Virus record (IMG/VR): IMGVR_UViG_3300022752_000027 | Coordinates: 59,736 to 123,735 of that record | DNA length: 64,000 nt | DNA from: a virus | Direction: 5' to 3' (one strand) | In this document: positions 1 to 64,000 of the stretch, piece after piece | How positions within the stretch are numbered: the stretch's first letter is position 1 | Layout of the letters: each line of letters starts with the position of its first letter | Program-made: the position numbers and the translations under genes | The notes under the pieces: model-generated | The model's database searches: none | Told to the model about the DNA's origin: nothing | What the model saw: only the letters and a program-made list of their open reading frames with translations

Positions 1-689
1 TAGGTACTTATGCCTGTTTTCTTCTTGAGAAAATGTAGGAATAGTAACTTAGAAATTCTAGGTTCAGAAGCACTAAACATATCCAGTTCATACTCTTTTG
101 TTAATGCCTTACGTAAAGCTATCTGACTCTTACTGAGTTCATATATTTTAGCCGTAGACTTAACGTCATTAATACAATACTGAATAATAGTATCTAGCTG
201 TTCTTGTTTTGTTATAGACGTTGTATGATGAATCGGCATCTCTTGGATGTTATACCAATCCATGCTATACTGAATCCACTTCAAACTAGATTTCTTTGCA
301 GGATTATCCCAATGATTTAGCTTATAAAGATCAATAGTATTTATTACACTATTGTTCCAGTTAGATTTAAAGTCTTGTTCATTAATAACTCTTTGTGCCT
401 CCTCATATATTTCAGCTGCTATATCCTGTCCGTGCATGTTATCATAAATACCTACACCAAACCGACTCATTATAAACGATGTAATATGATTGTCGAATCC
501 TATACCATTAAAACTGATATGGAATTCATCATCAATTACATTATCTACAAGAAATAAATATAGCTTCTGTACATCATTACGAAGCTTTGATATTACAAAT
601 ACTCTTAAATCTTCAGGATCTTTATAATGTTGTGCACAAAGAACTGTACAATCTACTAATGTCTCATAGTCTATGATCCAATGATTCAT
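1..689 (-). CDS. Family B-type DNA polymerase, N-terminal 3'-5' exonuclease domain (partial)
   Basis: The reading frame starts at the ATG complementary to 687-689 and runs off the left edge, so only about 229 N-terminal residues are seen. Residues 6-9 read DYET (Exo I, DxE type). A segment FNGIGFDNH fits Exo II and YCINDVKST fits the Exo III YxxxD motif. These three motifs in this order are typical of the proofreading domain of phage B-family polymerases, and the domain removes mismatched 3' ends. The polymerase palm lies outside the window, so a free-standing DnaQ-like exonuclease is the alternative. It is the last gene seen in the minus-strand replication block. Confidence 0.7.
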   Translation of the reverse strand, partial: MNHWIIDYETLVDCTVLCAQHYKDPEDLRVFVISKLRNDVQKLYLFLVDNVIDDEFHISFNGIGFDNHITSFIMSRFGVGIYDNMHGQDIAAEIYEEAQRVINEQDFKSNWNNSVINTIDLYKLNHWDNPAKKSSLKWIQYSMDWYNIQEMPIHHTTSITKQEQLDTIIQYCINDVKSTAKIYELSKSQIALRKALTKEYELDMFSASEPRISKLLFLHFLKKKTGIST

Positions 690-695
690 TAGTCA

Positions 696-1067
696 TTATT
701 CTGTTACCTCTGTTTCAAAATACTTTTGGAAGTCGTAGGTATCTGAATTAAAAGCAAAATGTTTTACGAATGCTTCAATGTCAGTTCTTTCTTCTAGATA
801 ATACTCCTGATATGTTTCAAGAGTTCTTCTCTCTTCTTTAACCATTTTGTCTGCAGACTTTGGATTCTTTCTAGGCTCTGGGTCACCATTAGGATCTAGC
901 TTTGCAATCAAATGGAATTGATCTTTCTTGTTCTTACCGATAACAGCTAAGACTTTAAGCTGTGAATCAAAGATACATTCTACAAATGGACAGTCTTCCG
1001 TTGCAGGAATCATTTTAAACGTCTTGTTGTTCTTCCAACTAGACGTAAATAACATCATATTATTCAT
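696..1067 (-). CDS. Hypothetical protein, 123 aa
   Basis: I do not recognise this protein. It is charged, with no signal peptide or membrane segment. The N-terminal half is beta-like (an ECIFDSQLKVLAVIGK stretch) and the C-terminal half is helical and acidic. The sequence AAACCAAC directly precedes the start codon, a leader shared with several other genes here and used in place of a Shine-Dalgarno site. It lies 6 bases upstream of the polymerase exonuclease gene, so a replication-linked role is possible but not shown. Confidence 0.6.
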   Translation of the reverse strand: MNNMMLFTSSWKNNKTFKMIPATEDCPFVECIFDSQLKVLAVIGKNKKDQFHLIAKLDPNGDPEPRKNPKSADKMVKEERRTLETYQEYYLEERTDIEAFVKHFAFNSDTYDFQKYFETEVTE

Positions 1068-1077
1068 GTTGGTTTTT

Positions 1078-1638
1078 TTAAAGATGCTGGAACAAAGATA
1101 TAGATTTAATCTCTGCCTTCAAATTTTCTTTCTCTAAATCTGGCTTTGAACATAACTCCCCAACCTCACGTAAGATTTTCTCACTGACATTCAACAGGTT
1201 AGCATATTGCTCATAGTAAATTTCGGGATTCAGATAACTATTTATTTGGTGATAATTAGACTTGTTTGCCATAAAAAACTTTAGGATTTTATTCTTGGTA
1301 TCAGTACTCATTTTAGAATACTTGCCATCAAGAAAATATCCCCAGTCTATAGCATATTCCGTCATATCAAAAACATAAACACCTTCGTCATCTTCAGTTT
1401 CATAATAAGAGTGAAACAATTTATTACTTGTAAGTTTTGTTTTCTCAAATCTTCTGAAGACATCATCGTCCCTTAGATGATATACACACACAAACTTCAT
1501 ATCTTCAGGAACATATTGACCGGTCCAACTGATATAACTTTCAATTGGAACAGCCTCAGAACCTTTTCTAATATCCAGAAGCGGATATATAAACAATCTA
1601 GACTTTTGGATATATTCAGTATACAGTTTATTAATCAT
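1078..1638 (-). CDS. Hypothetical protein, 186 aa
   Basis: Not recognised. It is soluble, rich in Tyr, Asp and Lys, with no signal peptide. It sits 2 bases from the nuclease gene upstream and 10 bases from the next gene, so it is co-transcribed with the replication genes. Residues about 100-125 (MTEYAIDWGYFLDGKY) and a helical C-terminus suggest a compact alpha/beta protein. No catalytic motif is visible. Confidence 0.6.
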   Translation of the reverse strand: MINKLYTEYIQKSRLFIYPLLDIRKGSEAVPIESYISWTGQYVPEDMKFVCVYHLRDDDVFRRFEKTKLTSNKLFHSYYETEDDEGVYVFDMTEYAIDWGYFLDGKYSKMSTDTKNKILKFFMANKSNYHQINSYLNPEIYYEQYANLLNVSEKILREVGELCSKPDLEKENLKAEIKSISLFQHL

Positions 1639-1640
1639 GT

Positions 1641-2600
1641 TTATAGGGTGATTTTACCTGTTGCAAACTCATAAGGTAAAGCGTAGTATCGGTTATCATA
1701 ATGATATCTAGCTACTTCAAGTTTGTTTCTAAGTTTTTCTCTCCATAATAACATAGTATTTTTTTCAACATCAAACACATATACCTGCTGATATTTGTCA
1801 ATTACTAAAAAACTAAAGCTGATATCTGATGGATCAATCTGCTTTGTGCAAGATACAAGCTCAATATACATTGCTGCTTGCATCCAGTAGTTATAGTACT
1901 CAACTGTATCTGCAAAATCACTAATAGTCTTACTAGTAGTTTTAAGGTCGCAAACTGTAATCTTAGAATCCTTTGTTATAATTCTATCTACAATACCTTT
2001 AATACCAAAAGGGTAATCACTAATGGTACAGTTTAACATTACCTCGCTTTCTACATAGTCACCAGATAAAGTATCCATAGCCATCTGGTTACTTCTAATA
2101 ACCTCTACTGAATTCTTTGCTCTAGTGTACATATCCTCATCAATAACATCCTTACCAGATCTATTTTTCAGGAACTCAAAATAACTTATGGCGTCATCCG
2201 TCAGGATTTTTTCTAGTCTCTGCTCATCCGTTTTAAGTCTCTGATGAAAATTAACATCTTTAAGGATGTCAAGTATTTCGCTCTGAAAACTTGACATTGA
2301 TTCATCTGTACGTCTCTGTTCTATAGCAGTTCTAAATACACGATCTATTACCTGTTTGGTTGGACCTGTAGGTACAGACCCAGAAGCAAGAACAAATTGC
2401 TTATCAAATGATTCTGCATCAAGCAGAAGGCAGTGCAATAGCCTGCCCTCTACAAGATGCGTATCTGTTCTATCCTCCTGTTGGTTTAGAATGTAATGCT
2501 TATAGAATATAGACGGTGAATACAATAACTTATTTAATCCAGAGTAACTGAAATAAAACTTGTTTTCGTAAAATCTATCTTCTGCTTGGGGATCAAACAT
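1641..2600 (-). CDS. PD-(D/E)XK exonuclease, DUF3799/RecB-like
   Basis: Residues about 13-30 (FYFSYSGLNKLLYSPSIFYK) are the start typical of phage PD-(D/E)XK exonucleases of the DUF3799 type. An EGRLLHCLLL helix supplies the first acidic residue. The core reads GIVDRIITKD followed by VCDLKTTSK, giving the Asp...DxK signature. The family degrades DNA ends and usually acts in recombination or replication. At 319 aa it is close to the usual size. It overlaps the upstream gene by 8 bases and lies in the replication operon. A second nuclease of this fold is encoded at 56547. Confidence 0.75.
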   Translation of the reverse strand: MFDPQAEDRFYENKFYFSYSGLNKLLYSPSIFYKHYILNQQEDRTDTHLVEGRLLHCLLLDAESFDKQFVLASGSVPTGPTKQVIDRVFRTAIEQRRTDESMSSFQSEILDILKDVNFHQRLKTDEQRLEKILTDDAISYFEFLKNRSGKDVIDEDMYTRAKNSVEVIRSNQMAMDTLSGDYVESEVMLNCTISDYPFGIKGIVDRIITKDSKITVCDLKTTSKTISDFADTVEYYNYWMQAAMYIELVSCTKQIDPSDISFSFLVIDKYQQVYVFDVEKNTMLLWREKLRNKLEVARYHYDNRYYALPYEFATGKITL

Positions 2601-3681
2601 CTACTTCCTCTGTTTTGGTTGTTTGCATATATTCTTCGTACGGCATTGGTACAATACTTACTCTAAGAAGATTATTCTCCTGTATCTCGCGCATTATACC
2701 ATAGTCACTAACCTTATTAATTATTTTCTCTACCAGTGCACCGTAGATTTCCTCAGTAAGGCAGCTGTTTTCTTTGAATAAAGCCAACGCTTCTATATTA
2801 TCTGCATGCTGTAGCTTTGCAACTGCTGCCATAAAAGTCTTATGCGCCTTGGTATTACGATGTTTATAATAAGCAATGGCATAATTTACTTCTTTAAGCA
2901 GCTTCCAGATATAATAAGACGATGGACTTATGTTACAGTTATATAACATGTTCATTGCTACAGACTTATCTTCATCACTACCACGGAGCATCATTAGTAA
3001 TGTATCATAGATATCTTGATCTATAGTAACCTTATCTATTCCCTTGAATAAACTATTGACACTAACAACAGGTAGTTTTTTAGACAGCATTGTATACAGA
3101 ATGAAGGCACCATCATCGGTGATATATTTTCTTCTACGTTCATTAGCATACATTGTCCAGTCTTCATACCTACTGTTAAGTTCTTTGGTATACATTACAC
3201 AAGTTTGCTGGTTAAGATAATCAGGACTAACCCCTGCTCTAGAAGACATGAAATTTATAAATTCATTCTTAAGACCAACACCACAATCCTCAAATTCTAG
3301 GACATTAGTATGCCCATCTATTAATAGTGCCCTAGAATCTACAGCATGATCATACATTGAAGCATAATCTGCTATATGATCATTGCCAATAATGAAATTT
3401 GCATTACTAATATCATTAGTAATCTTAAGCTCATACCTTTTGCAAATCTCTTTAATGTCATCTTTCTTAAGATTATTCTTTGGCAAGATAAATCCTTTGG
3501 CACCTTTAGGTATACTGGTTATATCTGTATACGTAGTAAAGACTTTATGTATCTTACTATAATTATCATCATTAAGAAAATGAACATTATAGTGCATACC
3601 AGGTCTGAGCATTAGCCCAGACCTTTCAATAAACTTTAATCTACTTAATTGTTCCTCTGTTAATTTTATGCTTCTCTGCAT
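2593..3681 (-). CDS. Hypothetical protein, 362 aa, with a helical SDxD module
   Basis: Unrecognised. The N-terminal third is mixed alpha/beta and the C-terminal half is mostly helical. Residues about 230-265 (MMLRGSDEDKSVAMNML, then YYIWKLLKEVN) match the spacing and key residues of a segment in the 144 aa protein encoded at 6036 (MMQSSDRD, then YLLIMYKEAN). This points to a shared helical module on either side of the MoxR/VWA pair. It overlaps the nuclease gene by 8 bases and follows the MoxR gene by 6 bases. A role as partner of that ATPase system is inference only. Confidence 0.65.
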   Translation of the reverse strand: MQRSIKLTEEQLSRLKFIERSGLMLRPGMHYNVHFLNDDNYSKIHKVFTTYTDITSIPKGAKGFILPKNNLKKDDIKEICKRYELKITNDISNANFIIGNDHIADYASMYDHAVDSRALLIDGHTNVLEFEDCGVGLKNEFINFMSSRAGVSPDYLNQQTCVMYTKELNSRYEDWTMYANERRRKYITDDGAFILYTMLSKKLPVVSVNSLFKGIDKVTIDQDIYDTLLMMLRGSDEDKSVAMNMLYNCNISPSSYYIWKLLKEVNYAIAYYKHRNTKAHKTFMAAVAKLQHADNIEALALFKENSCLTEEIYGALVEKIINKVSDYGIMREIQENNLLRVSIVPMPYEEYMQTTKTEEVDV

Positions 3682-3687
3682 ACATTA

Positions 3688-4857
3688 TTATTTTACGGCC
3701 ATTTTAACGATTTCAGGATCAATCATAAGCTTAGTAAACTTGGCTTTATTACCATTGATTACATTCTTAATGATGTGATATTTAATGTCATTAGTAAATA
3801 CATCGGCAGTTACTATATTCTTTACGCGCTCTAGGATCTTATCTGTTACTGTCTCTGTATTACTATAGTTAACAGTATAATTAATAAGACGAGTAGCTAG
3901 AACACTTGCAATGTCAGCACGATAATTAGAACCTGTTCCAATTGTTTCATACATCTCAGACTTGATGTTATCCCAGTTCTGATTCAGGAGAATCTGATTA
4001 GGAGAAATCATCTTGTCAAGCTTGTTATTGATAAACATTGTAAACATTGTACCGAATGTCTCACCTACAGAACCTTCTGCAATAAATTGAATCATTGGAA
4101 GATTGTTCTCGAAAGAATCAAAGCTACTAATAGAGTTAAAGAATGTAGTAATACTACGAGCATTTGTTTCTTTAGTAACTAGCTCTGGATGCAACAATAG
4201 GAAGTTGATACAACGAGTATCTAGCTTTGCAGATTCTGCCCATTTTGCCCAGCAATCTATATCAAACTTAAGATTGGCTGTAATAAAACGAGTCTTCTGT
4301 GCAACGTCAATAGATGTTACATTGTAATCACCATTGTCAGGATTTGTAGTCAAGATGATGTGCCAATCTTTAGGAAGCTTCCATGAGATATATTCTTGAC
4401 GGTCAATCAAATCCATACAAGCCTGTAGGAATCTTGAATCAGCACGAGTATAGTCATCTAAGATAAGAATACCACCTTCTCCTTTACCTTGAATCCATTC
4501 AGGAGCAGCATGGGTCATTCTCTTCTCACCTGTTGGTACATACTTGTTCTGGATATACAGAGGCAGAGTATTCTCAGGAACCCATTTAGTTACATCATCT
4601 TTCTTAATCTCAAATTCCTTCATAGGAAAACCGGTCAAGTCACCAATCTCCTCGATCTGAGCAAGATTTAACTTTACTACATGTAGTCCTAAATCTTTAC
4701 CTATCTCCAAAATTGTACTTGTCTTACCGATACCTGCCTCACCCTCAACAGCAACAGCTACTGGAATCTTTCCATTCTGTTGAAGATATCTATTGTTAGA
4801 TACAATATGATTGATGAAGTCTTTAAGTTCTGAAGTATTTAAATTTACTTGTGCCAT
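3688..4857 (-). CDS. MoxR-family AAA+ ATPase
   Basis: AAA+ ATPase of the MoxR type. Walker A is GEAGIGKTS at about residues 38-46. Walker B is ILILDDYTRAD at about 128-138, with sensor 1 in ILTTNPDNGDY. MoxR ATPases remodel or load cofactors into target complexes together with VWA-domain partners, as in RavA-ViaA and NorQ-NorD. The next gene downstream, 1 base away, encodes just such a VWA protein, which supports the assignment. The ATG lies next to an AAACTAAC leader. The phage target is unknown. Confidence 0.85.
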   Translation of the reverse strand: MAQVNLNTSELKDFINHIVSNNRYLQQNGKIPVAVAVEGEAGIGKTSTILEIGKDLGLHVVKLNLAQIEEIGDLTGFPMKEFEIKKDDVTKWVPENTLPLYIQNKYVPTGEKRMTHAAPEWIQGKGEGGILILDDYTRADSRFLQACMDLIDRQEYISWKLPKDWHIILTTNPDNGDYNVTSIDVAQKTRFITANLKFDIDCWAKWAESAKLDTRCINFLLLHPELVTKETNARSITTFFNSISSFDSFENNLPMIQFIAEGSVGETFGTMFTMFINNKLDKMISPNQILLNQNWDNIKSEMYETIGTGSNYRADIASVLATRLINYTVNYSNTETVTDKILERVKNIVTADVFTNDIKYHIIKNVINGNKAKFTKLMIDPEIVKMAVK

Positions 4858-4858
4858 G

Positions 4859-6061
4859 TTAGTTTAATTTAATTTGTGGTCCTTTTAATGATTTGTTTAT
4901 GCTGCCACGGGTAGATATTACCCAAAGCATTTTACCTTTTACATTTATATCTGTATCACATTCGCCATCAGTAAGATAGAGAAGACACGTATACTTTCCA
5001 GTATTTGCATTATAATATTCTAATACAGGATCAAAACTAGTTCCACCTCTTCCGTGAACTACTAATTCTTGACCGCTTTTATATTCTCCAATATAACTTA
5101 TAGCTGTATCACATTGTATGACTGTGATATCACTACCCGTTCTATTAATGTGATCTATCTCATGAAAGAATTCTTTTAACTCTTTATCAGAAACAGATCC
5201 GCTTGTATCAATTGCCACGAGAACATGTCGGCGTTGCTTAATCTTCAGACCTGGATTCTCCTCAAATCTTTTATTAAACTTACGTCTAAGCTTTTTGGTA
5301 TATACCTTTTGAGAACCTCCGGTAAATCTTCTAAGATAACCCTTCCAATCAAACTTTGGTGGTTCCTTTACATTTAATTTCTCTAGAATATTCTTTAGTT
5401 CTCCTGGTATATTACCCCTTGACTTTTCTACTTGATCTTTAATCTCAGACAGAATATGCTCTGTTTGCTTTTCAATCAGTTTCTTTTCTGCATCACTGAG
5501 GTTTTCAAATTCACCCCATGATTCATGATCAGGTATCATGTCTCCCATTTGTGTATGGGATTGACCAGAACCCTGACCATCTAGCATCTCTTTAATTCTC
5601 TTACTAGCAGAACTATCAGGATTATTATCAAGTTCATCCTTAATCAGATCATAGTAGGTACGCCAACCTACTTTTTCTGGAAGATCCATTCCAACAAACG
5701 GTTCTGTATAAATAGTGCAGCCACCAAGAGGTAGATTATTTATATCAATATATTGATTAATCTCTAGGTCCATTGCAATATTAGCCAGCCTTGCCTCATA
5801 CCCAGGATGTTCAGAACAGATATGAAAGAATGCAATATGTAGCAACTCATGCTTTAATAACCCGAGCTTATGGGGATCAGATAGTGACCCCCAAAACTCT
5901 GGATTAATTATAAGCTGATAGTTAATATTGTTCTTAGCAACACCTGCTGTGGGTACCTTATCAGACCATACTTTATTTAGACTAATCAAAAACAAACCAT
6001 AGAATGGTTCTTTAAGCATTAGTTCTTTACTGGTTCTAGCCAGTGAATCTTGATGATTCAT
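4859..6061 (-). CDS. HExxH metallopeptidase-like protein with C-terminal VWA domain
   Basis: The N-terminal half carries LLKHELLHIAFFH, a zinc-peptidase HExxH motif (about residues 72-77), followed by the helix segment NIAMDLEINQYI. The C-terminal half is a von Willebrand A domain: DTSGS (about residues 283-287) is the DxSxS metal-ion site and LTDGECDTD supplies later ligands. This arrangement matches predicted VWA metallopeptidases of the DUF2201/COG3864 type, which usually pair with MoxR ATPases. The gene abuts the MoxR gene. It may act as a metal-dependent protease or scaffold in a remodelling complex. The substrate is unknown. Confidence 0.8.
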   Translation of the reverse strand: MNHQDSLARTSKELMLKEPFYGLFLISLNKVWSDKVPTAGVAKNNINYQLIINPEFWGSLSDPHKLGLLKHELLHIAFFHICSEHPGYEARLANIAMDLEINQYIDINNLPLGGCTIYTEPFVGMDLPEKVGWRTYYDLIKDELDNNPDSSASKRIKEMLDGQGSGQSHTQMGDMIPDHESWGEFENLSDAEKKLIEKQTEHILSEIKDQVEKSRGNIPGELKNILEKLNVKEPPKFDWKGYLRRFTGGSQKVYTKKLRRKFNKRFEENPGLKIKQRRHVLVAIDTSGSVSDKELKEFFHEIDHINRTGSDITVIQCDTAISYIGEYKSGQELVVHGRGGTSFDPVLEYYNANTGKYTCLLYLTDGECDTDINVKGKMLWVISTRGSINKSLKGPQIKLN

Positions 6062-6470
6062 TCTTAATAGGTATTAGTTTTAAATTAAAATCACTTAGGA
6101 AACTGAATCCCCATTCCATCATGTTTCTTTTTATGGAAACCGAAAACTTATCTAAGAAATATTCCATAGCTTCATCCGAAACATTATGGTAAGTTATCTC
6201 ATTATAGAGTGCATTATATGAAACCATGGTACCAAAATCTATATGTCTACAGATTAAAGCTAACTGGTTAACTATAGTCTCCATAAATACAGTTTGTCTA
6301 CATTCTGTATTTGCTTCTTTATACATAATCAATAGATACGGCAAGTTTTGTACTACATCTATATGCCGTATTGTTTCTGTAGCAATAGTAAGGTTATCTC
6401 TATCGCTACTCTGCATCATTTTAAGAATGTTATCACAAATTTCAGGTGTTAACTTTAATTCATTAGTCAT
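6036..6470 (-). CDS. Hypothetical helical protein, 144 aa
   Basis: Predominantly helical protein. Residues about 14-55 contain MMQSSDRDNLTIA and YLLIMYKEAN, closely resembling a part of the 362 aa protein encoded at 2593. It overlaps the VWA gene by 26 bases, so the two are probably translated together. The two similar proteins flank the MoxR/VWA pair, which suggests a four-gene functional unit. No enzymatic motif is seen. Confidence 0.65.
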   Translation of the reverse strand: MTNELKLTPEICDNILKMMQSSDRDNLTIATETIRHIDVVQNLPYLLIMYKEANTECRQTVFMETIVNQLALICRHIDFGTMVSYNALYNEITYHNVSDEAMEYFLDKFSVSIKRNMMEWGFSFLSDFNLKLIPIKNESSRFTG

Positions 6471-6804
6471 TGATATTCAATGTTTTAAGCATCCACGGTT
6501 GTGGATTATTCATAAATAATATCCATTCTCTTGCACTTGGTATGTAACCATTGCAGTCTTCTTTTACATGTTGTTCTCCAACATAACGGGTGTAAACTTT
6601 CTTACCATCAGAATTGATGAAGGAAGCACCAAAGATTCTTTCACATTCAAATATTCCCTCACTGTGATGACGGAATAGACGATGCATACTATGACCATAC
6701 CAGGCCTTAGTTTCATCAAACCAATCATGAATGTCTGTGTAATCTTCTAGTTTACCACCCCATTTTTTGACAGAACTTTTTGCATGTTCATGGGGATGTG
6801 CCAT
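6463..6804 (-). CDS. Conserved phage protein, His-rich (DUF6915-like)
   Basis: The 113 aa protein begins MAHPHEHAKSSVKKWGG and contains HSMHRLFRHHSEGIFECE. This pattern of clustered histidines with a following ECE resembles a widespread phage family I recall as DUF6915. The histidines and glutamates could bind a metal. It overlaps the next gene by 8 bases. The function of the family is not known to me. Confidence 0.65.
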   Translation of the reverse strand: MAHPHEHAKSSVKKWGGKLEDYTDIHDWFDETKAWYGHSMHRLFRHHSEGIFECERIFGASFINSDGKKVYTRYVGEQHVKEDCNGYIPSAREWILFMNNPQPWMLKTLNIND

Positions 6805-6807
6805 AAT

Positions 6808-7170
6808 CTAAATATCAATTTCTCCAACGATAGATGTTAACTCTCCAGATTCACTGTTAGGTTCTTCTACAAACTGGACACCTTCAATGTCCCATTCTTT
6901 TTCTTTAAAATTCATATGTAATGTACCCCTACCACCCTCATTATTATACCAATCATAACTATAGTGGTTAAGAATTATACGTTCTCCAATTCTCTGTATA
7001 ATATCTATAATACGTTCGTCATCTACATCAATCTCATATTTTTCCTCGTCATAATATCTCCATTCATCTATGTCACCACTATCTCCACCACCAGAAAAAT
7101 CTACTTCTACTTTATAAATACCTGCTTCTTTTACAGCCATCATAGCTGATACAATCTGTGCGTCCGTCAT
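6808..7170 (-). CDS. Hypothetical acidic protein, 120 aa
   Basis: Acidic protein with an N-terminal helix, a glycine-rich turn FSGGGDSGDID (about residues 25-35) and repeated acidic strands. It resembles small phage proteins of unknown role (DUF6878-like). Such acidity is seen in DNA mimics and inhibitors, but there is no direct evidence for that here. Its start overlaps the end of the upstream gene by 4 bases. Confidence 0.6.
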   Translation of the reverse strand: MTDAQIVSAMMAVKEAGIYKVEVDFSGGGDSGDIDEWRYYDEEKYEIDVDDERIIDIIQRIGERIILNHYSYDWYNNEGGRGTLHMNFKEKEWDIEGVQFVEEPNSESGELTSIVGEIDI

Positions 7171-7589
7171 TTGTTTTGCTTATAAAATTTACCAAGAATA
7201 TTTCCGTTAAGCCACCTGTCTGATTCTAAAACTTCAAATTTGAATTGATACTTTGTCTCATTATAAGACAGTTCAGATTTAGAATAACAGATTTTAAGGA
7301 TGGATCTCTTGATAATTATACCATCCTTATGTGCTTGCTTTAAGACATCATTACTACTGTAGTAGTTCTGATATGTAGATTTACGTACACGTTTGTACGT
7401 CTTCTTACGCTTATCCGTAGGCAGTGCCTTCTTACTAAGCTTGGTTTTTACATCTGCAAAAAAGTTTTTCTTACCTATGTAGGCAACAGCTTTGTTATTT
7501 ATTGTTGCTTCCATAATGTATATAAAACCGATTGCACCTTCAGGAATCATGTCTTCTGTAAACATGACTCCATTATATATCCAACTCAT
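7167..7589 (-). CDS. GIY-YIG-like endonuclease, putative
   Basis: Residues about 20-42 read IGFIYIMEA, then AVAYIGKKNF, which fits the GIY...YIG signature with a following Lys-rich stretch. The region after it (KKTYKRVRKSTYQNYYSSND) is strongly basic, as expected for DNA binding. The protein is 140 aa, short but in range for a stand-alone domain. It overlaps the primase gene by 4 bases. It could be a homing-type or repair endonuclease. Divergence in the motif keeps confidence moderate. Confidence 0.55.
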   Translation of the reverse strand: MSWIYNGVMFTEDMIPEGAIGFIYIMEATINNKAVAYIGKKNFFADVKTKLSKKALPTDKRKKTYKRVRKSTYQNYYSSNDVLKQAHKDGIIIKRSILKICYSKSELSYNETKYQFKFEVLESDRWLNGNILGKFYKQNK

Positions 7590-8554
7590 TTGAGTAAACT
7601 ATTTTTAAGGATTGGTCTAAGAATTCTATCTACTGTATCAATACCATGAACTTTAATAGAATCAGATAAATCCTTTTCTAGATTTAAATGTATACCTGGT
7701 ATCTGATACAATGCATTATACTTTGCCATTGCCTCTATACCAACCTTATCATTATCAAGTAAAGTACAAATAGATTTATACTTTATTTTATATAGATCAA
7801 TTACCTCTTTACGAATTATACTATTCTCACTGTCCGGCGCAATAACCTCTACAGGATATCCCATAGAGTCTATAGACATTGCATCCTTAAGAGAACTACA
7901 TATTATCAAATACGGTTTTGTAAACTGCAGCTGATCAGTACCTTGCAGATAGTCTCTGACTTTTATGAATTTATAATCCAAACTCTTGGGTCGGTATATC
8001 TTACATATCTGATTATTTGAGTTATAATAACCATACATATAATTACCCTTTACATCAAACCCGGGCTTATCAATACAAGTAAATGCATAGTATTCAATAG
8101 GCTTTACATTAAATTTCTCAAGTGTCTCAGAACCTATGTTATACTGCAGCCAATATGCGGCGTCAAGATTATTCCAAGACCTTGTTACGACAGTAGATAA
8201 TTCATATTTGTTTTCTTCAACAATAGGACTTATGTAATAGCCATTCTTATTTTTTTCCAGGAATACTGCATAGTCTTTCATTATCATCTGAACTGTCTCA
8301 GGATATTCTAGCTTATATAAATCTGAAACAAGATTTACATCACTGCCACCATAGCCAGTAGAAAAGTCTTTCCATTTATACTTACCGTCTTTATAATAGA
8401 TATAAAAACTTGGGTTAGTATCCTTATGATTAAACAAGGATTTCATCTTAATACTTTGACCTGTAAGTTTTTCAGTTAGCTTACAGTAATACTCATATAT
8501 CCATGTAGATGGAACTTCATCTATTGAAACTACTATAGATTTTGTACTAAGCAT
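7586..8554 (-). CDS. DnaG-like primase with Toprim domain
   Basis: Makes RNA primers for replication. The C-terminal part has the Toprim pattern: LIICSSLKDAMS (about residues 212-223, replacing the usual EG.D) and CTLLDNDKVGIEAM (about 261-274, the DxD-type metal site with Asn between). The N-terminal part (about residues 40-80) has the FNHKDTNPSFYIY and KDFSTGYGG segments of the CHC2-type zinc-finger fold, apparently without a full cysteine set. At 322 aa it is shorter than bacterial DnaG, since it lacks the helicase-interaction domain. It follows the terminator at 8560. Confidence 0.8.
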   Translation of the reverse strand: MLSTKSIVVSIDEVPSTWIYEYYCKLTEKLTGQSIKMKSLFNHKDTNPSFYIYYKDGKYKWKDFSTGYGGSDVNLVSDLYKLEYPETVQMIMKDYAVFLEKNKNGYYISPIVEENKYELSTVVTRSWNNLDAAYWLQYNIGSETLEKFNVKPIEYYAFTCIDKPGFDVKGNYMYGYYNSNNQICKIYRPKSLDYKFIKVRDYLQGTDQLQFTKPYLIICSSLKDAMSIDSMGYPVEVIAPDSENSIIRKEVIDLYKIKYKSICTLLDNDKVGIEAMAKYNALYQIPGIHLNLEKDLSDSIKVHGIDTVDRILRPILKNSLLK

Positions 8555-8559
8555 GTTGT

Positions 8560-8596
8560 AAAAAATTAAAGGGGACAGATAATTCTGCCCCCTTTG
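8560..8596 (-). terminator. Rho-independent terminator after the ssDNA-binding candidate
   Basis: Read on the minus strand, AAAGGGG pairs with CCCCTTT around an inner CAGA/TCTG stem and is followed by AATTTTTT. It lies between the gene at 8616 and the primase gene, so it probably lowers readthrough into the primase operon. Confidence 0.75.
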
Positions 8597-8615
8597 TTAA
8601 TCAACAATTTAATTA

Positions 8616-9305
8616 CTACAACTCAAAGTCATCAGCCAGAGACTTCTTTGTTGTATTTTCACCAAAAGTTTTAACCTCTACGGTTTTGCTTTTCTTAATG
8701 TGAACTTCAGTATTGAACTTTACTACCTTACTCTTTACTTCATCGATACTAGCACTTTCATATGCTATACCATCCTTAGACCATTTGGGAAAATAAAGAT
8801 CGTGATTAGTATAACCAGCCTTGTTCTGATATTCTTTGCCTGCAATACATACACGCAAAAACTTATTAGCAAAAGGTTTGTCTTGATTAAACTGATTAAC
8901 TAATGAATCAACTGTATCATGCTTCTCATCTTGAGATTCTAACCATGCAAGTGAACCAGTCTCTTTACATAGATTCTTAACTGCTTTTAGGATCTCCTCA
9001 TCTCTTACAATGACATTACCCTTTGGAGTTGTAGCATCTGCAAATGGATACTCGGTAAGCTTTACACGACCTACCTGACCTTCATGACGACCCAAACCTG
9101 GGTTATCTTTATCAATATAAAATCCTTCAAAGTCATCACCTAATGCAGGACCTTCAACATCTAGAATGATATTGAAAGCTTCCTTATTATAGGGTGTTGC
9201 TTCAAGTCGGATATTATAAATTTTTACATTTGCATTACCGGGAGATAATGTCTTTGCTACTGAGGACGATGATCCGTTTTCTTTAATGTTTTTTGTACTA
9301 ATCAT
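8616..9305 (-). CDS. Putative ssDNA-binding or annealing protein, 229 aa
   Basis: Lies directly downstream of the AAA ATPase gene, the usual place for phage ssDNA-binding partners (DUF669-like). It ends in an acidic-hydrophobic tail SLADDFEL, comparable with the protein-interaction tails of SSBs. The body is beta-rich (about residues 25-150). The start is set at the ATG complementary to 9303-9305, 10 bases after the upstream stop and preceded by TTTAAAACC. An in-frame ATG at 9344 would overlap the upstream gene and gives a less likely N-terminus. The function is inferred from context. Confidence 0.6.
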   Translation of the reverse strand: MISTKNIKENGSSSSVAKTLSPGNANVKIYNIRLEATPYNKEAFNIILDVEGPALGDDFEGFYIDKDNPGLGRHEGQVGRVKLTEYPFADATTPKGNVIVRDEEILKAVKNLCKETGSLAWLESQDEKHDTVDSLVNQFNQDKPFANKFLRVCIAGKEYQNKAGYTNHDLYFPKWSKDGIAYESASIDEVKSKVVKFNTEVHIKKSKTVEVKTFGENTTKKSLADDFEL

Positions 9306-9315
9306 GGTTTTAAAT

Positions 9316-10059
9316 TTAGTCGATGAAGATTTGAGACCAGTCAACTGTTACGCTACCGTCCTCATTAATTTTTGAAATTTCAAATTCTTTATTCTTTAAA
9401 TGAATAGGTCTAGCACCACAAGATACATCATCCTTGGTTTTAAAACTAAGAATGTTAGTATCTCCACGTCGGTACAAATAACCTATAGCATCAGAGTGCT
9501 GCATGATAATTCTTTTAAGTTTACCTGTTAGGTCTAAATCCATTGATGTGAATTCAGATCCGTTCTTTTCCAGCAGCACATCCTTTACGTGACCAGCAAG
9601 AATAACTCTTGGTGCCCATTTCTTAATATAAGCAATAATTGTAGAGAATGCTTCACGAAGCCAAGGATAACCGGCACCATTAGGTAGGTTAAGTATGTTG
9701 CCATACTTAGGCTTACCCTCTGAAAACCAGTTCTTTCCCATTGGAGATTGAGAATAAAGTTCCTCTGCAAATGGGACACAAATTTCTTCTAAAGCAGTAA
9801 TTGTATCTACAGCTACGTACTTATAGGGATAACCTGCATCCTTAATTGCTTTACCAATTGCTTTAATTTCATCTACATTAGATGCACCAATCTTTAAAGC
9901 CTCAACATACTTAGAACCAGATTCTAAATCTAGGATTAGGCAATCAGGTAGATCAGCAAATAACGTAGTCTTACCTACCTTAGGCTTGCTAAATATTACA
10001 AGATTCTCTGGACTTGACGTATCAGGCTTCTGTTTCTTTGTTGGCAATACAATTTCCAT
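9316..10059 (-). CDS. Phage nucleotide-binding AAA ATPase (AAA_24/RecA-like)
   Basis: Walker A is FSKPKVGKTTLF (about residues 23-34). LDLESGSKY follows as in AAA_24 phage ATPases, and Walker B is YVAVDTIT (about 77-84). The family is a RecA-like recombinase or ATPase found beside ssDNA-binding proteins in phage replication modules, and it probably acts in recombination-dependent replication. It shares 1 base with the upstream gene at 10059 and is followed by the ssDNA-binding candidate. Confidence 0.8.
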   Translation of the reverse strand: MEIVLPTKKQKPDTSSPENLVIFSKPKVGKTTLFADLPDCLILDLESGSKYVEALKIGASNVDEIKAIGKAIKDAGYPYKYVAVDTITALEEICVPFAEELYSQSPMGKNWFSEGKPKYGNILNLPNGAGYPWLREAFSTIIAYIKKWAPRVILAGHVKDVLLEKNGSEFTSMDLDLTGKLKRIIMQHSDAIGYLYRRGDTNILSFKTKDDVSCGARPIHLKNKEFEISKINEDGSVTVDWSQIFID

Positions 10060-10604
10060 TAGCTTTTAATTATTTGATTTAGCCACTTCTTTCTACTTAC
10101 AGGTTTCTGCAACATGATTGCTGCTAAATCTCTAAGAGTTATTCTATCCAGGGGACAGTCCTCATCTGGATCCATGATCTCATCAAATGTATCAAATGTG
10201 ATTATATCAGATTCAGTTGCTTCAATCTTTGTAGAAACTGTAACTGCTTCTAATTCACTAACCGGTACAAGATATCTACGATCACTGCTGTTTTCTAATT
10301 CAACAGAATCATATTCTTCTTCCCAATATTTATTGTATCTCCACTTATACAAGGTTCTTTCCTCTGTCTCAGGTTCAAATTCTTTATTTACAAACTCCGT
10401 GTAAATATCCTGTCCCTTCTTTAGCTGACTTGGAAATAAACTAACATGCAATTCATTCTTTGTATATGGCTTATATGCCATCGTAGGTACAAACAGTGGA
10501 TCATCTATACCGAGTGCCTCAAAAGTTTTTTGATGATACTCTACAAGATTTTGCATCCTAGCTTTTTTGTCAAGCAGGTTTTTCTTTTCTTGAGTCTTAA
10601 TCAT
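10059..10604 (-). CDS. Hypothetical protein, 181 aa
   Basis: Unrecognised. A basic N-terminal coiled helix (residues 1-30) leads into an acidic centre with clustered Glu and Asp and ends with a helical segment LRDLAAIMLQKPVSRKKWLNQIIKS. It sits between the DnaB-like helicase and AAA ATPase genes, overlapping each neighbour by 1 base. A replisome accessory role is plausible from position only. Confidence 0.6.
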   Translation of the reverse strand: MIKTQEKKNLLDKKARMQNLVEYHQKTFEALGIDDPLFVPTMAYKPYTKNELHVSLFPSQLKKGQDIYTEFVNKEFEPETEERTLYKWRYNKYWEEEYDSVELENSSDRRYLVPVSELEAVTVSTKIEATESDIITFDTFDEIMDPDEDCPLDRITLRDLAAIMLQKPVSRKKWLNQIIKS

Positions 10605-11593
10605 TATTTTGTATTTAAACGTTTTTCTTGCTTCGGTGGTGTCGGTATTTCTACTACAGTCATACTTTCAAAATTACCTCTGAAGAAACTCATTCTGGTA
10701 TCACCATTCCTGCATTTCAGAAAGTGCATTACCATAACTCTTTCATCATCAATAATATATCTTTCAGGACCGTAGTACCGAATCTTGAAATACCCTGGTC
10801 TGTTTAGACCAACAACTACGTCAGCATGCTGAAGCAAAGCATCGGCACCCATAAGATCTGAAGATAAGATATAGTTACCAGCCCTACCATCTTCATTTCT
10901 CTCTGGATTATCAATGTTTCTATTAAGCTGACTTAAAATAATAAATGCAATAGGATATCTTCTCTTAAGTTTTGTAAGAGTTTCTGCAAATTCATAAAGC
11001 ATATCCTGCTTATTCTGTCCATTGCTTACCTTAAGCAGGTACGAATGGTCAAGAGTAATTATCGTATTGACATATCTTGGAATCTCTCCTTCTGCATTAA
11101 TGTGACTTTCCATGTAATCAATGATTACATCTTCAATCTCCTTAACAGTCATCGGAGTTTCTACTACGTCAATAGGATACTTTACTCTAATCTTTGCATA
11201 GTCATAGCATTTTAAAAGAGTTTCATCATCTAGCTGACCATTAGCACTACATAAATCTTTGTATGATCTATTAACCACACTAGAGAATTCACGCAATGCT
11301 GTTACTCTGGAAAGCATCTCGAACTGAAATTCTAATATCCTAAATTCTTCACCTTTATTCAGTACAAATGCACTATTTACAATATTGTCTTTTACTAAAG
11401 TCTTACCTGCACCAGACCTACCTGCGATAACAGTTAGAGTATTCCATTCTATACCGTCGGTAGATGCATCATTAAATTTAGGCCAAGGAGTTCTGATACT
11501 ACGTATCTTACCCTCTTTCCTTCCTTTCATGTATTCTAGTGCCTGGACAAAACCATCTTTCTGCCCTTTCCAAGCATGATTTTTTTCTGCCAT
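10604..11593 (-). CDS. DnaB-like replicative helicase (ATPase domain)
   Basis: RecA-fold hexameric helicase core. Walker A is VIAGRSGAGKTLV (about residues 35-47). Walker B-like TLDHSYLL is at about 155-162, followed by the DnaB signature FIILSQLNRNID (about 194-205). The protein lacks the DnaB N-terminal domain, so at 329 aa it is about two thirds of the bacterial length, as in many phages. It unwinds DNA at the fork with the DnaG-like primase encoded downstream. The first codons (MAEKNHAWKGQKDGF) give a clear start. Confidence 0.85.
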   Translation of the reverse strand: MAEKNHAWKGQKDGFVQALEYMKGRKEGKIRSIRTPWPKFNDASTDGIEWNTLTVIAGRSGAGKTLVKDNIVNSAFVLNKGEEFRILEFQFEMLSRVTALREFSSVVNRSYKDLCSANGQLDDETLLKCYDYAKIRVKYPIDVVETPMTVKEIEDVIIDYMESHINAEGEIPRYVNTIITLDHSYLLKVSNGQNKQDMLYEFAETLTKLKRRYPIAFIILSQLNRNIDNPERNEDGRAGNYILSSDLMGADALLQHADVVVGLNRPGYFKIRYYGPERYIIDDERVMVMHFLKCRNGDTRMSFFRGNFESMTVVEIPTPPKQEKRLNTK

Positions 11594-11628
11594 TATACTG
11601 AAAATGAGATTGTTACCGGACCAGTAAC

Positions 11629-11826
11629 TTAGAATGATTCTAGGACTTTCCGGGATATAAAGCTATAACCTTTACTGAATAATTCCAAGAGAATACTGAT
11701 AAAAATTATTTCCAAAAAACTAATCTGAATGTGCAATATATCGATACTAATTCTCCAGACAATTACATGCAACAAGAGCATGATGGATAACATCATTACT
11801 ACAGCCGCCAACTTTCTATAATTCAT
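11629..11826 (-). CDS. Small membrane protein, 65 aa
   Basis: Two hydrophobic helices (about residues 8-28 and 33-53), the first after a short basic N-terminus (MNYRKLAA). No family is recognised. The start overlaps the end of the upstream gene by 4 bases, which supports real translation. It could be an inner-membrane protein acting on the host. Confidence 0.5.
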   Translation of the reverse strand: MNYRKLAAVVMMLSIMLLLHVIVWRISIDILHIQISFLEIIFISILLELFSKGYSFISRKVLESF

Positions 11827-12401
11827 ACTACTTTTTCAGATATTGTGGCTTCATCTTCGTAACCACCGTTTAATATAATTTCACAATAGCTTGCCAGATC
11901 AGAGTCTTTAGTCTTATCTGGATTAGTTTTACCTATAAAGTACTGTGAATTTCTCATGTACATAAACTTCTGTTTCTCAAAACTATCCACATAATATGCT
12001 GTAGCTTTAAGTATTGTATCCCAACTGTAATCATAATTTTGGAAGAACCATTTAAATGCCTTTTCAATATCTCTTCTGTTTACTCTTGCAGACTTTCCAC
12101 TGGGTAGTTTACCTCTAGGGAATAATTCCAAATACTGTGCAATAAAATCATCAGATACGATTGGCTTTTCCTCTACTATTTTCTCGTTGAATATGTCTTG
12201 TACCTTAGCTAATACCGTTTTACCATCCTCGGTTAAGGAATACTTTTCATCTAAAAGTTTTGTGGCAATAAGATTCCTCAGTTCTGCATGCGCATTTACT
12301 GACTTTGGCCTACGTTTATTGGCAATACACCATAAGATATGAAAAGCATTAGGAGTTACATCTAACTCATCAAGGATATCGTAAAACTGTTTGATCATCA
12401 T
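11823..12401 (-). CDS. Winged-helix/DnaD-like replication protein, putative
   Basis: The N-terminal about 70 residues look like a winged helix (FHILWCIANKR ... KLLDEKYSLTEDGKTVL). The C-terminal half has the helical pattern FKWFFQNYDYSWDTILKATAYYVD and MYMRNSQYFIG, similar to DnaD-like or phage replication-initiator helices. Its position beside the DnaB helicase gene suggests a helicase loader or initiator. That role is inference from fold and context. Confidence 0.55.
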   Translation of the reverse strand: MMIKQFYDILDELDVTPNAFHILWCIANKRRPKSVNAHAELRNLIATKLLDEKYSLTEDGKTVLAKVQDIFNEKIVEEKPIVSDDFIAQYLELFPRGKLPSGKSARVNRRDIEKAFKWFFQNYDYSWDTILKATAYYVDSFEKQKFMYMRNSQYFIGKTNPDKTKDSDLASYCEIILNGGYEDEATISEKVV

Positions 12402-12687
12402 AGGTAAATCTTCTATCTAATGCATTCTGTGTATAATCAACCTCTCTAGTTCTAAATTTATGGGTAGTATCCAGCTCATTAGCAACCTCAGAAACTATTC
12501 TTTTTGCTGCACCATAATTGATCCCAAATATAGATAGAGCATCATACAATCCTTTTGCCTGTACATATCTTTTATTACTAAAAATTATAAAAGTATACTC
12601 GCCATTATTGACGTTAAGATAACCACGAACAGATATGTATTCAGGAAGGGGTACATACTTTTTAGTAGGTAATTTTTCGGTTTCCAT
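12370..12687 (-). CDS. Hypothetical protein, 105 aa
   Basis: Unrecognised. A beta-type N-terminal half and a helical segment (YGAAKRIVSEVANEL) are followed by a basic tail. It overlaps both neighbours (32 bases with the winged-helix gene and 26 with the uracil-DNA glycosylase gene), so translation is probably coupled. Confidence 0.55.
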   Translation of the reverse strand: METEKLPTKKYVPLPEYISVRGYLNVNNGEYTFIIFSNKRYVQAKGLYDALSIFGINYGAAKRIVSEVANELDTTHKFRTREVDYTQNALDRRFTYDDQTVLRYP

Positions 12688-13366
12688 TTTTTTCTAGTTG
12701 GTTATTTATTTTATTCCACAAATCATTGCAATCCCAATCCGTTTGATTAGTATATGCGGCACTAGCAGGATGTGTAGCAAATATCTTATAATGATTATCG
12801 GGTATCATATCAGCATACTCCTGTGCCTTTTTACCGAGAAAAACATAAATAATTCCAGGCTTGTTCCATATAAGATGGTCAATTAATGCTGCCGTGAATG
12901 GCTTCCAAATTAACTGATGAGTACCAGGTTTATTTATAGTTGTGGTTAAGGCACTATTCAACATTAGAATGCCTTGATTAGCCCATTTTTTAAGATCTGT
13001 AGATCTTTCTAATGGTTGGTCAACAGTTCTTTCAATAGAATCATACATGTACTTTAAAGATTTCTCTATTGTACCATGCATGCTACAACTAAAAGCAATA
13101 CCATCAGCTACATTTACCTGAGGATATGGATCCTGACCGATAATAACTACGTTTACAGAATCATAGGGACATTCTTCAAATGCCCTAAATAAATTTTTAA
13201 TTTGTGGTGTCCACTTTTTACCGTTAACTGATTCATTATAAAGGAATTCCAGTATTTTATCAAAGTCTGATGACATTATAAAACTTACGGTTGCTGGACC
13301 CCAACCTGCTGATTTCAATTTTTGAAACAGTTTTTCTTTTATATCTTGTAGGTTTATATCTTTCAT
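12662..13366 (-). CDS. ung: Uracil-DNA glycosylase
   Basis: Family 1-type uracil-DNA glycosylase, which removes uracil from DNA. The water-activating loop is VVIIGQDPYPQ (about residues 74-84), with the catalytic Asp in GQDPY; the family's following His is Pro here. The segment ADGIAFS follows as usual, and the DNA-intercalation loop appears as ATHPASAAY (about 201-209) in place of HPSPLS. At 234 aa it has the normal length. It protects phage DNA or processes dU, and its gene sits with the replication genes. Confidence 0.9.
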   Translation of the reverse strand: MKDINLQDIKEKLFQKLKSAGWGPATVSFIMSSDFDKILEFLYNESVNGKKWTPQIKNLFRAFEECPYDSVNVVIIGQDPYPQVNVADGIAFSCSMHGTIEKSLKYMYDSIERTVDQPLERSTDLKKWANQGILMLNSALTTTINKPGTHQLIWKPFTAALIDHLIWNKPGIIYVFLGKKAQEYADMIPDNHYKIFATHPASAAYTNQTDWDCNDLWNKINNQLEKNGNRKITY

Positions 13367-13375
13367 CTATATTTG
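13346..13375 (+). promoter_or_regulatory. Bacteroidota-type promoter for the lone plus-strand gene
   Basis: TTG at 13346-13348, a 19-base spacer and TATATTTG at 13368-13375 match the TTG...TAnnTTTG pattern of Bacteroidota sigma factors. The same spacing occurs at 55218. The site overlaps the start of the divergent uracil-DNA glycosylase gene and lies 20 bases before the ATG at 13395. Confidence 0.65.
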
Positions 13376-13394
13376 TGCATTAAATAAAATCAAC

Positions 13395-13754
13395 ATGTCA
13401 GAAGAAACAGTAACACCAGCAGAAGATCTTAAGCCAGTAAGAGCCGAGGTCTATAAAGAGGATACATCTATCAGTGTAGATATTCCTGTTGCATACGTGA
13501 TGCGCTTTAACCAATTGCTTTTAGAATTTGTTCCATTCAAGGATCAGGAACATTTTACAGAAGTAATGAAGAATATTGGTGAAGGAAAGATTGAAGAACC
13601 GTTTGCATATCATTGCCAAACTATTCTTGCTTTCCTTACTCTTATAGAAACAGCTGCAAGATCACAAGATAAATTACAATGGGTTGAATACGATCCTGCA
13701 ACTCAGACCAAGACAGTAGTTGATGGTCCAGCTAAACAAGACAATGTAGGATAA
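13395..13754 (+). CDS. Hypothetical protein, 119 aa, lone plus-strand gene
   Basis: The only plus-strand gene between 1 and 23.8 kb. It encodes an acidic helical protein without signal peptide or membrane segment. The middle (YVMRFNQLLLEFVPFKDQEHF) and the helix LAFLTLIETAARSQDKLQWVEYD look like a small helical bundle. It has its own promoter and a strong terminator that starts inside its last codons. This self-contained unit may be expressed at a different time from the surrounding operon. No family recognised. Confidence 0.65.
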   Translation: MSEETVTPAEDLKPVRAEVYKEDTSISVDIPVAYVMRFNQLLLEFVPFKDQEHFTEVMKNIGEGKIEEPFAYHCQTILAFLTLIETAARSQDKLQWVEYDPATQTKTVVDGPAKQDNVG

Positions 13755-13777
13755 AACCTACATTGTCTGTGTTTTTT
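13740..13777 (+). terminator. Rho-independent terminator overlapping the end of gene 13395
   Basis: GACAATGTAGG (13740-13750) and CCTACATTGTC (13757-13767) form a perfect 11 bp stem with a 6-base loop, followed by TGTGTTTTTT. It ends the lone plus-strand unit. A related short hairpin (TGTAGG/CCTACA) follows at 13786-13803 inside the end of the minus-strand gene. Confidence 0.85.
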
Positions 13778-13781
13778 GGCT

Positions 13782-14159
13782 TTAATGTAGGTTAAATCCT
13801 ACAATATCACCTATTTCTATAATGGCTTGGATGGCCAGACTCATCTCGTCTTTAGAGCAATCAGCAAAGGATCTGCATTGGCCATCAACACATAGTCCTG
13901 ACCTTACTTTTACTTCATGTTTGACACTCTCAAATGTGTCACCTGTATATGTGGCGACTTCTCTTATGCACTTCATCAGTTTTGATAGCTGTGCATAAGA
14001 TTTGTCTGCTGTAATAACCTCGTAGGTTAAAGAAACAATCTGACCTTCATCAAGATTTTTAATAAATATGTCAAGTTTTGCTAAACTTAGTTCATTTACA
14101 AGTATTAAAGTATTATTCTGCTTTTTTACCTGAATTGTTATTGGAAGCTGGTCTGCCAT
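13782..14159 (-). CDS. Hypothetical protein, 125 aa
   Basis: Unrecognised soluble protein with an N-terminal beta part (residues about 5-50), helices, and a Cys-containing segment SGLCVDGQCRSFADC near residues 92-106 that could bind a metal or form disulfides. It overlaps the coiled-coil membrane gene upstream by 47 bases. Confidence 0.55.
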   Translation of the reverse strand: MADQLPITIQVKKQNNTLILVNELSLAKLDIFIKNLDEGQIVSLTYEVITADKSYAQLSKLMKCIREVATYTGDTFESVKHEVKVRSGLCVDGQCRSFADCSKDEMSLAIQAIIEIGDIVGFNLH

Positions 14160-14517
14160 AATTCTTCTTCTTTTTATATGGACCTCGTTTTTTAGTCAAA
14201 CCCTGCTGATTAGTAGCAGGAGTAACTACAGGAGCTGCCTCTGTCCTTACAGACTCTTTTACTTTCTTTGACAACTCGTTAATCTCCTTGTCTTTTTCAC
14301 AAAGACTAACCTCAAACATATTGATTCTTGAATTAGAAGCAATAAGTTTTACATTTAGATTGTTAATCTCTGAAATTTTTGCATTCAATCCTTCCTGTAA
14401 AGAAGCAAGTTTATCCAACATTTTCTTGGATGCCTCTTTCCATTTAAGATCAACGAGAATACCAGTGACTACACCACCACCAATAGCAAATACTAAACAC
14501 GTTAAAAAATGACTCAT
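14113..14517 (-). CDS. Membrane-anchored coiled-coil protein, 134 aa
   Basis: One N-terminal transmembrane helix (about residues 4-24, FLTCLVFAIGGGVVTGILV), a coiled coil (about 27-85, with heptads of Leu, Ile and Val) and a strongly basic tail rich in Lys and Arg (KKRGPYKKKK). The layout suits an inner-membrane protein that contacts DNA or RNA through its tail. No family recognised. Its start overlaps the previous gene by 4 bases. Confidence 0.6.
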   Translation of the reverse strand: MSHFLTCLVFAIGGGVVTGILVDLKWKEASKKMLDKLASLQEGLNAKISEINNLNVKLIASNSRINMFEVSLCEKDKEINELSKKVKESVRTEAAPVVTPATNQQGLTKKRGPYKKKKNYGRPASNNNSGKKAE

Positions 14518-14852
14518 GATTTTTTGTTTTTATAGTTATTAATTAATTTGGTTACTTCTTCCAGATCATAGTATTCCAGTGATCCGGCAGCTTCGCCAAA
14601 GTTACTAAGAACTTTTGTAATTTCTACCATATCCAGCTCAGGAATATCCCAAAAAGTTTTGATCACATGACCATGTTCTTTAAGTATAATATCTAGAAAT
14701 GTATTTAGAATATTCTTTGTTTTGTGCTTATTGAACCAAGGAATCATAGTTGTTTCATCAGCTGCATAGACACATATCTGCAAAAGCATAAGCAAATTAA
14801 CAACTTTCAGTTTATCTTCTTCAGTCATATTAAAAGATGTATCTGATTTCAT
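14514..14852 (-). CDS. Hypothetical helical protein, 112 aa
   Basis: All-helical acidic protein (MTEEDKLKVVNLLMLLQICVY ... DLEEVTKLINNYKNKKS). No motif recognised. It starts within the end of the radical SAM gene (23-base overlap), so it is probably translationally coupled to it. A partner role is possible but unproven. Confidence 0.55.
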   Translation of the reverse strand: MKSDTSFNMTEEDKLKVVNLLMLLQICVYAADETTMIPWFNKHKTKNILNTFLDIILKEHGHVIKTFWDIPELDMVEITKVLSNFGEAAGSLEYYDLEEVTKLINNYKNKKS

Positions 14853-15696
14853 TCCAAGGAATTATTAAACCGTGAAGCATTTTAAATTGGTAGATGTAGT
14901 CGTCTTTTAAGTTGTGCTTATATCGAATATTTTTACCACCGTACTTGGATATCTTATCCTCCTGAATTTCAGGATTCCATAGCAAATTTTCACCAAGTAT
15001 ATTATTTTTTAGATTATACTCGTGTTTATTAGCATTATGCGTAAGAAATATTACTTCAGACTTTACCAAAGGCTTATACACAGGACCAACATACTTATCT
15101 ACTAGCTGAAATAGTGCTGTATACTCTTGTTCCCATCCTTCTGTTACAATTACAGGACTGAAGTTTATATGTACCACCCAACCTTTTTCCATAAAGGGCC
15201 TAATAGCTTTTATTCTATCAATAATTTTACTGGTATTAGGTTCTAGCATATCAGCATAGTTCTGAGGCATAAGACTAAATCTTATTCTCATTTTAGATGC
15301 AGGATAGAGCTTTAATAAATCAGGATTTACATACTTGGTAGCAAAAGAACCATATGCTTTTTCATGATCACGGAAAAATTTAGTAATCTTTTCCATATCA
15401 TAATACTTAGCATGCAATGCTAAATCTTCATTACAACCTATGTCATAAGTAATAAAGAAAGGATGTGTTTGATTAGGCTTTTCTACTTGTGCAAACCAAG
15501 AATGATGGTCTATGGCGGTTAGAATATCTTCTATATTCTTAGCTACTGTTAGACCTTTAGGTTTATGCCTCTTACAATAACAGTAAGAACATTCAAACAA
15601 GCACCCCTGACCAAAACTTGGTGCAATGAAGTCAGTAGATCTACCCGAAGGTCTGATCTGCATAGACTTCCGAGTAACTAATTCTACTTTACTCAT
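14830..15696 (-). CDS. Radical SAM protein, spore photoproduct lyase-like
   Basis: Contains FGQGCLFECSYCYCKRH (about residues 28-44), the CxxxCxxC cluster that binds the [4Fe-4S] iron-sulfur centre of radical SAM enzymes. The surroundings (RPSGRSTDFIAPSFGQGC and FITYDIGCNEDLALH) resemble the SPL family, which reverses UV-induced spore photoproduct by radical chemistry. At 288 aa it is somewhat shorter than bacterial SPL. Phage members may repair DNA or do another radical reaction; the substrate is not proven here. It overlaps the downstream gene by 23 bases and the upstream gene by 4. Confidence 0.75.
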   Translation of the reverse strand: MSKVELVTRKSMQIRPSGRSTDFIAPSFGQGCLFECSYCYCKRHKPKGLTVAKNIEDILTAIDHHSWFAQVEKPNQTHPFFITYDIGCNEDLALHAKYYDMEKITKFFRDHEKAYGSFATKYVNPDLLKLYPASKMRIRFSLMPQNYADMLEPNTSKIIDRIKAIRPFMEKGWVVHINFSPVIVTEGWEQEYTALFQLVDKYVGPVYKPLVKSEVIFLTHNANKHEYNLKNNILGENLLWNPEIQEDKISKYGGKNIRYKHNLKDDYIYQFKMLHGLIIPWNEIRYIF

Positions 15697-15986
15697 AGTA
15701 CTGCTTCTTCTAGTTCTTCTAAAGTAATACTATCTAGAACTTGGTCTAATGGAGCAAACCGGGTAATATTAAAGCTGGGTTCCTGTGTTTTACCAAATAG
15801 ATCTCTAACATTTTTAGAATTTCTAATCTCCATTAATGTAACACCCATCTTATCATGCATATCATAGTATCTCATTTCTCGGATAGTATAAATCTTATCC
15901 TTAATGGGTCTATTAGGAATAATCTCCATTGACCGGGGATCAAAGACATCATTTATACATACTACTTGATCACCTTCTTTAATCAT
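15693..15986 (-). CDS. Small beta-barrel-like protein, 97 aa
   Basis: The N-terminal IKEGDQVVCIND and KIYTIREMRYYD segments resemble short SH3/KOW-like phage proteins. The C-terminal part is acidic and helical. It overlaps the radical SAM gene start by 4 bases. Function unknown. Confidence 0.55.
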   Translation of the reverse strand: MIKEGDQVVCINDVFDPRSMEIIPNRPIKDKIYTIREMRYYDMHDKMGVTLMEIRNSKNVRDLFGKTQEPSFNITRFAPLDQVLDSITLEELEEAVL

Positions 15987-16197
15987 TGGCTCTTTCTCCT
16001 TCGTTAATTCTTTGGTTAATCATCTGGTAGATCTCATCTACAAGATTCCATTGCTCCTCAGGTAGTTCTCTGTACTTCCAGATTTTCCGGACATCCTCTC
16101 TGATATTATTCAGAGCTTCACGGTATTCCTCACCATTAATAGCATAGCGGAAATCATCTCCATCTTCAGGAAGATTAAACTCTAGTATTGCTTTCAT
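15979..16197 (-). CDS. Hypothetical acidic protein, 72 aa
   Basis: Short, acidic, mostly helical protein (EALNNIREDVRKIWKYRELPEEQW). It overlaps the next gene by 8 bases. No family recognised. Confidence 0.5.
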   Translation of the reverse strand: MKAILEFNLPEDGDDFRYAINGEEYREALNNIREDVRKIWKYRELPEEQWNLVDEIYQMINQRINEGERAND

Positions 16198-16238
16198 TTA
16201 TAACAAGTTTATTAAGTTTAGTAAAAAAAGATAAACTC

Positions 16239-16613
16239 TCATTTGTCACCTCTTTTTACAAGTTCAATCAACTTTTTAAGACAGGCAAGTTCTGCTTCTT
16301 CGTATGTAGTATAACTCATATTTCTTTGCTCACCATTAGGAAATATGACCTTAAAAAATTCACCCAAATCTGACATACCAGACTGTATAAAAAATCTAAT
16401 TTTATACTTCTCTCTAAACCATCTAAATGCTTGTTGGTATAGTGGTGCTGAACAATTCCAAGTATCTTCTTTACTATTAGTATAATATTGTTTAATACTC
16501 ATAACTGTAAGTCCAAGCACTCCTTTTTCATCATAGCAACCAAAACAAGGTTCATTAAACCCAAGCCTTTTAAGTTCTAATGCTTCTTGATATGGTACAA
16601 ATTCTTTTTTCAT
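16239..16613 (-). CDS. Hypothetical protein, 124 aa
   Basis: The start is set at the ATG complementary to 16611-16613 because GGGAGG lies about 7 bases upstream, one of the few clear Shine-Dalgarno sites in the window. A TTG further upstream is rejected. The protein starts KKEFVPYQEALELKRLGFNEPCFGCYD, a phrase common in small Bacteroidota phage proteins, and has C-terminal helices. Function unknown. The ATG overlaps the TGA of the upstream zinc-binding gene. Confidence 0.6.
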   Translation of the reverse strand: MKKEFVPYQEALELKRLGFNEPCFGCYDEKGVLGLTVMSIKQYYTNSKEDTWNCSAPLYQQAFRWFREKYKIRFFIQSGMSDLGEFFKVIFPNGEQRNMSYTTYEEAELACLKKLIELVKRGDK

Positions 16614-16768
16614 TTTTTTACCTCCCAATAATGTTTACAAGTACCATCTTTTTCAAGTGGTATACCTAAAAAATAAGACTGTCTAAACTCAGATGGAGTA
16701 GCAGTATGTCTGTAACAGGAGTGTTTCAGGGGGCAATCACCCCCTGAACACATTGAAATATCTGGCAT
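16610..16768 (-). CDS. Small Cys-rich protein, probable zinc-binding, 52 aa
   Basis: The peptide has CSGGDCPLKHSCYRH at about residues 7-21 and TCKHYW near the C-terminus. The four cysteines with flanking histidines fit a small zinc-binding knuckle. Similar short proteins occur in many Bacteroidota phages. Its TGA overlaps the downstream ATG, and the shared GGAGG lies in its last codons, so translation is coupled. It lies 4 bases after the lipoprotein gene. Confidence 0.65.
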   Translation of the reverse strand: MPDISMCSGGDCPLKHSCYRHTATPSEFRQSYFLGIPLEKDGTCKHYWEVKK

Positions 16769-16772
16769 ATAC

Positions 16773-17033
16773 TTACCAAGAGGTTACGTTACTTACACAA
16801 AATCTGTCTCCAACATAATTGTTTGTCCAGACATCCTGATCAAAACAGAACTTCTTTTTGTTACCGGAACACTCATTACGAATTTCTAGCCAATAACAAT
16901 TAGTTGCTGAATCAATGCCATCATTAGCAATAACTCCGCAGTTACATTGTTCAGTTGATTCAGGCTCCTCCTTTTTACATGAAGACAAAAAGATAAACAG
17001 CACAGATAGTACTGTAAATAAAACTTTTTTCAT
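16773..17033 (-). CDS. Small lipoprotein, 86 aa
   Basis: Signal peptide (MKKVLFTVLSVLFIFLSS) with a lipobox cysteine at residue 19 (LSSCKKEE). The Lys/Glu residues right after the Cys resemble the Bacteroidota signal for surface export of lipoproteins. The mature part has several Cys (CNCGVIA, NCYW, ECSG, FCFD, FCVS), so disulfide bonds are likely. A phage lipoprotein could block superinfection at the host surface; this role is inference. Confidence 0.7.
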   Translation of the reverse strand: MKKVLFTVLSVLFIFLSSCKKEEPESTEQCNCGVIANDGIDSATNCYWLEIRNECSGNKKKFCFDQDVWTNNYVGDRFCVSNVTSW

Positions 17034-17039
17034 AATTGA

Positions 17040-17129
17040 TTAAAATTTATAAGATGAAACTTCTTCTACCTTTAGAACCTTAGTAGTATATCTACCAGAG
17101 ACAGCTTGTTTAATTCGAGTTCCAACCAT
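17040..17129 (-). CDS. Micro-ORF, 29 aa
   Basis: Reads MVGTRIKQAVSGRYTTKVLK followed by VEEVSSYKF and a stop, 6 bases before the lipoprotein start. It is basic with a plausible coding composition. It overlaps the ORF at 17072-17152 in another frame, and at most one may be functional. Confidence 0.35.
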   Translation of the reverse strand: MVGTRIKQAVSGRYTTKVLKVEEVSSYKF

Positions 17130-17152
17130 TCTACTGCTGTTTGCTTTTTCAT
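17072..17152 (-). CDS. Micro-ORF, 26 aa, truncated phage peptide
   Basis: Begins MKKQTAVEWLELELNKL, the typical opening of a small protein common in Bacteroidota phages that is normally about two to three times longer. It stops after 26 residues, so it may be a truncated copy. It overlaps the 29 aa ORF in another frame and follows the palindromic element at 17166-17221. Confidence 0.4.
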   Translation of the reverse strand: MKKQTAVEWLELELNKLSLVDILLRF

Positions 17153-17165
17153 AATAAGTTATTTA

Positions 17166-17221
17166 ATACCCTAAAGGGTATAATTTTGTTACTTATATAA
17201 AAATTATACCTGATCAGGTAT
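17166..17221. promoter_or_regulatory. Paired 16 bp palindromes, copy A
   Basis: ATACCC-TAAA-GGGTAT at 17166-17181 and ATACCTGATCAGGTAT at 17206-17221, starting exactly 40 bases apart. The same pair with the same spacing and a similar AT-rich spacer occurs at 25153-25208. Position upstream of the lipoprotein gene cluster fits an operator for a dimeric regulator. A structured RNA element is the alternative. Confidence 0.65.
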
Positions 17222-17222
17222 A

Positions 17223-17288
17223 TTATTCAAAATTTGCATAACCTAGATCCTCCCATACAGGAGGTTTGGTTTCATTAGGATCATTCAT
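17223..17288 (-). CDS. Micro-ORF, 21 aa
   Basis: Reads MNDPNETKPPVWEDLGYANF and one more residue, then stops. It overlaps the end of the upstream gene (TGA inside GATGAATGA), suggesting coupled translation. It ends just before the palindrome pair. Coding is plausible but unproven at this size. Confidence 0.35.
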   Translation of the reverse strand: MNDPNETKPPVWEDLGYANFE

Positions 17289-17547
17289 CCTTGTTTGATT
17301 TTCCGATACCATTCTTTTTACCCCAATTAATTATTGTTTGCTCTATTAAAAATAATACATCTGGAGCAATTACGTCGTCACAATCTTCTACACAACACAC
17401 ATCTCGAACGTAATATGGCTGAAAATCAGGTGGAACAGGTCCATCTACAATTGTTTTCTCTACTGTAAATATATATTTACGATCTAATTCTATAGTACCT
17501 TCATATACCTCGGTTACACTAACCGGGCTGCTGCCTATCTTGATCAT
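17281..17547 (-). CDS. Hypothetical protein, 88 aa
   Basis: Unrecognised. Beta-type N-terminal half (VSVTEVYEGTIELDRKYIFTV) and a short Cys-containing stretch RDVCCVEDCDD near residues 48-58. A helix with a basic C-terminus follows. It could bind a metal. It overlaps the 38 aa ORF at 17519. Confidence 0.5.
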   Translation of the reverse strand: MIKIGSSPVSVTEVYEGTIELDRKYIFTVEKTIVDGPVPPDFQPYYVRDVCCVEDCDDVIAPDVLFLIEQTIINWGKKNGIGKSNKDE

Positions 17548-17635
17548 TAAAAGATTGTATTAGTTTTTCTTGAATTGACTTACTTACTGGAACATCATCC
17601 CAGTAGATAAAAATTAAATCACTTGAGTCGGTCAT
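17519..17635 (-). CDS. Small ORF, 38 aa, overlapping both neighbours
   Basis: Reads MTDSSDLIFIYWDDVPVSKS then a helix. It starts inside the last codons of the membrane protein gene and ends inside the first codons of the next gene, filling a 71-base gap. The acidic N-terminus and overlapping layout resemble real small genes of this operon. Confidence is low because of size. Confidence 0.35.
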   Translation of the reverse strand: MTDSSDLIFIYWDDVPVSKSIQEKLIQSFNDQDRQQPG

Positions 17636-18032
17636 AATCTTGTGTATAGCCCCAAAGGACCATAATGCAAGATATGAAATAAATACATGTAAGTGCTAAC
17701 CACATGTCGAATTCTATATATCCGTATCGGCTGTAGTCGGCAATAGAGTTGATGATAGTAACAATCCAACAACCTGCTGCGATTACGTAATATATAGGAC
17801 CATTGAGAAAGTCGTACTTAATGTATTGGAGTATCTTGATTCTGTTATCCATAAAGTTATTGAACTTATAGGATAATGCCCATCCAATGATTAATGCTAT
17901 TCCTATAGCGAATCCAAAATACATAACGTACTTGGAGATCATGCCACCTATCAATGCAAATAATGCAGTAAGGGTTAGGTACATGGTACCATTGCTTATT
18001 GTAGGATGATCATTTACAGGCCTCATTCCCAA
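17619..18032 (-). CDS. Membrane protein with four predicted helices, 137 aa
   Basis: Hydrophobic segments at about residues 18-35, 40-56, 78-97 and 107-126 (e.g. YVIAAGCWIVTIINSIADY). The N-terminus (MGMRPVNDHPTISNG) is cytoplasmic-like. No family recognised. It overlaps the GroES-like gene by 10 bases. It may alter the host envelope. Confidence 0.6.
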   Translation of the reverse strand: MGMRPVNDHPTISNGTMYLTLTALFALIGGMISKYVMYFGFAIGIALIIGWALSYKFNNFMDNRIKILQYIKYDFLNGPIYYVIAAGCWIVTIINSIADYSRYGYIEFDMWLALTCIYFISCIMVLWGYTQDYDRLK

Positions 18033-18304
18033 ATGATTGCAATGTTATTCTCGTAGGCAATGAAATAAACTGTGTCATCAATATCAATGATTTCACAGTT
18101 AGCTAGTGCGGTACCAATATATACCTGATCTCCTGCCTTTACAGATGTGCATTCATCACCAGTAGCTACTACGTTTAGTTTACTCCATGACTTCATGAAC
18201 TCTGCTTCTAGGTTTGCTTGTACATCTTCTGTAAGGATTACTTGACTCTCAGGTCTTACAGGCTTTTCAATAAGGATTCTCTTTCCTTTTAATTTAAACT
18301 TCAT
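18023..18304 (-). CDS. GroES-like co-chaperonin, putative
   Basis: The 93 aa protein follows the GroES layout. It opens with KGKRILIEKPV, then has a mobile-loop-like region (SQVILTEDVQ), the core VVATGDECTSVKAGDQVYIG and ends in a DIDDTVYFIAYENNIAIIW strand pair, as in Cpn10. Phage co-chaperonins (T4 gp31 type) adapt host GroEL for capsid protein folding. The size and order fit, but similarity is moderate. The leader AAACCAAC lies 4 bases before the start. Confidence 0.6.
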   Translation of the reverse strand: MKFKLKGKRILIEKPVRPESQVILTEDVQANLEAEFMKSWSKLNVVATGDECTSVKAGDQVYIGTALANCEIIDIDDTVYFIAYENNIAIIWE

Positions 18305-18506
18305 CTTCGTTGGTTTTTGGTTTATTTACTTTGTTCATACCATCTGGTATAAAATGATATCTGCAATAGAACCAGTCTCCGTATTTATCTATTTCAGATT
18401 TAGGGTAACCGTTTTCTATTAGCCATTCTTTTACGTTTACTACATCAGTAGGTATTGATTTTGGAAATCCATATTTCCAACCTGATGGTGGATCAATCAT
18501 TTTCAT
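18294..18506 (-). CDS. Hypothetical protein, 70 aa
   Basis: Contains MIDPPSGWKYGFPKSIP followed by VKEWLIENGYPKSEID and WFYCRYHF, a pattern seen in small phage proteins of unknown role. It overlaps neighbours on both sides by a few bases. Confidence 0.5.
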   Translation of the reverse strand: MKMIDPPSGWKYGFPKSIPTDVVNVKEWLIENGYPKSEIDKYGDWFYCRYHFIPDGMNKVNKPKTNEDEV

Positions 18507-18709
18507 GCGCCATCATCTGAATAGTAATCAGAAAATTCCTCGCCAAAACATTTGCTACAGATAATAGATGTGGTTAACAAATCAAAGTAGATGCTATCTA
18601 CCATGTTCTCATCATCTTCTAATGCAGCTAAGTCTTGTGCACATTTATAGATACTGTCTTTATCGCAGTATCTACATAGACCGGTGCATGTGTCTTCAGT
18701 ATCTAGCAT
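18503..18709 (-). CDS. Small Cys-rich acidic protein, 68 aa
   Basis: Cysteines in CTGLCRYCDKDSIYKC (about residues 8-23) and ICSKCFGEEF (about 51-60) suggest a two-part zinc knuckle. The rest is acidic. It overlaps the membrane gene upstream by 14 bases. Unknown role. Confidence 0.5.
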   Translation of the reverse strand: MLDTEDTCTGLCRYCDKDSIYKCAQDLAALEDDENMVDSIYFDLLTTSIICSKCFGEEFSDYYSDDGA

Positions 18710-19103
18710 TGTTCTTTTCTTTTAATTGTTTTCTATACCAAGTATACACTGTTTCAAATGGTACTCCCATTATTACGGGAAATAAAAAGAAAGCCACAAA
18801 TATACTTAGTATAATCTTAGGAGTAATAAGTAAACCTATTGCTAGAAACAAACAACGCTGCATAAAGAACTGATTCATGTGCCAACGATCAGTTAGGAAT
18901 ACAAGTAATGTTGAGCTAAATGGAAACTTTTCTGGAAATGCTGGCTTGATTATACCGAGGTACCACCAATGACATTTGTATTCTTTTGACAAATCATACT
19001 TACAATGCCAGTCAATTGTTTTCATTTCCTCGTCTGCAAGAGCATCCATCTTTCCTTTAAAGACTCCTGCTGCAATAATTAGTAATAGAATTAGTGTAGT
19101 CAT
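18696..19103 (-). CDS. Membrane protein, 135 aa
   Basis: Short N-terminal hydrophobic helix (TTLILLLIIAAGVF) and two further helices (about residues 83-120) with charged loops between. The C-terminal tail is basic. No family recognised. It is the first gene of a small group that follows ClpS across a 36-base gap. Confidence 0.55.
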   Translation of the reverse strand: MTTLILLLIIAAGVFKGKMDALADEEMKTIDWHCKYDLSKEYKCHWWYLGIIKPAFPEKFPFSSTLLVFLTDRWHMNQFFMQRCLFLAIGLLITPKIILSIFVAFFLFPVIMGVPFETVYTWYRKQLKEKNNARY

Positions 19104-19139
19104 GTTTTTAATTTATGTGACCAATATACACTAAATAAT

Positions 19140-19412
19140 CTATATTTGTATTTCAGTAGTTAAATCATTGGCAGTCAGTTGGGTATTGATACTAACCAAC
19201 TCATCTATGCTACCATGCTTTACTGCATATTTACCTTTAGTATGTACAAGATGTGCACACTGTTCTGCTTGAATCATGTTGTGCCTACAGAATGCCATGA
19301 GGCATAGTATTACGTGCTCAAAAGAATTATGATTGTCGTTGTATAATACAATCTTAGGCTGTGACTCTATGTCTTCTAGTAATTCTTCAACGTGTTCTAC
19401 CTGTGTATTCAT
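19140..19412 (-). CDS. clpS: Clp protease adaptor ClpS
   Basis: ClpS delivers N-degron substrates to ClpAP/ClpCP. The family features are clear: KIVLYNDNHNSFEHV (about residues 20-34) holds the Asn-Asp substrate pocket, followed by helix CRHNMIQAEQCAHLVHTKGK (about 43-62) with the conserved AEQ and LVHxxGK, and a strand ending TTEIQI. At 90 aa it is the usual length. It overlaps the SF2 helicase gene by 4 bases. A phage copy could redirect host Clp proteolysis toward or away from particular proteins. Confidence 0.85.
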   Translation of the reverse strand: MNTQVEHVEELLEDIESQPKIVLYNDNHNSFEHVILCLMAFCRHNMIQAEQCAHLVHTKGKYAVKHGSIDELVSINTQLTANDLTTEIQI

Positions 19413-20530
19413 GCTGTGAATTTTGAATTTTTAGATACCCACATAACTTTGGATGTGTCATAGTCTTCAAGTGCTGACTTGACCCATGTTTCATCAACAG
19501 TATTTCTATAGCATAGAATATGAATCTTCCCTGTTTCATCTGGATTCAAACGTAATAATCTACCCAATCTTTGAGATGACTTACGTTCGTTACCGTAGGA
19601 ATGCATGATGATTCCCTGCTTTAAATTTGGAATATTAACACCCTCATTTAATTGTAGGACACATGCAAGTTTAAAGATATCTCCGGATTTAAATTTATCA
19701 AGGTTAGATTCAGAACTCCTATTACCACTAAAATAAGAATAACTACATAGTCTACTAGCCTGGTCTTTAGTATTAGCAAACAGTATTACTTTATCATTGA
19801 TATAATTAAGTAACTCCTTGGCATATACCTCTTTACTAGGATAAGACATCAATGATTTCATCCTAAGGATACGCTTCATTTGTAATTCTTTCTGACCATT
19901 GGCACTGTCTATTGATCTACACCAGTACATGTAATCCTCATACTCAGAAGTATAATAACCACCTGTCTTAGTCTTCTTGAAATAGTTTTTTCTATTATCT
20001 AAATCAAGCATGTGTACGTAGATAATGTAATCATTTAGTATCCCGTCACTTACAGCATCATCCACCATGTAGGTAAACTTAATGGGACAATGCTTTGCCA
20101 CCATTTCACCTTTCTCAGATGATGCAATCTTTGGTGGTGTACCAGTAACACCTACAACTATTCCTTTGTACTTAGATAGCGTATCATCATGCTTGTGCAA
20201 TAGATTATGACACTCATCTAATATAATCAGATCATAGTTATTTACTGGTCTTTTGGGTAATGACAGATACGTACTGTAATGTAATTCTGCCTTAAAGTTT
20301 TCATAGCCATGTTTAATAATCTCTTCCTTCCATGATTTATGAATAGATACTTTAGGTGCAACGACTAATACTTTAATTGGTATCAGTTTAGTATTGGACA
20401 AGTATTCGATATAATCTAAACATATTTTAGTTTTACCTACACCCATACTGATACCTAAACCAATCCTTGAATTTGCAGGTAAAGCCTTTAATAAATCTAG
20501 AGCTTCTGCTTGTATATCATTCCTTGTCAT
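19409..20530 (-). CDS. SF2 DNA helicase (SNF2/UvsW-like)
   Basis: Superfamily 2 helicase with motif I SMGVGKTKICLDY (about residues 29-41), motif II LDECHNL (about 104-110), motif III TGTPP, and motif VI SQRLGRLLRL near the end. At 373 aa it is a compact two-domain translocase similar to phage UvsW-type enzymes, which remodel forks and recombination intermediates. It is preceded by unknown genes and shares 4 bases with clpS and 14 with the upstream gene. Confidence 0.85.
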   Translation of the reverse strand: MTRNDIQAEALDLLKALPANSRIGLGISMGVGKTKICLDYIEYLSNTKLIPIKVLVVAPKVSIHKSWKEEIIKHGYENFKAELHYSTYLSLPKRPVNNYDLIILDECHNLLHKHDDTLSKYKGIVVGVTGTPPKIASSEKGEMVAKHCPIKFTYMVDDAVSDGILNDYIIYVHMLDLDNRKNYFKKTKTGGYYTSEYEDYMYWCRSIDSANGQKELQMKRILRMKSLMSYPSKEVYAKELLNYINDKVILFANTKDQASRLCSYSYFSGNRSSESNLDKFKSGDIFKLACVLQLNEGVNIPNLKQGIIMHSYGNERKSSQRLGRLLRLNPDETGKIHILCYRNTVDETWVKSALEDYDTSKVMWVSKNSKFTA

Positions 20531-20873
20531 TTGGTTTTATTCTATAATAAATTTTATTAGGATAACCTTCTGGAAAATACAATTGTAATATATCACAGAT
20601 ATATACTTCACCATAATACGAATCATACCTACCTTCTTCCATCTCCTCATTGTGTATCTTCTCAAGTATCTTAGCAGTATCTAAATAATACTTACTTACT
20701 TCAAATGATATGGACTCCGTAGATATTCCTACCTCTTCCTCAATTATTTCTGTAAGTGAGGCAGAAACTTTTAATTCTTCAGAGTCCCCTCTCCAAGTAG
20801 GTTCATAAAGGTACCAACATTTGGTACCTGTAGCATTGTCTTCGTATTTCTTAAATCTGATAATCATACCCAA
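20517..20873 (-). CDS. Hypothetical protein, 118 aa
   Basis: Not recognised. N-terminal strands (RFKKYEDNATGTKCWYLYEP) and acidic helices (LTEIIEEEVG). The end (YFPEGYPNKIYYRIKPNDKE) is basic. It overlaps both neighbours by 10-14 bases, which suggests coupled translation in the helicase operon. Confidence 0.5.
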   Translation of the reverse strand: MGMIIRFKKYEDNATGTKCWYLYEPTWRGDSEELKVSASLTEIIEEEVGISTESISFEVSKYYLDTAKILEKIHNEEMEEGRYDSYYGEVYICDILQLYFPEGYPNKIYYRIKPNDKE

Positions 20874-21166
20874 GCGTTTTTACATTGCTTAGAAGTTAAG
20901 CTAATAGATTTTACAAGTTGACTATATCTTCCCTGATTAATGCCGTCACCATAGCTCCTAAAGATATGTAGGTCTGCTTTGTTAGGAGTAATTCTAAATC
21001 GTTTATTACGTACCTGATTGATTACAGACTTAACTGTATCTGGAGATAGAAACTCAGGTTCAATAAAGGTTGTAGCATAATCTGGTTCACTTTCATTTGG
21101 AAAGTAAACATCCGCCGTTACTACATACCCATCAAAGTTGTCAATGAATTGTTTTATCTTTCCCAT
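20864..21166 (-). CDS. Hypothetical protein, 100 aa
   Basis: Unrecognised alpha/beta protein with a basic region (VRNKRFRITPNK). It overlaps the downstream gene by 10 bases and lies 1 base from the HNH gene. Confidence 0.5.
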   Translation of the reverse strand: MGKIKQFIDNFDGYVVTADVYFPNESEPDYATTFIEPEFLSPDTVKSVINQVRNKRFRITPNKADLHIFRSYGDGINQGRYSQLVKSISLTSKQCKNAWV

Positions 21167-21167
21167 A

Positions 21168-21569
21168 CTAATGATATAGTTTTAATGCTTTTGCTTTTTG
21201 TGGATTATCATGTATCCATGTATGACACATTCTACATATAGACATGAACTCAGAATCATCAAGATATAATTCTCCGACTCTTCCTTGCTTGTGATGTATA
21301 TCTGTGGCATTGAGACTGCAACCTGGCAGTCTTGCTTCACACATAGGATGTGTAGATAAATAAACTTTTCTTAGAGCAGTATATGCAGCATCCAACTTTT
21401 CTTTCTTGGAAGATTTGGGGGACAAAGGTTTCTGCTTTGTTGGTTTAATTTTGTCCTTACTAGAATGGCAACTCCAGCAGTCCTTACAGAACCTCTGTCT
21501 CCCCTCTTTCTTCCATATAGGTTTTTGAATGCCGCAACCGCTGCAAATTTTAGGCTTTGCAACTAACAT
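21168..21569 (-). CDS. HNH endonuclease with N-terminal zinc ribbon
   Basis: Residues about 8-32 form a zinc ribbon (CSGCGIQK ... RFCKDC). The C-terminal part is an HNH domain: MCEARLPGCSLNATDIHHKQG, with the His-His of the active site, then CRMCHTWIH with the final His. At 133 aa it resembles NinG/HNH-type phage nucleases. It may act in recombination, packaging or DNA mobility. It sits among small unknown genes. Confidence 0.75.
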   Translation of the reverse strand: MLVAKPKICSGCGIQKPIWKKEGRQRFCKDCWSCHSSKDKIKPTKQKPLSPKSSKKEKLDAAYTALRKVYLSTHPMCEARLPGCSLNATDIHHKQGRVGELYLDDSEFMSICRMCHTWIHDNPQKAKALKLYH

Positions 21570-21580
21570 TTGAATTGTTA

Positions 21581-21895
21581 TTAAAAACGGAAACGGTAAT
21601 TTACGACTTCCTCAACTTCATCATAAAGTTTAGGATCAACCTCACCAATAATTGTAGCTATTGGTTGTAGTTTTTCATGTAAGTTAAGAACGTATTTGTA
21701 ATGATCACTGTTTTTAATCTCAACAAGTTCTTCTTCAAACAGATTGTTTTTGATTATGATACTACCCATATCAAACATGTCAACTATAGATTCATATTTC
21801 TTATCGATAAGCACAGTCTCATACAAATCATAAACAGATTTGTTTGCAAAGTATACAAACAACAACTCTTTATTGCTTAACTCATTTAGATTCAT
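21581..21895 (-). CDS. Hypothetical helical protein, 104 aa
   Basis: Acidic helical protein (MNLNELSNKELLFVYFANKS). No motif. Its end is 11 bases from the HNH gene and its start overlaps the previous gene by 4 bases. Confidence 0.5.
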   Translation of the reverse strand: MNLNELSNKELLFVYFANKSVYDLYETVLIDKKYESIVDMFDMGSIIIKNNLFEEELVEIKNSDHYKYVLNLHEKLQPIATIIGEVDPKLYDEVEEVVNYRFRF

Positions 21896-22356
21896 CTTAG
21901 TTCGTAAAAGTTAGACGGCAATACTTTTTCCTGAATCAACTTCTCTATGATATTTTCTTTCTTAATACCTAGGTCTTTGAATTCAGTGGTGCTAATGTAC
22001 GCATCATCTACTATGCCGACAAACTTTTCAGAGTAATCTTTTGCAAACTTACTATGATGAAATAACTTACACAGAAAATTAGAAACGAAATCATGGATTA
22101 GCTCTTGCTTCCATATGTTTAGAATCTTTTGTGCACGGAGATTAACATTATTTATTCTCTTCTTCTTGGCGTAATGCATGGTATCTATCTCCTCTTTAGA
22201 GTAAACGGATAACCCAAACAGTGCACGTTTGTAAAGGAAGTTCTGATAGGCATTAAACCTATCCTGTTCATAGATTACTTGAGATGTAAATCTTTTAGGG
22301 AATTTCTGATATTCAGATAGTTTTCCAGTGTAAATAACTTTTTGGTAGAGTGGCAT
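21892..22356 (-). CDS. Hypothetical protein, 154 aa
   Basis: Basic, Tyr- and Lys-rich helical protein. Segments FHHSKFAKDYSEKFVG and FKDLGIKKENIIEKLI suggest nucleic-acid or protein binding. It starts after the terminator at 22379-22414, so it may begin a new transcript. Not recognised. Confidence 0.55.
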   Translation of the reverse strand: MPLYQKVIYTGKLSEYQKFPKRFTSQVIYEQDRFNAYQNFLYKRALFGLSVYSKEEIDTMHYAKKKRINNVNLRAQKILNIWKQELIHDFVSNFLCKLFHHSKFAKDYSEKFVGIVDDAYISTTEFKDLGIKKENIIEKLIQEKVLPSNFYELR

Positions 22357-22378
22357 AATAAATTGATTTTTAAGTTGA

Positions 22379-22414
22379 TAAAATAAAATAGGGGGCTGTT
22401 ACACCCCCTATTTA
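22379..22414 (-). terminator. Rho-independent terminator after gene 22438
   Basis: On the minus strand, AAATAGGGGG pairs with CCCCCTATTT around an 8-base loop, followed by TATTTTATC. It separates the gene at 22438 from the one at 21892. Confidence 0.75.
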
Positions 22415-22437
22415 ATATACTCGAGATACCTAAACCA

Positions 22438-22911
22438 TTACAGACTGAACGGATCGTTATCCGTTTCTGTAACTTCTTCTTCTTCTGCAAATTTAATATT
22501 TGCCTGACGTATTGCATCACCATTTGTATGGGAAATAGTTTCATCAGTATCAGTACCGCTTTGATTGTAGAAACATTTACGGTAGATAGGTTGCTCATTT
22601 ACCATACACACAATGCCAGTCTTACCAGCAACTTTAAAATCTAGTGATGGTTCTTTAGCATTAAATGGAGTCAATGATTCCTTGATAATGATTTTACCAG
22701 GAAGGATTTCTCCTGCCATAAATCCAAGGCTTTCTAATTCATCTACAGTACCATGCATCAATGCACTTAGTACTTTGCTACGTACCCAGCCTTTATCTGT
22801 AATGACTGTACGCTTTTGTTCTACACGGATATGACCGTAATTTGGATTTTCTTTAGATGGAATAACCACTTGACCAGCTTCATTAGCTGTCACATAAACT
22901 TTACTAAACAT
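22438..22911 (-). CDS. Putative ssDNA-binding-like protein with acidic DPF tail, 157 aa
   Basis: Beta-rich body (VYVTANEAGQVVIPS ... IRVEQKRTVITDKG) and a C-terminal tail EEEEVTETDNDPFSL. The acidic stretch ending in Asp-Pro-Phe resembles SSB tails and recurs in the proteins at 27087, 27800 and 28932. The gene has its own terminator. The role is inferred from the tail and overall fold. Confidence 0.5.
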   Translation of the reverse strand: MFSKVYVTANEAGQVVIPSKENPNYGHIRVEQKRTVITDKGWVRSKVLSALMHGTVDELESLGFMAGEILPGKIIIKESLTPFNAKEPSLDFKVAGKTGIVCMVNEQPIYRKCFYNQSGTDTDETISHTNGDAIRQANIKFAEEEEVTETDNDPFSL

Positions 22912-22937
22912 AATAATAAGAGATTTAAATTGTTAAA

Positions 22938-23222
22938 CTAATTTTCAAGGTCGTCAAAATTTATACTGTCGTCCTTGACATCTGGGAATTCATCAGGATA
23001 AAACTCTTTATAATAAAAGTCTACATCCCCTGATTCAGCTTCCTCATCTGAATCAGTTTCTTCCAGTTCATCCTTATTGTTTAGTACTGAGTTCTTAAAA
23101 GGATTAAGTATTACTTCACCCATATTAGTAGCGATGAGGTATTGGATATCTTCAGGAGTTAAGTTTAAAACATCTGAAATATCTAACCAAATCGTCTTAC
23201 CGTTAGGTAACTGATAATACAT
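22938..23222 (-). CDS. Hypothetical acidic protein, 94 aa
   Basis: N-terminal half with LDISDVLNLTPEDIQYLIATN and NPFKNSVL, then an acidic stretch (about residues 52-70) and a final acidic tail. Similar small acidic proteins are common in large Bacteroidota phages. Unknown function. Confidence 0.55.
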   Translation of the reverse strand: MYYQLPNGKTIWLDISDVLNLTPEDIQYLIATNMGEVILNPFKNSVLNNKDELEETDSDEEAESGDVDFYYKEFYPDEFPDVKDDSINFDDLEN

Positions 23223-23301
23223 ATATCAAAGTTACTCAGTCTAATAAATAATAGATTAACTTAAGATACTATATACAAAATAAACTGCATTACATAGCTA
23301 A

Positions 23302-23769
23302 TTAAATAATATTACCGGGTAATACTGTAGGCATAGAAAGCTTAATGGTATTATCCATCATAATAGTGTTATGATTAAATTCTAAATCTCTATTACTTTC
23401 TTGACCATGGTAATCTATGAAAGTTATGACGCCGGTATAACAGTTTATATCTGTTCTATTTATTTCTTTTATTACAGCATATATACCGTCACCTGAAATG
23501 TATCCTTGCTCTCTTGATTTTTCATCATCAATAGAATACCATAAAGTTTTTCTCATAATTCTAACCTTATCACCGGGTTTAAATATGATTTCTGGAAATG
23601 TATCAGTCAATGCCATGAAGAAGTTCTCTCCATTATTACCTTTCATAATGATTCTTGTTAGATAATCAATCATTAATTTCTTATTAGCAATCTGATCAGT
23701 CACTACACTTTCCAGTATTTTTTCTATTGTTTTGGTGGTAACATTAAACTGAAATTGGTCTTGAGCCAT
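23302..23769 (-). CDS. Hypothetical protein, 155 aa
   Basis: N-terminal helices, then strands (KPGDKVRIMRKTLWYS, GDGIYAVIKEINR) that look like an SH3-like fold. It starts the leftward block divergent from the phosphoesterase gene. An AAACCAAC leader lies 10 bases before the ATG (complement of 23780-23787). No family recognised. Confidence 0.55.
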   Translation of the reverse strand: MAQDQFQFNVTTKTIEKILESVVTDQIANKKLMIDYLTRIIMKGNNGENFFMALTDTFPEIIFKPGDKVRIMRKTLWYSIDDEKSREQGYISGDGIYAVIKEINRTDINCYTGVITFIDYHGQESNRDLEFNHNTIMMDNTIKLSMPTVLPGNII

Positions 23770-23824
23770 AAATAATTAGGTTGGTTTAAGAATTTATACG
23801 ATATTAGTATTATAAATATGTCAT

Positions 23825-24829
23825 ATGGCAGGAAAAAATAAACTATCTGGAGAGCTATGCAAGGCCTCCCTAAAGAAATTTCCAAATACACCATTACTTA
23901 CATTAGCTAAAAAATTATACTCCGAAAACTCCTTACATTTCAGTAGTGTAGAACATGCAAGGAAAGTATTGTCTTACCATAGCGGTAAGAACGGTGTTAA
24001 AAATAGAAAATCTCTACAAGATAAATCTTTACAGCAAGAACTTACATATAACTATTCTCCATTTGATGAGATTCCAGAATCATTTGAAGAAATTCGGGAG
24101 CCATACATTCTAGGTACTGCCACAAAAAAAATTCTAATACTATCTGATATACACTTTCCTTACCATAATGCTACAGCACTTAGAACTGCAATTAGGTATG
24201 GTTTAGAACAAGAGGTAGATTGTATTATTCTTAATGGAGATATACTAGATTTCTATTCACTCTCTGATTTTGATAAAGACCCAAGTAAACCTAAGTTCCG
24301 TAAAGAAATAGAATTAGGTAAGTGGTTCCTCAATGAACTCAGAATGGCATTTCCAAAGGCACAGATATACTACAAAATTGGTAATCATGAGATGAGACTA
24401 GAAAGATATCTAAAGGTAAAGGCACCAGAAATATTTGATACTGATGAGTTTAGATTAGAGATCTTACTAGAGTTTGCCAAACATCATGTAATACTAATAG
24501 ATAAGTATACTGTAATTAAAGCAGGTAATCTTAACATCATTCACGGTCATGAATACCGAGGAGCTGGAGGTACATACCCTGCTAAGTATATCTATGGTAA
24601 ATCAAAAGTCAATACAATCTGTGGTCATTACCACAGATCTAGCACTTACCTAGATAAAAACATGGATGGCCAATATCACGGTGGATTCTCTACAGGATGT
24701 CTGTGTGAACTATCTCCTGATTATATGCCATACAATGAATGGGTACATGGATTTGCTGTTGTGACTATGAAAAAAGATGGTAACTTTAGTGTTCAGAATC
24801 TTACAATAGATAATGGGGAGATACGCTAA
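23825..24829 (+). CDS. Metallophosphoesterase (calcineurin-like)
   Basis: The metal-binding motifs are in order: LSDIHFP (about residues 106-112), LNGDILDFYS (about 139-148), GNHEMRLE (about 186-193), IHGHEYRG (about 240-247) and CGHYHRSS (about 265-272). These are the Dx[HN]...GD...GNH...H...GHxH set. The N-terminal 75 residues are helical and basic, possibly a DNA-binding part. It hydrolyses phosphoesters; the substrate (DNA ends, nucleotide or protein) is not shown. It begins a two-gene plus-strand unit, overlapping the next gene by 1 base. Confidence 0.85.
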   Translation: MAGKNKLSGELCKASLKKFPNTPLLTLAKKLYSENSLHFSSVEHARKVLSYHSGKNGVKNRKSLQDKSLQQELTYNYSPFDEIPESFEEIREPYILGTATKKILILSDIHFPYHNATALRTAIRYGLEQEVDCIILNGDILDFYSLSDFDKDPSKPKFRKEIELGKWFLNELRMAFPKAQIYYKIGNHEMRLERYLKVKAPEIFDTDEFRLEILLEFAKHHVILIDKYTVIKAGNLNIIHGHEYRGAGGTYPAKYIYGKSKVNTICGHYHRSSTYLDKNMDGQYHGGFSTGCLCELSPDYMPYNEWVHGFAVVTMKKDGNFSVQNLTIDNGEIR

Positions 24830-25062
24830 TGCCTACTGTAATAAAGCTAGGATTGTTTGATTCAAACATGATACGCAGTGATCAGAATGAATTAGATATT
24901 CCTGAAATATATATTGACCATGCTGTTATGCAAGTTGTAGATGAAAATGCACAGCTTGTTGTGCAGTTTACCTATGAAGAACTTCGGGGTATCATGGCTA
25001 TTATGGCAGCTGAACAGGAGAAGAAACATATCTATATAGCCGCAGCATCTAAAGATAATTAG
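24829..25062 (+). CDS. Hypothetical protein, 77 aa
   Basis: Unrecognised small protein co-translated with the phosphoesterase. A beta strand region (VMQVVDENAQLVVQFTYEEL) leads to a helix. TAG at 25060-25062 is its stop, directly next to the tRNA-Leu gene on the other strand. Confidence 0.55.
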   Translation: MPTVIKLGLFDSNMIRSDQNELDIPEIYIDHAVMQVVDENAQLVVQFTYEELRGIMAIMAAEQEKKHIYIAAASKDN

Positions 25063-25147
25063 TACTCAGAATGGGACTCGAACCCATACAGCTGTTATAG
25101 CCAAGGGATTTTAAGTCCCTCATGTCTACCTATTCCATCATCTGAGC
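25063..25147 (-). tRNA. tRNA-Leu (anticodon TAA)
   Basis: Acceptor GCTCAGA pairs with TCTGAGT, followed by A73. The anticodon loop CTTAAAA gives TAA (34-36) with U33, the T loop is TTCGAGT, and there is a long variable arm as in Leu tRNAs. No CCA is encoded. It would read UUA, a favoured codon in this AT-rich genome. Confidence 0.9.
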
Positions 25148-25152
25148 AATTA

Positions 25153-25208
25153 GTACCCGATCAGGTATAAATTTTTATAATAACGTATAATTATACCCTA
25201 TCAGGTGT
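25153..25208. promoter_or_regulatory. Paired 16 bp palindromes, copy B
   Basis: GTACCCGATCAGGTAT at 25153-25168 and ATACCCTATCAGGTGT at 25193-25208, again starting exactly 40 bases apart. It lies between tRNA-Leu and tRNA-Arg. The spacer (AAATTTTTATAATA, then CGTATAATT) resembles that of copy A at 17166-17221. Probably a two-site operator. Confidence 0.65.
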
Positions 25209-25221
25209 AATAATAGATTAG

Positions 25222-25293
25222 TACCTCCACCAGGATTCGAACCTGGAATGAGGGATTAGAAATCCCTAGTTATATCCCTTTAACTATAGAGGC
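25222..25293 (-). tRNA. tRNA-Arg (anticodon TCT)
   Basis: Acceptor GCCTCTA pairs with TGGAGGT (G-U at both ends), with A73. Anticodon stem AGGGA/TCCCT encloses loop TTTCTAA, giving TCT with U33. The T arm is CCAGGTTCGAATCCTGG. No CCA encoded. It would read AGA codons, which are common in this phage. Confidence 0.9.
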
Positions 25294-25298
25294 ATGAA

Positions 25299-25353
25299 CC
25301 TATATTTACTCACACCGAGTGCTGCAGATTACGTTGAGTATTGTAAATATAGG
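25299..25353. repeat. 11 bp perfect inverted repeat between tRNA genes
   Basis: CCTATATTTAC (25299-25309) is the exact complement of GTAAATATAGG (25343-25353), with a 33-base loop. No U tract follows on either strand. It could be a processing signal for the tRNA transcript or a protein-binding site. Confidence 0.55.
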
Positions 25354-25380
25354 AAGATTGATAGCTACTCAATCTATTAG

Positions 25381-25483
25381 TAGTCAGGACAGGATTCGAA
25401 CCTGTATGGAGTCCTTATTTCAGGATTTTTGAAATGTCTTCCCCCCTTACATTTTTAGCGTCTACCAATTCCGCCACCTGACT
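25381..25483 (-). tRNA. tRNA-Leu-like gene with abnormal anticodon arm
   Basis: Acceptor AGTCAGG/CCTGACT, A73, T arm ACAGG-TTCGAAT-CCTGT and a D arm reading GCGGAATTGGTAGACGC, a Leu-type consensus. The middle is about 19 bases too long. AAATGT and ACATTT close an 11-base loop AAGGGGGGAAG instead of a normal 7-base anticodon loop, and an alternative 6 bp hairpin ATTTCA/TGAAAT overlaps it. No anticodon can be assigned. It may be a pseudo-tRNA, an interrupted tRNA or a tRNA-derived RNA. Confidence 0.6.
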
Positions 25484-25547
25484 ATGTTGCTGTCTTTCCA
25501 GCTGTCATCAACTTTTTCTTTCAATGTTTCGGGGTTGACACCTTCTG

Positions 25548-25620
25548 TAGTCAGGACAAGATTCGAACTTGTATTCCCTAATTAAGCGTTAGGTACTTTA
25601 CCAATTAAGTACACCTGACT
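25548..25620 (-). tRNA. tRNA-Lys-like (anticodon CTT, G33)
   Basis: Acceptor AGTCAGG/CCTGACT as in the neighbouring abnormal gene, with A73 and T arm ACAAGTTCGAATCTTGT. The anticodon stem CCTAA/TTAGG encloses CGCTTAA, so the anticodon would be CTT (Lys), but base 33 is G instead of the near-universal U. The D arm is TTAATTGGTAAA-like. The function is uncertain because of G33. Confidence 0.65.
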
Positions 25621-25670
25621 AATCAGCGTTCTATTATAAAAAGAGGAAGTTACCGCCTATACCTACTGCA

Positions 25671-25862
25671 TTATTGATACCTCTCTTGGATATCATCTAG
25701 ATTATATAGAAGATGTTGTGTCTTCCATTCTTCATATAGGTCTAGCCATTTATCTATCCACCATCCTGTAGGACATAACTTTAACGCTTTTTCTGCTTCT
25801 TCCAGTGTAGGATATTCTAACCCGGAGAAGACATCTTGATTATTCATTATTCTGTAGCTCAT
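25671..25862 (-). CDS. Hypothetical protein, 63 aa
   Basis: Small helical protein with FSGLEYPTLEEAEKALKLCP and a Trp-rich part (WWIDKWLDLYEEWK). The start overlaps the membrane gene by 4 bases. Resembles short proteins of Bacteroidota phages. Unknown role. Confidence 0.5.
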   Translation of the reverse strand: MSYRIMNNQDVFSGLEYPTLEEAEKALKLCPTGWWIDKWLDLYEEWKTQHLLYNLDDIQERYQ

Positions 25863-26065
25863 GCTAATATATTATATATTAAATAGATTAAAATATAGAT
25901 ACCGACCATGTAACCAACTAGTAGAAACATGGATGACATTATAACTAAAACCTTTCTTGCCTTGTCGGATTGAACAGTATATAGCAAAGTGTCAATCCAT
26001 GTTCCTATTGCGTAACATAAAATGATGTAGGTAACGCATAGTATTATATGACATATGTGTTCCAT
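25859..26065 (-). CDS. Small membrane protein, 68 aa
   Basis: Two hydrophobic helices (about residues 6-24 and 42-65, MSSMFLLVGYMVGIYILIYL). No signal cleavage site. It lies 1 base from the upstream gene. Not recognised. Confidence 0.5.
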   Translation of the reverse strand: MEHICHIILCVTYIILCYAIGTWIDTLLYTVQSDKARKVLVIMSSMFLLVGYMVGIYILIYLIYNILA

Positions 26066-26066
26066 A

Positions 26067-26264
26067 TTACTCTTGTCTTATAAAAATTCTTTCTGTTTTG
26101 CTAATAGCCTGGTCCAAATATACACGGTTCCTATAGTCTTTACAAACTATACGTCTTACACGGTTTATTGTTTGGTATGCATTAGCAGGATAAATAAAGA
26201 AGTCTTCCTTCTTTAGTTTTGTCACGGGTTTAACAAATTCTTCAAAAGTAAATTGCCTTTTCAT
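26067..26264 (-). CDS. Small basic protein, 65 aa
   Basis: Basic protein (RQFTFEEFVKPVTKLKKEDF ... RVRRIVCKDYRNRVYLD). May bind nucleic acid. It lies upstream of the membrane gene in the same unit. Confidence 0.5.
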   Translation of the reverse strand: MKRQFTFEEFVKPVTKLKKEDFFIYPANAYQTINRVRRIVCKDYRNRVYLDQAISKTERIFIRQE

Positions 26265-26311
26265 TGTAGATAATAGGTATTAAAGGAAAAAAGGGGAATG
26301 CCGTAGGTATC

Positions 26312-26410
26312 CTATAGAATAGCTCCTATAGTGATCCACATAATAGTAATGGATACTGCAACTAGTATCCCAGCAATGAATAGAAGTAAATCCTTAGTAT
26401 TCTCTGACAT
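26312..26410 (-). CDS. Single-helix membrane peptide, 32 aa
   Basis: Reads MSENTKDLLLFIAGILVAVS and continues hydrophobic to the end (ITIMWITIGAIL). A short acidic N-terminus and one long membrane helix suggest a tail-anchored or single-span peptide. The frame has ATG and TAG and lies in line with the minus-strand genes. Confidence 0.5.
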   Translation of the reverse strand: MSENTKDLLLFIAGILVAVSITIMWITIGAIL

Positions 26411-26790
26411 AGTTAATAGATTTAAGTTAATAGATTATAAAAATAGAGTTGTAATAGGAACTCATTAGGTTTACACTGCATACCAGCTTCGGTTCCCAAT
26501 TTTGCTTTCAGTTCTATTGTTTAGGCTTTATATCTCCTATTACAAGTTTAATATCCCCTCTGCACTCAGTTGTAATACTAATACCTTTACTTGCCCGGAT
26601 ATTTATATCAAGGTCATCACGGAAGTCCGGTGTGATGGTATTACAACTGCTATCCCTTGGGAAGATAGTTATGGTGCATTAAATATGAGGGTTATCTGGA
26701 CTCCCACAAACGCCAGCAACTTACTGGATAGTATCTTACAATTTATATAACCGGAGTATAGATACAAAAGCCGGTACCCTTATATAACCA
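26411..26790. other. 380-base stretch without an intact gene
   Basis: It holds an open minus-strand frame at 26514-26678 (about 54 codons) with good coding character (ITPDFRDDLDINIRASKG ... IKLVIGDIKPKQ) but no ATG, GTG or TTG start. The plus-strand ORF at 26502 is Cys- and aromatic-rich in its first half and looks like a shadow. The region may be a decayed gene. Confidence 0.45.
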
Positions 26791-26973
26791 CTATGATTTC
26801 CTATTATTGAGAATATGCCGGAGATATTGTATAGTAACATTTGCTTTATCAGCCCCGATAAGATCGCCGGAAGCATACATCTCCTCTTTATCATGCCTAT
26901 AGGAAGTAATAAGCATAATGAGTTCATCTATAGATAGCTGATAATAGATATCTTCTAAGGTTTCTTCGTACAT
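26791..26973 (-). CDS. Hypothetical acidic protein, 60 aa
   Basis: Helical acidic protein (MYEETLEDIYYQLSIDELIM ... IGADKANVTIQYLRHIL). No motif. It stands alone, with the inverted repeat around 27030-27063 upstream. Confidence 0.45.
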   Translation of the reverse strand: MYEETLEDIYYQLSIDELIMLITSYRHDKEEMYASGDLIGADKANVTIQYLRHILNNRKS

Positions 26974-27029
26974 AGCTATATATTTGCTTGGTTGATTAGA
27001 TATACAACTGATTTACAATTAGTTAGCAT

Positions 27030-27063
27030 GTAGTAATAGGATAAGTGTGTTTCACCCTATTAC
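27030..27063. terminator. Hairpin, possible terminator
   Basis: GTAATAGG and CCTATTAC flank an about 15-base loop between the genes at 26791 and 27087. The following U tract is poor on both strands, so termination is uncertain. Confidence 0.35.
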
Positions 27064-27086
27064 ATACATGCCTCATTATCAACTAA

Positions 27087-27485
27087 TTATGGCTTGAACG
27101 GATCCACATTAGCATCCTGTTGTTCATTTACAGGAGTTATAGTAGTTCTTTTACGTCCTCCAAATCCTAATTCATCTAACATACGTTCAGCAAGAGCATC
27201 TTTCATGAAAGACATCTGATTTACCAGACTGTTTGCTTTACGGATATTACTAGTGTCTGCAACTACATTACCTGTACGGGTAAATATCAGGTCAATCTGT
27301 GGTCCGTAGTATTCTACAGTCCAGAATAACGGCTTACCAGTTGTTTCATTCTCCCGGTAATTAGCACCCTTAACATTCTTATAATCAGCAAGTTCCTGCT
27401 CGGTTCCATGTACATCATATACATAAACCCATTGACCTTTTACATTCTTACTTGGATAGCTTAATCCTGTGTCTACTGCTTTCAT
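27087..27485 (-). CDS. Hypothetical protein with acidic DPFKP tail, 132 aa
   Basis: The start is set at the ATG complementary to 27483-27485, preceded by AAACCAATCAAG. The longer frame to 27719 runs through a repeated leader and is rejected. The body is beta-rich, with a helical C-terminal third (MKDALAERMLDELGFGGRKR) and the tail QQDANVDPFKP. The tail resembles the proteins at 27800 and 22438. A single-stranded DNA or replisome-binding role is inferred from the tail only. Confidence 0.55.
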   Translation of the reverse strand: MKAVDTGLSYPSKNVKGQWVYVYDVHGTEQELADYKNVKGANYRENETTGKPLFWTVEYYGPQIDLIFTRTGNVVADTSNIRKANSLVNQMSFMKDALAERMLDELGFGGRKRTTITPVNEQQDANVDPFKP

Positions 27486-27552
27486 CTTGATTGGTTTTAG
27501 ATTGTTATTATTATTGTGAATAAAATGCAAAAGAAGAAAGGGGAGAGAAAAA

Positions 27553-27682
27553 AGATAGTGAAGGACCTGTAGATAGCATAAGTCGCTGATATCCAGCAGA
27601 TTCTGTAGATCCTGTAGGTAGGGATAATCGAGGATGATAGTAAAACTATCGTCCCCATCCCTCCAATAGATAGTGAAAGAAC
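27553..27682 (-). repeat. Leader repeat A upstream of gene 27087
   Basis: Three minus-strand copies of a TNACTATC core: TTCACTATCTATTGG (complement of 27664-27678), TTTTACTATCATC (27633-27645) and TTCACTATCT (27553-27562). The same three elements recur in the same order upstream of the gene at 27800. They may be promoters or operators. The whole 27486-27799 interval is otherwise non-coding apart from the terminator at 27756. Confidence 0.6.
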
Positions 27683-27755
27683 TTGCATTAAAAATGCGAT
27701 TTGTCCACCGATGAAACACCAGTGTTTACGGGAAAAATGACTTTTTCCTATAGTA

Positions 27756-27792
27756 ATAAAAAAGGACAGTCCCCCGTTAGGAGAACTGTCCT
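27756..27792 (-). terminator. Rho-independent terminator after gene 27800
   Basis: Minus strand: AGGACAGT and ACTGTCCT form an 8 bp stem around a 14-base loop, followed by TTTTTTATT. It ends the single-gene unit at 27800. Confidence 0.85.
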
Positions 27793-27799
27793 GTACCCA

Positions 27800-28231
27800 T
27801 TATGATTTGAATGGGTCGATATCACCACCCTGAGGTTCAGGAGTAGTAATAGGTGTTACATCAGCAGTAATATCTGCACCGCCTATTAGTTGCTGTGCTA
27901 GATGCTTGCCGAGGTCTAAGCCAGGAAACATCTTGTTAAGTTCAGCTAGTTCACGGTATTTGCTAGTATCTGCATACCATTTACCTTTCTGACTGCGCTT
28001 AACTGCACATCCTTTGGGAACCATACGATAGTTACGATAGATGTACATGCCTGTCTCCTCATCCTTAATGACCTCGTATCCTGCTTCCTTTTGGTCTGCA
28101 ATATATTGCTCTATAGCAGCAGCAGGAGTGCTAGGCAAGATGTGGTAATAATAAGTTGTGAATTGACCGCCATCTTCAGCAGTACGGTCTTTGCTAAGTT
28201 TGAAACGAACGTTAAGAAACATGTTACTCAT
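27800..28231 (-). CDS. Hypothetical protein with acidic DIDPFKS tail, 143 aa
   Basis: Begins MSNMFLNVRFKLSKDRTAED and has a conserved-looking TYYYHILPSTP and RNYRMVPKG core. The C-terminus QGGDIDPFKS matches the tails at 27087 and 22438. It is flanked by its own leader repeat and terminator. Possibly an ssDNA- or replisome-binding protein. Confidence 0.55.
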   Translation of the reverse strand: MSNMFLNVRFKLSKDRTAEDGGQFTTYYYHILPSTPAAAIEQYIADQKEAGYEVIKDEETGMYIYRNYRMVPKGCAVKRSQKGKWYADTSKYRELAELNKMFPGLDLGKHLAQQLIGGADITADVTPITTPEPQGGDIDPFKS

Positions 28232-28290
28232 AAGATTTAATTGAATTAAGTTAATATAAATTGAATTAAGAAAAAAAAGGGGATTATCCT

Positions 28291-28388
28291 ATTAGATAGT
28301 GAAATAACTGTAGTTCCGTAGGTAAGGTAGTGATGATAGTAAAATCCTAGAGTCCCCGCATTGTTGCACCAATAGATAGTGACAGAAC
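28291..28388 (-). repeat. Leader repeat B upstream of gene 27800
   Basis: Minus-strand elements TCACTATCTATTGG (complement of 28369-28382), TTTTACTATCATC (28332-28344) and TTTCACTATCTAAT (28291-28304). They are spaced about 37-41 bases and match leader A in order. This suggests a copied regulatory region upstream of paralogous small genes. Confidence 0.6.
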
Positions 28389-28430
28389 TCTGCCCCACCA
28401 TAATGCCTAGGAGTCTGATGCCTTGATGGG

Positions 28431-28462
28431 AAAAATAAAAAGGACAGGATTGCTCCTGTCCT
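28431..28462 (-). terminator. Rho-independent terminator after the 40 aa gene
   Basis: Minus strand: AGGACAGG and CCTGTCCT enclose a 6-base loop and are followed by TTTTTATTTTT. Its close resemblance to the terminator at 27756 again suggests copied units. Confidence 0.85.
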
Positions 28463-28469
28463 CTGCCTG

Positions 28470-28592
28470 TTATGGCTTGATAATCTCGTCTTCAAAATCG
28501 TACTCAGGATAATAAATATAGTCCTGAGCATTAATCATTTGACGGTCTTTGGCTGATAGTTCAACCATGAATAAAGCAAGTTCTTTAAACAT
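28470..28592 (-). CDS. Small acidic protein, 40 aa
   Basis: Opens MFKELALFMVELSAKDRQMI and ends in an acidic tail (YPEYDFEDEIIKP). It has its own terminator and a leader TATCATAAATCC that also precedes the gene at 28932. A complete short gene overlooked by size filters; role unknown. Confidence 0.55.
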   Translation of the reverse strand: MFKELALFMVELSAKDRQMINAQDYIYYPEYDFEDEIIKP

Positions 28593-28633
28593 GTGATAAA
28601 GGATTTATGATAAGCAACATTACTTATCAAAAG

Positions 28634-28654
28634 AAAAAAGGGGATTTCTCCCCT
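28634..28654 (-). terminator. Terminator after gene 28671
   Basis: Minus strand: AGGGGA and TCCCCT with a short loop, followed by TTTTTTC. Confidence 0.7.
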
Positions 28655-28670
28655 AGTTTCCCTCCCTCTA

Positions 28671-28874
28671 TCAATGGTCCTTATTATAGGACAATTCTCT
28701 TTGGATAGCATATAATTCTTGTGTTCGTTGAATCATAGAACTATATACATTAATAATATCTGTTTTACCGTTCTTATCTTTACGGTGCTTAATCTCATGT
28801 GGAGTACTAACAAGATAGTTGCTCCAGTTTCTACGGAGTTCTAATAACTCATCGTCAATATCTGCTTGTGTCAT
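28671..28874 (-). CDS. Hypothetical helical protein, 67 aa
   Basis: Helical protein (MTQADIDDELLELRRNWSNY ... MIQRTQELYAIQREL). Its ATG lies inside the repeated string TTTTACTATCATG, which links it to the leader repeats. It has its own terminator. Unknown role. Confidence 0.55.
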   Translation of the reverse strand: MTQADIDDELLELRRNWSNYLVSTPHEIKHRKDKNGKTDIINVYSSMIQRTQELYAIQRELSYNKDH

Positions 28875-28894
28875 GATAGTAAAAGGATTAATGT

Positions 28895-28920
28895 TAAAAA
28901 AGAAAAGGGGTTTCCCCCTA
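28895..28920 (-). terminator. Terminator after gene 28932
   Basis: Minus strand: AGGGGGAAACCCCT hairpin followed by TTTCTTTTTT. Confidence 0.7.
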
Positions 28921-28931
28921 ATCTTTAGCCG

Positions 28932-29348
28932 TTAGAATGGCAGTTCCTCATCTAGGATAAGCCAATCAGGTGCCACGCTGTTTGTTGGTGCCACAATAAA
29001 TGGTGGTGCATTCTTAGTGCCAAGCTTCTTGTCTGCCTCATACTGCAATACATAGCCACCTGCCGTGTCCCATACCTTCCTGACCTCATTAAATTCCTTG
29101 AGGTTAGTAGTCGCATAAGTAAGGATGATGTAATGCCGTCCTTTCTTGTCTTGCGTCTGATGCTGATACAATACTGGAATCTCGGCCTCCTTGGTACGCA
29201 CATAGTTATAGGCCATGTGCATTGGACTGTCCTTTCTAATACGCATTCTAAACGTATAGATAGTTAGACCGTTGATTCCTACACTACCCAGGCCGAAACC
29301 TGAATAGATGTTCTTTGTGCCTTTCGGCAAGCTGTTAAACTTATTCAT
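28932..29348 (-). CDS. SSB-like protein with DEELPF tail, 138 aa
   Basis: The C-terminal acidic tip ILDEELPF closely matches the DxDIPF tip with which bacterial SSBs bind their partners. The body contains beta strands (GINGLTIYTFRMRIRKD, HYIILTYATTNLKEF, GYVLQYEAD) compatible with an OB fold. The gene is a single unit with a TATCATAAATCC leader and its own terminator. It probably binds ssDNA at phage forks. OB-fold membership cannot be confirmed by eye. Confidence 0.6.
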   Translation of the reverse strand: MNKFNSLPKGTKNIYSGFGLGSVGINGLTIYTFRMRIRKDSPMHMAYNYVRTKEAEIPVLYQHQTQDKKGRHYIILTYATTNLKEFNEVRKVWDTAGGYVLQYEADKKLGTKNAPPFIVAPTNSVAPDWLILDEELPF

Positions 29349-29722
29349 TGAGTAAAGGATTTATGATAGGCTGAATTACCTATCAGAAAAAAAAAGGGGT
29401 GATATACCCCATTCATCATGAGGCATTATCTAATAGATAGTGATTGAACAATCCATAGCACCTAGATAGCATTATTATTACCATAGTTATTAGTCGTTAT
29501 TACCCCGACATATCCCATAGCATATGCTTATTCTTTTTCTGCTACAGATTTTTTTATTTTATTCTATCCTGTCAATTGCATTTGTCCTAAAACAACAGGG
29601 GGTATACCCCGATCCAGATGCAGCCGGGGTCGTTAGGTAGGAGGACCCATAACATCGTCTACTACAGTAAATAAAAATCAGGGGGACATAACATTGTCTA
29701 CTCCATAAAATAAAAATTAGGA
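29349..29722. other. 374-base intergenic region with repeats and a terminator
   Basis: It contains a minus-strand GGGG/CCCC hairpin with a U tract (29388-29411), an ACTATC repeat copy (29431-29449), a GGGGTATACCCC palindrome (about 29600-29611) and two 39 bp tandem repeats. The terminator without an obvious gene before it hints at a small RNA or micro-ORF (an 18 aa frame starting MGYVGVITTNNYG). Confidence 0.45.
29643..29720. repeat. Two imperfect 39 bp tandem repeats
   Basis: CATAACATCGTCTACT at 29648 and CATAACATTGTCTACT at 29687 lie 39 bases apart, each followed by an AAATAAAAAT run. They sit just downstream of phoH, so they may mark a protein-binding site or transcript end. Confidence 0.55.
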
Positions 29723-30388
29723 TCAGGCGTATTCGTTGAGTAACCTTAGAATTTCATTCAGTGCCTCATGTCTATGGTTCTCAGTTAGGACTATCTTATT
29801 GACCCATTCAGACTTTTCTACCTTTGGTACTTCATGTATTGCGGAGTCGTTTCTGAACTTGAGGTCTATCTGCTGGGTGTCCCCCGTAAAGATCATTATG
29901 GAGTTCTTACCTAATCTACCTACACACATTTGTAACTGTGCCTTGGTTAGGTTCTGGAATTCGTCTATTATACATACAGCATTCTCAAAGGTTCTTCCTC
30001 TAAAGTGACTTAAGGATACTAGTTCTATGGCACCATCTTCTTCCATCTTGTTTAGGATGTCTGGTTTATCATAGACTTTTCTCATATTAGACTTAATAGG
30101 GACTAACCATGGTTCCATTTTTTCTTTCTCTGATCCGGGTAAGAATCCGTTATCTTCGGTAGAGACGGTAGGTCTGGTTATAATAATCTTATTTACCCTT
30201 CTCTTAAAGTAAAGATCTAAAGCTATCTGTACGGCTACTAGTGTCTTACCACTACCAGCATGACCTATAAGGAAGTTATAGGGCGTACTCATGATTAGTT
30301 CTTTAGCTTTCTTCTGTTCTTCAGATAATGTTATTGAGAACTTGATGTCACCCTTAGGTGCTGCCTTTTCAATGTTTTCTTTACCCAT
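29723..30388 (-). CDS. phoH: PhoH-like ATPase
   Basis: Walker A is LIGHAGSGKTLVA and Walker B is CIIDEFQNLT, with MIFTGDTQQID as the following sensor-like motif, all characteristic of PhoH family ATPases (possible RNA/DNA helicase role). The start is set at ATG (complement of 30386-30388), giving 221 aa; an upstream in-frame ATG adds 11 residues that overlap the promoter. It begins the leftward block and is divergent from the virion genes. Confidence 0.85.
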   Translation of the reverse strand: MGKENIEKAAPKGDIKFSITLSEEQKKAKELIMSTPYNFLIGHAGSGKTLVAVQIALDLYFKRRVNKIIITRPTVSTEDNGFLPGSEKEKMEPWLVPIKSNMRKVYDKPDILNKMEEDGAIELVSLSHFRGRTFENAVCIIDEFQNLTKAQLQMCVGRLGKNSIMIFTGDTQQIDLKFRNDSAIHEVPKVEKSEWVNKIVLTENHRHEALNEILRLLNEYA

Positions 30389-30392
30389 ACTA

Positions 30393-30421
30393 TAAAGATA
30401 GATGTTATTGCGAATATACAA
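30393..30421 (-). promoter_or_regulatory. Promoter for phoH
   Basis: On the minus strand, TTG, an 18-base spacer and TATCTTTA lie 4 bases before the phoH ATG. This fits the Bacteroidota TTG...TAnnTTTG pattern with one mismatch. The short leader suggests an almost leaderless transcript. Confidence 0.5.
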
Positions 30422-30443
30422 CCTTCATAACAAAAATTTTTTG

Positions 30444-30451
30444 TATCTTTG
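30444..30451 (+). promoter_or_regulatory. Promoter -7 element before the virion block
   Basis: TATCTTTG is an exact TAnnTTTG match 4 bases before the ATG at 30456. No TTG is seen at the usual -33 position. If used, the transcript would start at or very near the start codon. Confidence 0.45.
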
Positions 30452-30455
30452 AAGT

Positions 30456-30746
30456 ATGAGAAATAGTCTTGCTGGAAAATCCAAAGGAAAGTCTACGTCT
30501 GCTAAATACTTTGCTTCTCATCCTGAAGCAAGGGCAAAAAAGAATGCTTATAATAAGGAGTATCATTCTTCAGAAGAGAGGAAGACTTATAGAGCTAAGT
30601 TGAATAAGGCAAACCGTGATGCTGGTACTTATGGTAATAAGGATGGTAAGGATATGTCTCATACAAAGTCCGGAGGTATGGTTAAGGAGAGTCAATCTGC
30701 TAACCGTGCAAGGAACGGAAAAGGAAATAATAAAAGACGTAAGTAA
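30456..30746 (+). CDS. Small basic phage protein, 96 aa
   Basis: Highly basic protein opening MRNSLAGKSKGKSTSAKYFA and containing AYNKEYHSSEERKTYRAKLN and a Gly/Asn/Lys-rich tail. Proteins of this pattern recur in large phages. It may bind DNA or package with it. It starts the rightward block and overlaps the next gene by 1 base. Confidence 0.65.
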   Translation: MRNSLAGKSKGKSTSAKYFASHPEARAKKNAYNKEYHSSEERKTYRAKLNKANRDAGTYGNKDGKDMSHTKSGGMVKESQSANRARNGKGNNKRRK

Positions 30747-31093
30747 TGGCAATACCTCTTACCCAATATCCTATACATTCACAGGGTGTTTTAACAGCTG
30801 GTACTAATACATTATTTACTGGACCTGCTGGGTATAACACAACTATATCTGGATTAACCTTTACAAGTAGTGCTGCTAATCTTGTTACTTTAGTTATTAA
30901 TAAAGTAACTCCTGCGTCTTCGGTTACTTCATTTAGTTTTACTTTAGATCCTGGGGATGTATTATGTGATAATACTTCGTATGTGTTACAGGCAGGGGAT
31001 ACTATTGAGGTTACTACAACTGCAGCTAGTACTAATTATATGTTTAGTGGTCAGGCTATGTCAGCTTCAGTGCAATATACAAGCTTTATATAA
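30746..31093 (+). CDS. Beta-rich virion protein, putative, 115 aa
   Basis: Thr/Ser/Val-rich beta protein (NTLFTGPAGYNTTISGLTF ... LVINKVTP ... GDTIEVTTTAASTNYMFSG), with no signal peptide. The composition resembles small phage decoration or fibre-associated proteins. Located just before a large fibre gene and overlapping it by 1 base. Confidence 0.5.
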   Translation: MAIPLTQYPIHSQGVLTAGTNTLFTGPAGYNTTISGLTFTSSAANLVTLVINKVTPASSVTSFSFTLDPGDVLCDNTSYVLQAGDTIEVTTTAASTNYMFSGQAMSASVQYTSFI

Positions 31094-34000
31094 TGAGAAG
31101 CATAGGTCTTACAGATGCAACTGGAAATAGTTACGGTTTCCCTAGAGTAACTGTATATGGTCCTGATGGTAAAATAAAGTTCCCAACAGGAGGGGGAGGA
31201 GGAGGTTCAGGTACAGTTACTTCTATAGGTATTACTGTACCATCTGGATTTAATGTTACCCCAAGTCTTATTACTACATCAGGTACCTTTGCCATAACTG
31301 GAGCTGGAACTACTGCTCAGTATATTGATGGTACAGGTGCATTGCAGACATTTCCATCAATACCTAGTTTTACTCCATCTGCCCTCACTAAAACAGATGA
31401 TACTAATGTGACCCTAACTCTTGGAGGTAGTCCTTCTGTAGCACTATTAGCCGCTACAAGTCTTACATTAGGTTGGACAGGTACACTTGCTACAGGTAGA
31501 GGTGGTACTGGACTTAGTAGTATTGGAACAGCTCTTCAATACCTTAGAGTAAATTCTGGCGCTACAGGATTAGAGTATGCTACATTTCCCACTATACCTA
31601 CGGTTAATCCTTCTGCATTAACTAAGACTGACGATACTAATGTAACTCTTACTTTAGGTGGTACCCCAGCAACATCTTTATTACAAGCTGTAAGTCTTAC
31701 CCTTGGCTGGACAGGTCAGTTATCAACTAGTCGTGGTGGTACTGGGTTATCTACAATAGGAACATCACTACAATACCTACGTGTAAATTCAGGAGGAACT
31801 GCATTAGAGTATGCTACCTTTCCTAGTACAAGTGGATTATTGCATGGTACAGCATCGGGCACAAATAACTATACTGTAACTATATCAGGAGTAACTGGTT
31901 ATGCAGATGGAGATGCCTACATTATTAAGTTTACTAATGGCAATGATGCAGACTCTGATATTAACATCAATGGTTTAGGGGTTAAAACTTTAGTAAAACA
32001 ATTTGATGTTCAGCTTACTGGGGGAGATATTGTATCAGGACAAGAGCTGATTATCATGTATGACGGTACTAATTTCCAAACTCTTGGAGTAGCACCTAAT
32101 CAGCTCTTTGCTTATGTAACTAATGATGATTCGGTTACTATAACTAAGGGTCAGCCAGTATATGCAGCTGGATCTGCTGGTAACAGGATGAGTGTTAAAC
32201 TTGCCTATAACACATCAGATACTACATCGGCACAGACCGTTGGTGTTGTATTTTCTACATCTATTGCCCCAAATCAAAGAGGGTTTATTATTACTCAAGG
32301 TGTTATATCTGGAGTAAATACAGCAGCATACTCAGCTGGTGCTCAGTTATATTTAGGTGCTACTGCGGGAACATTAACAGCTACTAAACCCTATGCCCCT
32401 AATCACCTTGTATATGTAGGTATTGTTGAAAGAGCAAATGCAGGTAATGGGCAGATATATGTCAAACCTCAGAATGGTTATGAACTAGATGAAATCCATG
32501 ATGTAGATCTAAAGAGTGTTGGGAATATTCCATCTAATAATGATATACTTACTTATATTACTGGGACAAATAATCTTTGGAAACCAAGAAGTATAGCAAC
32601 TATACTGGGATACACTCCTCAGGCACAGCTTAATGGAACCGGGTTTGTAAAAGCTAGTGGCACCACTATATCCTATGATAATAGTACTTATTATTTAGCA
32701 AGTAATCCAAGTAATTTTATCCCCCTTACTGCACTAAGTTCAACTGCAACAGGATTAACCTATACAAATACAACAGGTGTATTTAGTTTGACAAGTGGAT
32801 ATGTTATTCCTACTACATCTTCCGCAACCAATTGGGATACAGCATATACCAATCGAATTACTAGTTTAACAACAACTGGTTCCTCCGGTGCATCTACACT
32901 AAGTAGTAATACCCTAAATATTCCTAACTATACATTATCTGGACTAGGTGGCGTTCCAACATCAAGGCAATTAACTATTAATGGAACAACATATGATTTA
33001 TCAGCAGATAGATCCTGGACTATTTCCGCTGGTATAAGTTTGACTACTACAGGAACATCAGGAAATGCTACTCTTGTTTCAACTACATTAAATATCCCTA
33101 ACTATGGACTCAATGACTTAAGTCAGATATCAGTATCTACAAGTAATGCAAGAGAGGATAACTACGCACCAACAGGATGGCCAGGAACATCGGATAGAGT
33201 TAAAATAATTCGCATAGATTCTACTAACACCAACTACATGATGAGTCTTGGTGGATTGGCAAGTCCAACAGCTGGTAGAGTTGTAACTATTGTTAATGCA
33301 TCCGCAGCTAATAATCTAATTATTATTGAGAATCTATCCACTTCTTCTACAGCTGCTAATAGATTTAGGATGACCAGTAATATGGCCTATTTTTTACTTC
33401 CCACAAGAAGTATAACATTTATTTATGATGGTACATACTGGACACAGTTGTCAGCAAGTAATCCAATGGGATTAGATTTATTTGATGATTGCACAGGAGG
33501 ACCACAGAACTATGCCAATGGAGCAGTAGGAATAACTGCATCTATATCTAGTGGAACAAACTCTGGTATAAGGGCTGAAGGTGATTTATTTGGTTCTTTT
33601 GGACTATCTACAGGAACTACGGCAGCAGGAGGTGCTGCTATAACAACACAAGCAAGAAGAGCTGGAGCAAATAATGCATTTGCACTTAACTCTGATTATC
33701 CGTATTTAGTAGTTGGCAAATTAGCATTAATGCAGACGGCTACTGTAGCACAAGATTTTAAAGTTTGGTTTGGTATAAATGGAGATGGACCAACTGTATT
33801 AAATAATACTTTTAATCCAATAGGATATAATTGGTATTATAACGGCAGTAGTAGTTCTTTATGGGATAATAGAAGCCAAAATGCTGGAGGTACTGTATCT
33901 CAGGTAAGTAGTCCATTAACAGCTGCAGTTACATCTGTTGTATTAGGAGTATATAAACCAGGTGGAGCAAACATAAGGGATGCTGTATATTTCTACTCTA

Positions 34001-34155
34001 CTGACTATATCATATATCAAGTATCAACAAAATTTGTAGGGACAACTGGTAACTATGGTGGTAACATGGTTGGTCAAATATATTCAACTGCAGGAACAAC
34101 AGCCAAAGAACTTCGTTTTGATTATCATGGTGCATCAGTAAACTTAGTACGATGA
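31093..34155 (+). CDS. Tail fibre/appendage protein, 1020 aa
   Basis: Begins with a short anchor (MRSIGLTDATGNSYGFP, then a Gly run and GSGTVTS) followed by two copies of an 80-residue repeat (ALTKTDDTNVTLTLGG ... RGGTGL ... LQYLRVNSG ... EYATFP). RGGTGL and similar repeats are typical of phage tail fibres. The centre has long Ser/Thr/Asn-rich beta stretches, and the C-terminal about 230 residues look like a globular receptor-binding head (FDDCTGGPQNYANGAVG ... FKVWFGINGDGP). It probably contacts the host surface. Confidence 0.75.
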   Translation: MRSIGLTDATGNSYGFPRVTVYGPDGKIKFPTGGGGGGSGTVTSIGITVPSGFNVTPSLITTSGTFAITGAGTTAQYIDGTGALQTFPSIPSFTPSALTKTDDTNVTLTLGGSPSVALLAATSLTLGWTGTLATGRGGTGLSSIGTALQYLRVNSGATGLEYATFPTIPTVNPSALTKTDDTNVTLTLGGTPATSLLQAVSLTLGWTGQLSTSRGGTGLSTIGTSLQYLRVNSGGTALEYATFPSTSGLLHGTASGTNNYTVTISGVTGYADGDAYIIKFTNGNDADSDININGLGVKTLVKQFDVQLTGGDIVSGQELIIMYDGTNFQTLGVAPNQLFAYVTNDDSVTITKGQPVYAAGSAGNRMSVKLAYNTSDTTSAQTVGVVFSTSIAPNQRGFIITQGVISGVNTAAYSAGAQLYLGATAGTLTATKPYAPNHLVYVGIVERANAGNGQIYVKPQNGYELDEIHDVDLKSVGNIPSNNDILTYITGTNNLWKPRSIATILGYTPQAQLNGTGFVKASGTTISYDNSTYYLASNPSNFIPLTALSSTATGLTYTNTTGVFSLTSGYVIPTTSSATNWDTAYTNRITSLTTTGSSGASTLSSNTLNIPNYTLSGLGGVPTSRQLTINGTTYDLSADRSWTISAGISLTTTGTSGNATLVSTTLNIPNYGLNDLSQISVSTSNAREDNYAPTGWPGTSDRVKIIRIDSTNTNYMMSLGGLASPTAGRVVTIVNASAANNLIIIENLSTSSTAANRFRMTSNMAYFLLPTRSITFIYDGTYWTQLSASNPMGLDLFDDCTGGPQNYANGAVGITASISSGTNSGIRAEGDLFGSFGLSTGTTAAGGAAITTQARRAGANNAFALNSDYPYLVVGKLALMQTATVAQDFKVWFGINGDGPTVLNNTFNPIGYNWYYNGSSSSLWDNRSQNAGGTVSQVSSPLTAAVTSVVLGVYKPGGANIRDAVYFYSTDYIIYQVSTKFVGTTGNYGGNMVGQIYSTAGTTAKELRFDYHGASVNLVR
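31370..31849 (+). repeat. Two 240 bp tandem repeats inside the fibre gene
   Basis: The unit beginning ACTAAAACAGATGATACT (about 31388) recurs as ACTAAGACTGACGATACT (about 31621), and GGTGGTACTGGACTTAG recurs in the second copy. The period is about 240 bases or 80 codons. Silent changes between copies show age and selection on the protein. Confidence 0.65.
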
Positions 34156-34382
34156 GATATTACATATACGAAATACGTTTTGTGGATTATTTAGGTCAGC
34201 AATGTTTAGTATCAACTCCAGGAGCATGTGAAGATGCACTATTTGATCAAAATTTAGAAGAGATAAAAGCAATAGTTTTTACTCAGGCTAAAGCACTAAA
34301 TAATGATCAGGAGGTAATTGACTTTACATTCTCTATTACTGACATAACAAAGCCTATATATGATGACTTTGTAAACACTTAA
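34152..34382 (+). CDS. Hypothetical protein, 76 aa
   Basis: Small alpha/beta protein (YYIYEIRFVDYLGQQCLVS ... IKAIVFTQAKALNNDQEV). It overlaps the fibre gene by 4 bases, so it may be a fibre chaperone or attachment factor. Not recognised. Confidence 0.5.
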   Translation: MRYYIYEIRFVDYLGQQCLVSTPGACEDALFDQNLEEIKAIVFTQAKALNNDQEVIDFTFSITDITKPIYDDFVNT

Positions 34383-34457
34383 AACTTTTCGTAAAGTTCT
34401 AGGTTTTAAGAAAAATCTTGTGTAAATTAGTAATACAAACTACTAAATTTATATAAA

Positions 34458-36719
34458 ATGTATAAAGCAATTTATTACAATTCTACGGCAATTTATAATA
34501 AGTATAAACTTGCTACAGGTGTTATTCAAGCACATGACCCTTTTAATATGGTTGTACTTGATACAGCAGATAAAACTCCTGGAACATCCACTGAAATTAA
34601 AAACACTTTTACCTTTTCAAGTCTAGATTCTATTCCAGCTAATAAGGCAATTATTAAAATACTTAGTGGATCAGAAAGTTCTTATGACATTGCCGTAGAG
34701 TATCTAAAAAATCAAAAGGTTACAGTTACAGATCAGTTTTATAATCTGGGTATTATTGTAGCCGAAATACCAAAAGGTAGTTATTCTAGTTTTGAATCTA
34801 AACTTAGTACTTGGCTTACCCCTTATGGTTTACAGTATGTAGAGCTAGACGTAGTACATACTATAGATCCAAATTATCAAATTCCATATAGTGAACACTG
34901 GCATCTAGGTAATATCCAAGCACAATGTGCCTGGGACGCTATGGATCCATATGCAGTAAATACAGATGACCCAATACCTGTAACTGCTCCAGGAGGAATT
35001 ACTTATGTTGGAGGTTGTAATCGTCCTGAAGTTGCTTTATTAGATGGGGGTGTTGAAATTAATCATCCCGATCTCATAGGCAGATTAAGTGGTGGCTGTA
35101 ATGTTAATCGCTTTGGCGAAAGTTCAACAAGTCTTAACTGGAATTGTGTAGATAATAACTCTAGTGTAATTCCAATTAATAGTTTTGATAATCATGGAAC
35201 AGCAATGGCAGGAGTTATTGCTGGAAATAATTTGAATTATCAATATAGTTTATCTGCATCTAATAACTATTTACGAGTTCAGGTTTTAAAGATAATGTAT
35301 CCGATAACAACCAATCAATATTATACAAGCTCTACTATACAGATATTGGCAATTAATAAGGCAGTTGCAAATCCTAATTGTGTAGCCATTAACATGTCTT
35401 TTGGAAGCACTGTTTACTCTAGTGCATTAGCAGATGCCATTTTGTATGCAAGAAATGTTGGTAGGGATTGTAAAGGTATTCCTTTATTTGCATCAGCAGG
35501 TAACTATTCACAGTCTAATCCTACTATTTATCCAGCATTGTATGACGGTGTATTACCAATTGCCGCATCTACTGCAGGAAATTTTAAAGCGTCATATTCA
35601 AATATGGGAGATTTTCTATTTGCAGCTGCACCTGGAGTTAATATCATAACTACAGATAGAGTTGGTGCAAATGGGTATTCTACTACAACAAGCTCAAACT
35701 CTACTACTCAGTATGATTCATATTACACAAATCTGGCTACATATAGATATTTTGGAGGTACGTCAGCATCTTGTGGAATTGCATCAGCAATAGCTGGTTG
35801 TATGGTTGCAGTAAATCCTAATATTACAGCAAATCAAATTGAAACTATATTAGCTGATACTGCTGCTCAGACAGGAGGTTATACATATGATCCTAAATCA
35901 AATGAGCTTGGTTATGGGGTATTAAGAATGTGTGATGCTATTCAAAGTGTTATTGATTCACTTCCTGATCAGTTACCTACTATTGATATTTCAACAGAAG
36001 TTACTAGTGGCGCTATTGCTTCAACAACATGTAGTAATATTGGTGTAACGACAACTGTTACAATTAATGAAGGAACCTCAGCTAATATTACTAATATGAC
36101 ACTTGATTACTATGCTTCAAACAGTAGTGCTGCAAATCCTAATATGATTTGGTTATACCAATCTTCATATACCACAGAATCAATAGGAAATTCTGCATAT
36201 ACCAATGATGAGTTTTATGTATCAAATATTCCAGCATTATATAATCCATCAGCATATCCATATCTTATTATAAGATATACTTTTTATGATGCATGCGGTC
36301 ATATTATCTCAGATGGTGAAACAGAAGTAACAGCAATGGTTCCAATGACTCTTACACAAGGTTGTGTAGCAACTGATGCAGCAGTAGAAATTATTAGTTA
36401 TGAGCTTGCTACTGGTGCTAACAATTCAATTCAAAGAAGATTTACTGTAAGATACACCAATACTGGAACAGTGCCAATTACAAACATTTATGTTAAAAGA
36501 GGATGGGTAGGAGGAGCTTATGCTTATCAGGCCATATCAGGATCAAATCTTTCTACTACTGGTGTACTGAATCCGGGTCAAACTAGAACTGCTGTTATTA
36601 CATTTAATCAGCCAGTTCCAGCTTTACCTGCTACTTATTACACACAAATTCTTACTGTAAATGGCAATTCAGATAGTAATCCTGGAAATAATTATGCTTC
36701 CTTTACTATAACTGCATAA
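34458..36719 (+). CDS. Subtilisin-like serine protease 1 (S8), 753 aa
   Basis: S8 protease with a full triad: Asp196 in VALLDGGVEINHPDL, His246 in DNHGTAMAG and Ser436 in GGTSASC. The oxyanion Asn is in FASAGNYSQ. An N-terminal prodomain-like part (about residues 1-145, with HDPFNMVVLD) precedes it and two Ig/CARDB-like beta domains follow (about 520-753, ending in VNGNSDSNPGNNYA). There is no signal peptide. It is the first of six tandem relatives and has a longer leader. It probably acts on host surface or fibre proteins in the virion or after lysis; this is inference. Confidence 0.85.
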   Translation: MYKAIYYNSTAIYNKYKLATGVIQAHDPFNMVVLDTADKTPGTSTEIKNTFTFSSLDSIPANKAIIKILSGSESSYDIAVEYLKNQKVTVTDQFYNLGIIVAEIPKGSYSSFESKLSTWLTPYGLQYVELDVVHTIDPNYQIPYSEHWHLGNIQAQCAWDAMDPYAVNTDDPIPVTAPGGITYVGGCNRPEVALLDGGVEINHPDLIGRLSGGCNVNRFGESSTSLNWNCVDNNSSVIPINSFDNHGTAMAGVIAGNNLNYQYSLSASNNYLRVQVLKIMYPITTNQYYTSSTIQILAINKAVANPNCVAINMSFGSTVYSSALADAILYARNVGRDCKGIPLFASAGNYSQSNPTIYPALYDGVLPIAASTAGNFKASYSNMGDFLFAAAPGVNIITTDRVGANGYSTTTSSNSTTQYDSYYTNLATYRYFGGTSASCGIASAIAGCMVAVNPNITANQIETILADTAAQTGGYTYDPKSNELGYGVLRMCDAIQSVIDSLPDQLPTIDISTEVTSGAIASTTCSNIGVTTTVTINEGTSANITNMTLDYYASNSSAANPNMIWLYQSSYTTESIGNSAYTNDEFYVSNIPALYNPSAYPYLIIRYTFYDACGHIISDGETEVTAMVPMTLTQGCVATDAAVEIISYELATGANNSIQRRFTVRYTNTGTVPITNIYVKRGWVGGAYAYQAISGSNLSTTGVLNPGQTRTAVITFNQPVPALPATYYTQILTVNGNSDSNPGNNYASFTITA

Positions 36720-36749
36720 AAATTAGTATTTTTATATCATAATCTAACA

Positions 36750-36778
36750 CGGTAGGTCCTAGATAACTTCTAGGACTT
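36750..36778 (+). terminator. Hairpin between proteases 1 and 2
   Basis: GTCCTAG (36756-36762) pairs with CTAGGAC (36770-36776) around a 7-base loop. The U tract after it is weak. It may end part of the transcript of protease 1 or act as an attenuator before proteases 2-6. Confidence 0.45.
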
Positions 36779-36802
36779 ACTTGTGTTATAAAAATAATAA
36801 TC

Positions 36803-38854
36803 ATGAGCAAAATCAACTCTGTTAAATTCAAAGACAAGAAGTCATTTGATAAAAACAAAACAAAGCCTAATGTGCTTGCAATACATGAACCTTTTGGAAT
36901 CATTATCTTTAAAGATGACAATGAGGTAGTTCCCGATACTGCTAAAGTATCCCAAACCAATACAGTAGACGCATCCTTAGATCAGATTTCTACAGGTCTT
37001 GCCATTCTTATTGCTCATGACTATAATGAGGGGTTGGCTTATCTTAAATCTGCAAATGTTGTTATTAAAGAATCATTTGAATTAACCAAAACCTTTTTTA
37101 CCGAAGTTCCTGATTTTATTCCATTTGATTCTTTTTACGGTAGTATCATGTCTACTGGATTGTTTATCAGTGTAGAACCTGATTATATTGTCCCAATGCA
37201 GACAACTGCAGAAACTCCATATACAGGTCATTGGCATTTAGGTGATATGAAATGTGCTGAGGCTTGGACCTTACTTCCTGATGGAGTAGTTAAAGAAGTG
37301 GCCGTACTTGATATTGGTTGCGAAACTACACATGAAGATTTAGCAGGTATGATTAGTTCTACATCTTGGAACTGTGTTACAGATGCCCCAGATGTAAATC
37401 CTATTAGTGAATATGAAAAGCATGGTACATGTTGCTCAGGTGTAATTGCAGCAAATACTGGAAATGATATTGGCTGTAAATCAATCGGTAACAATCACCT
37501 TAAAGTACAGTTCCTACATATTGGCTATAACAGTTCAAGTACGGGAAGTTTTTCTACCTCAGATACTATATGCACAAGAGCAATAAATAAAGCTATTGCT
37601 AACCCTAATTGTGTTGCTGTTTCAATGTCATGGGGAGGAGGTAGCGCATATCCAATATTCAGTAATGCATTAAATAATGCTAGAACAATAGCAAGAGGTG
37701 GAAAAGGTATTCCAATTTTTGCTAGTTCTGGTAATCAAAACAATGCTAACTTTAATCAATTTCCAGCAGCATATCCGGCTGTAATGGCTGTAGGAGCAAC
37801 TACAAGCACTAATACAAGAGCAAGTTTTAGTAACTATGGTCCACTTTTGTATGCCTCTGCTCCAGGTGTAAGCCTCTGGACAGTAGATCGTACAGGTGCT
37901 GCAGGATATGGTCCAGATTCGTATAAAGGATTTTCAGGTACCTCAGCATCTTGTCCAGCAATGGCAGCAGTAGCAGGTTGTATACTTGTGAAGAATGAAA
38001 ATCTTACTGAGGTACAGGTTCGTGACATTATAAAAAATTCCTGCAGAAAACTGGGAGGCTATGTTTATGATTCAACTGGAAAATCCCTAGAACTTGGATG
38101 GGGAATTGTAGATATGTACTCTGCAATTTCATTGGCTGGTGGTACTAATCCTGGTGAACCTACGCCTGGACCTACATATAATATTTTTGGGACTATATCA
38201 TCTCAAGCAACAATCGAACAAGGACAAATTGCTAACATAACTTATTCAGTTATTTCAGATAAAGCAATGACCCAAGATACAGCTGTAGGTGTAAACATAG
38301 CATTTAAAAAACCTGATGGCTCAAGTTTAAACTTCTATTCTGGAAACATAACTATTAGTGCTGACCAGACTACAAAGTCTATGAATATTCCATTTACAGT
38401 TCCTAATACAATCAGCGGTCCATGCCAGTTTATAATGACCGTAGATCCAAATAATTTTGTACAGGAAACAAATGAAAATGATAATGTAGCATTTACGTCT
38501 ATTAATGTAACTCAAATGCCTACACCAACTAATGGTGTTGATGGTGAGATTACAATTACTGGCTATGAATGGGTTGATGCAACAAGGGTTAGAATTAGAT
38601 ATATGCTTACTAATAGAGGCACAACCACTATAACATCTTGGAAAGCAGTAGTTGGTTTTGATGGAATGTCACAGATTACTTGGAATAGAAATGATGTAAT
38701 TGCACCTGGAAAGTATGGTGCCTTTGGTTCTGTATTTAGTAGTAATTTATATGGTACTCTTCCAAATACATTTAGAATCAACGTTACCCAGGTAAATGGA
38801 GTACCGGATTCAAATATTTCTAACAATACTGCATCTATTTTAGTATCTTATTAA
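36803..38854 (+). CDS. Subtilisin-like serine protease 2 (S8), 683 aa
   Basis: Triad Asp170 (AVLDIGCETTHEDL), His207 (EKHGTCCSG) and Ser381 (FSGTSASCP). Oxyanion Asn in FASSGNQN. The N-terminus MSKINSVKFKDKKSFDKNK is basic and shared with proteases 5 and 6. C-terminal Ig-like repeats carry NFVQETNENDN and end VNGVPDSNISNNTAS, a CARDB-like pattern. No signal peptide. It follows a hairpin and opens the dense part of the array. Confidence 0.85.
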   Translation: MSKINSVKFKDKKSFDKNKTKPNVLAIHEPFGIIIFKDDNEVVPDTAKVSQTNTVDASLDQISTGLAILIAHDYNEGLAYLKSANVVIKESFELTKTFFTEVPDFIPFDSFYGSIMSTGLFISVEPDYIVPMQTTAETPYTGHWHLGDMKCAEAWTLLPDGVVKEVAVLDIGCETTHEDLAGMISSTSWNCVTDAPDVNPISEYEKHGTCCSGVIAANTGNDIGCKSIGNNHLKVQFLHIGYNSSSTGSFSTSDTICTRAINKAIANPNCVAVSMSWGGGSAYPIFSNALNNARTIARGGKGIPIFASSGNQNNANFNQFPAAYPAVMAVGATTSTNTRASFSNYGPLLYASAPGVSLWTVDRTGAAGYGPDSYKGFSGTSASCPAMAAVAGCILVKNENLTEVQVRDIIKNSCRKLGGYVYDSTGKSLELGWGIVDMYSAISLAGGTNPGEPTPGPTYNIFGTISSQATIEQGQIANITYSVISDKAMTQDTAVGVNIAFKKPDGSSLNFYSGNITISADQTTKSMNIPFTVPNTISGPCQFIMTVDPNNFVQETNENDNVAFTSINVTQMPTPTNGVDGEITITGYEWVDATRVRIRYMLTNRGTTTITSWKAVVGFDGMSQITWNRNDVIAPGKYGAFGSVFSSNLYGTLPNTFRINVTQVNGVPDSNISNNTASILVSY

Positions 38855-38871
38855 TAGTAAAAAATTAAAAC

Positions 38872-41130
38872 ATGTTCTATTCAATAGTATTCTCAACACA
38901 AAAAGCTTTATTAACAGCTGCTAAGTTACCTGGTGTGCATTCTGTGCACACACCATTACAAATGATCATTTTTGAAGGATCTGTTCCTTCAAAACTTGAC
39001 CCTAAAACAGTAATTTATATATCGGAGCCATATGCCGGAATTGAAGAGGCTAAAACAGGACTAGTAATTTTTACTGCGGCAACTAATAAATTTTTAGATT
39101 TAGTAAACTACCTGAAGAAATCAGCAGTACTTGTTTTAGATACTTTTCCAGAAACAAATATTATCATTACCAGAATGCCTACAATGACAACGTGGACTAA
39201 GTTTAATGCTAAACTTGCCAAAGAAGCATCGTCATTAATTGGATTTGTAGAAGAGGATTTAACATTTAATGTTGTTCCAGATTCTCCAGATTATGCATAT
39301 GGAAATTATACATATGAGCAACATGGTTGGTTAAATTCAATAAATGCAGGAGATTCGTATTCAATGATTTCTGCACTTTCTGGTGAAAAACATGTTGCTA
39401 TTTTTGATTCATCATTTGATATTAACCATCCTGATTTAGTTGGCAGATCTGCATTTAACTGGAACTGTGTTGATAATAATTCAAATGTAGATGTTATTGC
39501 AGGAGATCCATATTATAATTCTTCTTTGGGTCAAATGGATTTTGCATATCCTCAGCATGCTACTGCAATGGCAGGTATTGTTGCGGCAAACTCTACAAAT
39601 GGAATTCTTGTACAGTCTAATACTTTAAATAAAGTAAAGGCACAAGTATTAAAAGTACTTTATCCATATAATATTAATACCCCCACACCAACTATTATCT
39701 ATAACACAACAAATTCTGCGTTGATTCGTGGATTTAATCGTGCTATGTTAAATAATTCTTGTGCGGCAATAAGTATAGCATGGACAGGCTCAGCATTTAC
39801 ATCACAAGTATATAGTGTAATGAATTATGTACTTCAGAGTGCTAGAAATTGTAAAGGTATTCCAATCTTTGTATCTGCAGGTAATGTGCCAACTGACCAA
39901 ATTAATTATTTTCCAGCTGCCTATGGACAAAGCACAAAACTATGCACGATAAGTGGGACATGTTGCGGAACAATAGACCGTGAAAATTCACTAATTGCAT
40001 CATTTTCTAGTTTTGGTATTAATGTTTTTATAGCAGCTCCAGCAGTACAGGTTTTAACAACAGATGTTAGTGGAACATACGGATATTCCTATTCATCAGA
40101 CCCTAGTGTAAATGCTGTAACATATTTCAATGGAACATCGGCATCTGCACCAATTGTTGCTGGAGTAGCAGCATTAATGTCTTTAGTAAATTCAGGTTTA
40201 AGTGTAACAGATATTAGAACAATTTTAAAAAATAGTGCATTGCAAGTCAATCCAGGAACTGCAGAAGGAGAATATAATTATTCAGGAGTTGGTGGCTTTT
40301 TTGATACTGGAGGTAGTAAATCTAATGAGTTGGGATATGGTTTACTTGATCAATATTCTGCACTAATAGGTGCTGCTGCATTTGTACCAGCAACTGGAGG
40401 ATCTGATTTAAGTTTTTCTGAAATTGATATTCCAGATACAATTTATGCTGGAGATACAATTACTGTAAGTTTTGGAATTGATATTGATCCTGGATTTATC
40501 TATCAAGCAACAGGGTGCTCATCTAATAGTATTAAAGTTGCATTTTATAGTTCATCGACTCCGTATTATACGACTGCCAATTGCCCATTGATTTATGAAA
40601 CTACAGTTTATCCAGAACTTGGGGATACTTCAATTTCTAGTACATTCCCCTACACTGTACCATGTAATGCAACTGGTGATGTTTACATTATTGGAAATGT
40701 AGATTATGCAGAGTTATATCATGAAGGTGATGAAACTAATAATATTGGCGTTAGTAATTCAATGACTATAAATGGAATTTTAGCGCCTTGTCAGATTACT
40801 GATTTATCCGTAAGCATTATTTCAAGTTCATTACAGACAAATGGGTATAGATCATTTGTAGTTAGATTTACTAATACAGGAAATACTAATATTACTACTT
40901 TTAACTGGACAAGAGGTTGGTTAAATTCTCCAACTGGATCTCAAACAACAGGTACGTATAACTTTTCAGCAAGTACTCCACTGTTACCAGGAGCGTCAAG
41001 AAATGTTTCTGTAACATGGGCACAGTATGCGGCATCTTTCCCAGCTACTTGGTTTGCAAGAATTAATACTGTAAATGGTGCGCCAGATGCTGTTATAAGC
41101 AATAATACATCAACAATTGAAGTAAACTAA
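38872..41130 (+). CDS. Subtilisin-like serine protease 3 (S8), 752 aa
   Basis: Triad Asp179 (VAIFDSSFDINHPDL), His229 (YPQHATAMAG, with Ala replacing the usual Gly after His) and Ser423 (FNGTSASAP). Oxyanion Asn in FVSAGNVP. It has an insertion with several Cys (KLCTISGTCCGTIDREN) before the Ser motif. The C-terminal domains end VNGAPDAVISNNTSTIEV. It is the most divergent around the His, so activity should be checked. No signal peptide. Confidence 0.82.
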   Translation: MFYSIVFSTQKALLTAAKLPGVHSVHTPLQMIIFEGSVPSKLDPKTVIYISEPYAGIEEAKTGLVIFTAATNKFLDLVNYLKKSAVLVLDTFPETNIIITRMPTMTTWTKFNAKLAKEASSLIGFVEEDLTFNVVPDSPDYAYGNYTYEQHGWLNSINAGDSYSMISALSGEKHVAIFDSSFDINHPDLVGRSAFNWNCVDNNSNVDVIAGDPYYNSSLGQMDFAYPQHATAMAGIVAANSTNGILVQSNTLNKVKAQVLKVLYPYNINTPTPTIIYNTTNSALIRGFNRAMLNNSCAAISIAWTGSAFTSQVYSVMNYVLQSARNCKGIPIFVSAGNVPTDQINYFPAAYGQSTKLCTISGTCCGTIDRENSLIASFSSFGINVFIAAPAVQVLTTDVSGTYGYSYSSDPSVNAVTYFNGTSASAPIVAGVAALMSLVNSGLSVTDIRTILKNSALQVNPGTAEGEYNYSGVGGFFDTGGSKSNELGYGLLDQYSALIGAAAFVPATGGSDLSFSEIDIPDTIYAGDTITVSFGIDIDPGFIYQATGCSSNSIKVAFYSSSTPYYTTANCPLIYETTVYPELGDTSISSTFPYTVPCNATGDVYIIGNVDYAELYHEGDETNNIGVSNSMTINGILAPCQITDLSVSIISSSLQTNGYRSFVVRFTNTGNTNITTFNWTRGWLNSPTGSQTTGTYNFSASTPLLPGASRNVSVTWAQYAASFPATWFARINTVNGAPDAVISNNTSTIEVN

Positions 41131-41144
41131 TACTATTCATTGGA

Positions 41145-43601
41145 ATGATAAACGCAGTAACATATAAAACAGGTGCTTTATATAAAAAAGCATTAGCTGA
41201 TAAGAATATTTTACAGACACATGAGCCGTTTAATATCATAGTATATGATGACCCGTCTCCTGTAAAAAGGGATATGACGACTATTCGTAGAATTACTGAG
41301 GTTGATGATATTACTAAAGTTCCAACTGGATTAGCGTTATTAAAAGTTAATTGTGATCTTTTTGAAACTCGCTTAGATCCGGATTATCGAATTAATATGG
41401 ACCTTAAATATGAGGCTGAAAAAATCCTAAAAGAAAATAATGTAAAAGTTATTGATACAATACCACTTACATTTGGATATATTGTAGAAATACCTTCTAA
41501 TTTATCTTTTACAAAATTTACTGAAAAAATTAATAAAACATATAATGATCAAAATATTTTTTTAGTAATTGAGGAAGATGTAATTTTTGATGCACAGTCT
41601 TGTGATTACTATGCATGGCCTGATAGTTCTCAATGGCATCTTAAAGATATTCAAGCAAATCAAGCATATGCACTATTAGATCAAGGTGGCTATAACTCAG
41701 AAGATGGTACTACATATGGAGAATGGTATACCAGAGACGTAGCAATTATTGATGGTACAGGTTTTGAACTTAGTCATCCAGATTTATATAATACTGATTA
41801 TCCAGTAGACCATCCTGGTCGTGTTATGACTAGAGAAAACTGGGATTGTGTAAACAATAATAGTAATCCTCAACCAAGTGGTCCAAATGATAAACATGGT
41901 ACCGTCATGGCAGGAATAGCTGCATCAGGATGGGCAGATAGAAGATTTTTAAAAGGTGTTGGTTTAGATCATATTAATGCACAATGTCTTAGAATAGGAT
42001 ATAATGTTGGAATAAATGGTGCATTTTCAACATCAACCACTTTTGTAATAAGGGCTTTAAATAAAGCAATATTAAATACTAACTGTGCGGCAATTGCAAT
42101 GCCATATTCGCATGGAGGATTTTCAGTATTTACTAATATTATGCTAAATAATATTAGATATTTTAGTAGATTTGGAAAAGGAATGTTGGTTTTTGCTGCT
42201 TCTGGAAATAGTGGAGCAAGTAGTATTTCTAATGTTTATCCAGCAGCATATGATAATGTATTAGCTATAGGCGCTAGTACTGTAAGTCATTCAAGAGCTT
42301 CTTTTTCAAACTATGGTTCTGATTTATTTGCAACTGCTCCAGGAGCTTCAATTTTTGCAATTGACCGCTGCTGTAGTAGGGGATATAATATAAATCCAGA
42401 CCCCACCTATGGGTCAGTGACATATTTTAGCGGTACATCTGCATCTGCAGTCATTGCAGCTACTATAGCCGCTACAATGGTTGTGGCAAATCCTGATATT
42501 ACTGCACTACAGATTAAAACAATATTAGAAATTACTGCCAGAAGAATTGGTCCATATACTTATTATTCTACAAGTAATGAGATTGGATTTAATCTCAGTA
42601 CTAATCCTGAAATGGGTAATGGTATTCTAACCCAAGCTACTGCAGTACAAAAAGCACTTGAATATGCTTCAGTAAATCAAACCGCATATTTAAATTATGC
42701 GATAGATACTTTAAGTTTTTCTCAAGGTGACTTTGACAATGGTTTACAGGTTGCAACAGGTAGTGCTGTTCAATGGTTAATGGATATTAGTATTACAAAT
42801 GATTCTCCAGAACCCTTACCAGTAAGTGTAAATACTATTAATGTAAGAGTTTCAGTAACATTAGAAACTGATGGCCCAACACCAACTGCAAGTACACCAA
42901 TGATGCCTCTTTCTAATACTGCCTATATTTATGGACCACAAGATGTCGTGGTTCTTCCTGGAGAAACTATAACAAGGACTGTTACATGCCAGAGTGGAGG
43001 TTTAGAAAGATACAGTTGTCTTTTAGAGGGTAATTATTATTTTGTTGCTAAAATTGATAGTGCCGATTATGTTGTAGAAACAAGTGAAGAAGATAATATT
43101 GTATATATTCCTGTAGAATATATATATACTGAAGGTAGCATTGGATATTGTTCTCAAACCTGTGATCCTACTCAATACCCAGATGTGCAAATAAGAATTG
43201 ATTATTTAACAGTACAAAGGTTGGATCAAGCACTTCCTGCCCCATATACTGGATATTTTTGGAAAATAAAAGCAAGATTTACAAACTTAGACACCATAAA
43301 TGCAAATAGTTTTTGGGTAAGATATAACTGGAATCCAAGTATAATAAGTGGAGTATGGGAACAATGGGTTTTTGAGAACTCTTCGTTTATAAATGATGAT
43401 AATCTTGTACCATATGCCCCACAGTTTCAAATGCTTACACCTTTACTACCAGGAGAATCAAGATATATAGAAAAAATTATTGGATATCCACCATTACAAT
43501 ATCCTGCTATAATGACAGCTGTTGTTGCTATAGTTAATACATGGCCAGTAAATAATATTCAACCAATACATTTTACACAATCGGCTATAATATATCAATA
43601 A
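41145..43601 (+). CDS. Subtilisin-like serine protease 4 (S8), 818 aa
   Basis: The longest of the six. Triad Asp203 (VAIIDGTGFELSHPDL), His251 (DKHGTVMAG) and Ser432 (FSGTSASAV). Oxyanion Asn in FAASGNSG. The N-terminal part has HEPFNIIVYDD. C-terminal CARDB-like domains contain NYYFVAKIDSADYVVETSEE. The last domain differs from the others, ending with HFTQSAIIYQ. Its TAA overlaps the ATG of protease 5. Confidence 0.83.
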   Translation: MINAVTYKTGALYKKALADKNILQTHEPFNIIVYDDPSPVKRDMTTIRRITEVDDITKVPTGLALLKVNCDLFETRLDPDYRINMDLKYEAEKILKENNVKVIDTIPLTFGYIVEIPSNLSFTKFTEKINKTYNDQNIFLVIEEDVIFDAQSCDYYAWPDSSQWHLKDIQANQAYALLDQGGYNSEDGTTYGEWYTRDVAIIDGTGFELSHPDLYNTDYPVDHPGRVMTRENWDCVNNNSNPQPSGPNDKHGTVMAGIAASGWADRRFLKGVGLDHINAQCLRIGYNVGINGAFSTSTTFVIRALNKAILNTNCAAIAMPYSHGGFSVFTNIMLNNIRYFSRFGKGMLVFAASGNSGASSISNVYPAAYDNVLAIGASTVSHSRASFSNYGSDLFATAPGASIFAIDRCCSRGYNINPDPTYGSVTYFSGTSASAVIAATIAATMVVANPDITALQIKTILEITARRIGPYTYYSTSNEIGFNLSTNPEMGNGILTQATAVQKALEYASVNQTAYLNYAIDTLSFSQGDFDNGLQVATGSAVQWLMDISITNDSPEPLPVSVNTINVRVSVTLETDGPTPTASTPMMPLSNTAYIYGPQDVVVLPGETITRTVTCQSGGLERYSCLLEGNYYFVAKIDSADYVVETSEEDNIVYIPVEYIYTEGSIGYCSQTCDPTQYPDVQIRIDYLTVQRLDQALPAPYTGYFWKIKARFTNLDTINANSFWVRYNWNPSIISGVWEQWVFENSSFINDDNLVPYAPQFQMLTPLLPGESRYIEKIIGYPPLQYPAIMTAVVAIVNTWPVNNIQPIHFTQSAIIYQ

Positions 43602-45685
43602 TGATGAAAACAATAAATTCTGTAAAGTTTAAAAGTCAAAGTACTTTTGAAAAGACTAAAGTAAAATCTAATGTTTTACAGGTTCACGAGCCTTTTAATA
43701 TTGTTGTATTTGAAGATGATGCTCATGTAGATCCTGATTTTTCAAAAGTAAAACAAACTAATAAGGTTTCCGATCTAAAAGAAATACCTTCAGGTTTAGC
43801 TACGGCAATTGCATTTGACTATAAAAAAGCAAAGAAATTTTTAAAAGATTCTAATATTGACATAGTAAATGATTTTGAGTTAACTAAAACATTTATTATA
43901 GATATTCCGGATCATACGGCTTTTGAGGATTTTAGAACTCTTGTAATTGGATCAAATCTATTTGCCTCAGTTGTTGAGGATAAGATTATAGAGAGTAAAT
44001 CAAACTTGACAAACTATCCATATTCCGCACACTGGTGGTTAGGTAATATTAATGCATCTTCTGCTTGGTCACAATTAACTGCGCCAGGTTTAGTTGATGT
44101 TGCTGTAATTGACGGAACGGGTTGTGAGGTATCACATCCTGATTTAGTTGGAAAAACAAACCTGAACTGGAACTGCGTAGCTAATAATAGTAATGTAAGT
44201 CCTGTTTCTGATAATGAAAAACACGGTACTCCATGTGCCGGAATTATTGCAGCTAACTGTGCAAACAATGAGCTTGTATTATCTGTTGGAAATGATAAAG
44301 TAAGAGTACAGTTCCTAAAAGTAGGGTATAACCACACATCTACAGGCTCTTGGAATACATCAGATGCAATTTTAACAATGGCTGTAAATAAGGCAATTGC
44401 AAATACAAATTGTGTTGCAATATCAATGTCTTTTTACACTTCTATTTCTGGAGGATTTAAATCAGCATTAACAAGTGCTAAAGTATCAGGTAGAGGGGGA
44501 AAAGGAATGCCTTTGTTTGCATCTTCAGGTAATGATGGTGCATCATCAGTTACTCAAGCTCCTGCTGCATGGCCAGAAGTAATGGCTATTGGTGCATCTA
44601 ATAGTACTAATACTAGATCATCTTTTTCAAATTATGGAACTAGTCTTTTTGCAGCAGCTCCAGGATCATCAGTGCTTACTACAGATAGAACTGGCGGAAA
44701 AGGCTATTCTATAAATGTAGACCCTACTTTAGATGCTGTAACTTACTTTAGTGGTACTTCAGCTGCCTGTCCTGTTATGGCCGGTGTAGCTGGTACAATG
44801 ATTCTTGCAAATCCTAATTTAACAGAATCTCAAGTAAGAACAATACTTGCACAGACAAGTAGAAAACTTGGCGGCTATAACTATACTAGTGGCAAATCCC
44901 TAGAATTAGGATATGGCATTGTTGATCAAAACGCTGCAGTTGCAGCTGCTATTGCAGCAACTACAGTAGTACCGGATGTTCCAAACATCAGCATGATAAT
45001 GTCAGCACAAGGTACTGCTGTACAGGGAAGCATAATTCCAATTAACTATACTGTAAATTTATCTACTGCACAAACTAGTGCCTTAACACTAAGAGTATCA
45101 TTTTATAGATCGTTGAATACTATTCTTGAAGCTAATGATACATTGATTCAAACAGAAGTAATTACAGTACCAGCAAGTACTACCATGTATACTTCTGGCT
45201 TTAATTATACTGTTCCAACTAACATAGTTGGAAATCTATATGTTATTGGTTTTGTGGACAGTACGAATATTGTTTCTGAGCCAATTGAAACTGATAATAC
45301 AGCAAGTGTCGTAATTAATGTAGTTACTACAGGTCCAGTACCATCAAATAGTGGTTTAGATTTATCTGTGCAGCTTATTCAAACTAGATATGCTACCAAT
45401 GGAAAACTTTATGTAAAACAAAAGTTTACTAATGTCGGTTCAGTTGCAATCACAAGTTATAAATTTGTGAGGGGATTTATTGGTGGCACACAGCAAACTA
45501 AACAGATTAATAATGTCAATATGCAACCTGGACAATCTGTAACAAGTGAAACTGTTTGGAGTAACTATCCTCCAGCATATCCAGCAACTTATAAGATAAC
45601 TATAACAGAAGTAAATGGAGTAGTTGATTCAGTTGCCACAAATAATGTTAGTACAATTCAAGTAAATGAGAATGTTGCGCTATGA
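43601..45685 (+). CDS. Subtilisin-like serine protease 5 (S8), 694 aa
   Basis: Triad Asp171 (VAVIDGTGCEVSHPDL), His208 (EKHGTPCAG) and Ser387 (FSGTSAACP). Oxyanion Asn in FASSGNDG. N-terminal MMKTINSVKFKSQSTFEKTK and HEPFNIVVFED closely match proteases 2 and 6. C-terminal beta domains end VNGVVDSVATNNVSTIQV. It is joined by ATG/stop overlaps to both neighbours, so the array is translated as an operon. Confidence 0.85.
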   Translation: MMKTINSVKFKSQSTFEKTKVKSNVLQVHEPFNIVVFEDDAHVDPDFSKVKQTNKVSDLKEIPSGLATAIAFDYKKAKKFLKDSNIDIVNDFELTKTFIIDIPDHTAFEDFRTLVIGSNLFASVVEDKIIESKSNLTNYPYSAHWWLGNINASSAWSQLTAPGLVDVAVIDGTGCEVSHPDLVGKTNLNWNCVANNSNVSPVSDNEKHGTPCAGIIAANCANNELVLSVGNDKVRVQFLKVGYNHTSTGSWNTSDAILTMAVNKAIANTNCVAISMSFYTSISGGFKSALTSAKVSGRGGKGMPLFASSGNDGASSVTQAPAAWPEVMAIGASNSTNTRSSFSNYGTSLFAAAPGSSVLTTDRTGGKGYSINVDPTLDAVTYFSGTSAACPVMAGVAGTMILANPNLTESQVRTILAQTSRKLGGYNYTSGKSLELGYGIVDQNAAVAAAIAATTVVPDVPNISMIMSAQGTAVQGSIIPINYTVNLSTAQTSALTLRVSFYRSLNTILEANDTLIQTEVITVPASTTMYTSGFNYTVPTNIVGNLYVIGFVDSTNIVSEPIETDNTASVVINVVTTGPVPSNSGLDLSVQLIQTRYATNGKLYVKQKFTNVGSVAITSYKFVRGFIGGTQQTKQINNVNMQPGQSVTSETVWSNYPPAYPATYKITITEVNGVVDSVATNNVSTIQVNENVAL

Positions 45686-47781
45686 AACTAAATGCCGTAA
45701 AATTTAAAGATCGTAAAGCCTTTGATAAGAATAAATCAAAGGCAAATGTTGCTGCTTTCTACGATCAGCACAATGTAATTGTCTTTAAAGATAAAGCATA
45801 TGTAAAACCAGATAAGGTAAAAGTTTCTCACGTTGAACAAATTTTAGATGTTAAATATGGTGTACCGACCAGTATTGCCATACTTAAACCATCAAATTAT
45901 CACATAGGTTTAGGCATTTGCGAAAAAATGAATTTAAAAATTATAAATTCATATCCGCAAACAAGGACAATCATAGTTGAAATTCCTGAGCATATGTCAT
46001 ATACAAAATTTTATGAAACAGTTTTTAGTGCTGGATCATTTGATTTTATTGAACAGGATATAATTACTCAATTTGGAACTCATGCAAATTTTGCCTATAA
46101 CGACCATTGGCAATTAATTGCTATGAATGCTCAGGAAGGATGGAATATTATTGCACAAAATCCTCCAGTACAAAATAATATTGTAACAGTAATAGATATT
46201 GGATGTGAAACAACGCACCCAGATTTAACTGGTCAAGTAATTAATACACTTAATACTGTAACAAATACAACAGATGTTTTACCTTCATCACAGTATGATA
46301 ATCACGGAACTTGTTGTACAGGATTAATTGTTGCAAATCCAACTAATGGAATTAATACAATAGGTGTGGCAGGTCCATATACTAAAGCAAGTTTTGTAAA
46401 TCTTGCCGTTATGGATAATCCCCATACATTTTCAACAAGCACAACACAAAAAGTGCAGGCTATTAATCATGCCATTAGTATGCCTAACTGTGTTGCAATT
46501 TCTATGTCTTTTGGTGGAGGCAACATTGAACAAGCATTTGAAGATGCTCTTGTTGAGGCACAACAGATCGGAAGAGGAGGTAAAGGAATAGTTTGTTGCG
46601 CATCATCTGGTAATCAAGGATTATTTAATGATGTTCAATATCCTGCTTATTATCAAGGTGTTTGTAGTATAGGTGCACTTGATTTTAATGACTTTGATTA
46701 TAAAAAAGCAAGTTATTCTAACTACGGTGTAGAATTATTTGCTGCAGCTCCTGGATCATATACACCAACTACAGATAGAAGTGGTTCAGCAGGATATTCA
46801 CTAGACAATACTACTTATTTTAGCGGTACATCAGCCGCATGTCCTGTATTTGCTGGTGCTGTTGCTGCAATAGCAGCAGCATCTCCTAATCTAACAGCGG
46901 AACAAATAAAAAATATAATTAGAGAAAGTTGTGTCCAAATAGGTGGATATAATTATAACGGCAATCCTGTTTATCCAAACAGATCGTATGAAACAGGTTA
47001 TGGAATGATTAGTATTGAAAATGCTGTTGCTCTTGCTGTTGGCGGAACTGTTTCACCAGATCCAACAATTCCTATAAATGTTCGTGTTACTGTAAGTACT
47101 GTATCATTATCATTTCCAAATAGCACAGTGCCACTTACATATACAATTATATGTAATAAGGTTTTACAAACAGACACTAATATTTCAGTTACTATTTTTA
47201 AATCTGCTAATAATTCACCTGTTTTAGAACCGGCAGATACAGTACTTACCACATTAACTATTACTATTCCTGCTGGTCAATATCGTTATCAGGGATCTTA
47301 TGATTTTGTAGTAGATAATTCCTGGATAGGTTTAACTTATATAGGTGTTTATGCGGCATCATTGCCAGGAGAAACATTTACTGTTGATAATTATGGATTT
47401 AGAGCAATTCAAGTAATAGGTGAAAGTGCTCCACCAAACTTAAATTTAAAGGCCAGAATTCAAAAAATTACTCTAAATTCTGATTTTACAAAAGCTATTG
47501 TTTATTTTGATATTCAAAATACAGGTTTAACACCAGTAACAAGATTTACAATTAAAAAAGGATTTGTTGGGTATGAGGAGTATGTTTATGAAGTAATTTA
47601 TGATCTTCAAACTGATAAATATTATGTTGAAGAAACAGCATGGGAATTACTTCCTCCTCCAAATTTCTTGTATAGCACACCCTTTAAAATTGAAATTACT
47701 TCTGTAAATGGAATTTTCCCTGATGATGTAACAACAGATAATAGTGCATCTTATAACATAATTCCATCAGTTAATCCTTAA
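45682..47781 (+). CDS. Subtilisin-like serine protease 6 (S8), 699 aa
   Basis: Triad Asp172 (VTVIDIGCETTHPDL), His208 (DNHGTCCTG) and Ser384 (FSGTSAACP). Oxyanion Asn in CASSGNQG. The N-terminus MKLNAVKFKDRKAFDKNK is again shared, but the HEPF motif is YDQHNVIVFKD. The NWNC segment of the other members is missing. The C-terminus has CARDB-like repeats and ends VNGIFPDDVTTDNSAS. Its ATG overlaps the stop of protease 5. Confidence 0.85.
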   Translation: MKLNAVKFKDRKAFDKNKSKANVAAFYDQHNVIVFKDKAYVKPDKVKVSHVEQILDVKYGVPTSIAILKPSNYHIGLGICEKMNLKIINSYPQTRTIIVEIPEHMSYTKFYETVFSAGSFDFIEQDIITQFGTHANFAYNDHWQLIAMNAQEGWNIIAQNPPVQNNIVTVIDIGCETTHPDLTGQVINTLNTVTNTTDVLPSSQYDNHGTCCTGLIVANPTNGINTIGVAGPYTKASFVNLAVMDNPHTFSTSTTQKVQAINHAISMPNCVAISMSFGGGNIEQAFEDALVEAQQIGRGGKGIVCCASSGNQGLFNDVQYPAYYQGVCSIGALDFNDFDYKKASYSNYGVELFAAAPGSYTPTTDRSGSAGYSLDNTTYFSGTSAACPVFAGAVAAIAAASPNLTAEQIKNIIRESCVQIGGYNYNGNPVYPNRSYETGYGMISIENAVALAVGGTVSPDPTIPINVRVTVSTVSLSFPNSTVPLTYTIICNKVLQTDTNISVTIFKSANNSPVLEPADTVLTTLTITIPAGQYRYQGSYDFVVDNSWIGLTYIGVYAASLPGETFTVDNYGFRAIQVIGESAPPNLNLKARIQKITLNSDFTKAIVYFDIQNTGLTPVTRFTIKKGFVGYEEYVYEVIYDLQTDKYYVEETAWELLPPPNFLYSTPFKIEITSVNGIFPDDVTTDNSASYNIIPSVNP

Positions 47782-47786
47782 TTACT

Positions 47787-48155
47787 ATGAAAAAATTTCT
47801 ATACTACTTACAGAAATATGATGGTATATGGAGTATACCATTAGCATTCATGGGTTTTTTTCTAGCTGGCCAATACAGCTTTGAATACTTTGGGGATGCA
47901 ATTATCTCTACAGAATACCTACAATTTGCAGTACTCACATCATTAATTATGGTATTTGCTAATTTTGTAGTATTCTTAGGTATTAACTTTAACTTTAGAA
48001 GTCTTCAGAGATACTTCTACTCAAAAGAAATCAAATATGACATACAAGCTAATCTAACAACATGGCAAAGAATAAAGTTATACTTATTAGTCTACTTTGG
48101 ATTTTTATTCATCTTCCTCTTTATTCTATATTTGCTAATGACGGTTACTGCGTAA
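47787..48155 (+). CDS. Membrane protein, possible holin, 122 aa
   Basis: Three hydrophobic helices (about residues 15-32, 46-67, 97-119) with basic loops. It lies directly before a peptidoglycan-hydrolase-like gene and overlaps it by 94 bases, so a holin or lysis-control role is likely. The size is normal for holins, but no family is recognised. Confidence 0.5.
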   Translation: MKKFLYYLQKYDGIWSIPLAFMGFFLAGQYSFEYFGDAIISTEYLQFAVLTSLIMVFANFVVFLGINFNFRSLQRYFYSKEIKYDIQANLTTWQRIKLYLLVYFGFLFIFLFILYLLMTVTA

Positions 48156-48643
48156 GGGTAACAGCATCAAGTTATGTTGGAGTAAGAGAGAAGGGAGGTA
48201 ATAACCAGGGGTTTACTAAATGGGATTTTAGGCAACTTATGGTAGAAAATGGATGGAAACCAGGTAATGCGTGGTGCGCATATTTTGTAAAAGCAATGCT
48301 TAATGAATGTGGAGTACCTAATAATATTACTGGTTGGTCTCCAACAGCTTACAATAAGAATGACGTAATCTTTACTGACGGTAAATTTTATAAGTCTTTT
48401 AATGATGGTGATGTACTAGTTATGACTTTAAGTTATCCAGATAAGTATGGAACAACTAGATATAAAGCTATAGGGCATACAGGAATAGTAGATAAAATTG
48501 GTCAGTATTCTATAAGGACAATAGAGGGGAACACTAATGAACAGGGTATGAGAGATAGCAGAACTACTGACGGAGTATATTATAAAATCAGACCATTAAC
48601 TAAAAAATTACATATTACAAGATGGGCAAAACATCAAAACTAG
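48062..48643 (+). CDS. Endolysin, CHAP-like amidase with signal peptide
   Basis: The N-terminal hydrophobic stretch (VILISLLWIFIHLPLYSIFA, about residues 5-24) looks like a signal peptide. The catalytic part has GNAWCAYFVKAMLNECGVP (Cys nucleophile, about residues 73-91) and GHTGIVDKIGQ (His, about 139-149), the Cys-His arrangement of CHAP/NlpC-type peptidoglycan hydrolases. TIEGNTNEQG follows, as in such amidases. It would cut the host wall at lysis after Sec export. It overlaps the possible holin and the spanin genes. Confidence 0.75.
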   Translation: MAKNKVILISLLWIFIHLPLYSIFANDGYCVRVTASSYVGVREKGGNNQGFTKWDFRQLMVENGWKPGNAWCAYFVKAMLNECGVPNNITGWSPTAYNKNDVIFTDGKFYKSFNDGDVLVMTLSYPDKYGTTRYKAIGHTGIVDKIGQYSIRTIEGNTNEQGMRDSRTTDGVYYKIRPLTKKLHITRWAKHQN

Positions 48644-49044
48644 GAAAAATAGGGGTTATACTAGCAGTAGTTATTATACTACTATCTATATTCTTTAGTA
48701 TTAAAACTTGTACTAAAAAACCAGTAACTAATCCAGCTGTTGATAGACTGCATGAAATAAACGATAGTTTATATGAAGTCATTGAAGAAAATAACCGAAT
48801 AGCAAATGATCTTTACAATAAATTGGATTCTATAACAATTATATCGGATACAATTATTCAACGTCAAGAGATTACCAATAAATACTATAAAAATGAAGTT
48901 TATAACATTCTTAGCAGTAATGATGCTGATGCCAATACTCAGTTTAGGGCAACCCTCAAAAAGTCAGACTCCCTCCTTAAAAGTGGATTCTACTCCAAAA
49001 CTTACGACTTACGATCTTCAGCTAATGAATCTAAACTTCACTAG
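48622..49044 (+). CDS. Inner-membrane spanin (Rz-like), putative
   Basis: One N-terminal transmembrane helix (about residues 10-28) followed by a coiled coil (LHEINDSLYEVIEENNRIAN...), the layout of an i-spanin. It overlaps the endolysin gene by 22 bases and the next gene by 152 bases in another frame, just as Rz/Rz1 pairs often do. It would connect inner and outer membranes during lysis. Confidence 0.6.
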   Translation: MGKTSKLGKIGVILAVVIILLSIFFSIKTCTKKPVTNPAVDRLHEINDSLYEVIEENNRIANDLYNKLDSITIISDTIIQRQEITNKYYKNEVYNILSSNDADANTQFRATLKKSDSLLKSGFYSKTYDLRSSANESKLH

Positions 49045-49336
49045 TATGTACTATTGGTACAACACGGCAATGGAAATTGATTCAGTGTACCAGCTAGAGA
49101 AGTTAAAGACACACTACTATTCTAAGATTACTGGCATTCAAGCTGATAGCTATCAGACCTTGCAGGAAATCTATGATAATAAGCAAGCTATTGAAAAAGC
49201 AATAGCGCAAGAAAAGGAGATGCAGATAAAAGACCTAAAGAAAAAAAACAGACGGCTTATATTCCAAAATGTTGGATTATCTGTTGGTGTTGCATGTCTT
49301 TCACTTACAACAATTTATTTTGCAATTGTTCCATAA
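48893..49336 (+). CDS. Overlapping second lysis protein with signal peptide, 147 aa
   Basis: Starts inside the spanin gene in a different frame. Signal peptide MKFITFLAVMMLMPILSLGQ, then a coiled-coil middle and a C-terminal membrane helix (VGLSVGVACLSLTTIYFAI). It may be the partner spanin, but it lacks a lipobox and carries a C-terminal membrane segment, so it differs from classical Rz1. Confidence 0.55.
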   Translation: MKFITFLAVMMLMPILSLGQPSKSQTPSLKVDSTPKLTTYDLQLMNLNFTSMYYWYNTAMEIDSVYQLEKLKTHYYSKITGIQADSYQTLQEIYDNKQAIEKAIAQEKEMQIKDLKKKNRRLIFQNVGLSVGVACLSLTTIYFAIVP

Positions 49337-49343
49337 TAAGATA

Positions 49344-49351
49344 TATTTTTG
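49344..49351 (+). promoter_or_regulatory. Possible promoter before the fibre gene 49378
   Basis: TATTTTTG fits TAnnTTTG, 26 bases before the ATG. A TTG lies upstream at a shorter distance (15 bases) than the usual 19. Confidence 0.3.
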
Positions 49352-49377
49352 TATATTGTTAATATAAAATTTTACTC

Positions 49378-50490
49378 ATGGATATAGTAAACTGGGATTT
49401 TTTAAGAAAGGGACTTCTGATTAAAGAAACCCTTCAAAACCCCGATGACCTTGTACTTGTTGCTGCTAATACAACGTACAAAAAAAGAGGTGACTTATTT
49501 CAGACATATGCTGTACCTGCAAGTGCACTTGGAGGAGGTGGCGGTGGCGGTGTAGGCATCACTGAATTAACAGGAGATGTTCTTGCTGGACCAATTACTG
49601 TATCGGGACCTGCTGCGGCTACTATTGCAAATAATGCTGTAACTGCACCTAAAATAGCAAATAATGCAGTAACAAATTTAAAAATTGCTAATAATGCCGT
49701 TACTACAACCAAGATACTTGATGCTAATGTAACATTTGAGAAAATTAAAAATGTTGCAGCAAATACATTTCTAGCAAATGTAACTAGCGCAGCAGCCACA
49801 GTACAAGAAGTTGCAACTAATAGAATACCATTATTTTCATCAGCAATTACTGGTAGTGCTAACAGTACTACATTTCTAAGGGGAGATGGTACTTGGCAAT
49901 CTGTACCTCCAGGTGGTATTACAACACTTAATACATCTGGATTAATTTCTGGTGGCCCTATTTCTGCACCCTCTGGTACAATTAGTACAAGTGTAACTGC
50001 AGGAAAATTAGTAGGTAGATATACTGCTAGTACAGGTGAAATGCAAGAAATTTCACTTGGTTCAGGCCTTACTCTTAATTCAACAACTGGTGTATTAACA
50101 GCATCAGGTAGTGCAGGTATTGTACAAACAATAGGTGTAACTGTTGATGGTTCAGGCGGTACAATCACACAAGGTAACAAAGGATATCTTAAAATGCCGT
50201 ATGGCGCAACCATAACTGGTTGGACTGTAATTGCAAGTACTGCCACAGCAGGACAAAGCATAACATTTGATATTTGGAAAAGTAGTACAGGTCTTCCAAC
50301 GAGTTCTGGACAATCACTTGTTGGTGCAGGCACTAAACCTAATTTGGCATCTGGTCAACAACTTGGTAATTCAGTTAACGTAAATAACTGGTCAACATCA
50401 TTATCTGCTGGTGATTACTTAATATTCAGAGTAGATGCTGCTGTAATTGTTTCATATGCAGTTCTAGAAATATACGTAACTAGAACATAA
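49378..50490 (+). CDS. Modular tail fibre protein, 370 aa
   Basis: The N-terminal anchor of about 55 residues (MDIVNWDFLRKGLLI ... PDDLVL ... KKRGDLF ... TYAVPASAL) is shared with the protein at 53428 and is followed by a Gly run. A repeated IANNAVT segment (three copies) is a common fibre motif. A C-terminal beta domain of about 130 residues (about 240-370) probably binds host glycans or proteins. No signal peptide. Likely a virion appendage. Confidence 0.7.
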   Translation: MDIVNWDFLRKGLLIKETLQNPDDLVLVAANTTYKKRGDLFQTYAVPASALGGGGGGGVGITELTGDVLAGPITVSGPAAATIANNAVTAPKIANNAVTNLKIANNAVTTTKILDANVTFEKIKNVAANTFLANVTSAAATVQEVATNRIPLFSSAITGSANSTTFLRGDGTWQSVPPGGITTLNTSGLISGGPISAPSGTISTSVTAGKLVGRYTASTGEMQEISLGSGLTLNSTTGVLTASGSAGIVQTIGVTVDGSGGTITQGNKGYLKMPYGATITGWTVIASTATAGQSITFDIWKSSTGLPTSSGQSLVGAGTKPNLASGQQLGNSVNVNNWSTSLSAGDYLIFRVDAAVIVSYAVLEIYVTRT

Positions 50491-50512
50491 TAAACTTTAA
50501 AAGTGTCATAAT

Positions 50513-52363
50513 ATGGCAACCTGGTTAGGTACGACAAGTAATAGTTGGAATACTGCATCAAATTGGAGCACTAATGCTGTTCCTACAGACACAGAACCTG
50601 TAGTATTTACAAGTATAACCAATAATCCTTGTATTGTTGATACTGCAACTGCTGTTTGCAAAAGTTTAGATTTTACTGGTGGAACTGGATATACTGCCAC
50701 AATAAACATGGCCAACTCAATTACGGTTGGTGCCGTTGCCACTGCAAATCCAGATCATTTTGTTACTCTATCTGCTGGCATGAATGTTAGTGGAACTGGT
50801 AAAATAATAACAAGAGCAAATGGCATAACTACATTAACTAGTAATGGTTATCTTTGGCCAAATGACTTTGATCTAAATTATTTACAACAATCTACTACTT
50901 CTACAGTTACTTTAGTAGATAACTGGTCTGTTAAATCTTTAGCTTTAGGTCCAGCCGCAAATCATACGGTTACAGTACAGGGTGCATTTAACTTTAGGGT
51001 TAATGGTAATTTTACTGTACGTCCTGTAGGAGGTGTGAGTGCATATGTTGCTACAGTTGCAGGCCAAATACCTACATTTATTTTAGCTGATACCGGTACA
51101 TGGTCAACAACTGCAACTTTTACAGGCCTAACTACAGTAGCACGTGGATTTGGACCAAATATTACAATTAATGCTCCAGGAAAAACTATAACCATTAATA
51201 ATGGTTGTTACTATGGTGGTCAGGGTGTTGCATTATCTGGATTATCTGAATTTAAATATGTTGCTGGAACAGTTGTAGCAGCTGCAAATTCAACTTTTTA
51301 TTTTTTGGGATTAGGTGGAATAGTTGGTTATACCGTTAATCTTTTTGGAAGCACATCTCCATCAGCAACACTAACAAATACCTCTGGTGTTAATTTTAAT
51401 AATCTTGCTTTTGTACAATTTGCTCCTTCTCAGCCTCAAGTCGTAACAATATCAGGAAATGTATGTGTTGTTGGTGATATAATAATTAGTCAGTTTGATC
51501 CAACTGCTACGGCAAAAGGTTCTCCAACAAATACAACAGGAGGAACTATTTATGTTAAAAAAGGTATAAATAATATAAATAGTGGAATGAGAAATGCTAG
51601 TAATACAGTTGTTGTATTACATGGTACTGGAACATGGTCCGATGGTCCGGTTTCTTTGAGTAGTTTTAATACTTATTATGGTCTAACTTGGCAAATTCAA
51701 GTTAATACGACTGGAACAATTACTCTTACCTCTGATGTAGGAGTATCCGATGGTGGAAAACTAAAATATATTTCAGGAACGTTTGTATCTACTAATAGAA
51801 ACATATGTGCTGGTAAGTCAGCAACAATTGAAGGATTTGGATCAGGTGGAGTTACAATATGGGGTATTAAGCATGTAACATCAGGTGGTGCTGATCTACT
51901 TAGTTTTGTAGATACCGTTCCAATAAGAATTACAAATCTTACATTTACAGGATTTACAGGTACTGCTGGATTTACACATGGAGGAACAATAGGTTGGATA
52001 TGTGATAATTTTACATATATTCCAGGAGCAGCAGCAACTAACTTTTTTTATAAGCTATTAGACGGACCATCTGTTGAATATAAAGTATTATCAAGTTTTA
52101 TTATGCGGCATTTTAAAGCCCCCACTACAGTTACATCTGGCTCCGTTACATGCAATCTAAGAAATACTTCAAATTCAACATTAACAAAAGCCATTTTAAC
52201 TATAGATAATGGTGCTAGTCAAGATGTTTATGCTGTTGATGCAGCATATATAGATAGTAGTAGAGGACAAACTGTATGGAACAGAAAAGGTGTAATTCCA
52301 AATACTATTAACTGGGATCTTTGGGATTATCCAAGAACAAAATATGCAACATTTACTTTATAA
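50513..52363 (+). CDS. Beta-solenoid-like virion protein, 616 aa
   Basis: Repetitive Thr/Asn/Gly-rich beta protein that starts MATWLGTTSNSWNTASNWST, with the segment NNPCIVDTATAVCKSLDFTG and GTGKIITRANG. The shape suggests a right-handed beta-helix spike. Its first about 100 residues match the protein at 52367. It may be a tailspike or a shield for the particle. Confidence 0.6.
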   Translation: MATWLGTTSNSWNTASNWSTNAVPTDTEPVVFTSITNNPCIVDTATAVCKSLDFTGGTGYTATINMANSITVGAVATANPDHFVTLSAGMNVSGTGKIITRANGITTLTSNGYLWPNDFDLNYLQQSTTSTVTLVDNWSVKSLALGPAANHTVTVQGAFNFRVNGNFTVRPVGGVSAYVATVAGQIPTFILADTGTWSTTATFTGLTTVARGFGPNITINAPGKTITINNGCYYGGQGVALSGLSEFKYVAGTVVAAANSTFYFLGLGGIVGYTVNLFGSTSPSATLTNTSGVNFNNLAFVQFAPSQPQVVTISGNVCVVGDIIISQFDPTATAKGSPTNTTGGTIYVKKGINNINSGMRNASNTVVVLHGTGTWSDGPVSLSSFNTYYGLTWQIQVNTTGTITLTSDVGVSDGGKLKYISGTFVSTNRNICAGKSATIEGFGSGGVTIWGIKHVTSGGADLLSFVDTVPIRITNLTFTGFTGTAGFTHGGTIGWICDNFTYIPGAAATNFFYKLLDGPSVEYKVLSSFIMRHFKAPTTVTSGSVTCNLRNTSNSTLTKAILTIDNGASQDVYAVDAAYIDSSRGQTVWNRKGVIPNTINWDLWDYPRTKYATFTL

Positions 52364-52366
52364 GCA

Positions 52367-53044
52367 ATGGCAACACTAACATGGACAGGTGCTGGTGCAG
52401 ATAGTTTCTGGGGTACAGCAGGTAACTGGTCCCCAGCTCAAGCACCAGCTGCAGGTGATATAATTGTATTTAATTTTACTGCTAATAATCCCTGCATTGT
52501 AAATGCAAATACTGCCACAGTTGCTAGTATTAATTTTAATGCTTATCAAGGTACAGTTACCATTAACAATGGTATTAATTTAGTTGTTGGGGGTAATGTT
52601 ACACTTTCAACATCTAATCTTTTTGATATTACTACACTTGCAACAGGTACTTTAACAATTTCTGCTAATTCGTCACTGATGACTAATGGTCGTACTATTA
52701 ATTGCATTTTAAGATTAATAAATACTAATGTAAATCCAGCAACACCAACTATTGTAACTGTTTCATTAATGGATAATGTTACAATGAGTAAAGGATTTGT
52801 TGCTGGAGGTAGTCCTGTTGGAACAGTTGTTTTGCAATCATCAGTACTTAATACACAAAGACAGTTTACACTTCAGAATATTGAAGGTGTTACTCAAGAT
52901 ATTGACTTTTTAAATGTTATTGATATAGATGGTAATCAAGGAGTTACGATGTGGTCATATCAAGGAGCAACTCCTGTTAATAGTAAAAATTGGTATGTAA
53001 TGTCAACGCAACCACCACCAACAAGTGGATTTGCAATTGGATAA
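52367..53044 (+). CDS. Short paralog of the beta-solenoid protein, 225 aa
   Basis: Starts MATLTWTGAGADSFWGTAGN with NWSPAQAPAAGDIIVF and NNPCIVNANTATVASINF, which match the opening of the 616 aa protein. A shorter beta domain follows, ending in a Pro-rich tail. It lies 3 bases downstream, so it is a tandem duplicate with a different C-terminus. Confidence 0.6.
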   Translation: MATLTWTGAGADSFWGTAGNWSPAQAPAAGDIIVFNFTANNPCIVNANTATVASINFNAYQGTVTINNGINLVVGGNVTLSTSNLFDITTLATGTLTISANSSLMTNGRTINCILRLINTNVNPATPTIVTVSLMDNVTMSKGFVAGGSPVGTVVLQSSVLNTQRQFTLQNIEGVTQDIDFLNVIDIDGNQGVTMWSYQGATPVNSKNWYVMSTQPPPTSGFAIG

Positions 53045-53056
53045 AATATTAATAAG

Positions 53057-53161
53057 ATGGCACTAGGTAATAATAAATATTCAGAAGGAAGTAAGAGATC
53101 TAACTTTTACTTTCAATTGAAAGTACTTCAACTTTTACAAAGAATTTTAAACGCTATATAA
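53057..53161 (+). CDS. Small protein, 34 aa, paralog of 53163
   Basis: Opens MALGNNKYSEGSKRSNFYFQ and has the helix LKVLQLLQRILNAI. The next gene opens MGLGNGNPKEGDKGSNFNFE, with LKMLQGLEAIAVAL. Both share the pattern MxLGN..EG.K.SNF.F.LK.LQ.L and are 1 base apart. It may be an assembly or chaperone peptide for the fibre genes. Confidence 0.55.
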   Translation: MALGNNKYSEGSKRSNFYFQLKVLQLLQRILNAI

Positions 53162-53162
53162 C

Positions 53163-53426
53163 ATGGGATTAGGTAACGGAAACCCCAAAGAAGGGGACAA
53201 AGGTTCAAATTTTAATTTTGAACTAAAAATGTTACAGGGACTTGAAGCAATTGCTGTTGCTCTTGAAGGTGGCACAGGTTTAAGTACAAACCAGTTTGAT
53301 TTAAATGCACCTAATTTAGGTGTTCTTCCTACATCATCTACTGGATTAAATACTGGTGACCTTTATACCCAAACTGCTGAACAACTTGGTGGAATAGGCA
53401 CACAAAAAATAATCTGCGTATTATAA
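53163..53426 (+). CDS. Small protein, 87 aa, paralog of 53057
   Basis: Shares its N-terminal 30 residues with the 34 aa protein just upstream, then continues with a Thr/Asn-rich segment (NQFDLNAPNLGVLPTSSTGL). It precedes the fibre at 53428 by 1 base. It may bind the anchor of that fibre. Confidence 0.55.
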   Translation: MGLGNGNPKEGDKGSNFNFELKMLQGLEAIAVALEGGTGLSTNQFDLNAPNLGVLPTSSTGLNTGDLYTQTAEQLGGIGTQKIICVL

Positions 53427-53427
53427 A

Positions 53428-54786
53428 ATGGATATAGTAAACTGGTTATATTTAAAAAAGGCTGAACTTATTCGTAGTTCAATCAGCAGTCCTGATGATC
53501 TTGTTCTTTTAGGTACTGATGTCGGTTTTGAAAAAAGAGGAGATAAATACCTTACATATGCTGTTCCTGTAAGTTTGCTTATGGGCGGCGGAGGGGGAAT
53601 TACATTAAAGACAAATGGCACTAATAACAGTAGTCAAACAGTCTTAAATATACAAGAAGGATCAAATATAACTATAAGTGAATCTTTTGGAACAGTAACT
53701 ATTAATTCTACTGCAGGCACTACTTATGATGCTAATGCAGGTATTTATAAAGATACCAGTCTTACAAATGATACTTTTCAGTTAGGTACGACACTTGCAA
53801 TTGATTCACTTAATATTCCATTTACAACTAACAGATATATAAATCTTAACCGTAACAGCTTTAATATTCTTGGCTCCATAAATTCTTCTGATGTTAGTAA
53901 CTTATTCACTATTGATAATGCAGGTTTTGTAAATATAGCAATGGGTGATATAGATGAATCAAATGGTGGAACTAAAATAACTATTAATGATACTTCTGGG
54001 GGTTCTCAAGGACCAGGTGGAATAATAGAATTAAAAGCAAATACAAAAACAGCACTTTATTTAGATTTTGGTGCAGGCGAATATTATTTTGGAGATAAAT
54101 CATTTCATGCATCTGGATCATTTGTATTATACGATTTACCAAGTGGGGATTTTTTCTTTAAGGGAAATAATGCGTATAATAATCCAACAAATGTTAACTT
54201 AACAATTCAGGCCAGCGATGGAATGATTGCATTTAATAAATATGGAGTTGGTAACTTTGCTGCTACACCCGCATATTATTTAGGTGTTGACTCAACTGGT
54301 CAAATTACAGAAACATTTCCAAATCCTCTAACTATAGTAAAAACTGCACAAGAAGATTTTACTATAGACGGTACATATTATACTGTTGCTGAGCTAAATT
54401 TTAAAGCTGTTTTTACAAAAAGCTACCATTTTAGAGCTGTTATACATTATAAAGTTCTTGATCGTACTGATCAAGGAACTGGTTGGACGATAAGTATTAC
54501 TGGTGCAGGATTTGAAAATACAGGTTGGTACTCACAATTGTGGAGACCAGGTAATAGCATATGGACCATTGCTAATTTATATGATTTATATCCCGAACCA
54601 ACTCCAACAGTATCATCAAACGATAACAGTTATAATATTGCCATAGTAGAGGGGATACTAACAAACTGTAAGGGCACTACAAATGTATATGTTAGAGGTG
54701 CTGGAAAAACAGGAAGTGGGACAACTGTTTTCAATGGTTTAACAATATTACCTGGATCTAGCCTTACTATAATAAGAACACCATAA
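53428..54786 (+). CDS. Modular tail fibre protein, 452 aa
   Basis: Has the same N-terminal anchor as the protein at 49378 (MDIVNWLYLKKAELI ... PDDLVL ... KRGDKYLTYAVPVSLL, then Gly-rich). The rest differs: beta-rich middle with NTKTALYLDFGAGEYYFGD and a C-terminal domain (FTKSYHFRAVIHYKVL ... GWYSQLWRPGNS). The swap of ends on a shared anchor is typical of receptor-binding appendages. Confidence 0.7.
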   Translation: MDIVNWLYLKKAELIRSSISSPDDLVLLGTDVGFEKRGDKYLTYAVPVSLLMGGGGGITLKTNGTNNSSQTVLNIQEGSNITISESFGTVTINSTAGTTYDANAGIYKDTSLTNDTFQLGTTLAIDSLNIPFTTNRYINLNRNSFNILGSINSSDVSNLFTIDNAGFVNIAMGDIDESNGGTKITINDTSGGSQGPGGIIELKANTKTALYLDFGAGEYYFGDKSFHASGSFVLYDLPSGDFFFKGNNAYNNPTNVNLTIQASDGMIAFNKYGVGNFAATPAYYLGVDSTGQITETFPNPLTIVKTAQEDFTIDGTYYTVAELNFKAVFTKSYHFRAVIHYKVLDRTDQGTGWTISITGAGFENTGWYSQLWRPGNSIWTIANLYDLYPEPTPTVSSNDNSYNIAIVEGILTNCKGTTNVYVRGAGKTGSGTTVFNGLTILPGSSLTIIRTP

Positions 54787-54805
54787 ATTTTTTGTATATT
54801 ATAAT

Positions 54806-55156
54806 ATGGATCAGATAGAAGTACGAGATGTAATAAGTATCATTGTTGCAGCACTGTCTTTAGCAGGTTTATACTATGCATTAAAAAGATCAGTCGACAA
54901 ACTCTACAATAAGTTTAATATTATGGAACAAAATCATAACCGTGAAGTCGAACTATTAAAAGACGGTCTAAAAGATGTAAAACTAGATGTGGATAAAAGA
55001 GAGAGACATGTTTACGAAAGAATGACTGAAATCAAAGAAGAACAGAAAGGAGCTATTGACAAGCTAGAAGTAAAAATAGATGCTATATCTGTAAATTTAG
55101 CCACAATGAATACTTGTCTTTCTGAGTTAACCGGATATATTAAGGCTAAGCCGTAG
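54806..55156 (+). CDS. Holin-like coiled-coil membrane protein, 116 aa
   Basis: One transmembrane helix (about residues 10-27, VISIIVAALSLAGLYYAL) followed by a long coiled coil. Small phage proteins of this form are often annotated as holins or holin-associated. It ends with TAG and a strong terminator. It may instead anchor a structural component. Confidence 0.5.
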   Translation: MDQIEVRDVISIIVAALSLAGLYYALKRSVDKLYNKFNIMEQNHNREVELLKDGLKDVKLDVDKRERHVYERMTEIKEEQKGAIDKLEVKIDAISVNLATMNTCLSELTGYIKAKP

Positions 55157-55181
55157 AATTACTAAAATACTTTTTAATGCA

Positions 55182-55210
55182 CCCAGGATATATTTCCTGG
55201 GTTTTTTATT
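55182..55210 (+). terminator. Rho-independent terminator closing the fibre block
   Basis: CCCAGGA (55182-55188) pairs with TCCTGGG (55195-55201), followed by TTTTTT. It separates fibre/lysis genes from the packaging operon. Confidence 0.85.
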
Positions 55211-55217
55211 ATAACTC

Positions 55218-55247
55218 TTGTAAGTTTAAACTTATTGTGTATATTTG
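55218..55247 (+). promoter_or_regulatory. Promoter of the packaging operon
   Basis: TTG (55218-55220), a 19-base spacer and TATATTTG (55240-55247), identical in form and spacing to the site at 13346. It lies just after the terminator and 23 bases before the ATG at 55271. Probably a late promoter. Confidence 0.7.
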
Positions 55248-55258
55248 TGTTATAATTT

Positions 55259-55266
55259 AAACCAAC
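55259..55266 (+). promoter_or_regulatory. AAACCAAC leader before gene 55271
   Basis: The octamer AAACCAAC lies 4 bases before the ATG. Copies at 62944 (plus) and at the complements of 1068, 18309 and 23780 also precede start codons by 0-10 bases. No Shine-Dalgarno site is present. It may enhance translation or be part of an mRNA end. Confidence 0.5.
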
Positions 55267-55270
55267 AGTT

Positions 55271-55534
55271 ATGACACAAGAGATTAATGATCCAGCTGAG
55301 TTGTCAAAAGAACAACTTACAGAAAGACAAAAGGAGATTCATGAGTATTACTCATCTCAGATCCCTTTCCTAGAGACTCAGAAAGCATATGAAATTCTAA
55401 TTACTGAGTTAGAAGAACTTGAATTACGCAGAATGATGGCTAGAATGCGCATGGCACAGATCATGGCACCAGCACCAGATGAGCCTGAGTCAGATGATGA
55501 ACAAAAAAAACCTAGATCCCTAAAAAAGAACTAA
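55271..55534 (+). CDS. Hypothetical acidic protein, 87 aa
   Basis: Helical acidic protein (EQLTERQKEIHEYYSSQIPF ... ELRRMMARMRMAQIM) with an acidic-then-basic tail (PESDDEQKKPRSLKKN). It begins the packaging operon, 1 base before the next gene. Unknown role; possibly a small terminase-like or scaffold partner. Confidence 0.5.
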   Translation: MTQEINDPAELSKEQLTERQKEIHEYYSSQIPFLETQKAYEILITELEELELRRMMARMRMAQIMAPAPDEPESDDEQKKPRSLKKN

Positions 55535-55535
55535 A

Positions 55536-55919
55536 ATGGCAGTAGTCAATCAAGTACGTAAAAATGTTAAGATGGATCTTTGGAGTATAGTTAAATTCCA
55601 ACTAGCTGTTCATTGCCATCTTAAAGCATTAAATGTATCTGATCAGGACTTAAGTTGTCTTACTTTTCTTGCTTTAACAGGAGAAAAAGAACTTACTGAA
55701 TTTTGCAATGATGCTACTAAAAACAAGATTTTTGGTAGTAGTCAGTCAGTAAGAAATGCTGTGACAAAAGCAGAAAAGAAAAAATTGATTGTGAAGAATG
55801 GTAAGAATAGGAAGACAATTTACTTGAATCCTGAACTTAAGATTCAGATCGCCGGTAACATTTTATTAGATTATAAAATTCTACATGCTGAACCCAAAGA
55901 AAATATCGTCTCTGTATAG
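55536..55919 (+). CDS. Winged-helix-like protein, 127 aa
   Basis: Lys-rich helices (SDQDLSCLTFLALTGEKELTE), then a segment like a recognition helix (SSQSVRNAVTKAEKKKLIVKNG) and a wing (KNRKTIYLNPEL). This fits a winged helix that binds DNA; it could be a packaging or transcription factor. It overlaps the HU-like gene by 35 bases. Confidence 0.5.
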   Translation: MAVVNQVRKNVKMDLWSIVKFQLAVHCHLKALNVSDQDLSCLTFLALTGEKELTEFCNDATKNKIFGSSQSVRNAVTKAEKKKLIVKNGKNRKTIYLNPELKIQIAGNILLDYKILHAEPKENIVSV

Positions 55920-56262
55920 TACTGCTTCTGAGGAACTTAATATACCAGAATCAGATTTGACAGATATAGTATCTTTTTATTGGAGTCAGGTAAGGAAAGC
56001 AATGGAAGGATTGAATGATGCTAATATAAATGTTGAGAATTTTGGAATGTTTACTGTTAAACCTAAAGCACTTAGGGCAGAAATGTATAAGTGTGAAAAG
56101 TTTATAAATAACGTTAATCCTAAAGATTTTACAAGATATCCCTACTACAAAGTAGCAAAGGAGAAACTAGAAAGATTTAATGTTATAAGCGCAAAGATTT
56201 TAGAAGAAAACCTAAGAAAGAAAAGCAAAATAGATCAACGATATGGCAACAACATTTCTTGA
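55885..56262 (+). CDS. HU/IHF-like DNA-binding protein, 125 aa
   Basis: N-terminal helices, then VENFGMFTVKPKALRAEMYK, which matches the beta region after the helices in HU/IHF (the ...GFGxF... pattern). HU/IHF-type proteins are encoded beside the packaging genes of crAss-like phages. It may bend DNA for packaging or structure the genome. The C-terminal half is longer than HU and helical. Confidence 0.6.
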   Translation: MLNPKKISSLYSTASEELNIPESDLTDIVSFYWSQVRKAMEGLNDANINVENFGMFTVKPKALRAEMYKCEKFINNVNPKDFTRYPYYKVAKEKLERFNVISAKILEENLRKKSKIDQRYGNNIS

Positions 56263-56563
56263 AGTCTGGAAGAAAAAAGGTAAAATATTAGAGGGAATTA
56301 AGAACTCTATATTTAAAGATGAACACGTAGAGGAGATAGCCGCAGAAAGAGATAGCATATGTCAATCTTGTGATCAGATTGATAGAGAAGGTAGCAAATG
56401 TTTTGCACCAGGAACACAACCCTGTTGTGGGGTATGCGGCTGCTCCCTTAAATTTTTACAAAGATCATTGGCATCTGAATGTGAGGCAGGCAAATGGAAA
56501 GCCGTACTTAGTCAAGAAGAAGCCGATGAATTAGAAAATAAACTAAATGAGAATGGCAATTAA
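56243..56563 (+). CDS. Cys-rich zinc-binding protein, 106 aa
   Basis: The segment ICQSCDQIDREGSKCFAPGT and CCGVCGCSLKF hold two CxxC pairs, a likely zinc ribbon. The N-terminal helix is basic. Neighbour of the PD-(D/E)XK nuclease and terminase, so it may help packaging or DNA handling. It overlaps both neighbours by about 20 bases. Confidence 0.6.
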   Translation: MATTFLEVWKKKGKILEGIKNSIFKDEHVEEIAAERDSICQSCDQIDREGSKCFAPGTQPCCGVCGCSLKFLQRSLASECEAGKWKAVLSQEEADELENKLNENGN

Positions 56564-57365
56564 GTTTGAACCTATAGAGCATAAATACGTAAGTATTGAT
56601 GATGATGGCATAAACTGGACAAGTGTTACAAGTGTAATATCTATGTTTAAAAAACCATTTGACTCTGATGTAATTGCTGAGAAGTCGGCTAAGAATAAGA
56701 AAAGCAAATGGTACGGACTAGATGTTGATGTTATAAAAGAAGCCTGGAAAAATGAGTCACAAAAAGCAGTAAACCTAGGTAGCTGGTATCATAACCAAAG
56801 AGAAAAGGATTTACTTTCTTGTAATACTATTGTTTTAGATGATACAGAGATTCCAATTATTCAACCTCTTACAGAAGATGGACTTAAAAAAGCTCCTGAC
56901 CAAAAGCTTGGAAATGGTATTTATCCTGAGCATATGGTTTATCTTAAGTCTGCTGGTATATGTGGCCAGGCAGACCGGGTTGAAGTAATCAATGGAGTAG
57001 TCAATATATATGACTACAAAACAAACAAGGAGATTAAAACAGAAAGCTATGTTAACTGGGAGGGTATATCAGAGAAGATGTTACCACCCTTACACCATTT
57101 AGATGACTGTAACCACAATCATTACAATATACAGCTTAGTCTATATATGTATATGATACTAAAGCACAATCCTAGATTAAAGCCTGGTAAGTTAGTTATT
57201 GAACACATACAGTTTAAGGAAGCAGGTAGAGATGCATATGATAACAGAGTTGTGTTTTATGATAGTAACGGTGAACCCGTAGTAGACAAAATTGTGCAAT
57301 ATCACTTACCTTATCTAAAAGAAGAGGTAATATCTATAATCAACCATCTGAAAAATGACAATTAA
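56547..57365 (+). CDS. PD-(D/E)XK nuclease (RecB/Cas4-like), 272 aa
   Basis: Core motifs: GSWYHNQREKDLL (His/Glu helix), GICGQADRVEVING and VNIYDYKTNKEIK (Asp and DxK of the active site), then LQxxLYMYMI-like helix (YNIQLSLYMYMILKH). It processes DNA ends, probably during packaging or maturation. An ATG at 56553 is an alternative start. It lies upstream of the terminase by one gene. Confidence 0.75.
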   Translation: MRMAIKFEPIEHKYVSIDDDGINWTSVTSVISMFKKPFDSDVIAEKSAKNKKSKWYGLDVDVIKEAWKNESQKAVNLGSWYHNQREKDLLSCNTIVLDDTEIPIIQPLTEDGLKKAPDQKLGNGIYPEHMVYLKSAGICGQADRVEVINGVVNIYDYKTNKEIKTESYVNWEGISEKMLPPLHHLDDCNHNHYNIQLSLYMYMILKHNPRLKPGKLVIEHIQFKEAGRDAYDNRVVFYDSNGEPVVDKIVQYHLPYLKEEVISIINHLKNDN

Positions 57366-57876
57366 ACTATTTGATATATCTAACGGTAAAGTAATTCCTA
57401 CGGAACATTGCCATACTCTTGAGACATTACGACGACTTATGGACATGTATCCTGATAACTATCTTAAGATCTATCAGTATTTGTTTTACATGACTTGTCC
57501 TAATCCAGATACTAACCCATTCTTTAATACAGTTGATACAGATAGGGAGGAGATTATACTAGCAGAGATTGATGCTGATTTTAGTCCTGAGGAGGATGGT
57601 ATACCACAAGCAATTGACTTCTGTAGGAAACTATATGAAACCCCTACAATGAGGGCATATAATGGTATCAAAAGGGCACTAGATAATATTGCTACCTATA
57701 TGAATAATACATCTATTACAGATGGTAGGGATGGTAATATCAACCAGATTAGAGCTATGGCTAAGGACTTTGATGCCATTAGGCAGTCATATAAGGGTGC
57801 TTTACGTGATATGCAGGATGAACAGAAGAGTCACGTAAGGGGTGGCACAGGTCTAGCATACGACCAAAACATGTAA
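57355..57876 (+). CDS. Hypothetical protein, 173 aa
   Basis: Starts MTIKLFDISNGKVIPTEHCH, helical middle (YLFYMTCPNPDTNPFF) and a C-terminal helix rich in charged residues (FDAIRQSYKGALRDMQDEQ). Found directly before the large terminase gene (1 base gap), where small terminase or packaging factors usually lie. Candidate small terminase by position only. Confidence 0.55.
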   Translation: MTIKLFDISNGKVIPTEHCHTLETLRRLMDMYPDNYLKIYQYLFYMTCPNPDTNPFFNTVDTDREEIILAEIDADFSPEEDGIPQAIDFCRKLYETPTMRAYNGIKRALDNIATYMNNTSITDGRDGNINQIRAMAKDFDAIRQSYKGALRDMQDEQKSHVRGGTGLAYDQNM

Positions 57877-57877
57877 T

Positions 57878-60094
57878 ATGCAGCAAGAATTCTACACAAA
57901 TATTCCTGTATATGAGAACGGAGTATGGACGGATATCACCTTTAACTCTCAGATGGAGTTTAGGGATTACTTGCTTACCCTATTTAAAGTTCCTGGAGAA
58001 TATGAATTTGATGAAACTAGTCTAAAGTTTAATGAATTAGCTAAGCTTTTTAATACACAAGGGTTCTACTGTGTACATCCTGAGGGAACTAAAGACTTTC
58101 GTGCATTCTGGGATACTGAAAAACAGAAGTGTAGGAAAGGGGTATTCTTTATAAATGGGGATAAGAAATGGTATCTGTCTCGTGATTACTATATGTGGCT
58201 AAACTTTCTACCGATCTTTAACAAGGAGATACAGAAGTTTGGTTTTGCTGATATACGTGATGCACAGTATCATATGGCATTATATGAAATACTTGCTGAA
58301 TTAAATCATAAGCATGCAGCCATATTAAAGAAACGTCAGATAGCTAGTTCCTACTTTCATGCTGGTAAGTTTATAAATCAGGTATGGTTTGAAGAAGGGG
58401 TTACTTTAAAGATGGGAGCCAGTCTTAAAGATTATATCAATGAGAAAGGTACTTGGAAGTTTCTTAATGAGTACGAAGCATTCCTGAATAAACATACTGC
58501 TTGGTATAGACCTATGAATCCCCATAAGACACTCTTCTGGCAACAGAAGATTGAGATTGATACGTACGTTGGGGCACAGAAAAGAAAATCTGAGGTAGGA
58601 TTAAAAGGAGTTATACAAGGTATGTCCTTTGAAAAGGATCCTACAAATGGTGTCGGTGGTCCATGTAAATTCTTTTTTCATGAGGAAGCAGGTATTGCAC
58701 CTAAGATGGATACAACCTTTGAATTCATCAGACCTGCTATGAAATCTGGTATGACCACTACAGGTATGTTTATAGCTGCTGGTTCTGTCGGTGACCTTAG
58801 TCAATGTGAACCATTGAAGAAAATGATTACTAGACCAGATGCAAATGACATCTATAGTGTAGAAACAGATCTTATAGATGAGCTAAATACCATAGGAAGG
58901 TCAGGACTATTCATACCTGAGCAATGGTCAATGCCACCTTACATTGATAGATATGGTAATTCACAGGTTGCAGATGCATTAAAAGCATTAGATGAACAAT
59001 TTGCTACTTGGAAAAGAGAACTGGATCCCCAAGATTATCAGTTACGTATATCTCAGCATCCTAGAAATATCAAAGAAGCATTTGATTTTAGAACTGTATC
59101 TGTATTTCCTGCTCATCTTGTTACCGCACAGACTAGAAGAATTGAAGATAAGATGTATGCCTATGAGCATCTAGAACTATATAGAGATGAGAGAGGTGCT
59201 ATACAATCTACTGAAAGCAATAAGTTACCAATTCGGGAATTTCCAATAACTAAAGATACTGAAGATAAAACTGGTGTTATTGTAGTATGGGAAAGGCCAG
59301 TAAAGGATCCTGAGTTTGGAATGTACTATGCATCTGTTGACCCCGTAGGAGAAGGTAAGACAACTACCTCAGAATCACTGTGTTCCATATATGTATACAA
59401 GACAGCTGTTGAGGTAACTAAAAACAAAGGGGATGCAATTGAAACATATATTGAACAGGATAAACTTGTAGCTGCTTGGTGTGGTAGATTTGATGATATC
59501 AATAAAACACATGAACGTTTAGAGATGATGATTGAATGGTATAATGCCTGGACTATTGTAGAAAATAACATTAGTCAGTTTATTAACCACATGATCTATA
59601 GAAAGAAGCAGAGATATCTTGTCCCTAGATCACAGATACTATTCCTTAAGGATATTGGAGCAAATGCTAACGTCTTCCAGGAGTATGGCTGGAGAAATAC
59701 AGGAACTCTGTTTAAGAGTCACATGCTAAGCTATGCTATTGAATTTGTAAAAGAGGAATTATATACTGATACAGATGAAAGTGGAAAGGTATTTAAAACC
59801 GTATATGGTATAGAAAGAATACCAGATCCCATGCTACTTAAAGAGATGATGGCATACAGGGATGGGGTAAACGTCGATAGACTAGTTAGCTTTGCAGCAT
59901 TAGTTGCTTTTGCCAAGGTTCAGCAGGCTAATAGGGGATATAAGAAAAGATATGAGGAATCTGGCACTAAAAAATTGGATAATAATAATAATTTCAGTAA
60001 ATTGAATAGAAGTCCGTTCCGTCATATTGGAGGGACTTCTGGTTCATTTTCAGGAATGAAAGTACCAAAATTACCGTTTAGAAATCTAAGATAA
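57878..60094 (+). CDS. terL: Terminase large subunit
   Basis: The 738 aa protein has the two-part terminase layout. The N-terminal ATPase has a diverged Walker A region near RQIASSYFHAGKFI (about residues 153-166) and Walker B FFFHEEAG (about 264-271). The C-terminal nuclease has an Asp in YYASVDPVGEG (about 481-491) and VENNISQF (about 560-567). It drives DNA into capsids and cuts it. The length is typical of large phage terminases. It lies 3 bases before the portal gene. Confidence 0.85.
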   Translation: MQQEFYTNIPVYENGVWTDITFNSQMEFRDYLLTLFKVPGEYEFDETSLKFNELAKLFNTQGFYCVHPEGTKDFRAFWDTEKQKCRKGVFFINGDKKWYLSRDYYMWLNFLPIFNKEIQKFGFADIRDAQYHMALYEILAELNHKHAAILKKRQIASSYFHAGKFINQVWFEEGVTLKMGASLKDYINEKGTWKFLNEYEAFLNKHTAWYRPMNPHKTLFWQQKIEIDTYVGAQKRKSEVGLKGVIQGMSFEKDPTNGVGGPCKFFFHEEAGIAPKMDTTFEFIRPAMKSGMTTTGMFIAAGSVGDLSQCEPLKKMITRPDANDIYSVETDLIDELNTIGRSGLFIPEQWSMPPYIDRYGNSQVADALKALDEQFATWKRELDPQDYQLRISQHPRNIKEAFDFRTVSVFPAHLVTAQTRRIEDKMYAYEHLELYRDERGAIQSTESNKLPIREFPITKDTEDKTGVIVVWERPVKDPEFGMYYASVDPVGEGKTTTSESLCSIYVYKTAVEVTKNKGDAIETYIEQDKLVAAWCGRFDDINKTHERLEMMIEWYNAWTIVENNISQFINHMIYRKKQRYLVPRSQILFLKDIGANANVFQEYGWRNTGTLFKSHMLSYAIEFVKEELYTDTDESGKVFKTVYGIERIPDPMLLKEMMAYRDGVNVDRLVSFAALVAFAKVQQANRGYKKRYEESGTKKLDNNNNFSKLNRSPFRHIGGTSGSFSGMKVPKLPFRNLR

Positions 60095-60097
60095 GAC

Positions 60098-62845
60098 ATG
60101 CAGATATATAATGCAATGCAAATGAAGGCTGGTGCCAAGGTAGAGTACAATAAAATGGGTACTCTAAACCAGCCAATTCAATTTGTTCCACGTGAAAAAA
60201 AGGACAATGAATGGACAGCTTGGAACTTAGACTGGCTTGAATGGAAGGGACTACAGCATGTTCGTAGAAATGCTAGACGCCTGATGAAGAATTATAAGCT
60301 TGCTAAAGGTATTATAGACAAGGGTGATTATATAATTGAGGAAGATAACGAATATGCAGATCTGCTAGAGGTTTTAACTAAAGAAGATGCATCTGCACTA
60401 GAATTAAAATTCTACCCAATCATCCCTAATGTAATTAATACTCTTGTATCTGAATTTGCTAAAAGAGCAAGTGCCGTATCCTACAGAGCAGTAGATGACA
60501 TTTCATATAATGAACTTCTTGAATTAAAAAGACAAGAAGTTGAACAGGCACTGGTTTATGATGCAGAAAGAGAATTAATGATGAAACTTGCTGAGGATGG
60601 AGTAGACATTGAATCTGAAGAATATCAACAGGCTACATCACCAGAAGCAATTAGACAACTTCCAGAGATTCAAGCATTTTTTGATAAGACTTATAGATCA
60701 TTATCAGAACAATGGGCATCACATCAACATGCTGTTGACGTAGAAAGATTTAAGATAGATGAACTAGAAGAAAGAGCATTTAGAGATATGCTCATTACTG
60801 ATAGGGAATTCTGGCATTTTAGAATGCTTGAGGATGATTATGATGTTGAGTTATGGAATCCAGTTCTTACATTTTATCACAAGTCGCCTGATGTAAGATA
60901 TATATCTCAGGGACAATGGGTAGGAAAGTTTGATATGATGACTGTTGCTGATGTTATTGACCGCTATGGTTGGTTAATGACAGAAGATCAAATGGAAACA
61001 TTAGAACTTATTTATCCGGTAAGATCAGCTGGTTACCCATTGCAGGGATATCAGAATGATGGTACTTACTATGATGGTACTAAACCGCATGATTGGAATA
61101 CAAACATGCCGTCTTTAGGATACCGTCAGTACACATCTATGTGGGATAATACACTACGTGGTGGTGATATTGTAAACTGGATTCTTGCAGATAGTGAGGA
61201 TTACTTTGATATGGGTATGACCAACCTTCTCAGAGTAACTACAGTATACTGGAAATCTCAAAGAAAAGTTGGTCATTTGACTAAAATTGATGATCTCGGT
61301 CAGGTAACAACAGATATTGTTGATGAGGCCTATAGTGTAACTGATAAACCGTTATATAATACTGACCTCTTTAAGAATAAGAGTAAGCAGAATCTTTTAT
61401 TTGGAGAACACATTGATTGGATTTGGATTAATGAAGTATGGGGAGGAGTTAAGATTGGTCCAAACCATCCTACATACTGGGGAACTAATAATCCCGGCGG
61501 TATTAATCCAATCTATCTTGGTATTAATACTAATAATATTGGCCCATTAAAGTTCCAGTTCAAAGGTGATGATACAATTTATGGGTGTAAATTACCTGTA
61601 GAGGGATCTGTATTCTCAGATAGAAATACAAGATCTACATCCCTTGTAGACTTAATGAAGCCATTCCAGATTGGCTACAACATTGTAAATAATCAGATTG
61701 CAGATATTCTTGTAGATGAACTTGGAACAGTAATCTTGTTAGATCAGAATGCTTTACCAAGACACAGTCTGGGAGAAGATTGGGGAAAGAACAATCTTGC
61801 TAAGGCATATGTAGCAATGAAGAACTTCCAGATGTTACCTCTGGATACTTCTATTACTAATACAGAGAATGCTCTTTCATTCCAGCATTACCAAAAGCTT
61901 GACCTTGAACAAACTAATCGTTTAATGTCAAGGATTAATCTTGCTGGATACTTTAAGAATCAAGCATTTGAAGTTATTGGTATTACACCCCAACGTATGG
62001 GACAACAGATATCTCAGCAAACAGCTACTGGTGTTGAGCAATCTGTTAATGCTAGTTATGCTCAAACTGAGGTTTACTTTATGCAACACTCTGATTATCT
62101 GATGCCTAGAGTACATCAGATGAGAACAGATCTTGCACAGTTCTATCAGGCTACTCAACCTTCTGTAAGACTACAATACTTAACTACTACGGAAGAACGT
62201 AAGAACTTTGAGATTAACGGAACAGACCTTCTTCTTAGAGATCTTAATATATTCTGTACAACCAAAGCAAATCACAGAGCCGTAGTAGAACAACTGAAGC
62301 AACTGGCCATTAATAACAATACTACAGGTGCTTCAATCTATGACTTAGGTAAGTTGATGATGGCTGAATCTCTTCCAGATGTTGACCAAGTTCTCAAGAA
62401 GACTGAACAGAAGCAACAGCAGATGCGTCAAGAAGAAATGCAACAACAGCAACAGATGCAGGAACAACAACTGCAGGCTCAGGCTGAAGAAGCAAGACTT
62501 AAAAGAGAATTTGAAGCAGAGCAGAATGATCTTAACAGACAAACTAGACTTCAGGAGGCTAGAATTAGGTCTGCTGGATTTGGTGCTACCGTTGATATTA
62601 ATCAGAATCAGCAATCAGACTATATGGATGCTCTTACTCAGATTAATAAGATGGGTATTGAGAATGAGAACATTAGCCTTCAGAAAGAAAAAGAGCTTAA
62701 CAGAATATCTGAACATAGAGAAAAAATGAATGTTGAGCAGCAGAAACTTAATACGCAAAGAGATATAGCCAATACACAACTGCAAATAGCTAGGGAGAAT
62801 AAGAATAAGTATGATAAAAAGAGCAGCGAGAAAAAGAAAAAATAA
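60098..62845 (+). CDS. Portal protein
   Basis: Large protein (915 aa) directly after terL, as expected for a portal. The helical N-terminal half includes KFYPIIPNVINTLVSEFAKR and the central region has strands and a helical stem. The C-terminal about 140 residues form a Gln-rich coiled coil (QQQMQEQQLQAQAEEARLK), perhaps for internal proteins. It forms the dodecameric ring through which DNA passes. No other family fits the position. Confidence 0.75.
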   Translation: MQIYNAMQMKAGAKVEYNKMGTLNQPIQFVPREKKDNEWTAWNLDWLEWKGLQHVRRNARRLMKNYKLAKGIIDKGDYIIEEDNEYADLLEVLTKEDASALELKFYPIIPNVINTLVSEFAKRASAVSYRAVDDISYNELLELKRQEVEQALVYDAERELMMKLAEDGVDIESEEYQQATSPEAIRQLPEIQAFFDKTYRSLSEQWASHQHAVDVERFKIDELEERAFRDMLITDREFWHFRMLEDDYDVELWNPVLTFYHKSPDVRYISQGQWVGKFDMMTVADVIDRYGWLMTEDQMETLELIYPVRSAGYPLQGYQNDGTYYDGTKPHDWNTNMPSLGYRQYTSMWDNTLRGGDIVNWILADSEDYFDMGMTNLLRVTTVYWKSQRKVGHLTKIDDLGQVTTDIVDEAYSVTDKPLYNTDLFKNKSKQNLLFGEHIDWIWINEVWGGVKIGPNHPTYWGTNNPGGINPIYLGINTNNIGPLKFQFKGDDTIYGCKLPVEGSVFSDRNTRSTSLVDLMKPFQIGYNIVNNQIADILVDELGTVILLDQNALPRHSLGEDWGKNNLAKAYVAMKNFQMLPLDTSITNTENALSFQHYQKLDLEQTNRLMSRINLAGYFKNQAFEVIGITPQRMGQQISQQTATGVEQSVNASYAQTEVYFMQHSDYLMPRVHQMRTDLAQFYQATQPSVRLQYLTTTEERKNFEINGTDLLLRDLNIFCTTKANHRAVVEQLKQLAINNNTTGASIYDLGKLMMAESLPDVDQVLKKTEQKQQQMRQEEMQQQQQMQEQQLQAQAEEARLKREFEAEQNDLNRQTRLQEARIRSAGFGATVDINQNQQSDYMDALTQINKMGIENENISLQKEKELNRISEHREKMNVEQQKLNTQRDIANTQLQIARENKNKYDKKSSEKKKK

Positions 62846-62918
62846 TAAATTCTGACCCTATTTGCTATAAAGTGCCACATTATTATTTTAATGTGCTAAT
62901 CTTTAAAGTTTAAATCTA

Positions 62919-62926
62919 TACTTTTG
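62919..62926 (+). promoter_or_regulatory. Promoter element before gene 62957
   Basis: TACTTTTG matches TAnnTTTG, 30 bases before the ATG. The leader also contains AAAGTTTAAA and AAACCAAC, as at 55271. A TTG at the standard distance is not seen. Confidence 0.45.
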
Positions 62927-62956
62927 TGTATATTGATATTATAAAACCAACAAAAA

Positions 62957-64000
62957 ATGAGTGAAAAAGAAACAGCTACTGCCGAGACTACGTCTATAGA
63001 GCAAGTAGATATTGACCTAGATAGTTTAGACTTTTTAGGGACACCGGGAGCAGAAAACGTTATGCTTCCAGAGGAACAGAAACCTAGTGTATTTTCAAGA
63101 GGATCTGTAGACCTCAGTTTTATTGACAAAGATTCATCTGATGAAAAAGATGAAACAAAGGAACCAGAAGTAAAGATTGATGACGTAATTCAGGAAGTAG
63201 ACCCTGATAGCGACTTTAGACCTAAAGCAGAAACAAAGACGGAAGAAAATCCTGAAACAAAAGCTGGAAGACCTAAGGTAGAAAAGAATGGAATGGCTGA
63301 AGTAGTTAATAAACTAATTGAAGCTGGTAAGATTATTCCATTTGATGATGATAAACCTCTTGAGGAATATTCATTAAAAGACTATCAAGAACTGATTGAA
63401 GCAAACTTTCAAGAAATTGAAAATAAAGTACGTCAGCAAACTCCAATTGAATTCTTTGATTCACTGCCTCAAGAATTGCAATATGCTGCTAAATATGTAG
63501 CAGATGGAGGACAAGACCTTAAAGGTTTATTTAAGGTACTTGCCGCAGCAGAGGAGGTTAGAGAATTAAATCCAACAGTGGAGCAGGACCAAGAACAAAT
63601 TGTAAGAGAATATCTTAAAGTTACTAAGTTCGGAAGTCCAGAAGATATTCAAGAAGAAATTGATGCATGGAAAGATCGTGGGGATCTTGAAGCTAAAGCA
63701 TTGAAGTTCAAACCAAAATTGGATGCAATGCAAGAAGAAGTTGTACAACACAGAGTTGCACAACAAGAACAAATGCGTCAACAACAGCAGCAAGCTGCAC
63801 AACAATACATGGAAAATGTATATAATACTGTAAGTGCTGCTGATATAAATGGACTGAAGCTGGATAAAAAGGTTCAAGGCATGTTATATAATGGTCTTGT
63901 ACAACCAAACTATCCATCTATCTCAGGAAGACCTACTAATATGTTAGGACATCTTCTAGAGAAATATCAGTACGTTGAACCTAACTATCCGTTAATTCTG
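62957..64000 (+). CDS. Capsid scaffold or internal protein, N-terminal part (partial)
   Basis: The frame is open to the window end (348 codons). The N-terminal about 110 residues are acidic and low complexity, followed by KNGMAEVVNKLIEAGKIIP and helices, then a Gln-rich helical part (QQEQMRQQQQQAAQQ). The position after the portal gene and the acidic-helical composition fit a scaffold or internal capsid protein. The rest lies outside the window. Confidence 0.6.
   Translation, partial: MSEKETATAETTSIEQVDIDLDSLDFLGTPGAENVMLPEEQKPSVFSRGSVDLSFIDKDSSDEKDETKEPEVKIDDVIQEVDPDSDFRPKAETKTEENPETKAGRPKVEKNGMAEVVNKLIEAGKIIPFDDDKPLEEYSLKDYQELIEANFQEIENKVRQQTPIEFFDSLPQELQYAAKYVADGGQDLKGLFKVLAAAEEVRELNPTVEQDQEQIVREYLKVTKFGSPEDIQEEIDAWKDRGDLEAKALKFKPKLDAMQEEVVQHRVAQQEQMRQQQQQAAQQYMENVYNTVSAADINGLKLDKKVQGMLYNGLVQPNYPSISGRPTNMLGHLLEKYQYVEPNYPLIL

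Follow-up and report, generated by a model that had tools for sequence, protein, structure and literature searches.

A distant crAss-like phage with a genome of 123.7 kb carries six tandem, intact genes for subtilisin-like (S8) proteases, and this array has arisen by expansion from a phage gene that is widespread as a single copy. The array lies at positions 34458-47781 of the window, the 64,000-nucleotide stretch of viral DNA analysed here. An initial annotation of the window had reported the six genes, and every one of the ORFs is present where it was placed. Their products (P1-P6, 683-818 aa) score 87-126 bits for Peptidase_S8 (PF00082), whose cut-off is 21.8 (E 1.3e-24 to 2.6e-36), and all six also fall in PHROG 3677, 'protease'. 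The catalytic triad and oxyanion Asn claimed for them are borne out by a six-way alignment, in which the columns D196, H246, N349 and S436 (P1 numbering) are invariant; the same D/H/N/S set is kept in 53 of 53 aligned family members. The genes take up 13.3 kb, which is 21% of the window and 11% of the genome, and the 123,735-bp record holds no further S8 genes elsewhere. The array and its neighbours are as follows.

31093..34155, + strand: tail fibre gene, 5' of the array; weak Phage_depo_C match; common to relatives.
34152..34382, + strand: 76-aa ORF in the fibre-P1 interval; homologue at the equivalent place in L144.
34458..36719, + strand: P1, S8 protease, 753 aa; PF00082 E 5.1e-28; orthologue L142:3685-5979, 43% aa identity.
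36748..36789, + strand: RNA hairpin in the P1-P2 gap; -26 kcal/mol, z -8.4; homologue L142:6005-6047, z -6.7.
36803..38854, + strand: P2, S8 protease, 683 aa; PF00082 E 2.6e-36; placed in the tree; AF2 pLDDT 86.9.
38872..41130, + strand: P3, S8 protease, 752 aa; PF00082 E 1.3e-24; placed in the tree.
41145..43601, + strand: P4, S8 protease, 818 aa; PF00082 E 2.3e-27; orthologue L142:8209-10725, 45%.
43601..45685, + strand: P5, S8 protease, 694 aa; PF00082 E 4.4e-33; orthologue L142:10734-12800, 79%.
45682..47781, + strand: P6, S8 protease, 699 aa; PF00082 E 4.1e-30; orthologues in L142 (68%) and L141/L065.
47787..48155, + strand: membrane protein, holin-like by position; constant S8 neighbour in crAss-like relatives.
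48062..48643, + strand: CHAP-domain endolysin (PF05257 E 2.9e-6; PHROG endolysin) with a signal-like hydrophobic stretch at its N terminus (hydrophobicity).
48622..49336, + strand: two overlapping ORFs (140 and 147 aa), both membrane-associated and in a spanin-like arrangement; weak Rz-like match, E 0.019.

The genes are closely packed: P5 and P6 overlap by 4 nt, P4 and P5 by 1 nt, and otherwise the gaps are short. The array sits between fibre and lysis genes as first described, with the refinement that the 76-aa ORF separates the fibre gene from P1. Directly 3' of P6 come the transmembrane (TM) protein and then the CHAP endolysin. The gap between P1 and P2 (83 nt) contains the strong RNA hairpin, which occurs once per genome and is found again in IMGVR_UViG_3300034198_005091 (G001), a second contig with an S8 array; there it has -26.7 kcal/mol, the loop is altered, and A-U is replaced by G-C in at least one compensatory change. 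The hairpin may separate the expression of P1 from that of P2-P6 and the lysis genes. Promoter-like matches were no better than those in shuffled sequence and were ignored.

The window is the right-hand part of its 123,735-base IMG/VR record. The first 126 bases of the record recur at its end with the last three bases differing, and the contig, though classed as linear, probably closes. The major capsid protein matches Crass_capsid (PF23898, E 1.1e-31), and the large terminase subunit (TerL) and portal match phrog_6681 and phrog_6547, respectively. Annotated relatives of TerL are gut crAss-like and Flavobacterium phages, at ~25% identity. Judged by these matches, which give it a capsid, terminase and portal of crAss type, the phage is a member of the Crassvirales; its host is inferred to be a member of the Bacteroidota. 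An ORF at 55885 looks IHF-like by inspection.

A profile scan of IMG/VR recovered 51 loci with full-length or partial relatives of the S8 proteins, and later scans brought the family to 96 distinct proteins, 88 of them of at least 600 aa. Counted over whole contigs, the window genome has six S8 genes, G001 five and G026 two, most other S8-bearing records have one, and 20 terminase-related records, five of them 109-122 kb long, have none. Near-complete crAss-like relatives without any S8 gene have terminases 68-78% identical to that of the window genome. In loci flanked on each side by 2.2 kb or more, the S8 set is single in 35 cases, double in two, and numbers five and six genes in one case each. 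The array in G001 comprises orthologues of P1, P2, P4, P5 and P6 in the same order, with P3 missing. A search for further P1-, P3- or P4-type genes found this second array only, and P3, which has the longest branch in the tree, occurs in the window genome alone.

The tree points to a stepwise history. P2 clusters with the single copies, to which it is 51-77% identical, and is on this evidence the ancestral copy, orthologous to the single-copy phage gene. P6 groups with the second copy of the two-copy phage G026; L265 likewise has a second S8 copy. The simplest history suggested by these groupings would lead from P2 to P2 plus P6 and on to the larger array, the placement of the long-branched P1, P3 and P4 being uncertain by the tree program's own warning. 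The paralogues are only 28-45% identical to each other, which, with the absence of long direct repeats beyond conserved motifs, rules out recent tandem amplification. With copy numbers of 0, 1, 2, 5 and 6 and paralogues this diverged, the amplification is not transient.

The array has changed much faster than the core of the genome. Between the window genome and G001, TerL, portal and exonuclease are 94-96% identical and the genes from 55536 to the portal 90-96%, whereas identity falls to 43-79% for the S8 proteins, 41-70% for the fibres and 58-80% for the lysis genes. This divergence, far above that of the core, suggests that the array evolves with, and behaves like part of, the host-interaction block. 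Within the S8 proteins conservation is in most pairs highest in the catalytic core and lowest in the C-terminal part (74 vs 51% in P2, 58 vs 26% in P4), P5 being the exception. The catalytic domain is under strong purifying selection in close single-copy pairs (omega about 0.01-0.08); between the two arrays dS is ~1.1-1.4, near saturation, and dN/dS was left uninterpreted there. The strand that lines the substrate pocket, the S125-G127 region of subtilisin, reads SMSWGGG in P2, and the single copies are similar. P1 (NMSFGST), P3 (SIAWTGS), P4 (AMPYSHG) and P5 (SMSFYTS) deviate from it. The different pocket strands are consistent with, though not proof of, different specificities.

The same architecture, a propeptide-like N-domain followed by the S8 domain and two beta-sandwiches, recurs across the 88 distinct near-full-length proteins. 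The AlphaFold model of P2 (mean pLDDT 86.9, pTM 0.53, so that the domain arrangement is uncertain) has an N-domain of ~135 aa, an S8 domain at ~140-445 and a C-terminal all-beta part, which we read in the model as two beta-sandwiches; the C-terminal domains are weakly CARDB-like. The N-domain ends in a VEPD/VEED-like motif and is predicted to contain two beta-alpha-beta units, with no match to Pfam I9. A fold search with the P2 model found furin/Kex2 and subtilisins, and the best solved relative by sequence is mirolase of Tannerella forsythia (PDB 8ehe). A hydropathy scan (not SignalP) found no convincing N-terminal leader in the 53 aligned phage members; the same scan did find one in the neighbouring phage CHAP endolysin. 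The top cellular match, on a Flavobacteriales MAG contig (L148) where it adjoins a PurL-like gene, covers the N-domain too and starts with a hydrophobic leader. Since the phage members are leaderless and this homologue is not, the family looks, from sequence, like a secreted Bacteroidota-type subtilase zymogen that has lost its export signal.

The S8 genes occur in three genomic settings. In crAss-like phages one, two, five or six of them follow the fibre genes and precede the TM gene, the CHAP gene and two spanin-like ORFs; in another group of phages the order is TM, CHAP, S8. The third setting is siphovirus-like, a class identified by portal PF04860 together with XkdF PF14550, and runs tape measure, XkdF, S8, scaffold-like, capsid-like and portal genes, with TM and CHAP further on. 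In 41 distinct siphovirus-like loci the XkdF and S8 genes share exactly 4 nt, which points to coupled translation. The siphovirus-like contigs L242 and L246 keep this order of tape measure, XkdF, scaffold, capsid and portal genes without S8, which makes S8 accessory in these phages; it fails as a required member of the head gene set, given a separate XkdF alongside it and two contigs that do without it. In S8-free phages of the first two settings, an unrelated protein of 352-369 aa often lies directly upstream of TM-CHAP, or just downstream of it on the other strand. This ~360-aa protein was found in 29 loci, S8 in 132 and both together in none; several of these loci stem from a single contig or from contigs nearly identical to each other. 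No significant match to the protein turned up in Pfam, PHROG, PDB-sequence or fold searches (model pLDDT 71.5); with no identifiable fold, it offers no functional clue.

The reading we prefer, though tentatively and with slightly less than even confidence, is that P1-P6 are late proteases which are carried by the particle and attack proteins of the host surface from outside the cell. The late-placed proteins would fold in the host cytoplasm as zymogens inhibited by their propeptides, would travel on or with the particle (or, alternatively, be set free at lysis), and would become active once outside the cell. The activated enzymes would then cut Bacteroidota surface proteins that hinder adsorption or entry, with the C-terminal beta-sandwich domains binding the target. 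With six copies the phage would have several distinct specificities of cleavage or binding, much as phages with more than one tail-fibre or depolymerase gene do where sugars are the target. This reading is favoured by the intact fold and catalytic residues, by the lack of a signal-like segment, and by the ties of S8 to structural genes, namely the XkdF overlap and the surrounding tape measure, scaffold-like, capsid-like and portal genes. It is also favoured by divergence in step with the fibres, by a core that is mostly better conserved than the C-terminal part and is under purifying selection, by the differing pocket strands, and by the range of copy numbers with diverged paralogues. Against it, S8 in crAss-like loci has the TM/CHAP lysis pair as its nearest constant partner, an arrangement that would suit a role in lysis equally well; in addition, the C-terminal domains resemble CARDB only weakly, and P5 departs from the pattern of conserved core and variable tail. 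The initial annotation had placed the array in a virion block; it does adjoin fibre genes, but this is one of two readings, with S8 tied to the lysis pair in crAss-like phages and to head genes in siphovirus-like ones.

A role in lysis is somewhat unlikely overall. The proteins would be late and cytoplasmic, released or activated once the CHAP endolysin has opened the cell, and would digest the surface protein layer, matrix, debris or receptors on debris so that the progeny disperse. S8 genes touch the TM-CHAP pair in crAss-like loci and follow it directly in another group, their products lack a signal peptide, and five near-complete S8-free relatives also lack TM-CHAP (in the 20 kb examined). 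However, in the siphovirus-like lineage S8 is tied to XkdF and the head genes and lies several genes from TM-CHAP, the TM-CHAP pair occurs without S8 in many phages, and lysis has no obvious need for six specificities.

Adjacency to fibre genes (in the window, L141 and L144) and, in siphovirus-like phages, to head genes could also mean that the proteases process the phage's own fibre, tail or capsid proteins during assembly. We consider such maturation improbable, because siphovirus-like phages already own a head protease in XkdF, L242 and L246 keep the head gene order with S8 absent, the near-complete crAss-like relatives lack S8 altogether, and six copies would be redundant. The action on fibres that the initial annotation had listed among possible roles is likewise less likely, since S8-free relatives have fibre genes. 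Ejected or cytoplasmic proteases working inside the host, for example on defence or other host proteins, would explain the missing export signal, and several diverged copies would suit several targets. This is very improbable, as the genes are in a structural/lysis position and not in an early block, the catalytic domain has its nearest relatives among secreted extracellular subtilases (such as mirolase and subtilisins), and beta-sandwich domains of extracellular type are retained. That the array is an assembly artefact or a host region joined to the contig, the outcome that the initial annotation had named as fatal to it, can be dismissed with near certainty, because the window belongs to a crAss-like phage genome that probably closes on itself, with a 126-nt terminal repeat and a Crass_capsid gene, single copies occur in many phage contigs, and G001 holds an independent orthologous five-gene array with shared flanks.

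The preferred reading, host-surface proteases carried by the particle, can be extended to the ~360-aa protein. One particle might bear up to six subtilases of different specificity that strip different Bacteroidota protein coats, and the slot beside TM-CHAP might be a general exchange site for surface-attack modules, elsewhere filled by the unrelated protein; we regard this extension as rather doubtful. Most known phage enzymes directed at the host surface act on sugars or peptidoglycan. Six diverged subtilases in one crAss-like phage make the digestion of protein layers testable in Bacteroidota phages, which would matter for host range in a phage order that is dominant yet poorly represented in culture, and the family is a large set of natural S8 specificities.

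P1-P6 share their catalytic fold, triad and oxyanion Asn with peptidase family S8A (mirolase, subtilisin BPN', furin/Kex2), and the combination of protease and beta-sandwich resembles that of furin/Kex2. They differ from S8A members in having no signal peptide, a propeptide-like N-domain of ~135 aa and two C-terminal beta-sandwiches, and in being encoded among structural and lysis genes. The closest database entry, UniProt A0A6J5R7S5 ('Peptidase S8/S53 domain containing protein', uncultured Caudovirales phage, BFVD), has 683 aa like P2 and is 53% identical to it over the full chain; it belongs to the same family, as a single entry known from prediction. Bacillus phage vB_BcoS-136, Synechococcus phage ACG-2014e and Agrobacterium phage Atu_ph07 also encode S8 folds, but these subtilase-like proteins are distant (11-25% identical in the fold search). 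Multi-gene tailspike and depolymerase arrays similarly bring together several paralogous surface-degrading enzymes, which would broaden the surfaces attacked. The targets of those enzymes are polysaccharides and their presence in the virion is proven, whereas P1-P6 are predicted proteases known here from their genes. Among 50,697 phage records none matched P2 or P5 over 80% of the query, a near-identity search of annotated phages returned no match to the array, and a literature search (phage subtilases, virion-associated proteases, S8 in crAss-like phages) brought up no account of an S8 array or of what the family does. Single phage S8 proteins are already known from databases; what is new is the six-gene array, along with its variation in copy number and its exchange slot.

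The S8 gene and the lysis pair of a membrane-protein and a CHAP endolysin gene (TM-CHAP; loci L031, L017 and similar ones) are common to crAss-like and siphovirus-like phages, and the portal families of these two sets of carriers differ. That phages with different portal families have S8 and TM-CHAP in common points to exchange among phage groups whose hosts are related. Elsewhere the S8 position is held by another protein:

L235:4658-5764, L250:3962-5068, L238:10635-11702 and about 26 further loci: non-S8 protein family, 352-369 aa, next to TM-CHAP

This protein is unrelated to S8, co-occurs with it in none of the loci examined, and was assigned to no known family by Pfam, PHROGs and PDB searches.

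A further gene differs in its placement among relatives:

Window 29723-30421, minus strand: PhoH-like ATPase gene

Since its ~90% identical counterpart in relatives (locus L144, 17132-17794) lies directly 5' of TerL on the opposite strand, the gene has changed both place and orientation between genomes.

Two hairpin-bearing segments are shared by the array phages, the second being the other S8-array genome, G001:

Window 36745-36789: very stable RNA hairpin, P1-P2 gap
L142:6005-6047 (G001 array locus): its counterpart
Window 55181-55270: terminator-like hairpin, then AAGTTTAAACTT and TTGTGTTATAAT, 5' of gene 55271; counterpart near L143 2839-2928

The P1-P2 hairpin is kept in both phages with a compensatory base-pair change between them. 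In G001, S8 genes two and three are also separated by a strong hairpin (L142 ~8150-8195). The segment before gene 55271, almost unchanged between the two, resembles a phage promoter signal.

Other ORFs adjoin structural genes of the window's own genome (locus L003) or follow the CHAP gene:

L003:472-10485: giant ORF, 3338 aa, adjoining structural genes
L003:10488-16217: giant ORF, 1910 aa, adjoining structural genes
Window 48622-49336: two overlapping membrane-associated ORFs downstream of CHAP

A Pfam scan of the 3338-aa ORF alone gave no match. The overlapping pair, with a single weak Rz-like match, has the arrangement of an inner/outer spanin pair in a Bacteroidota phage.
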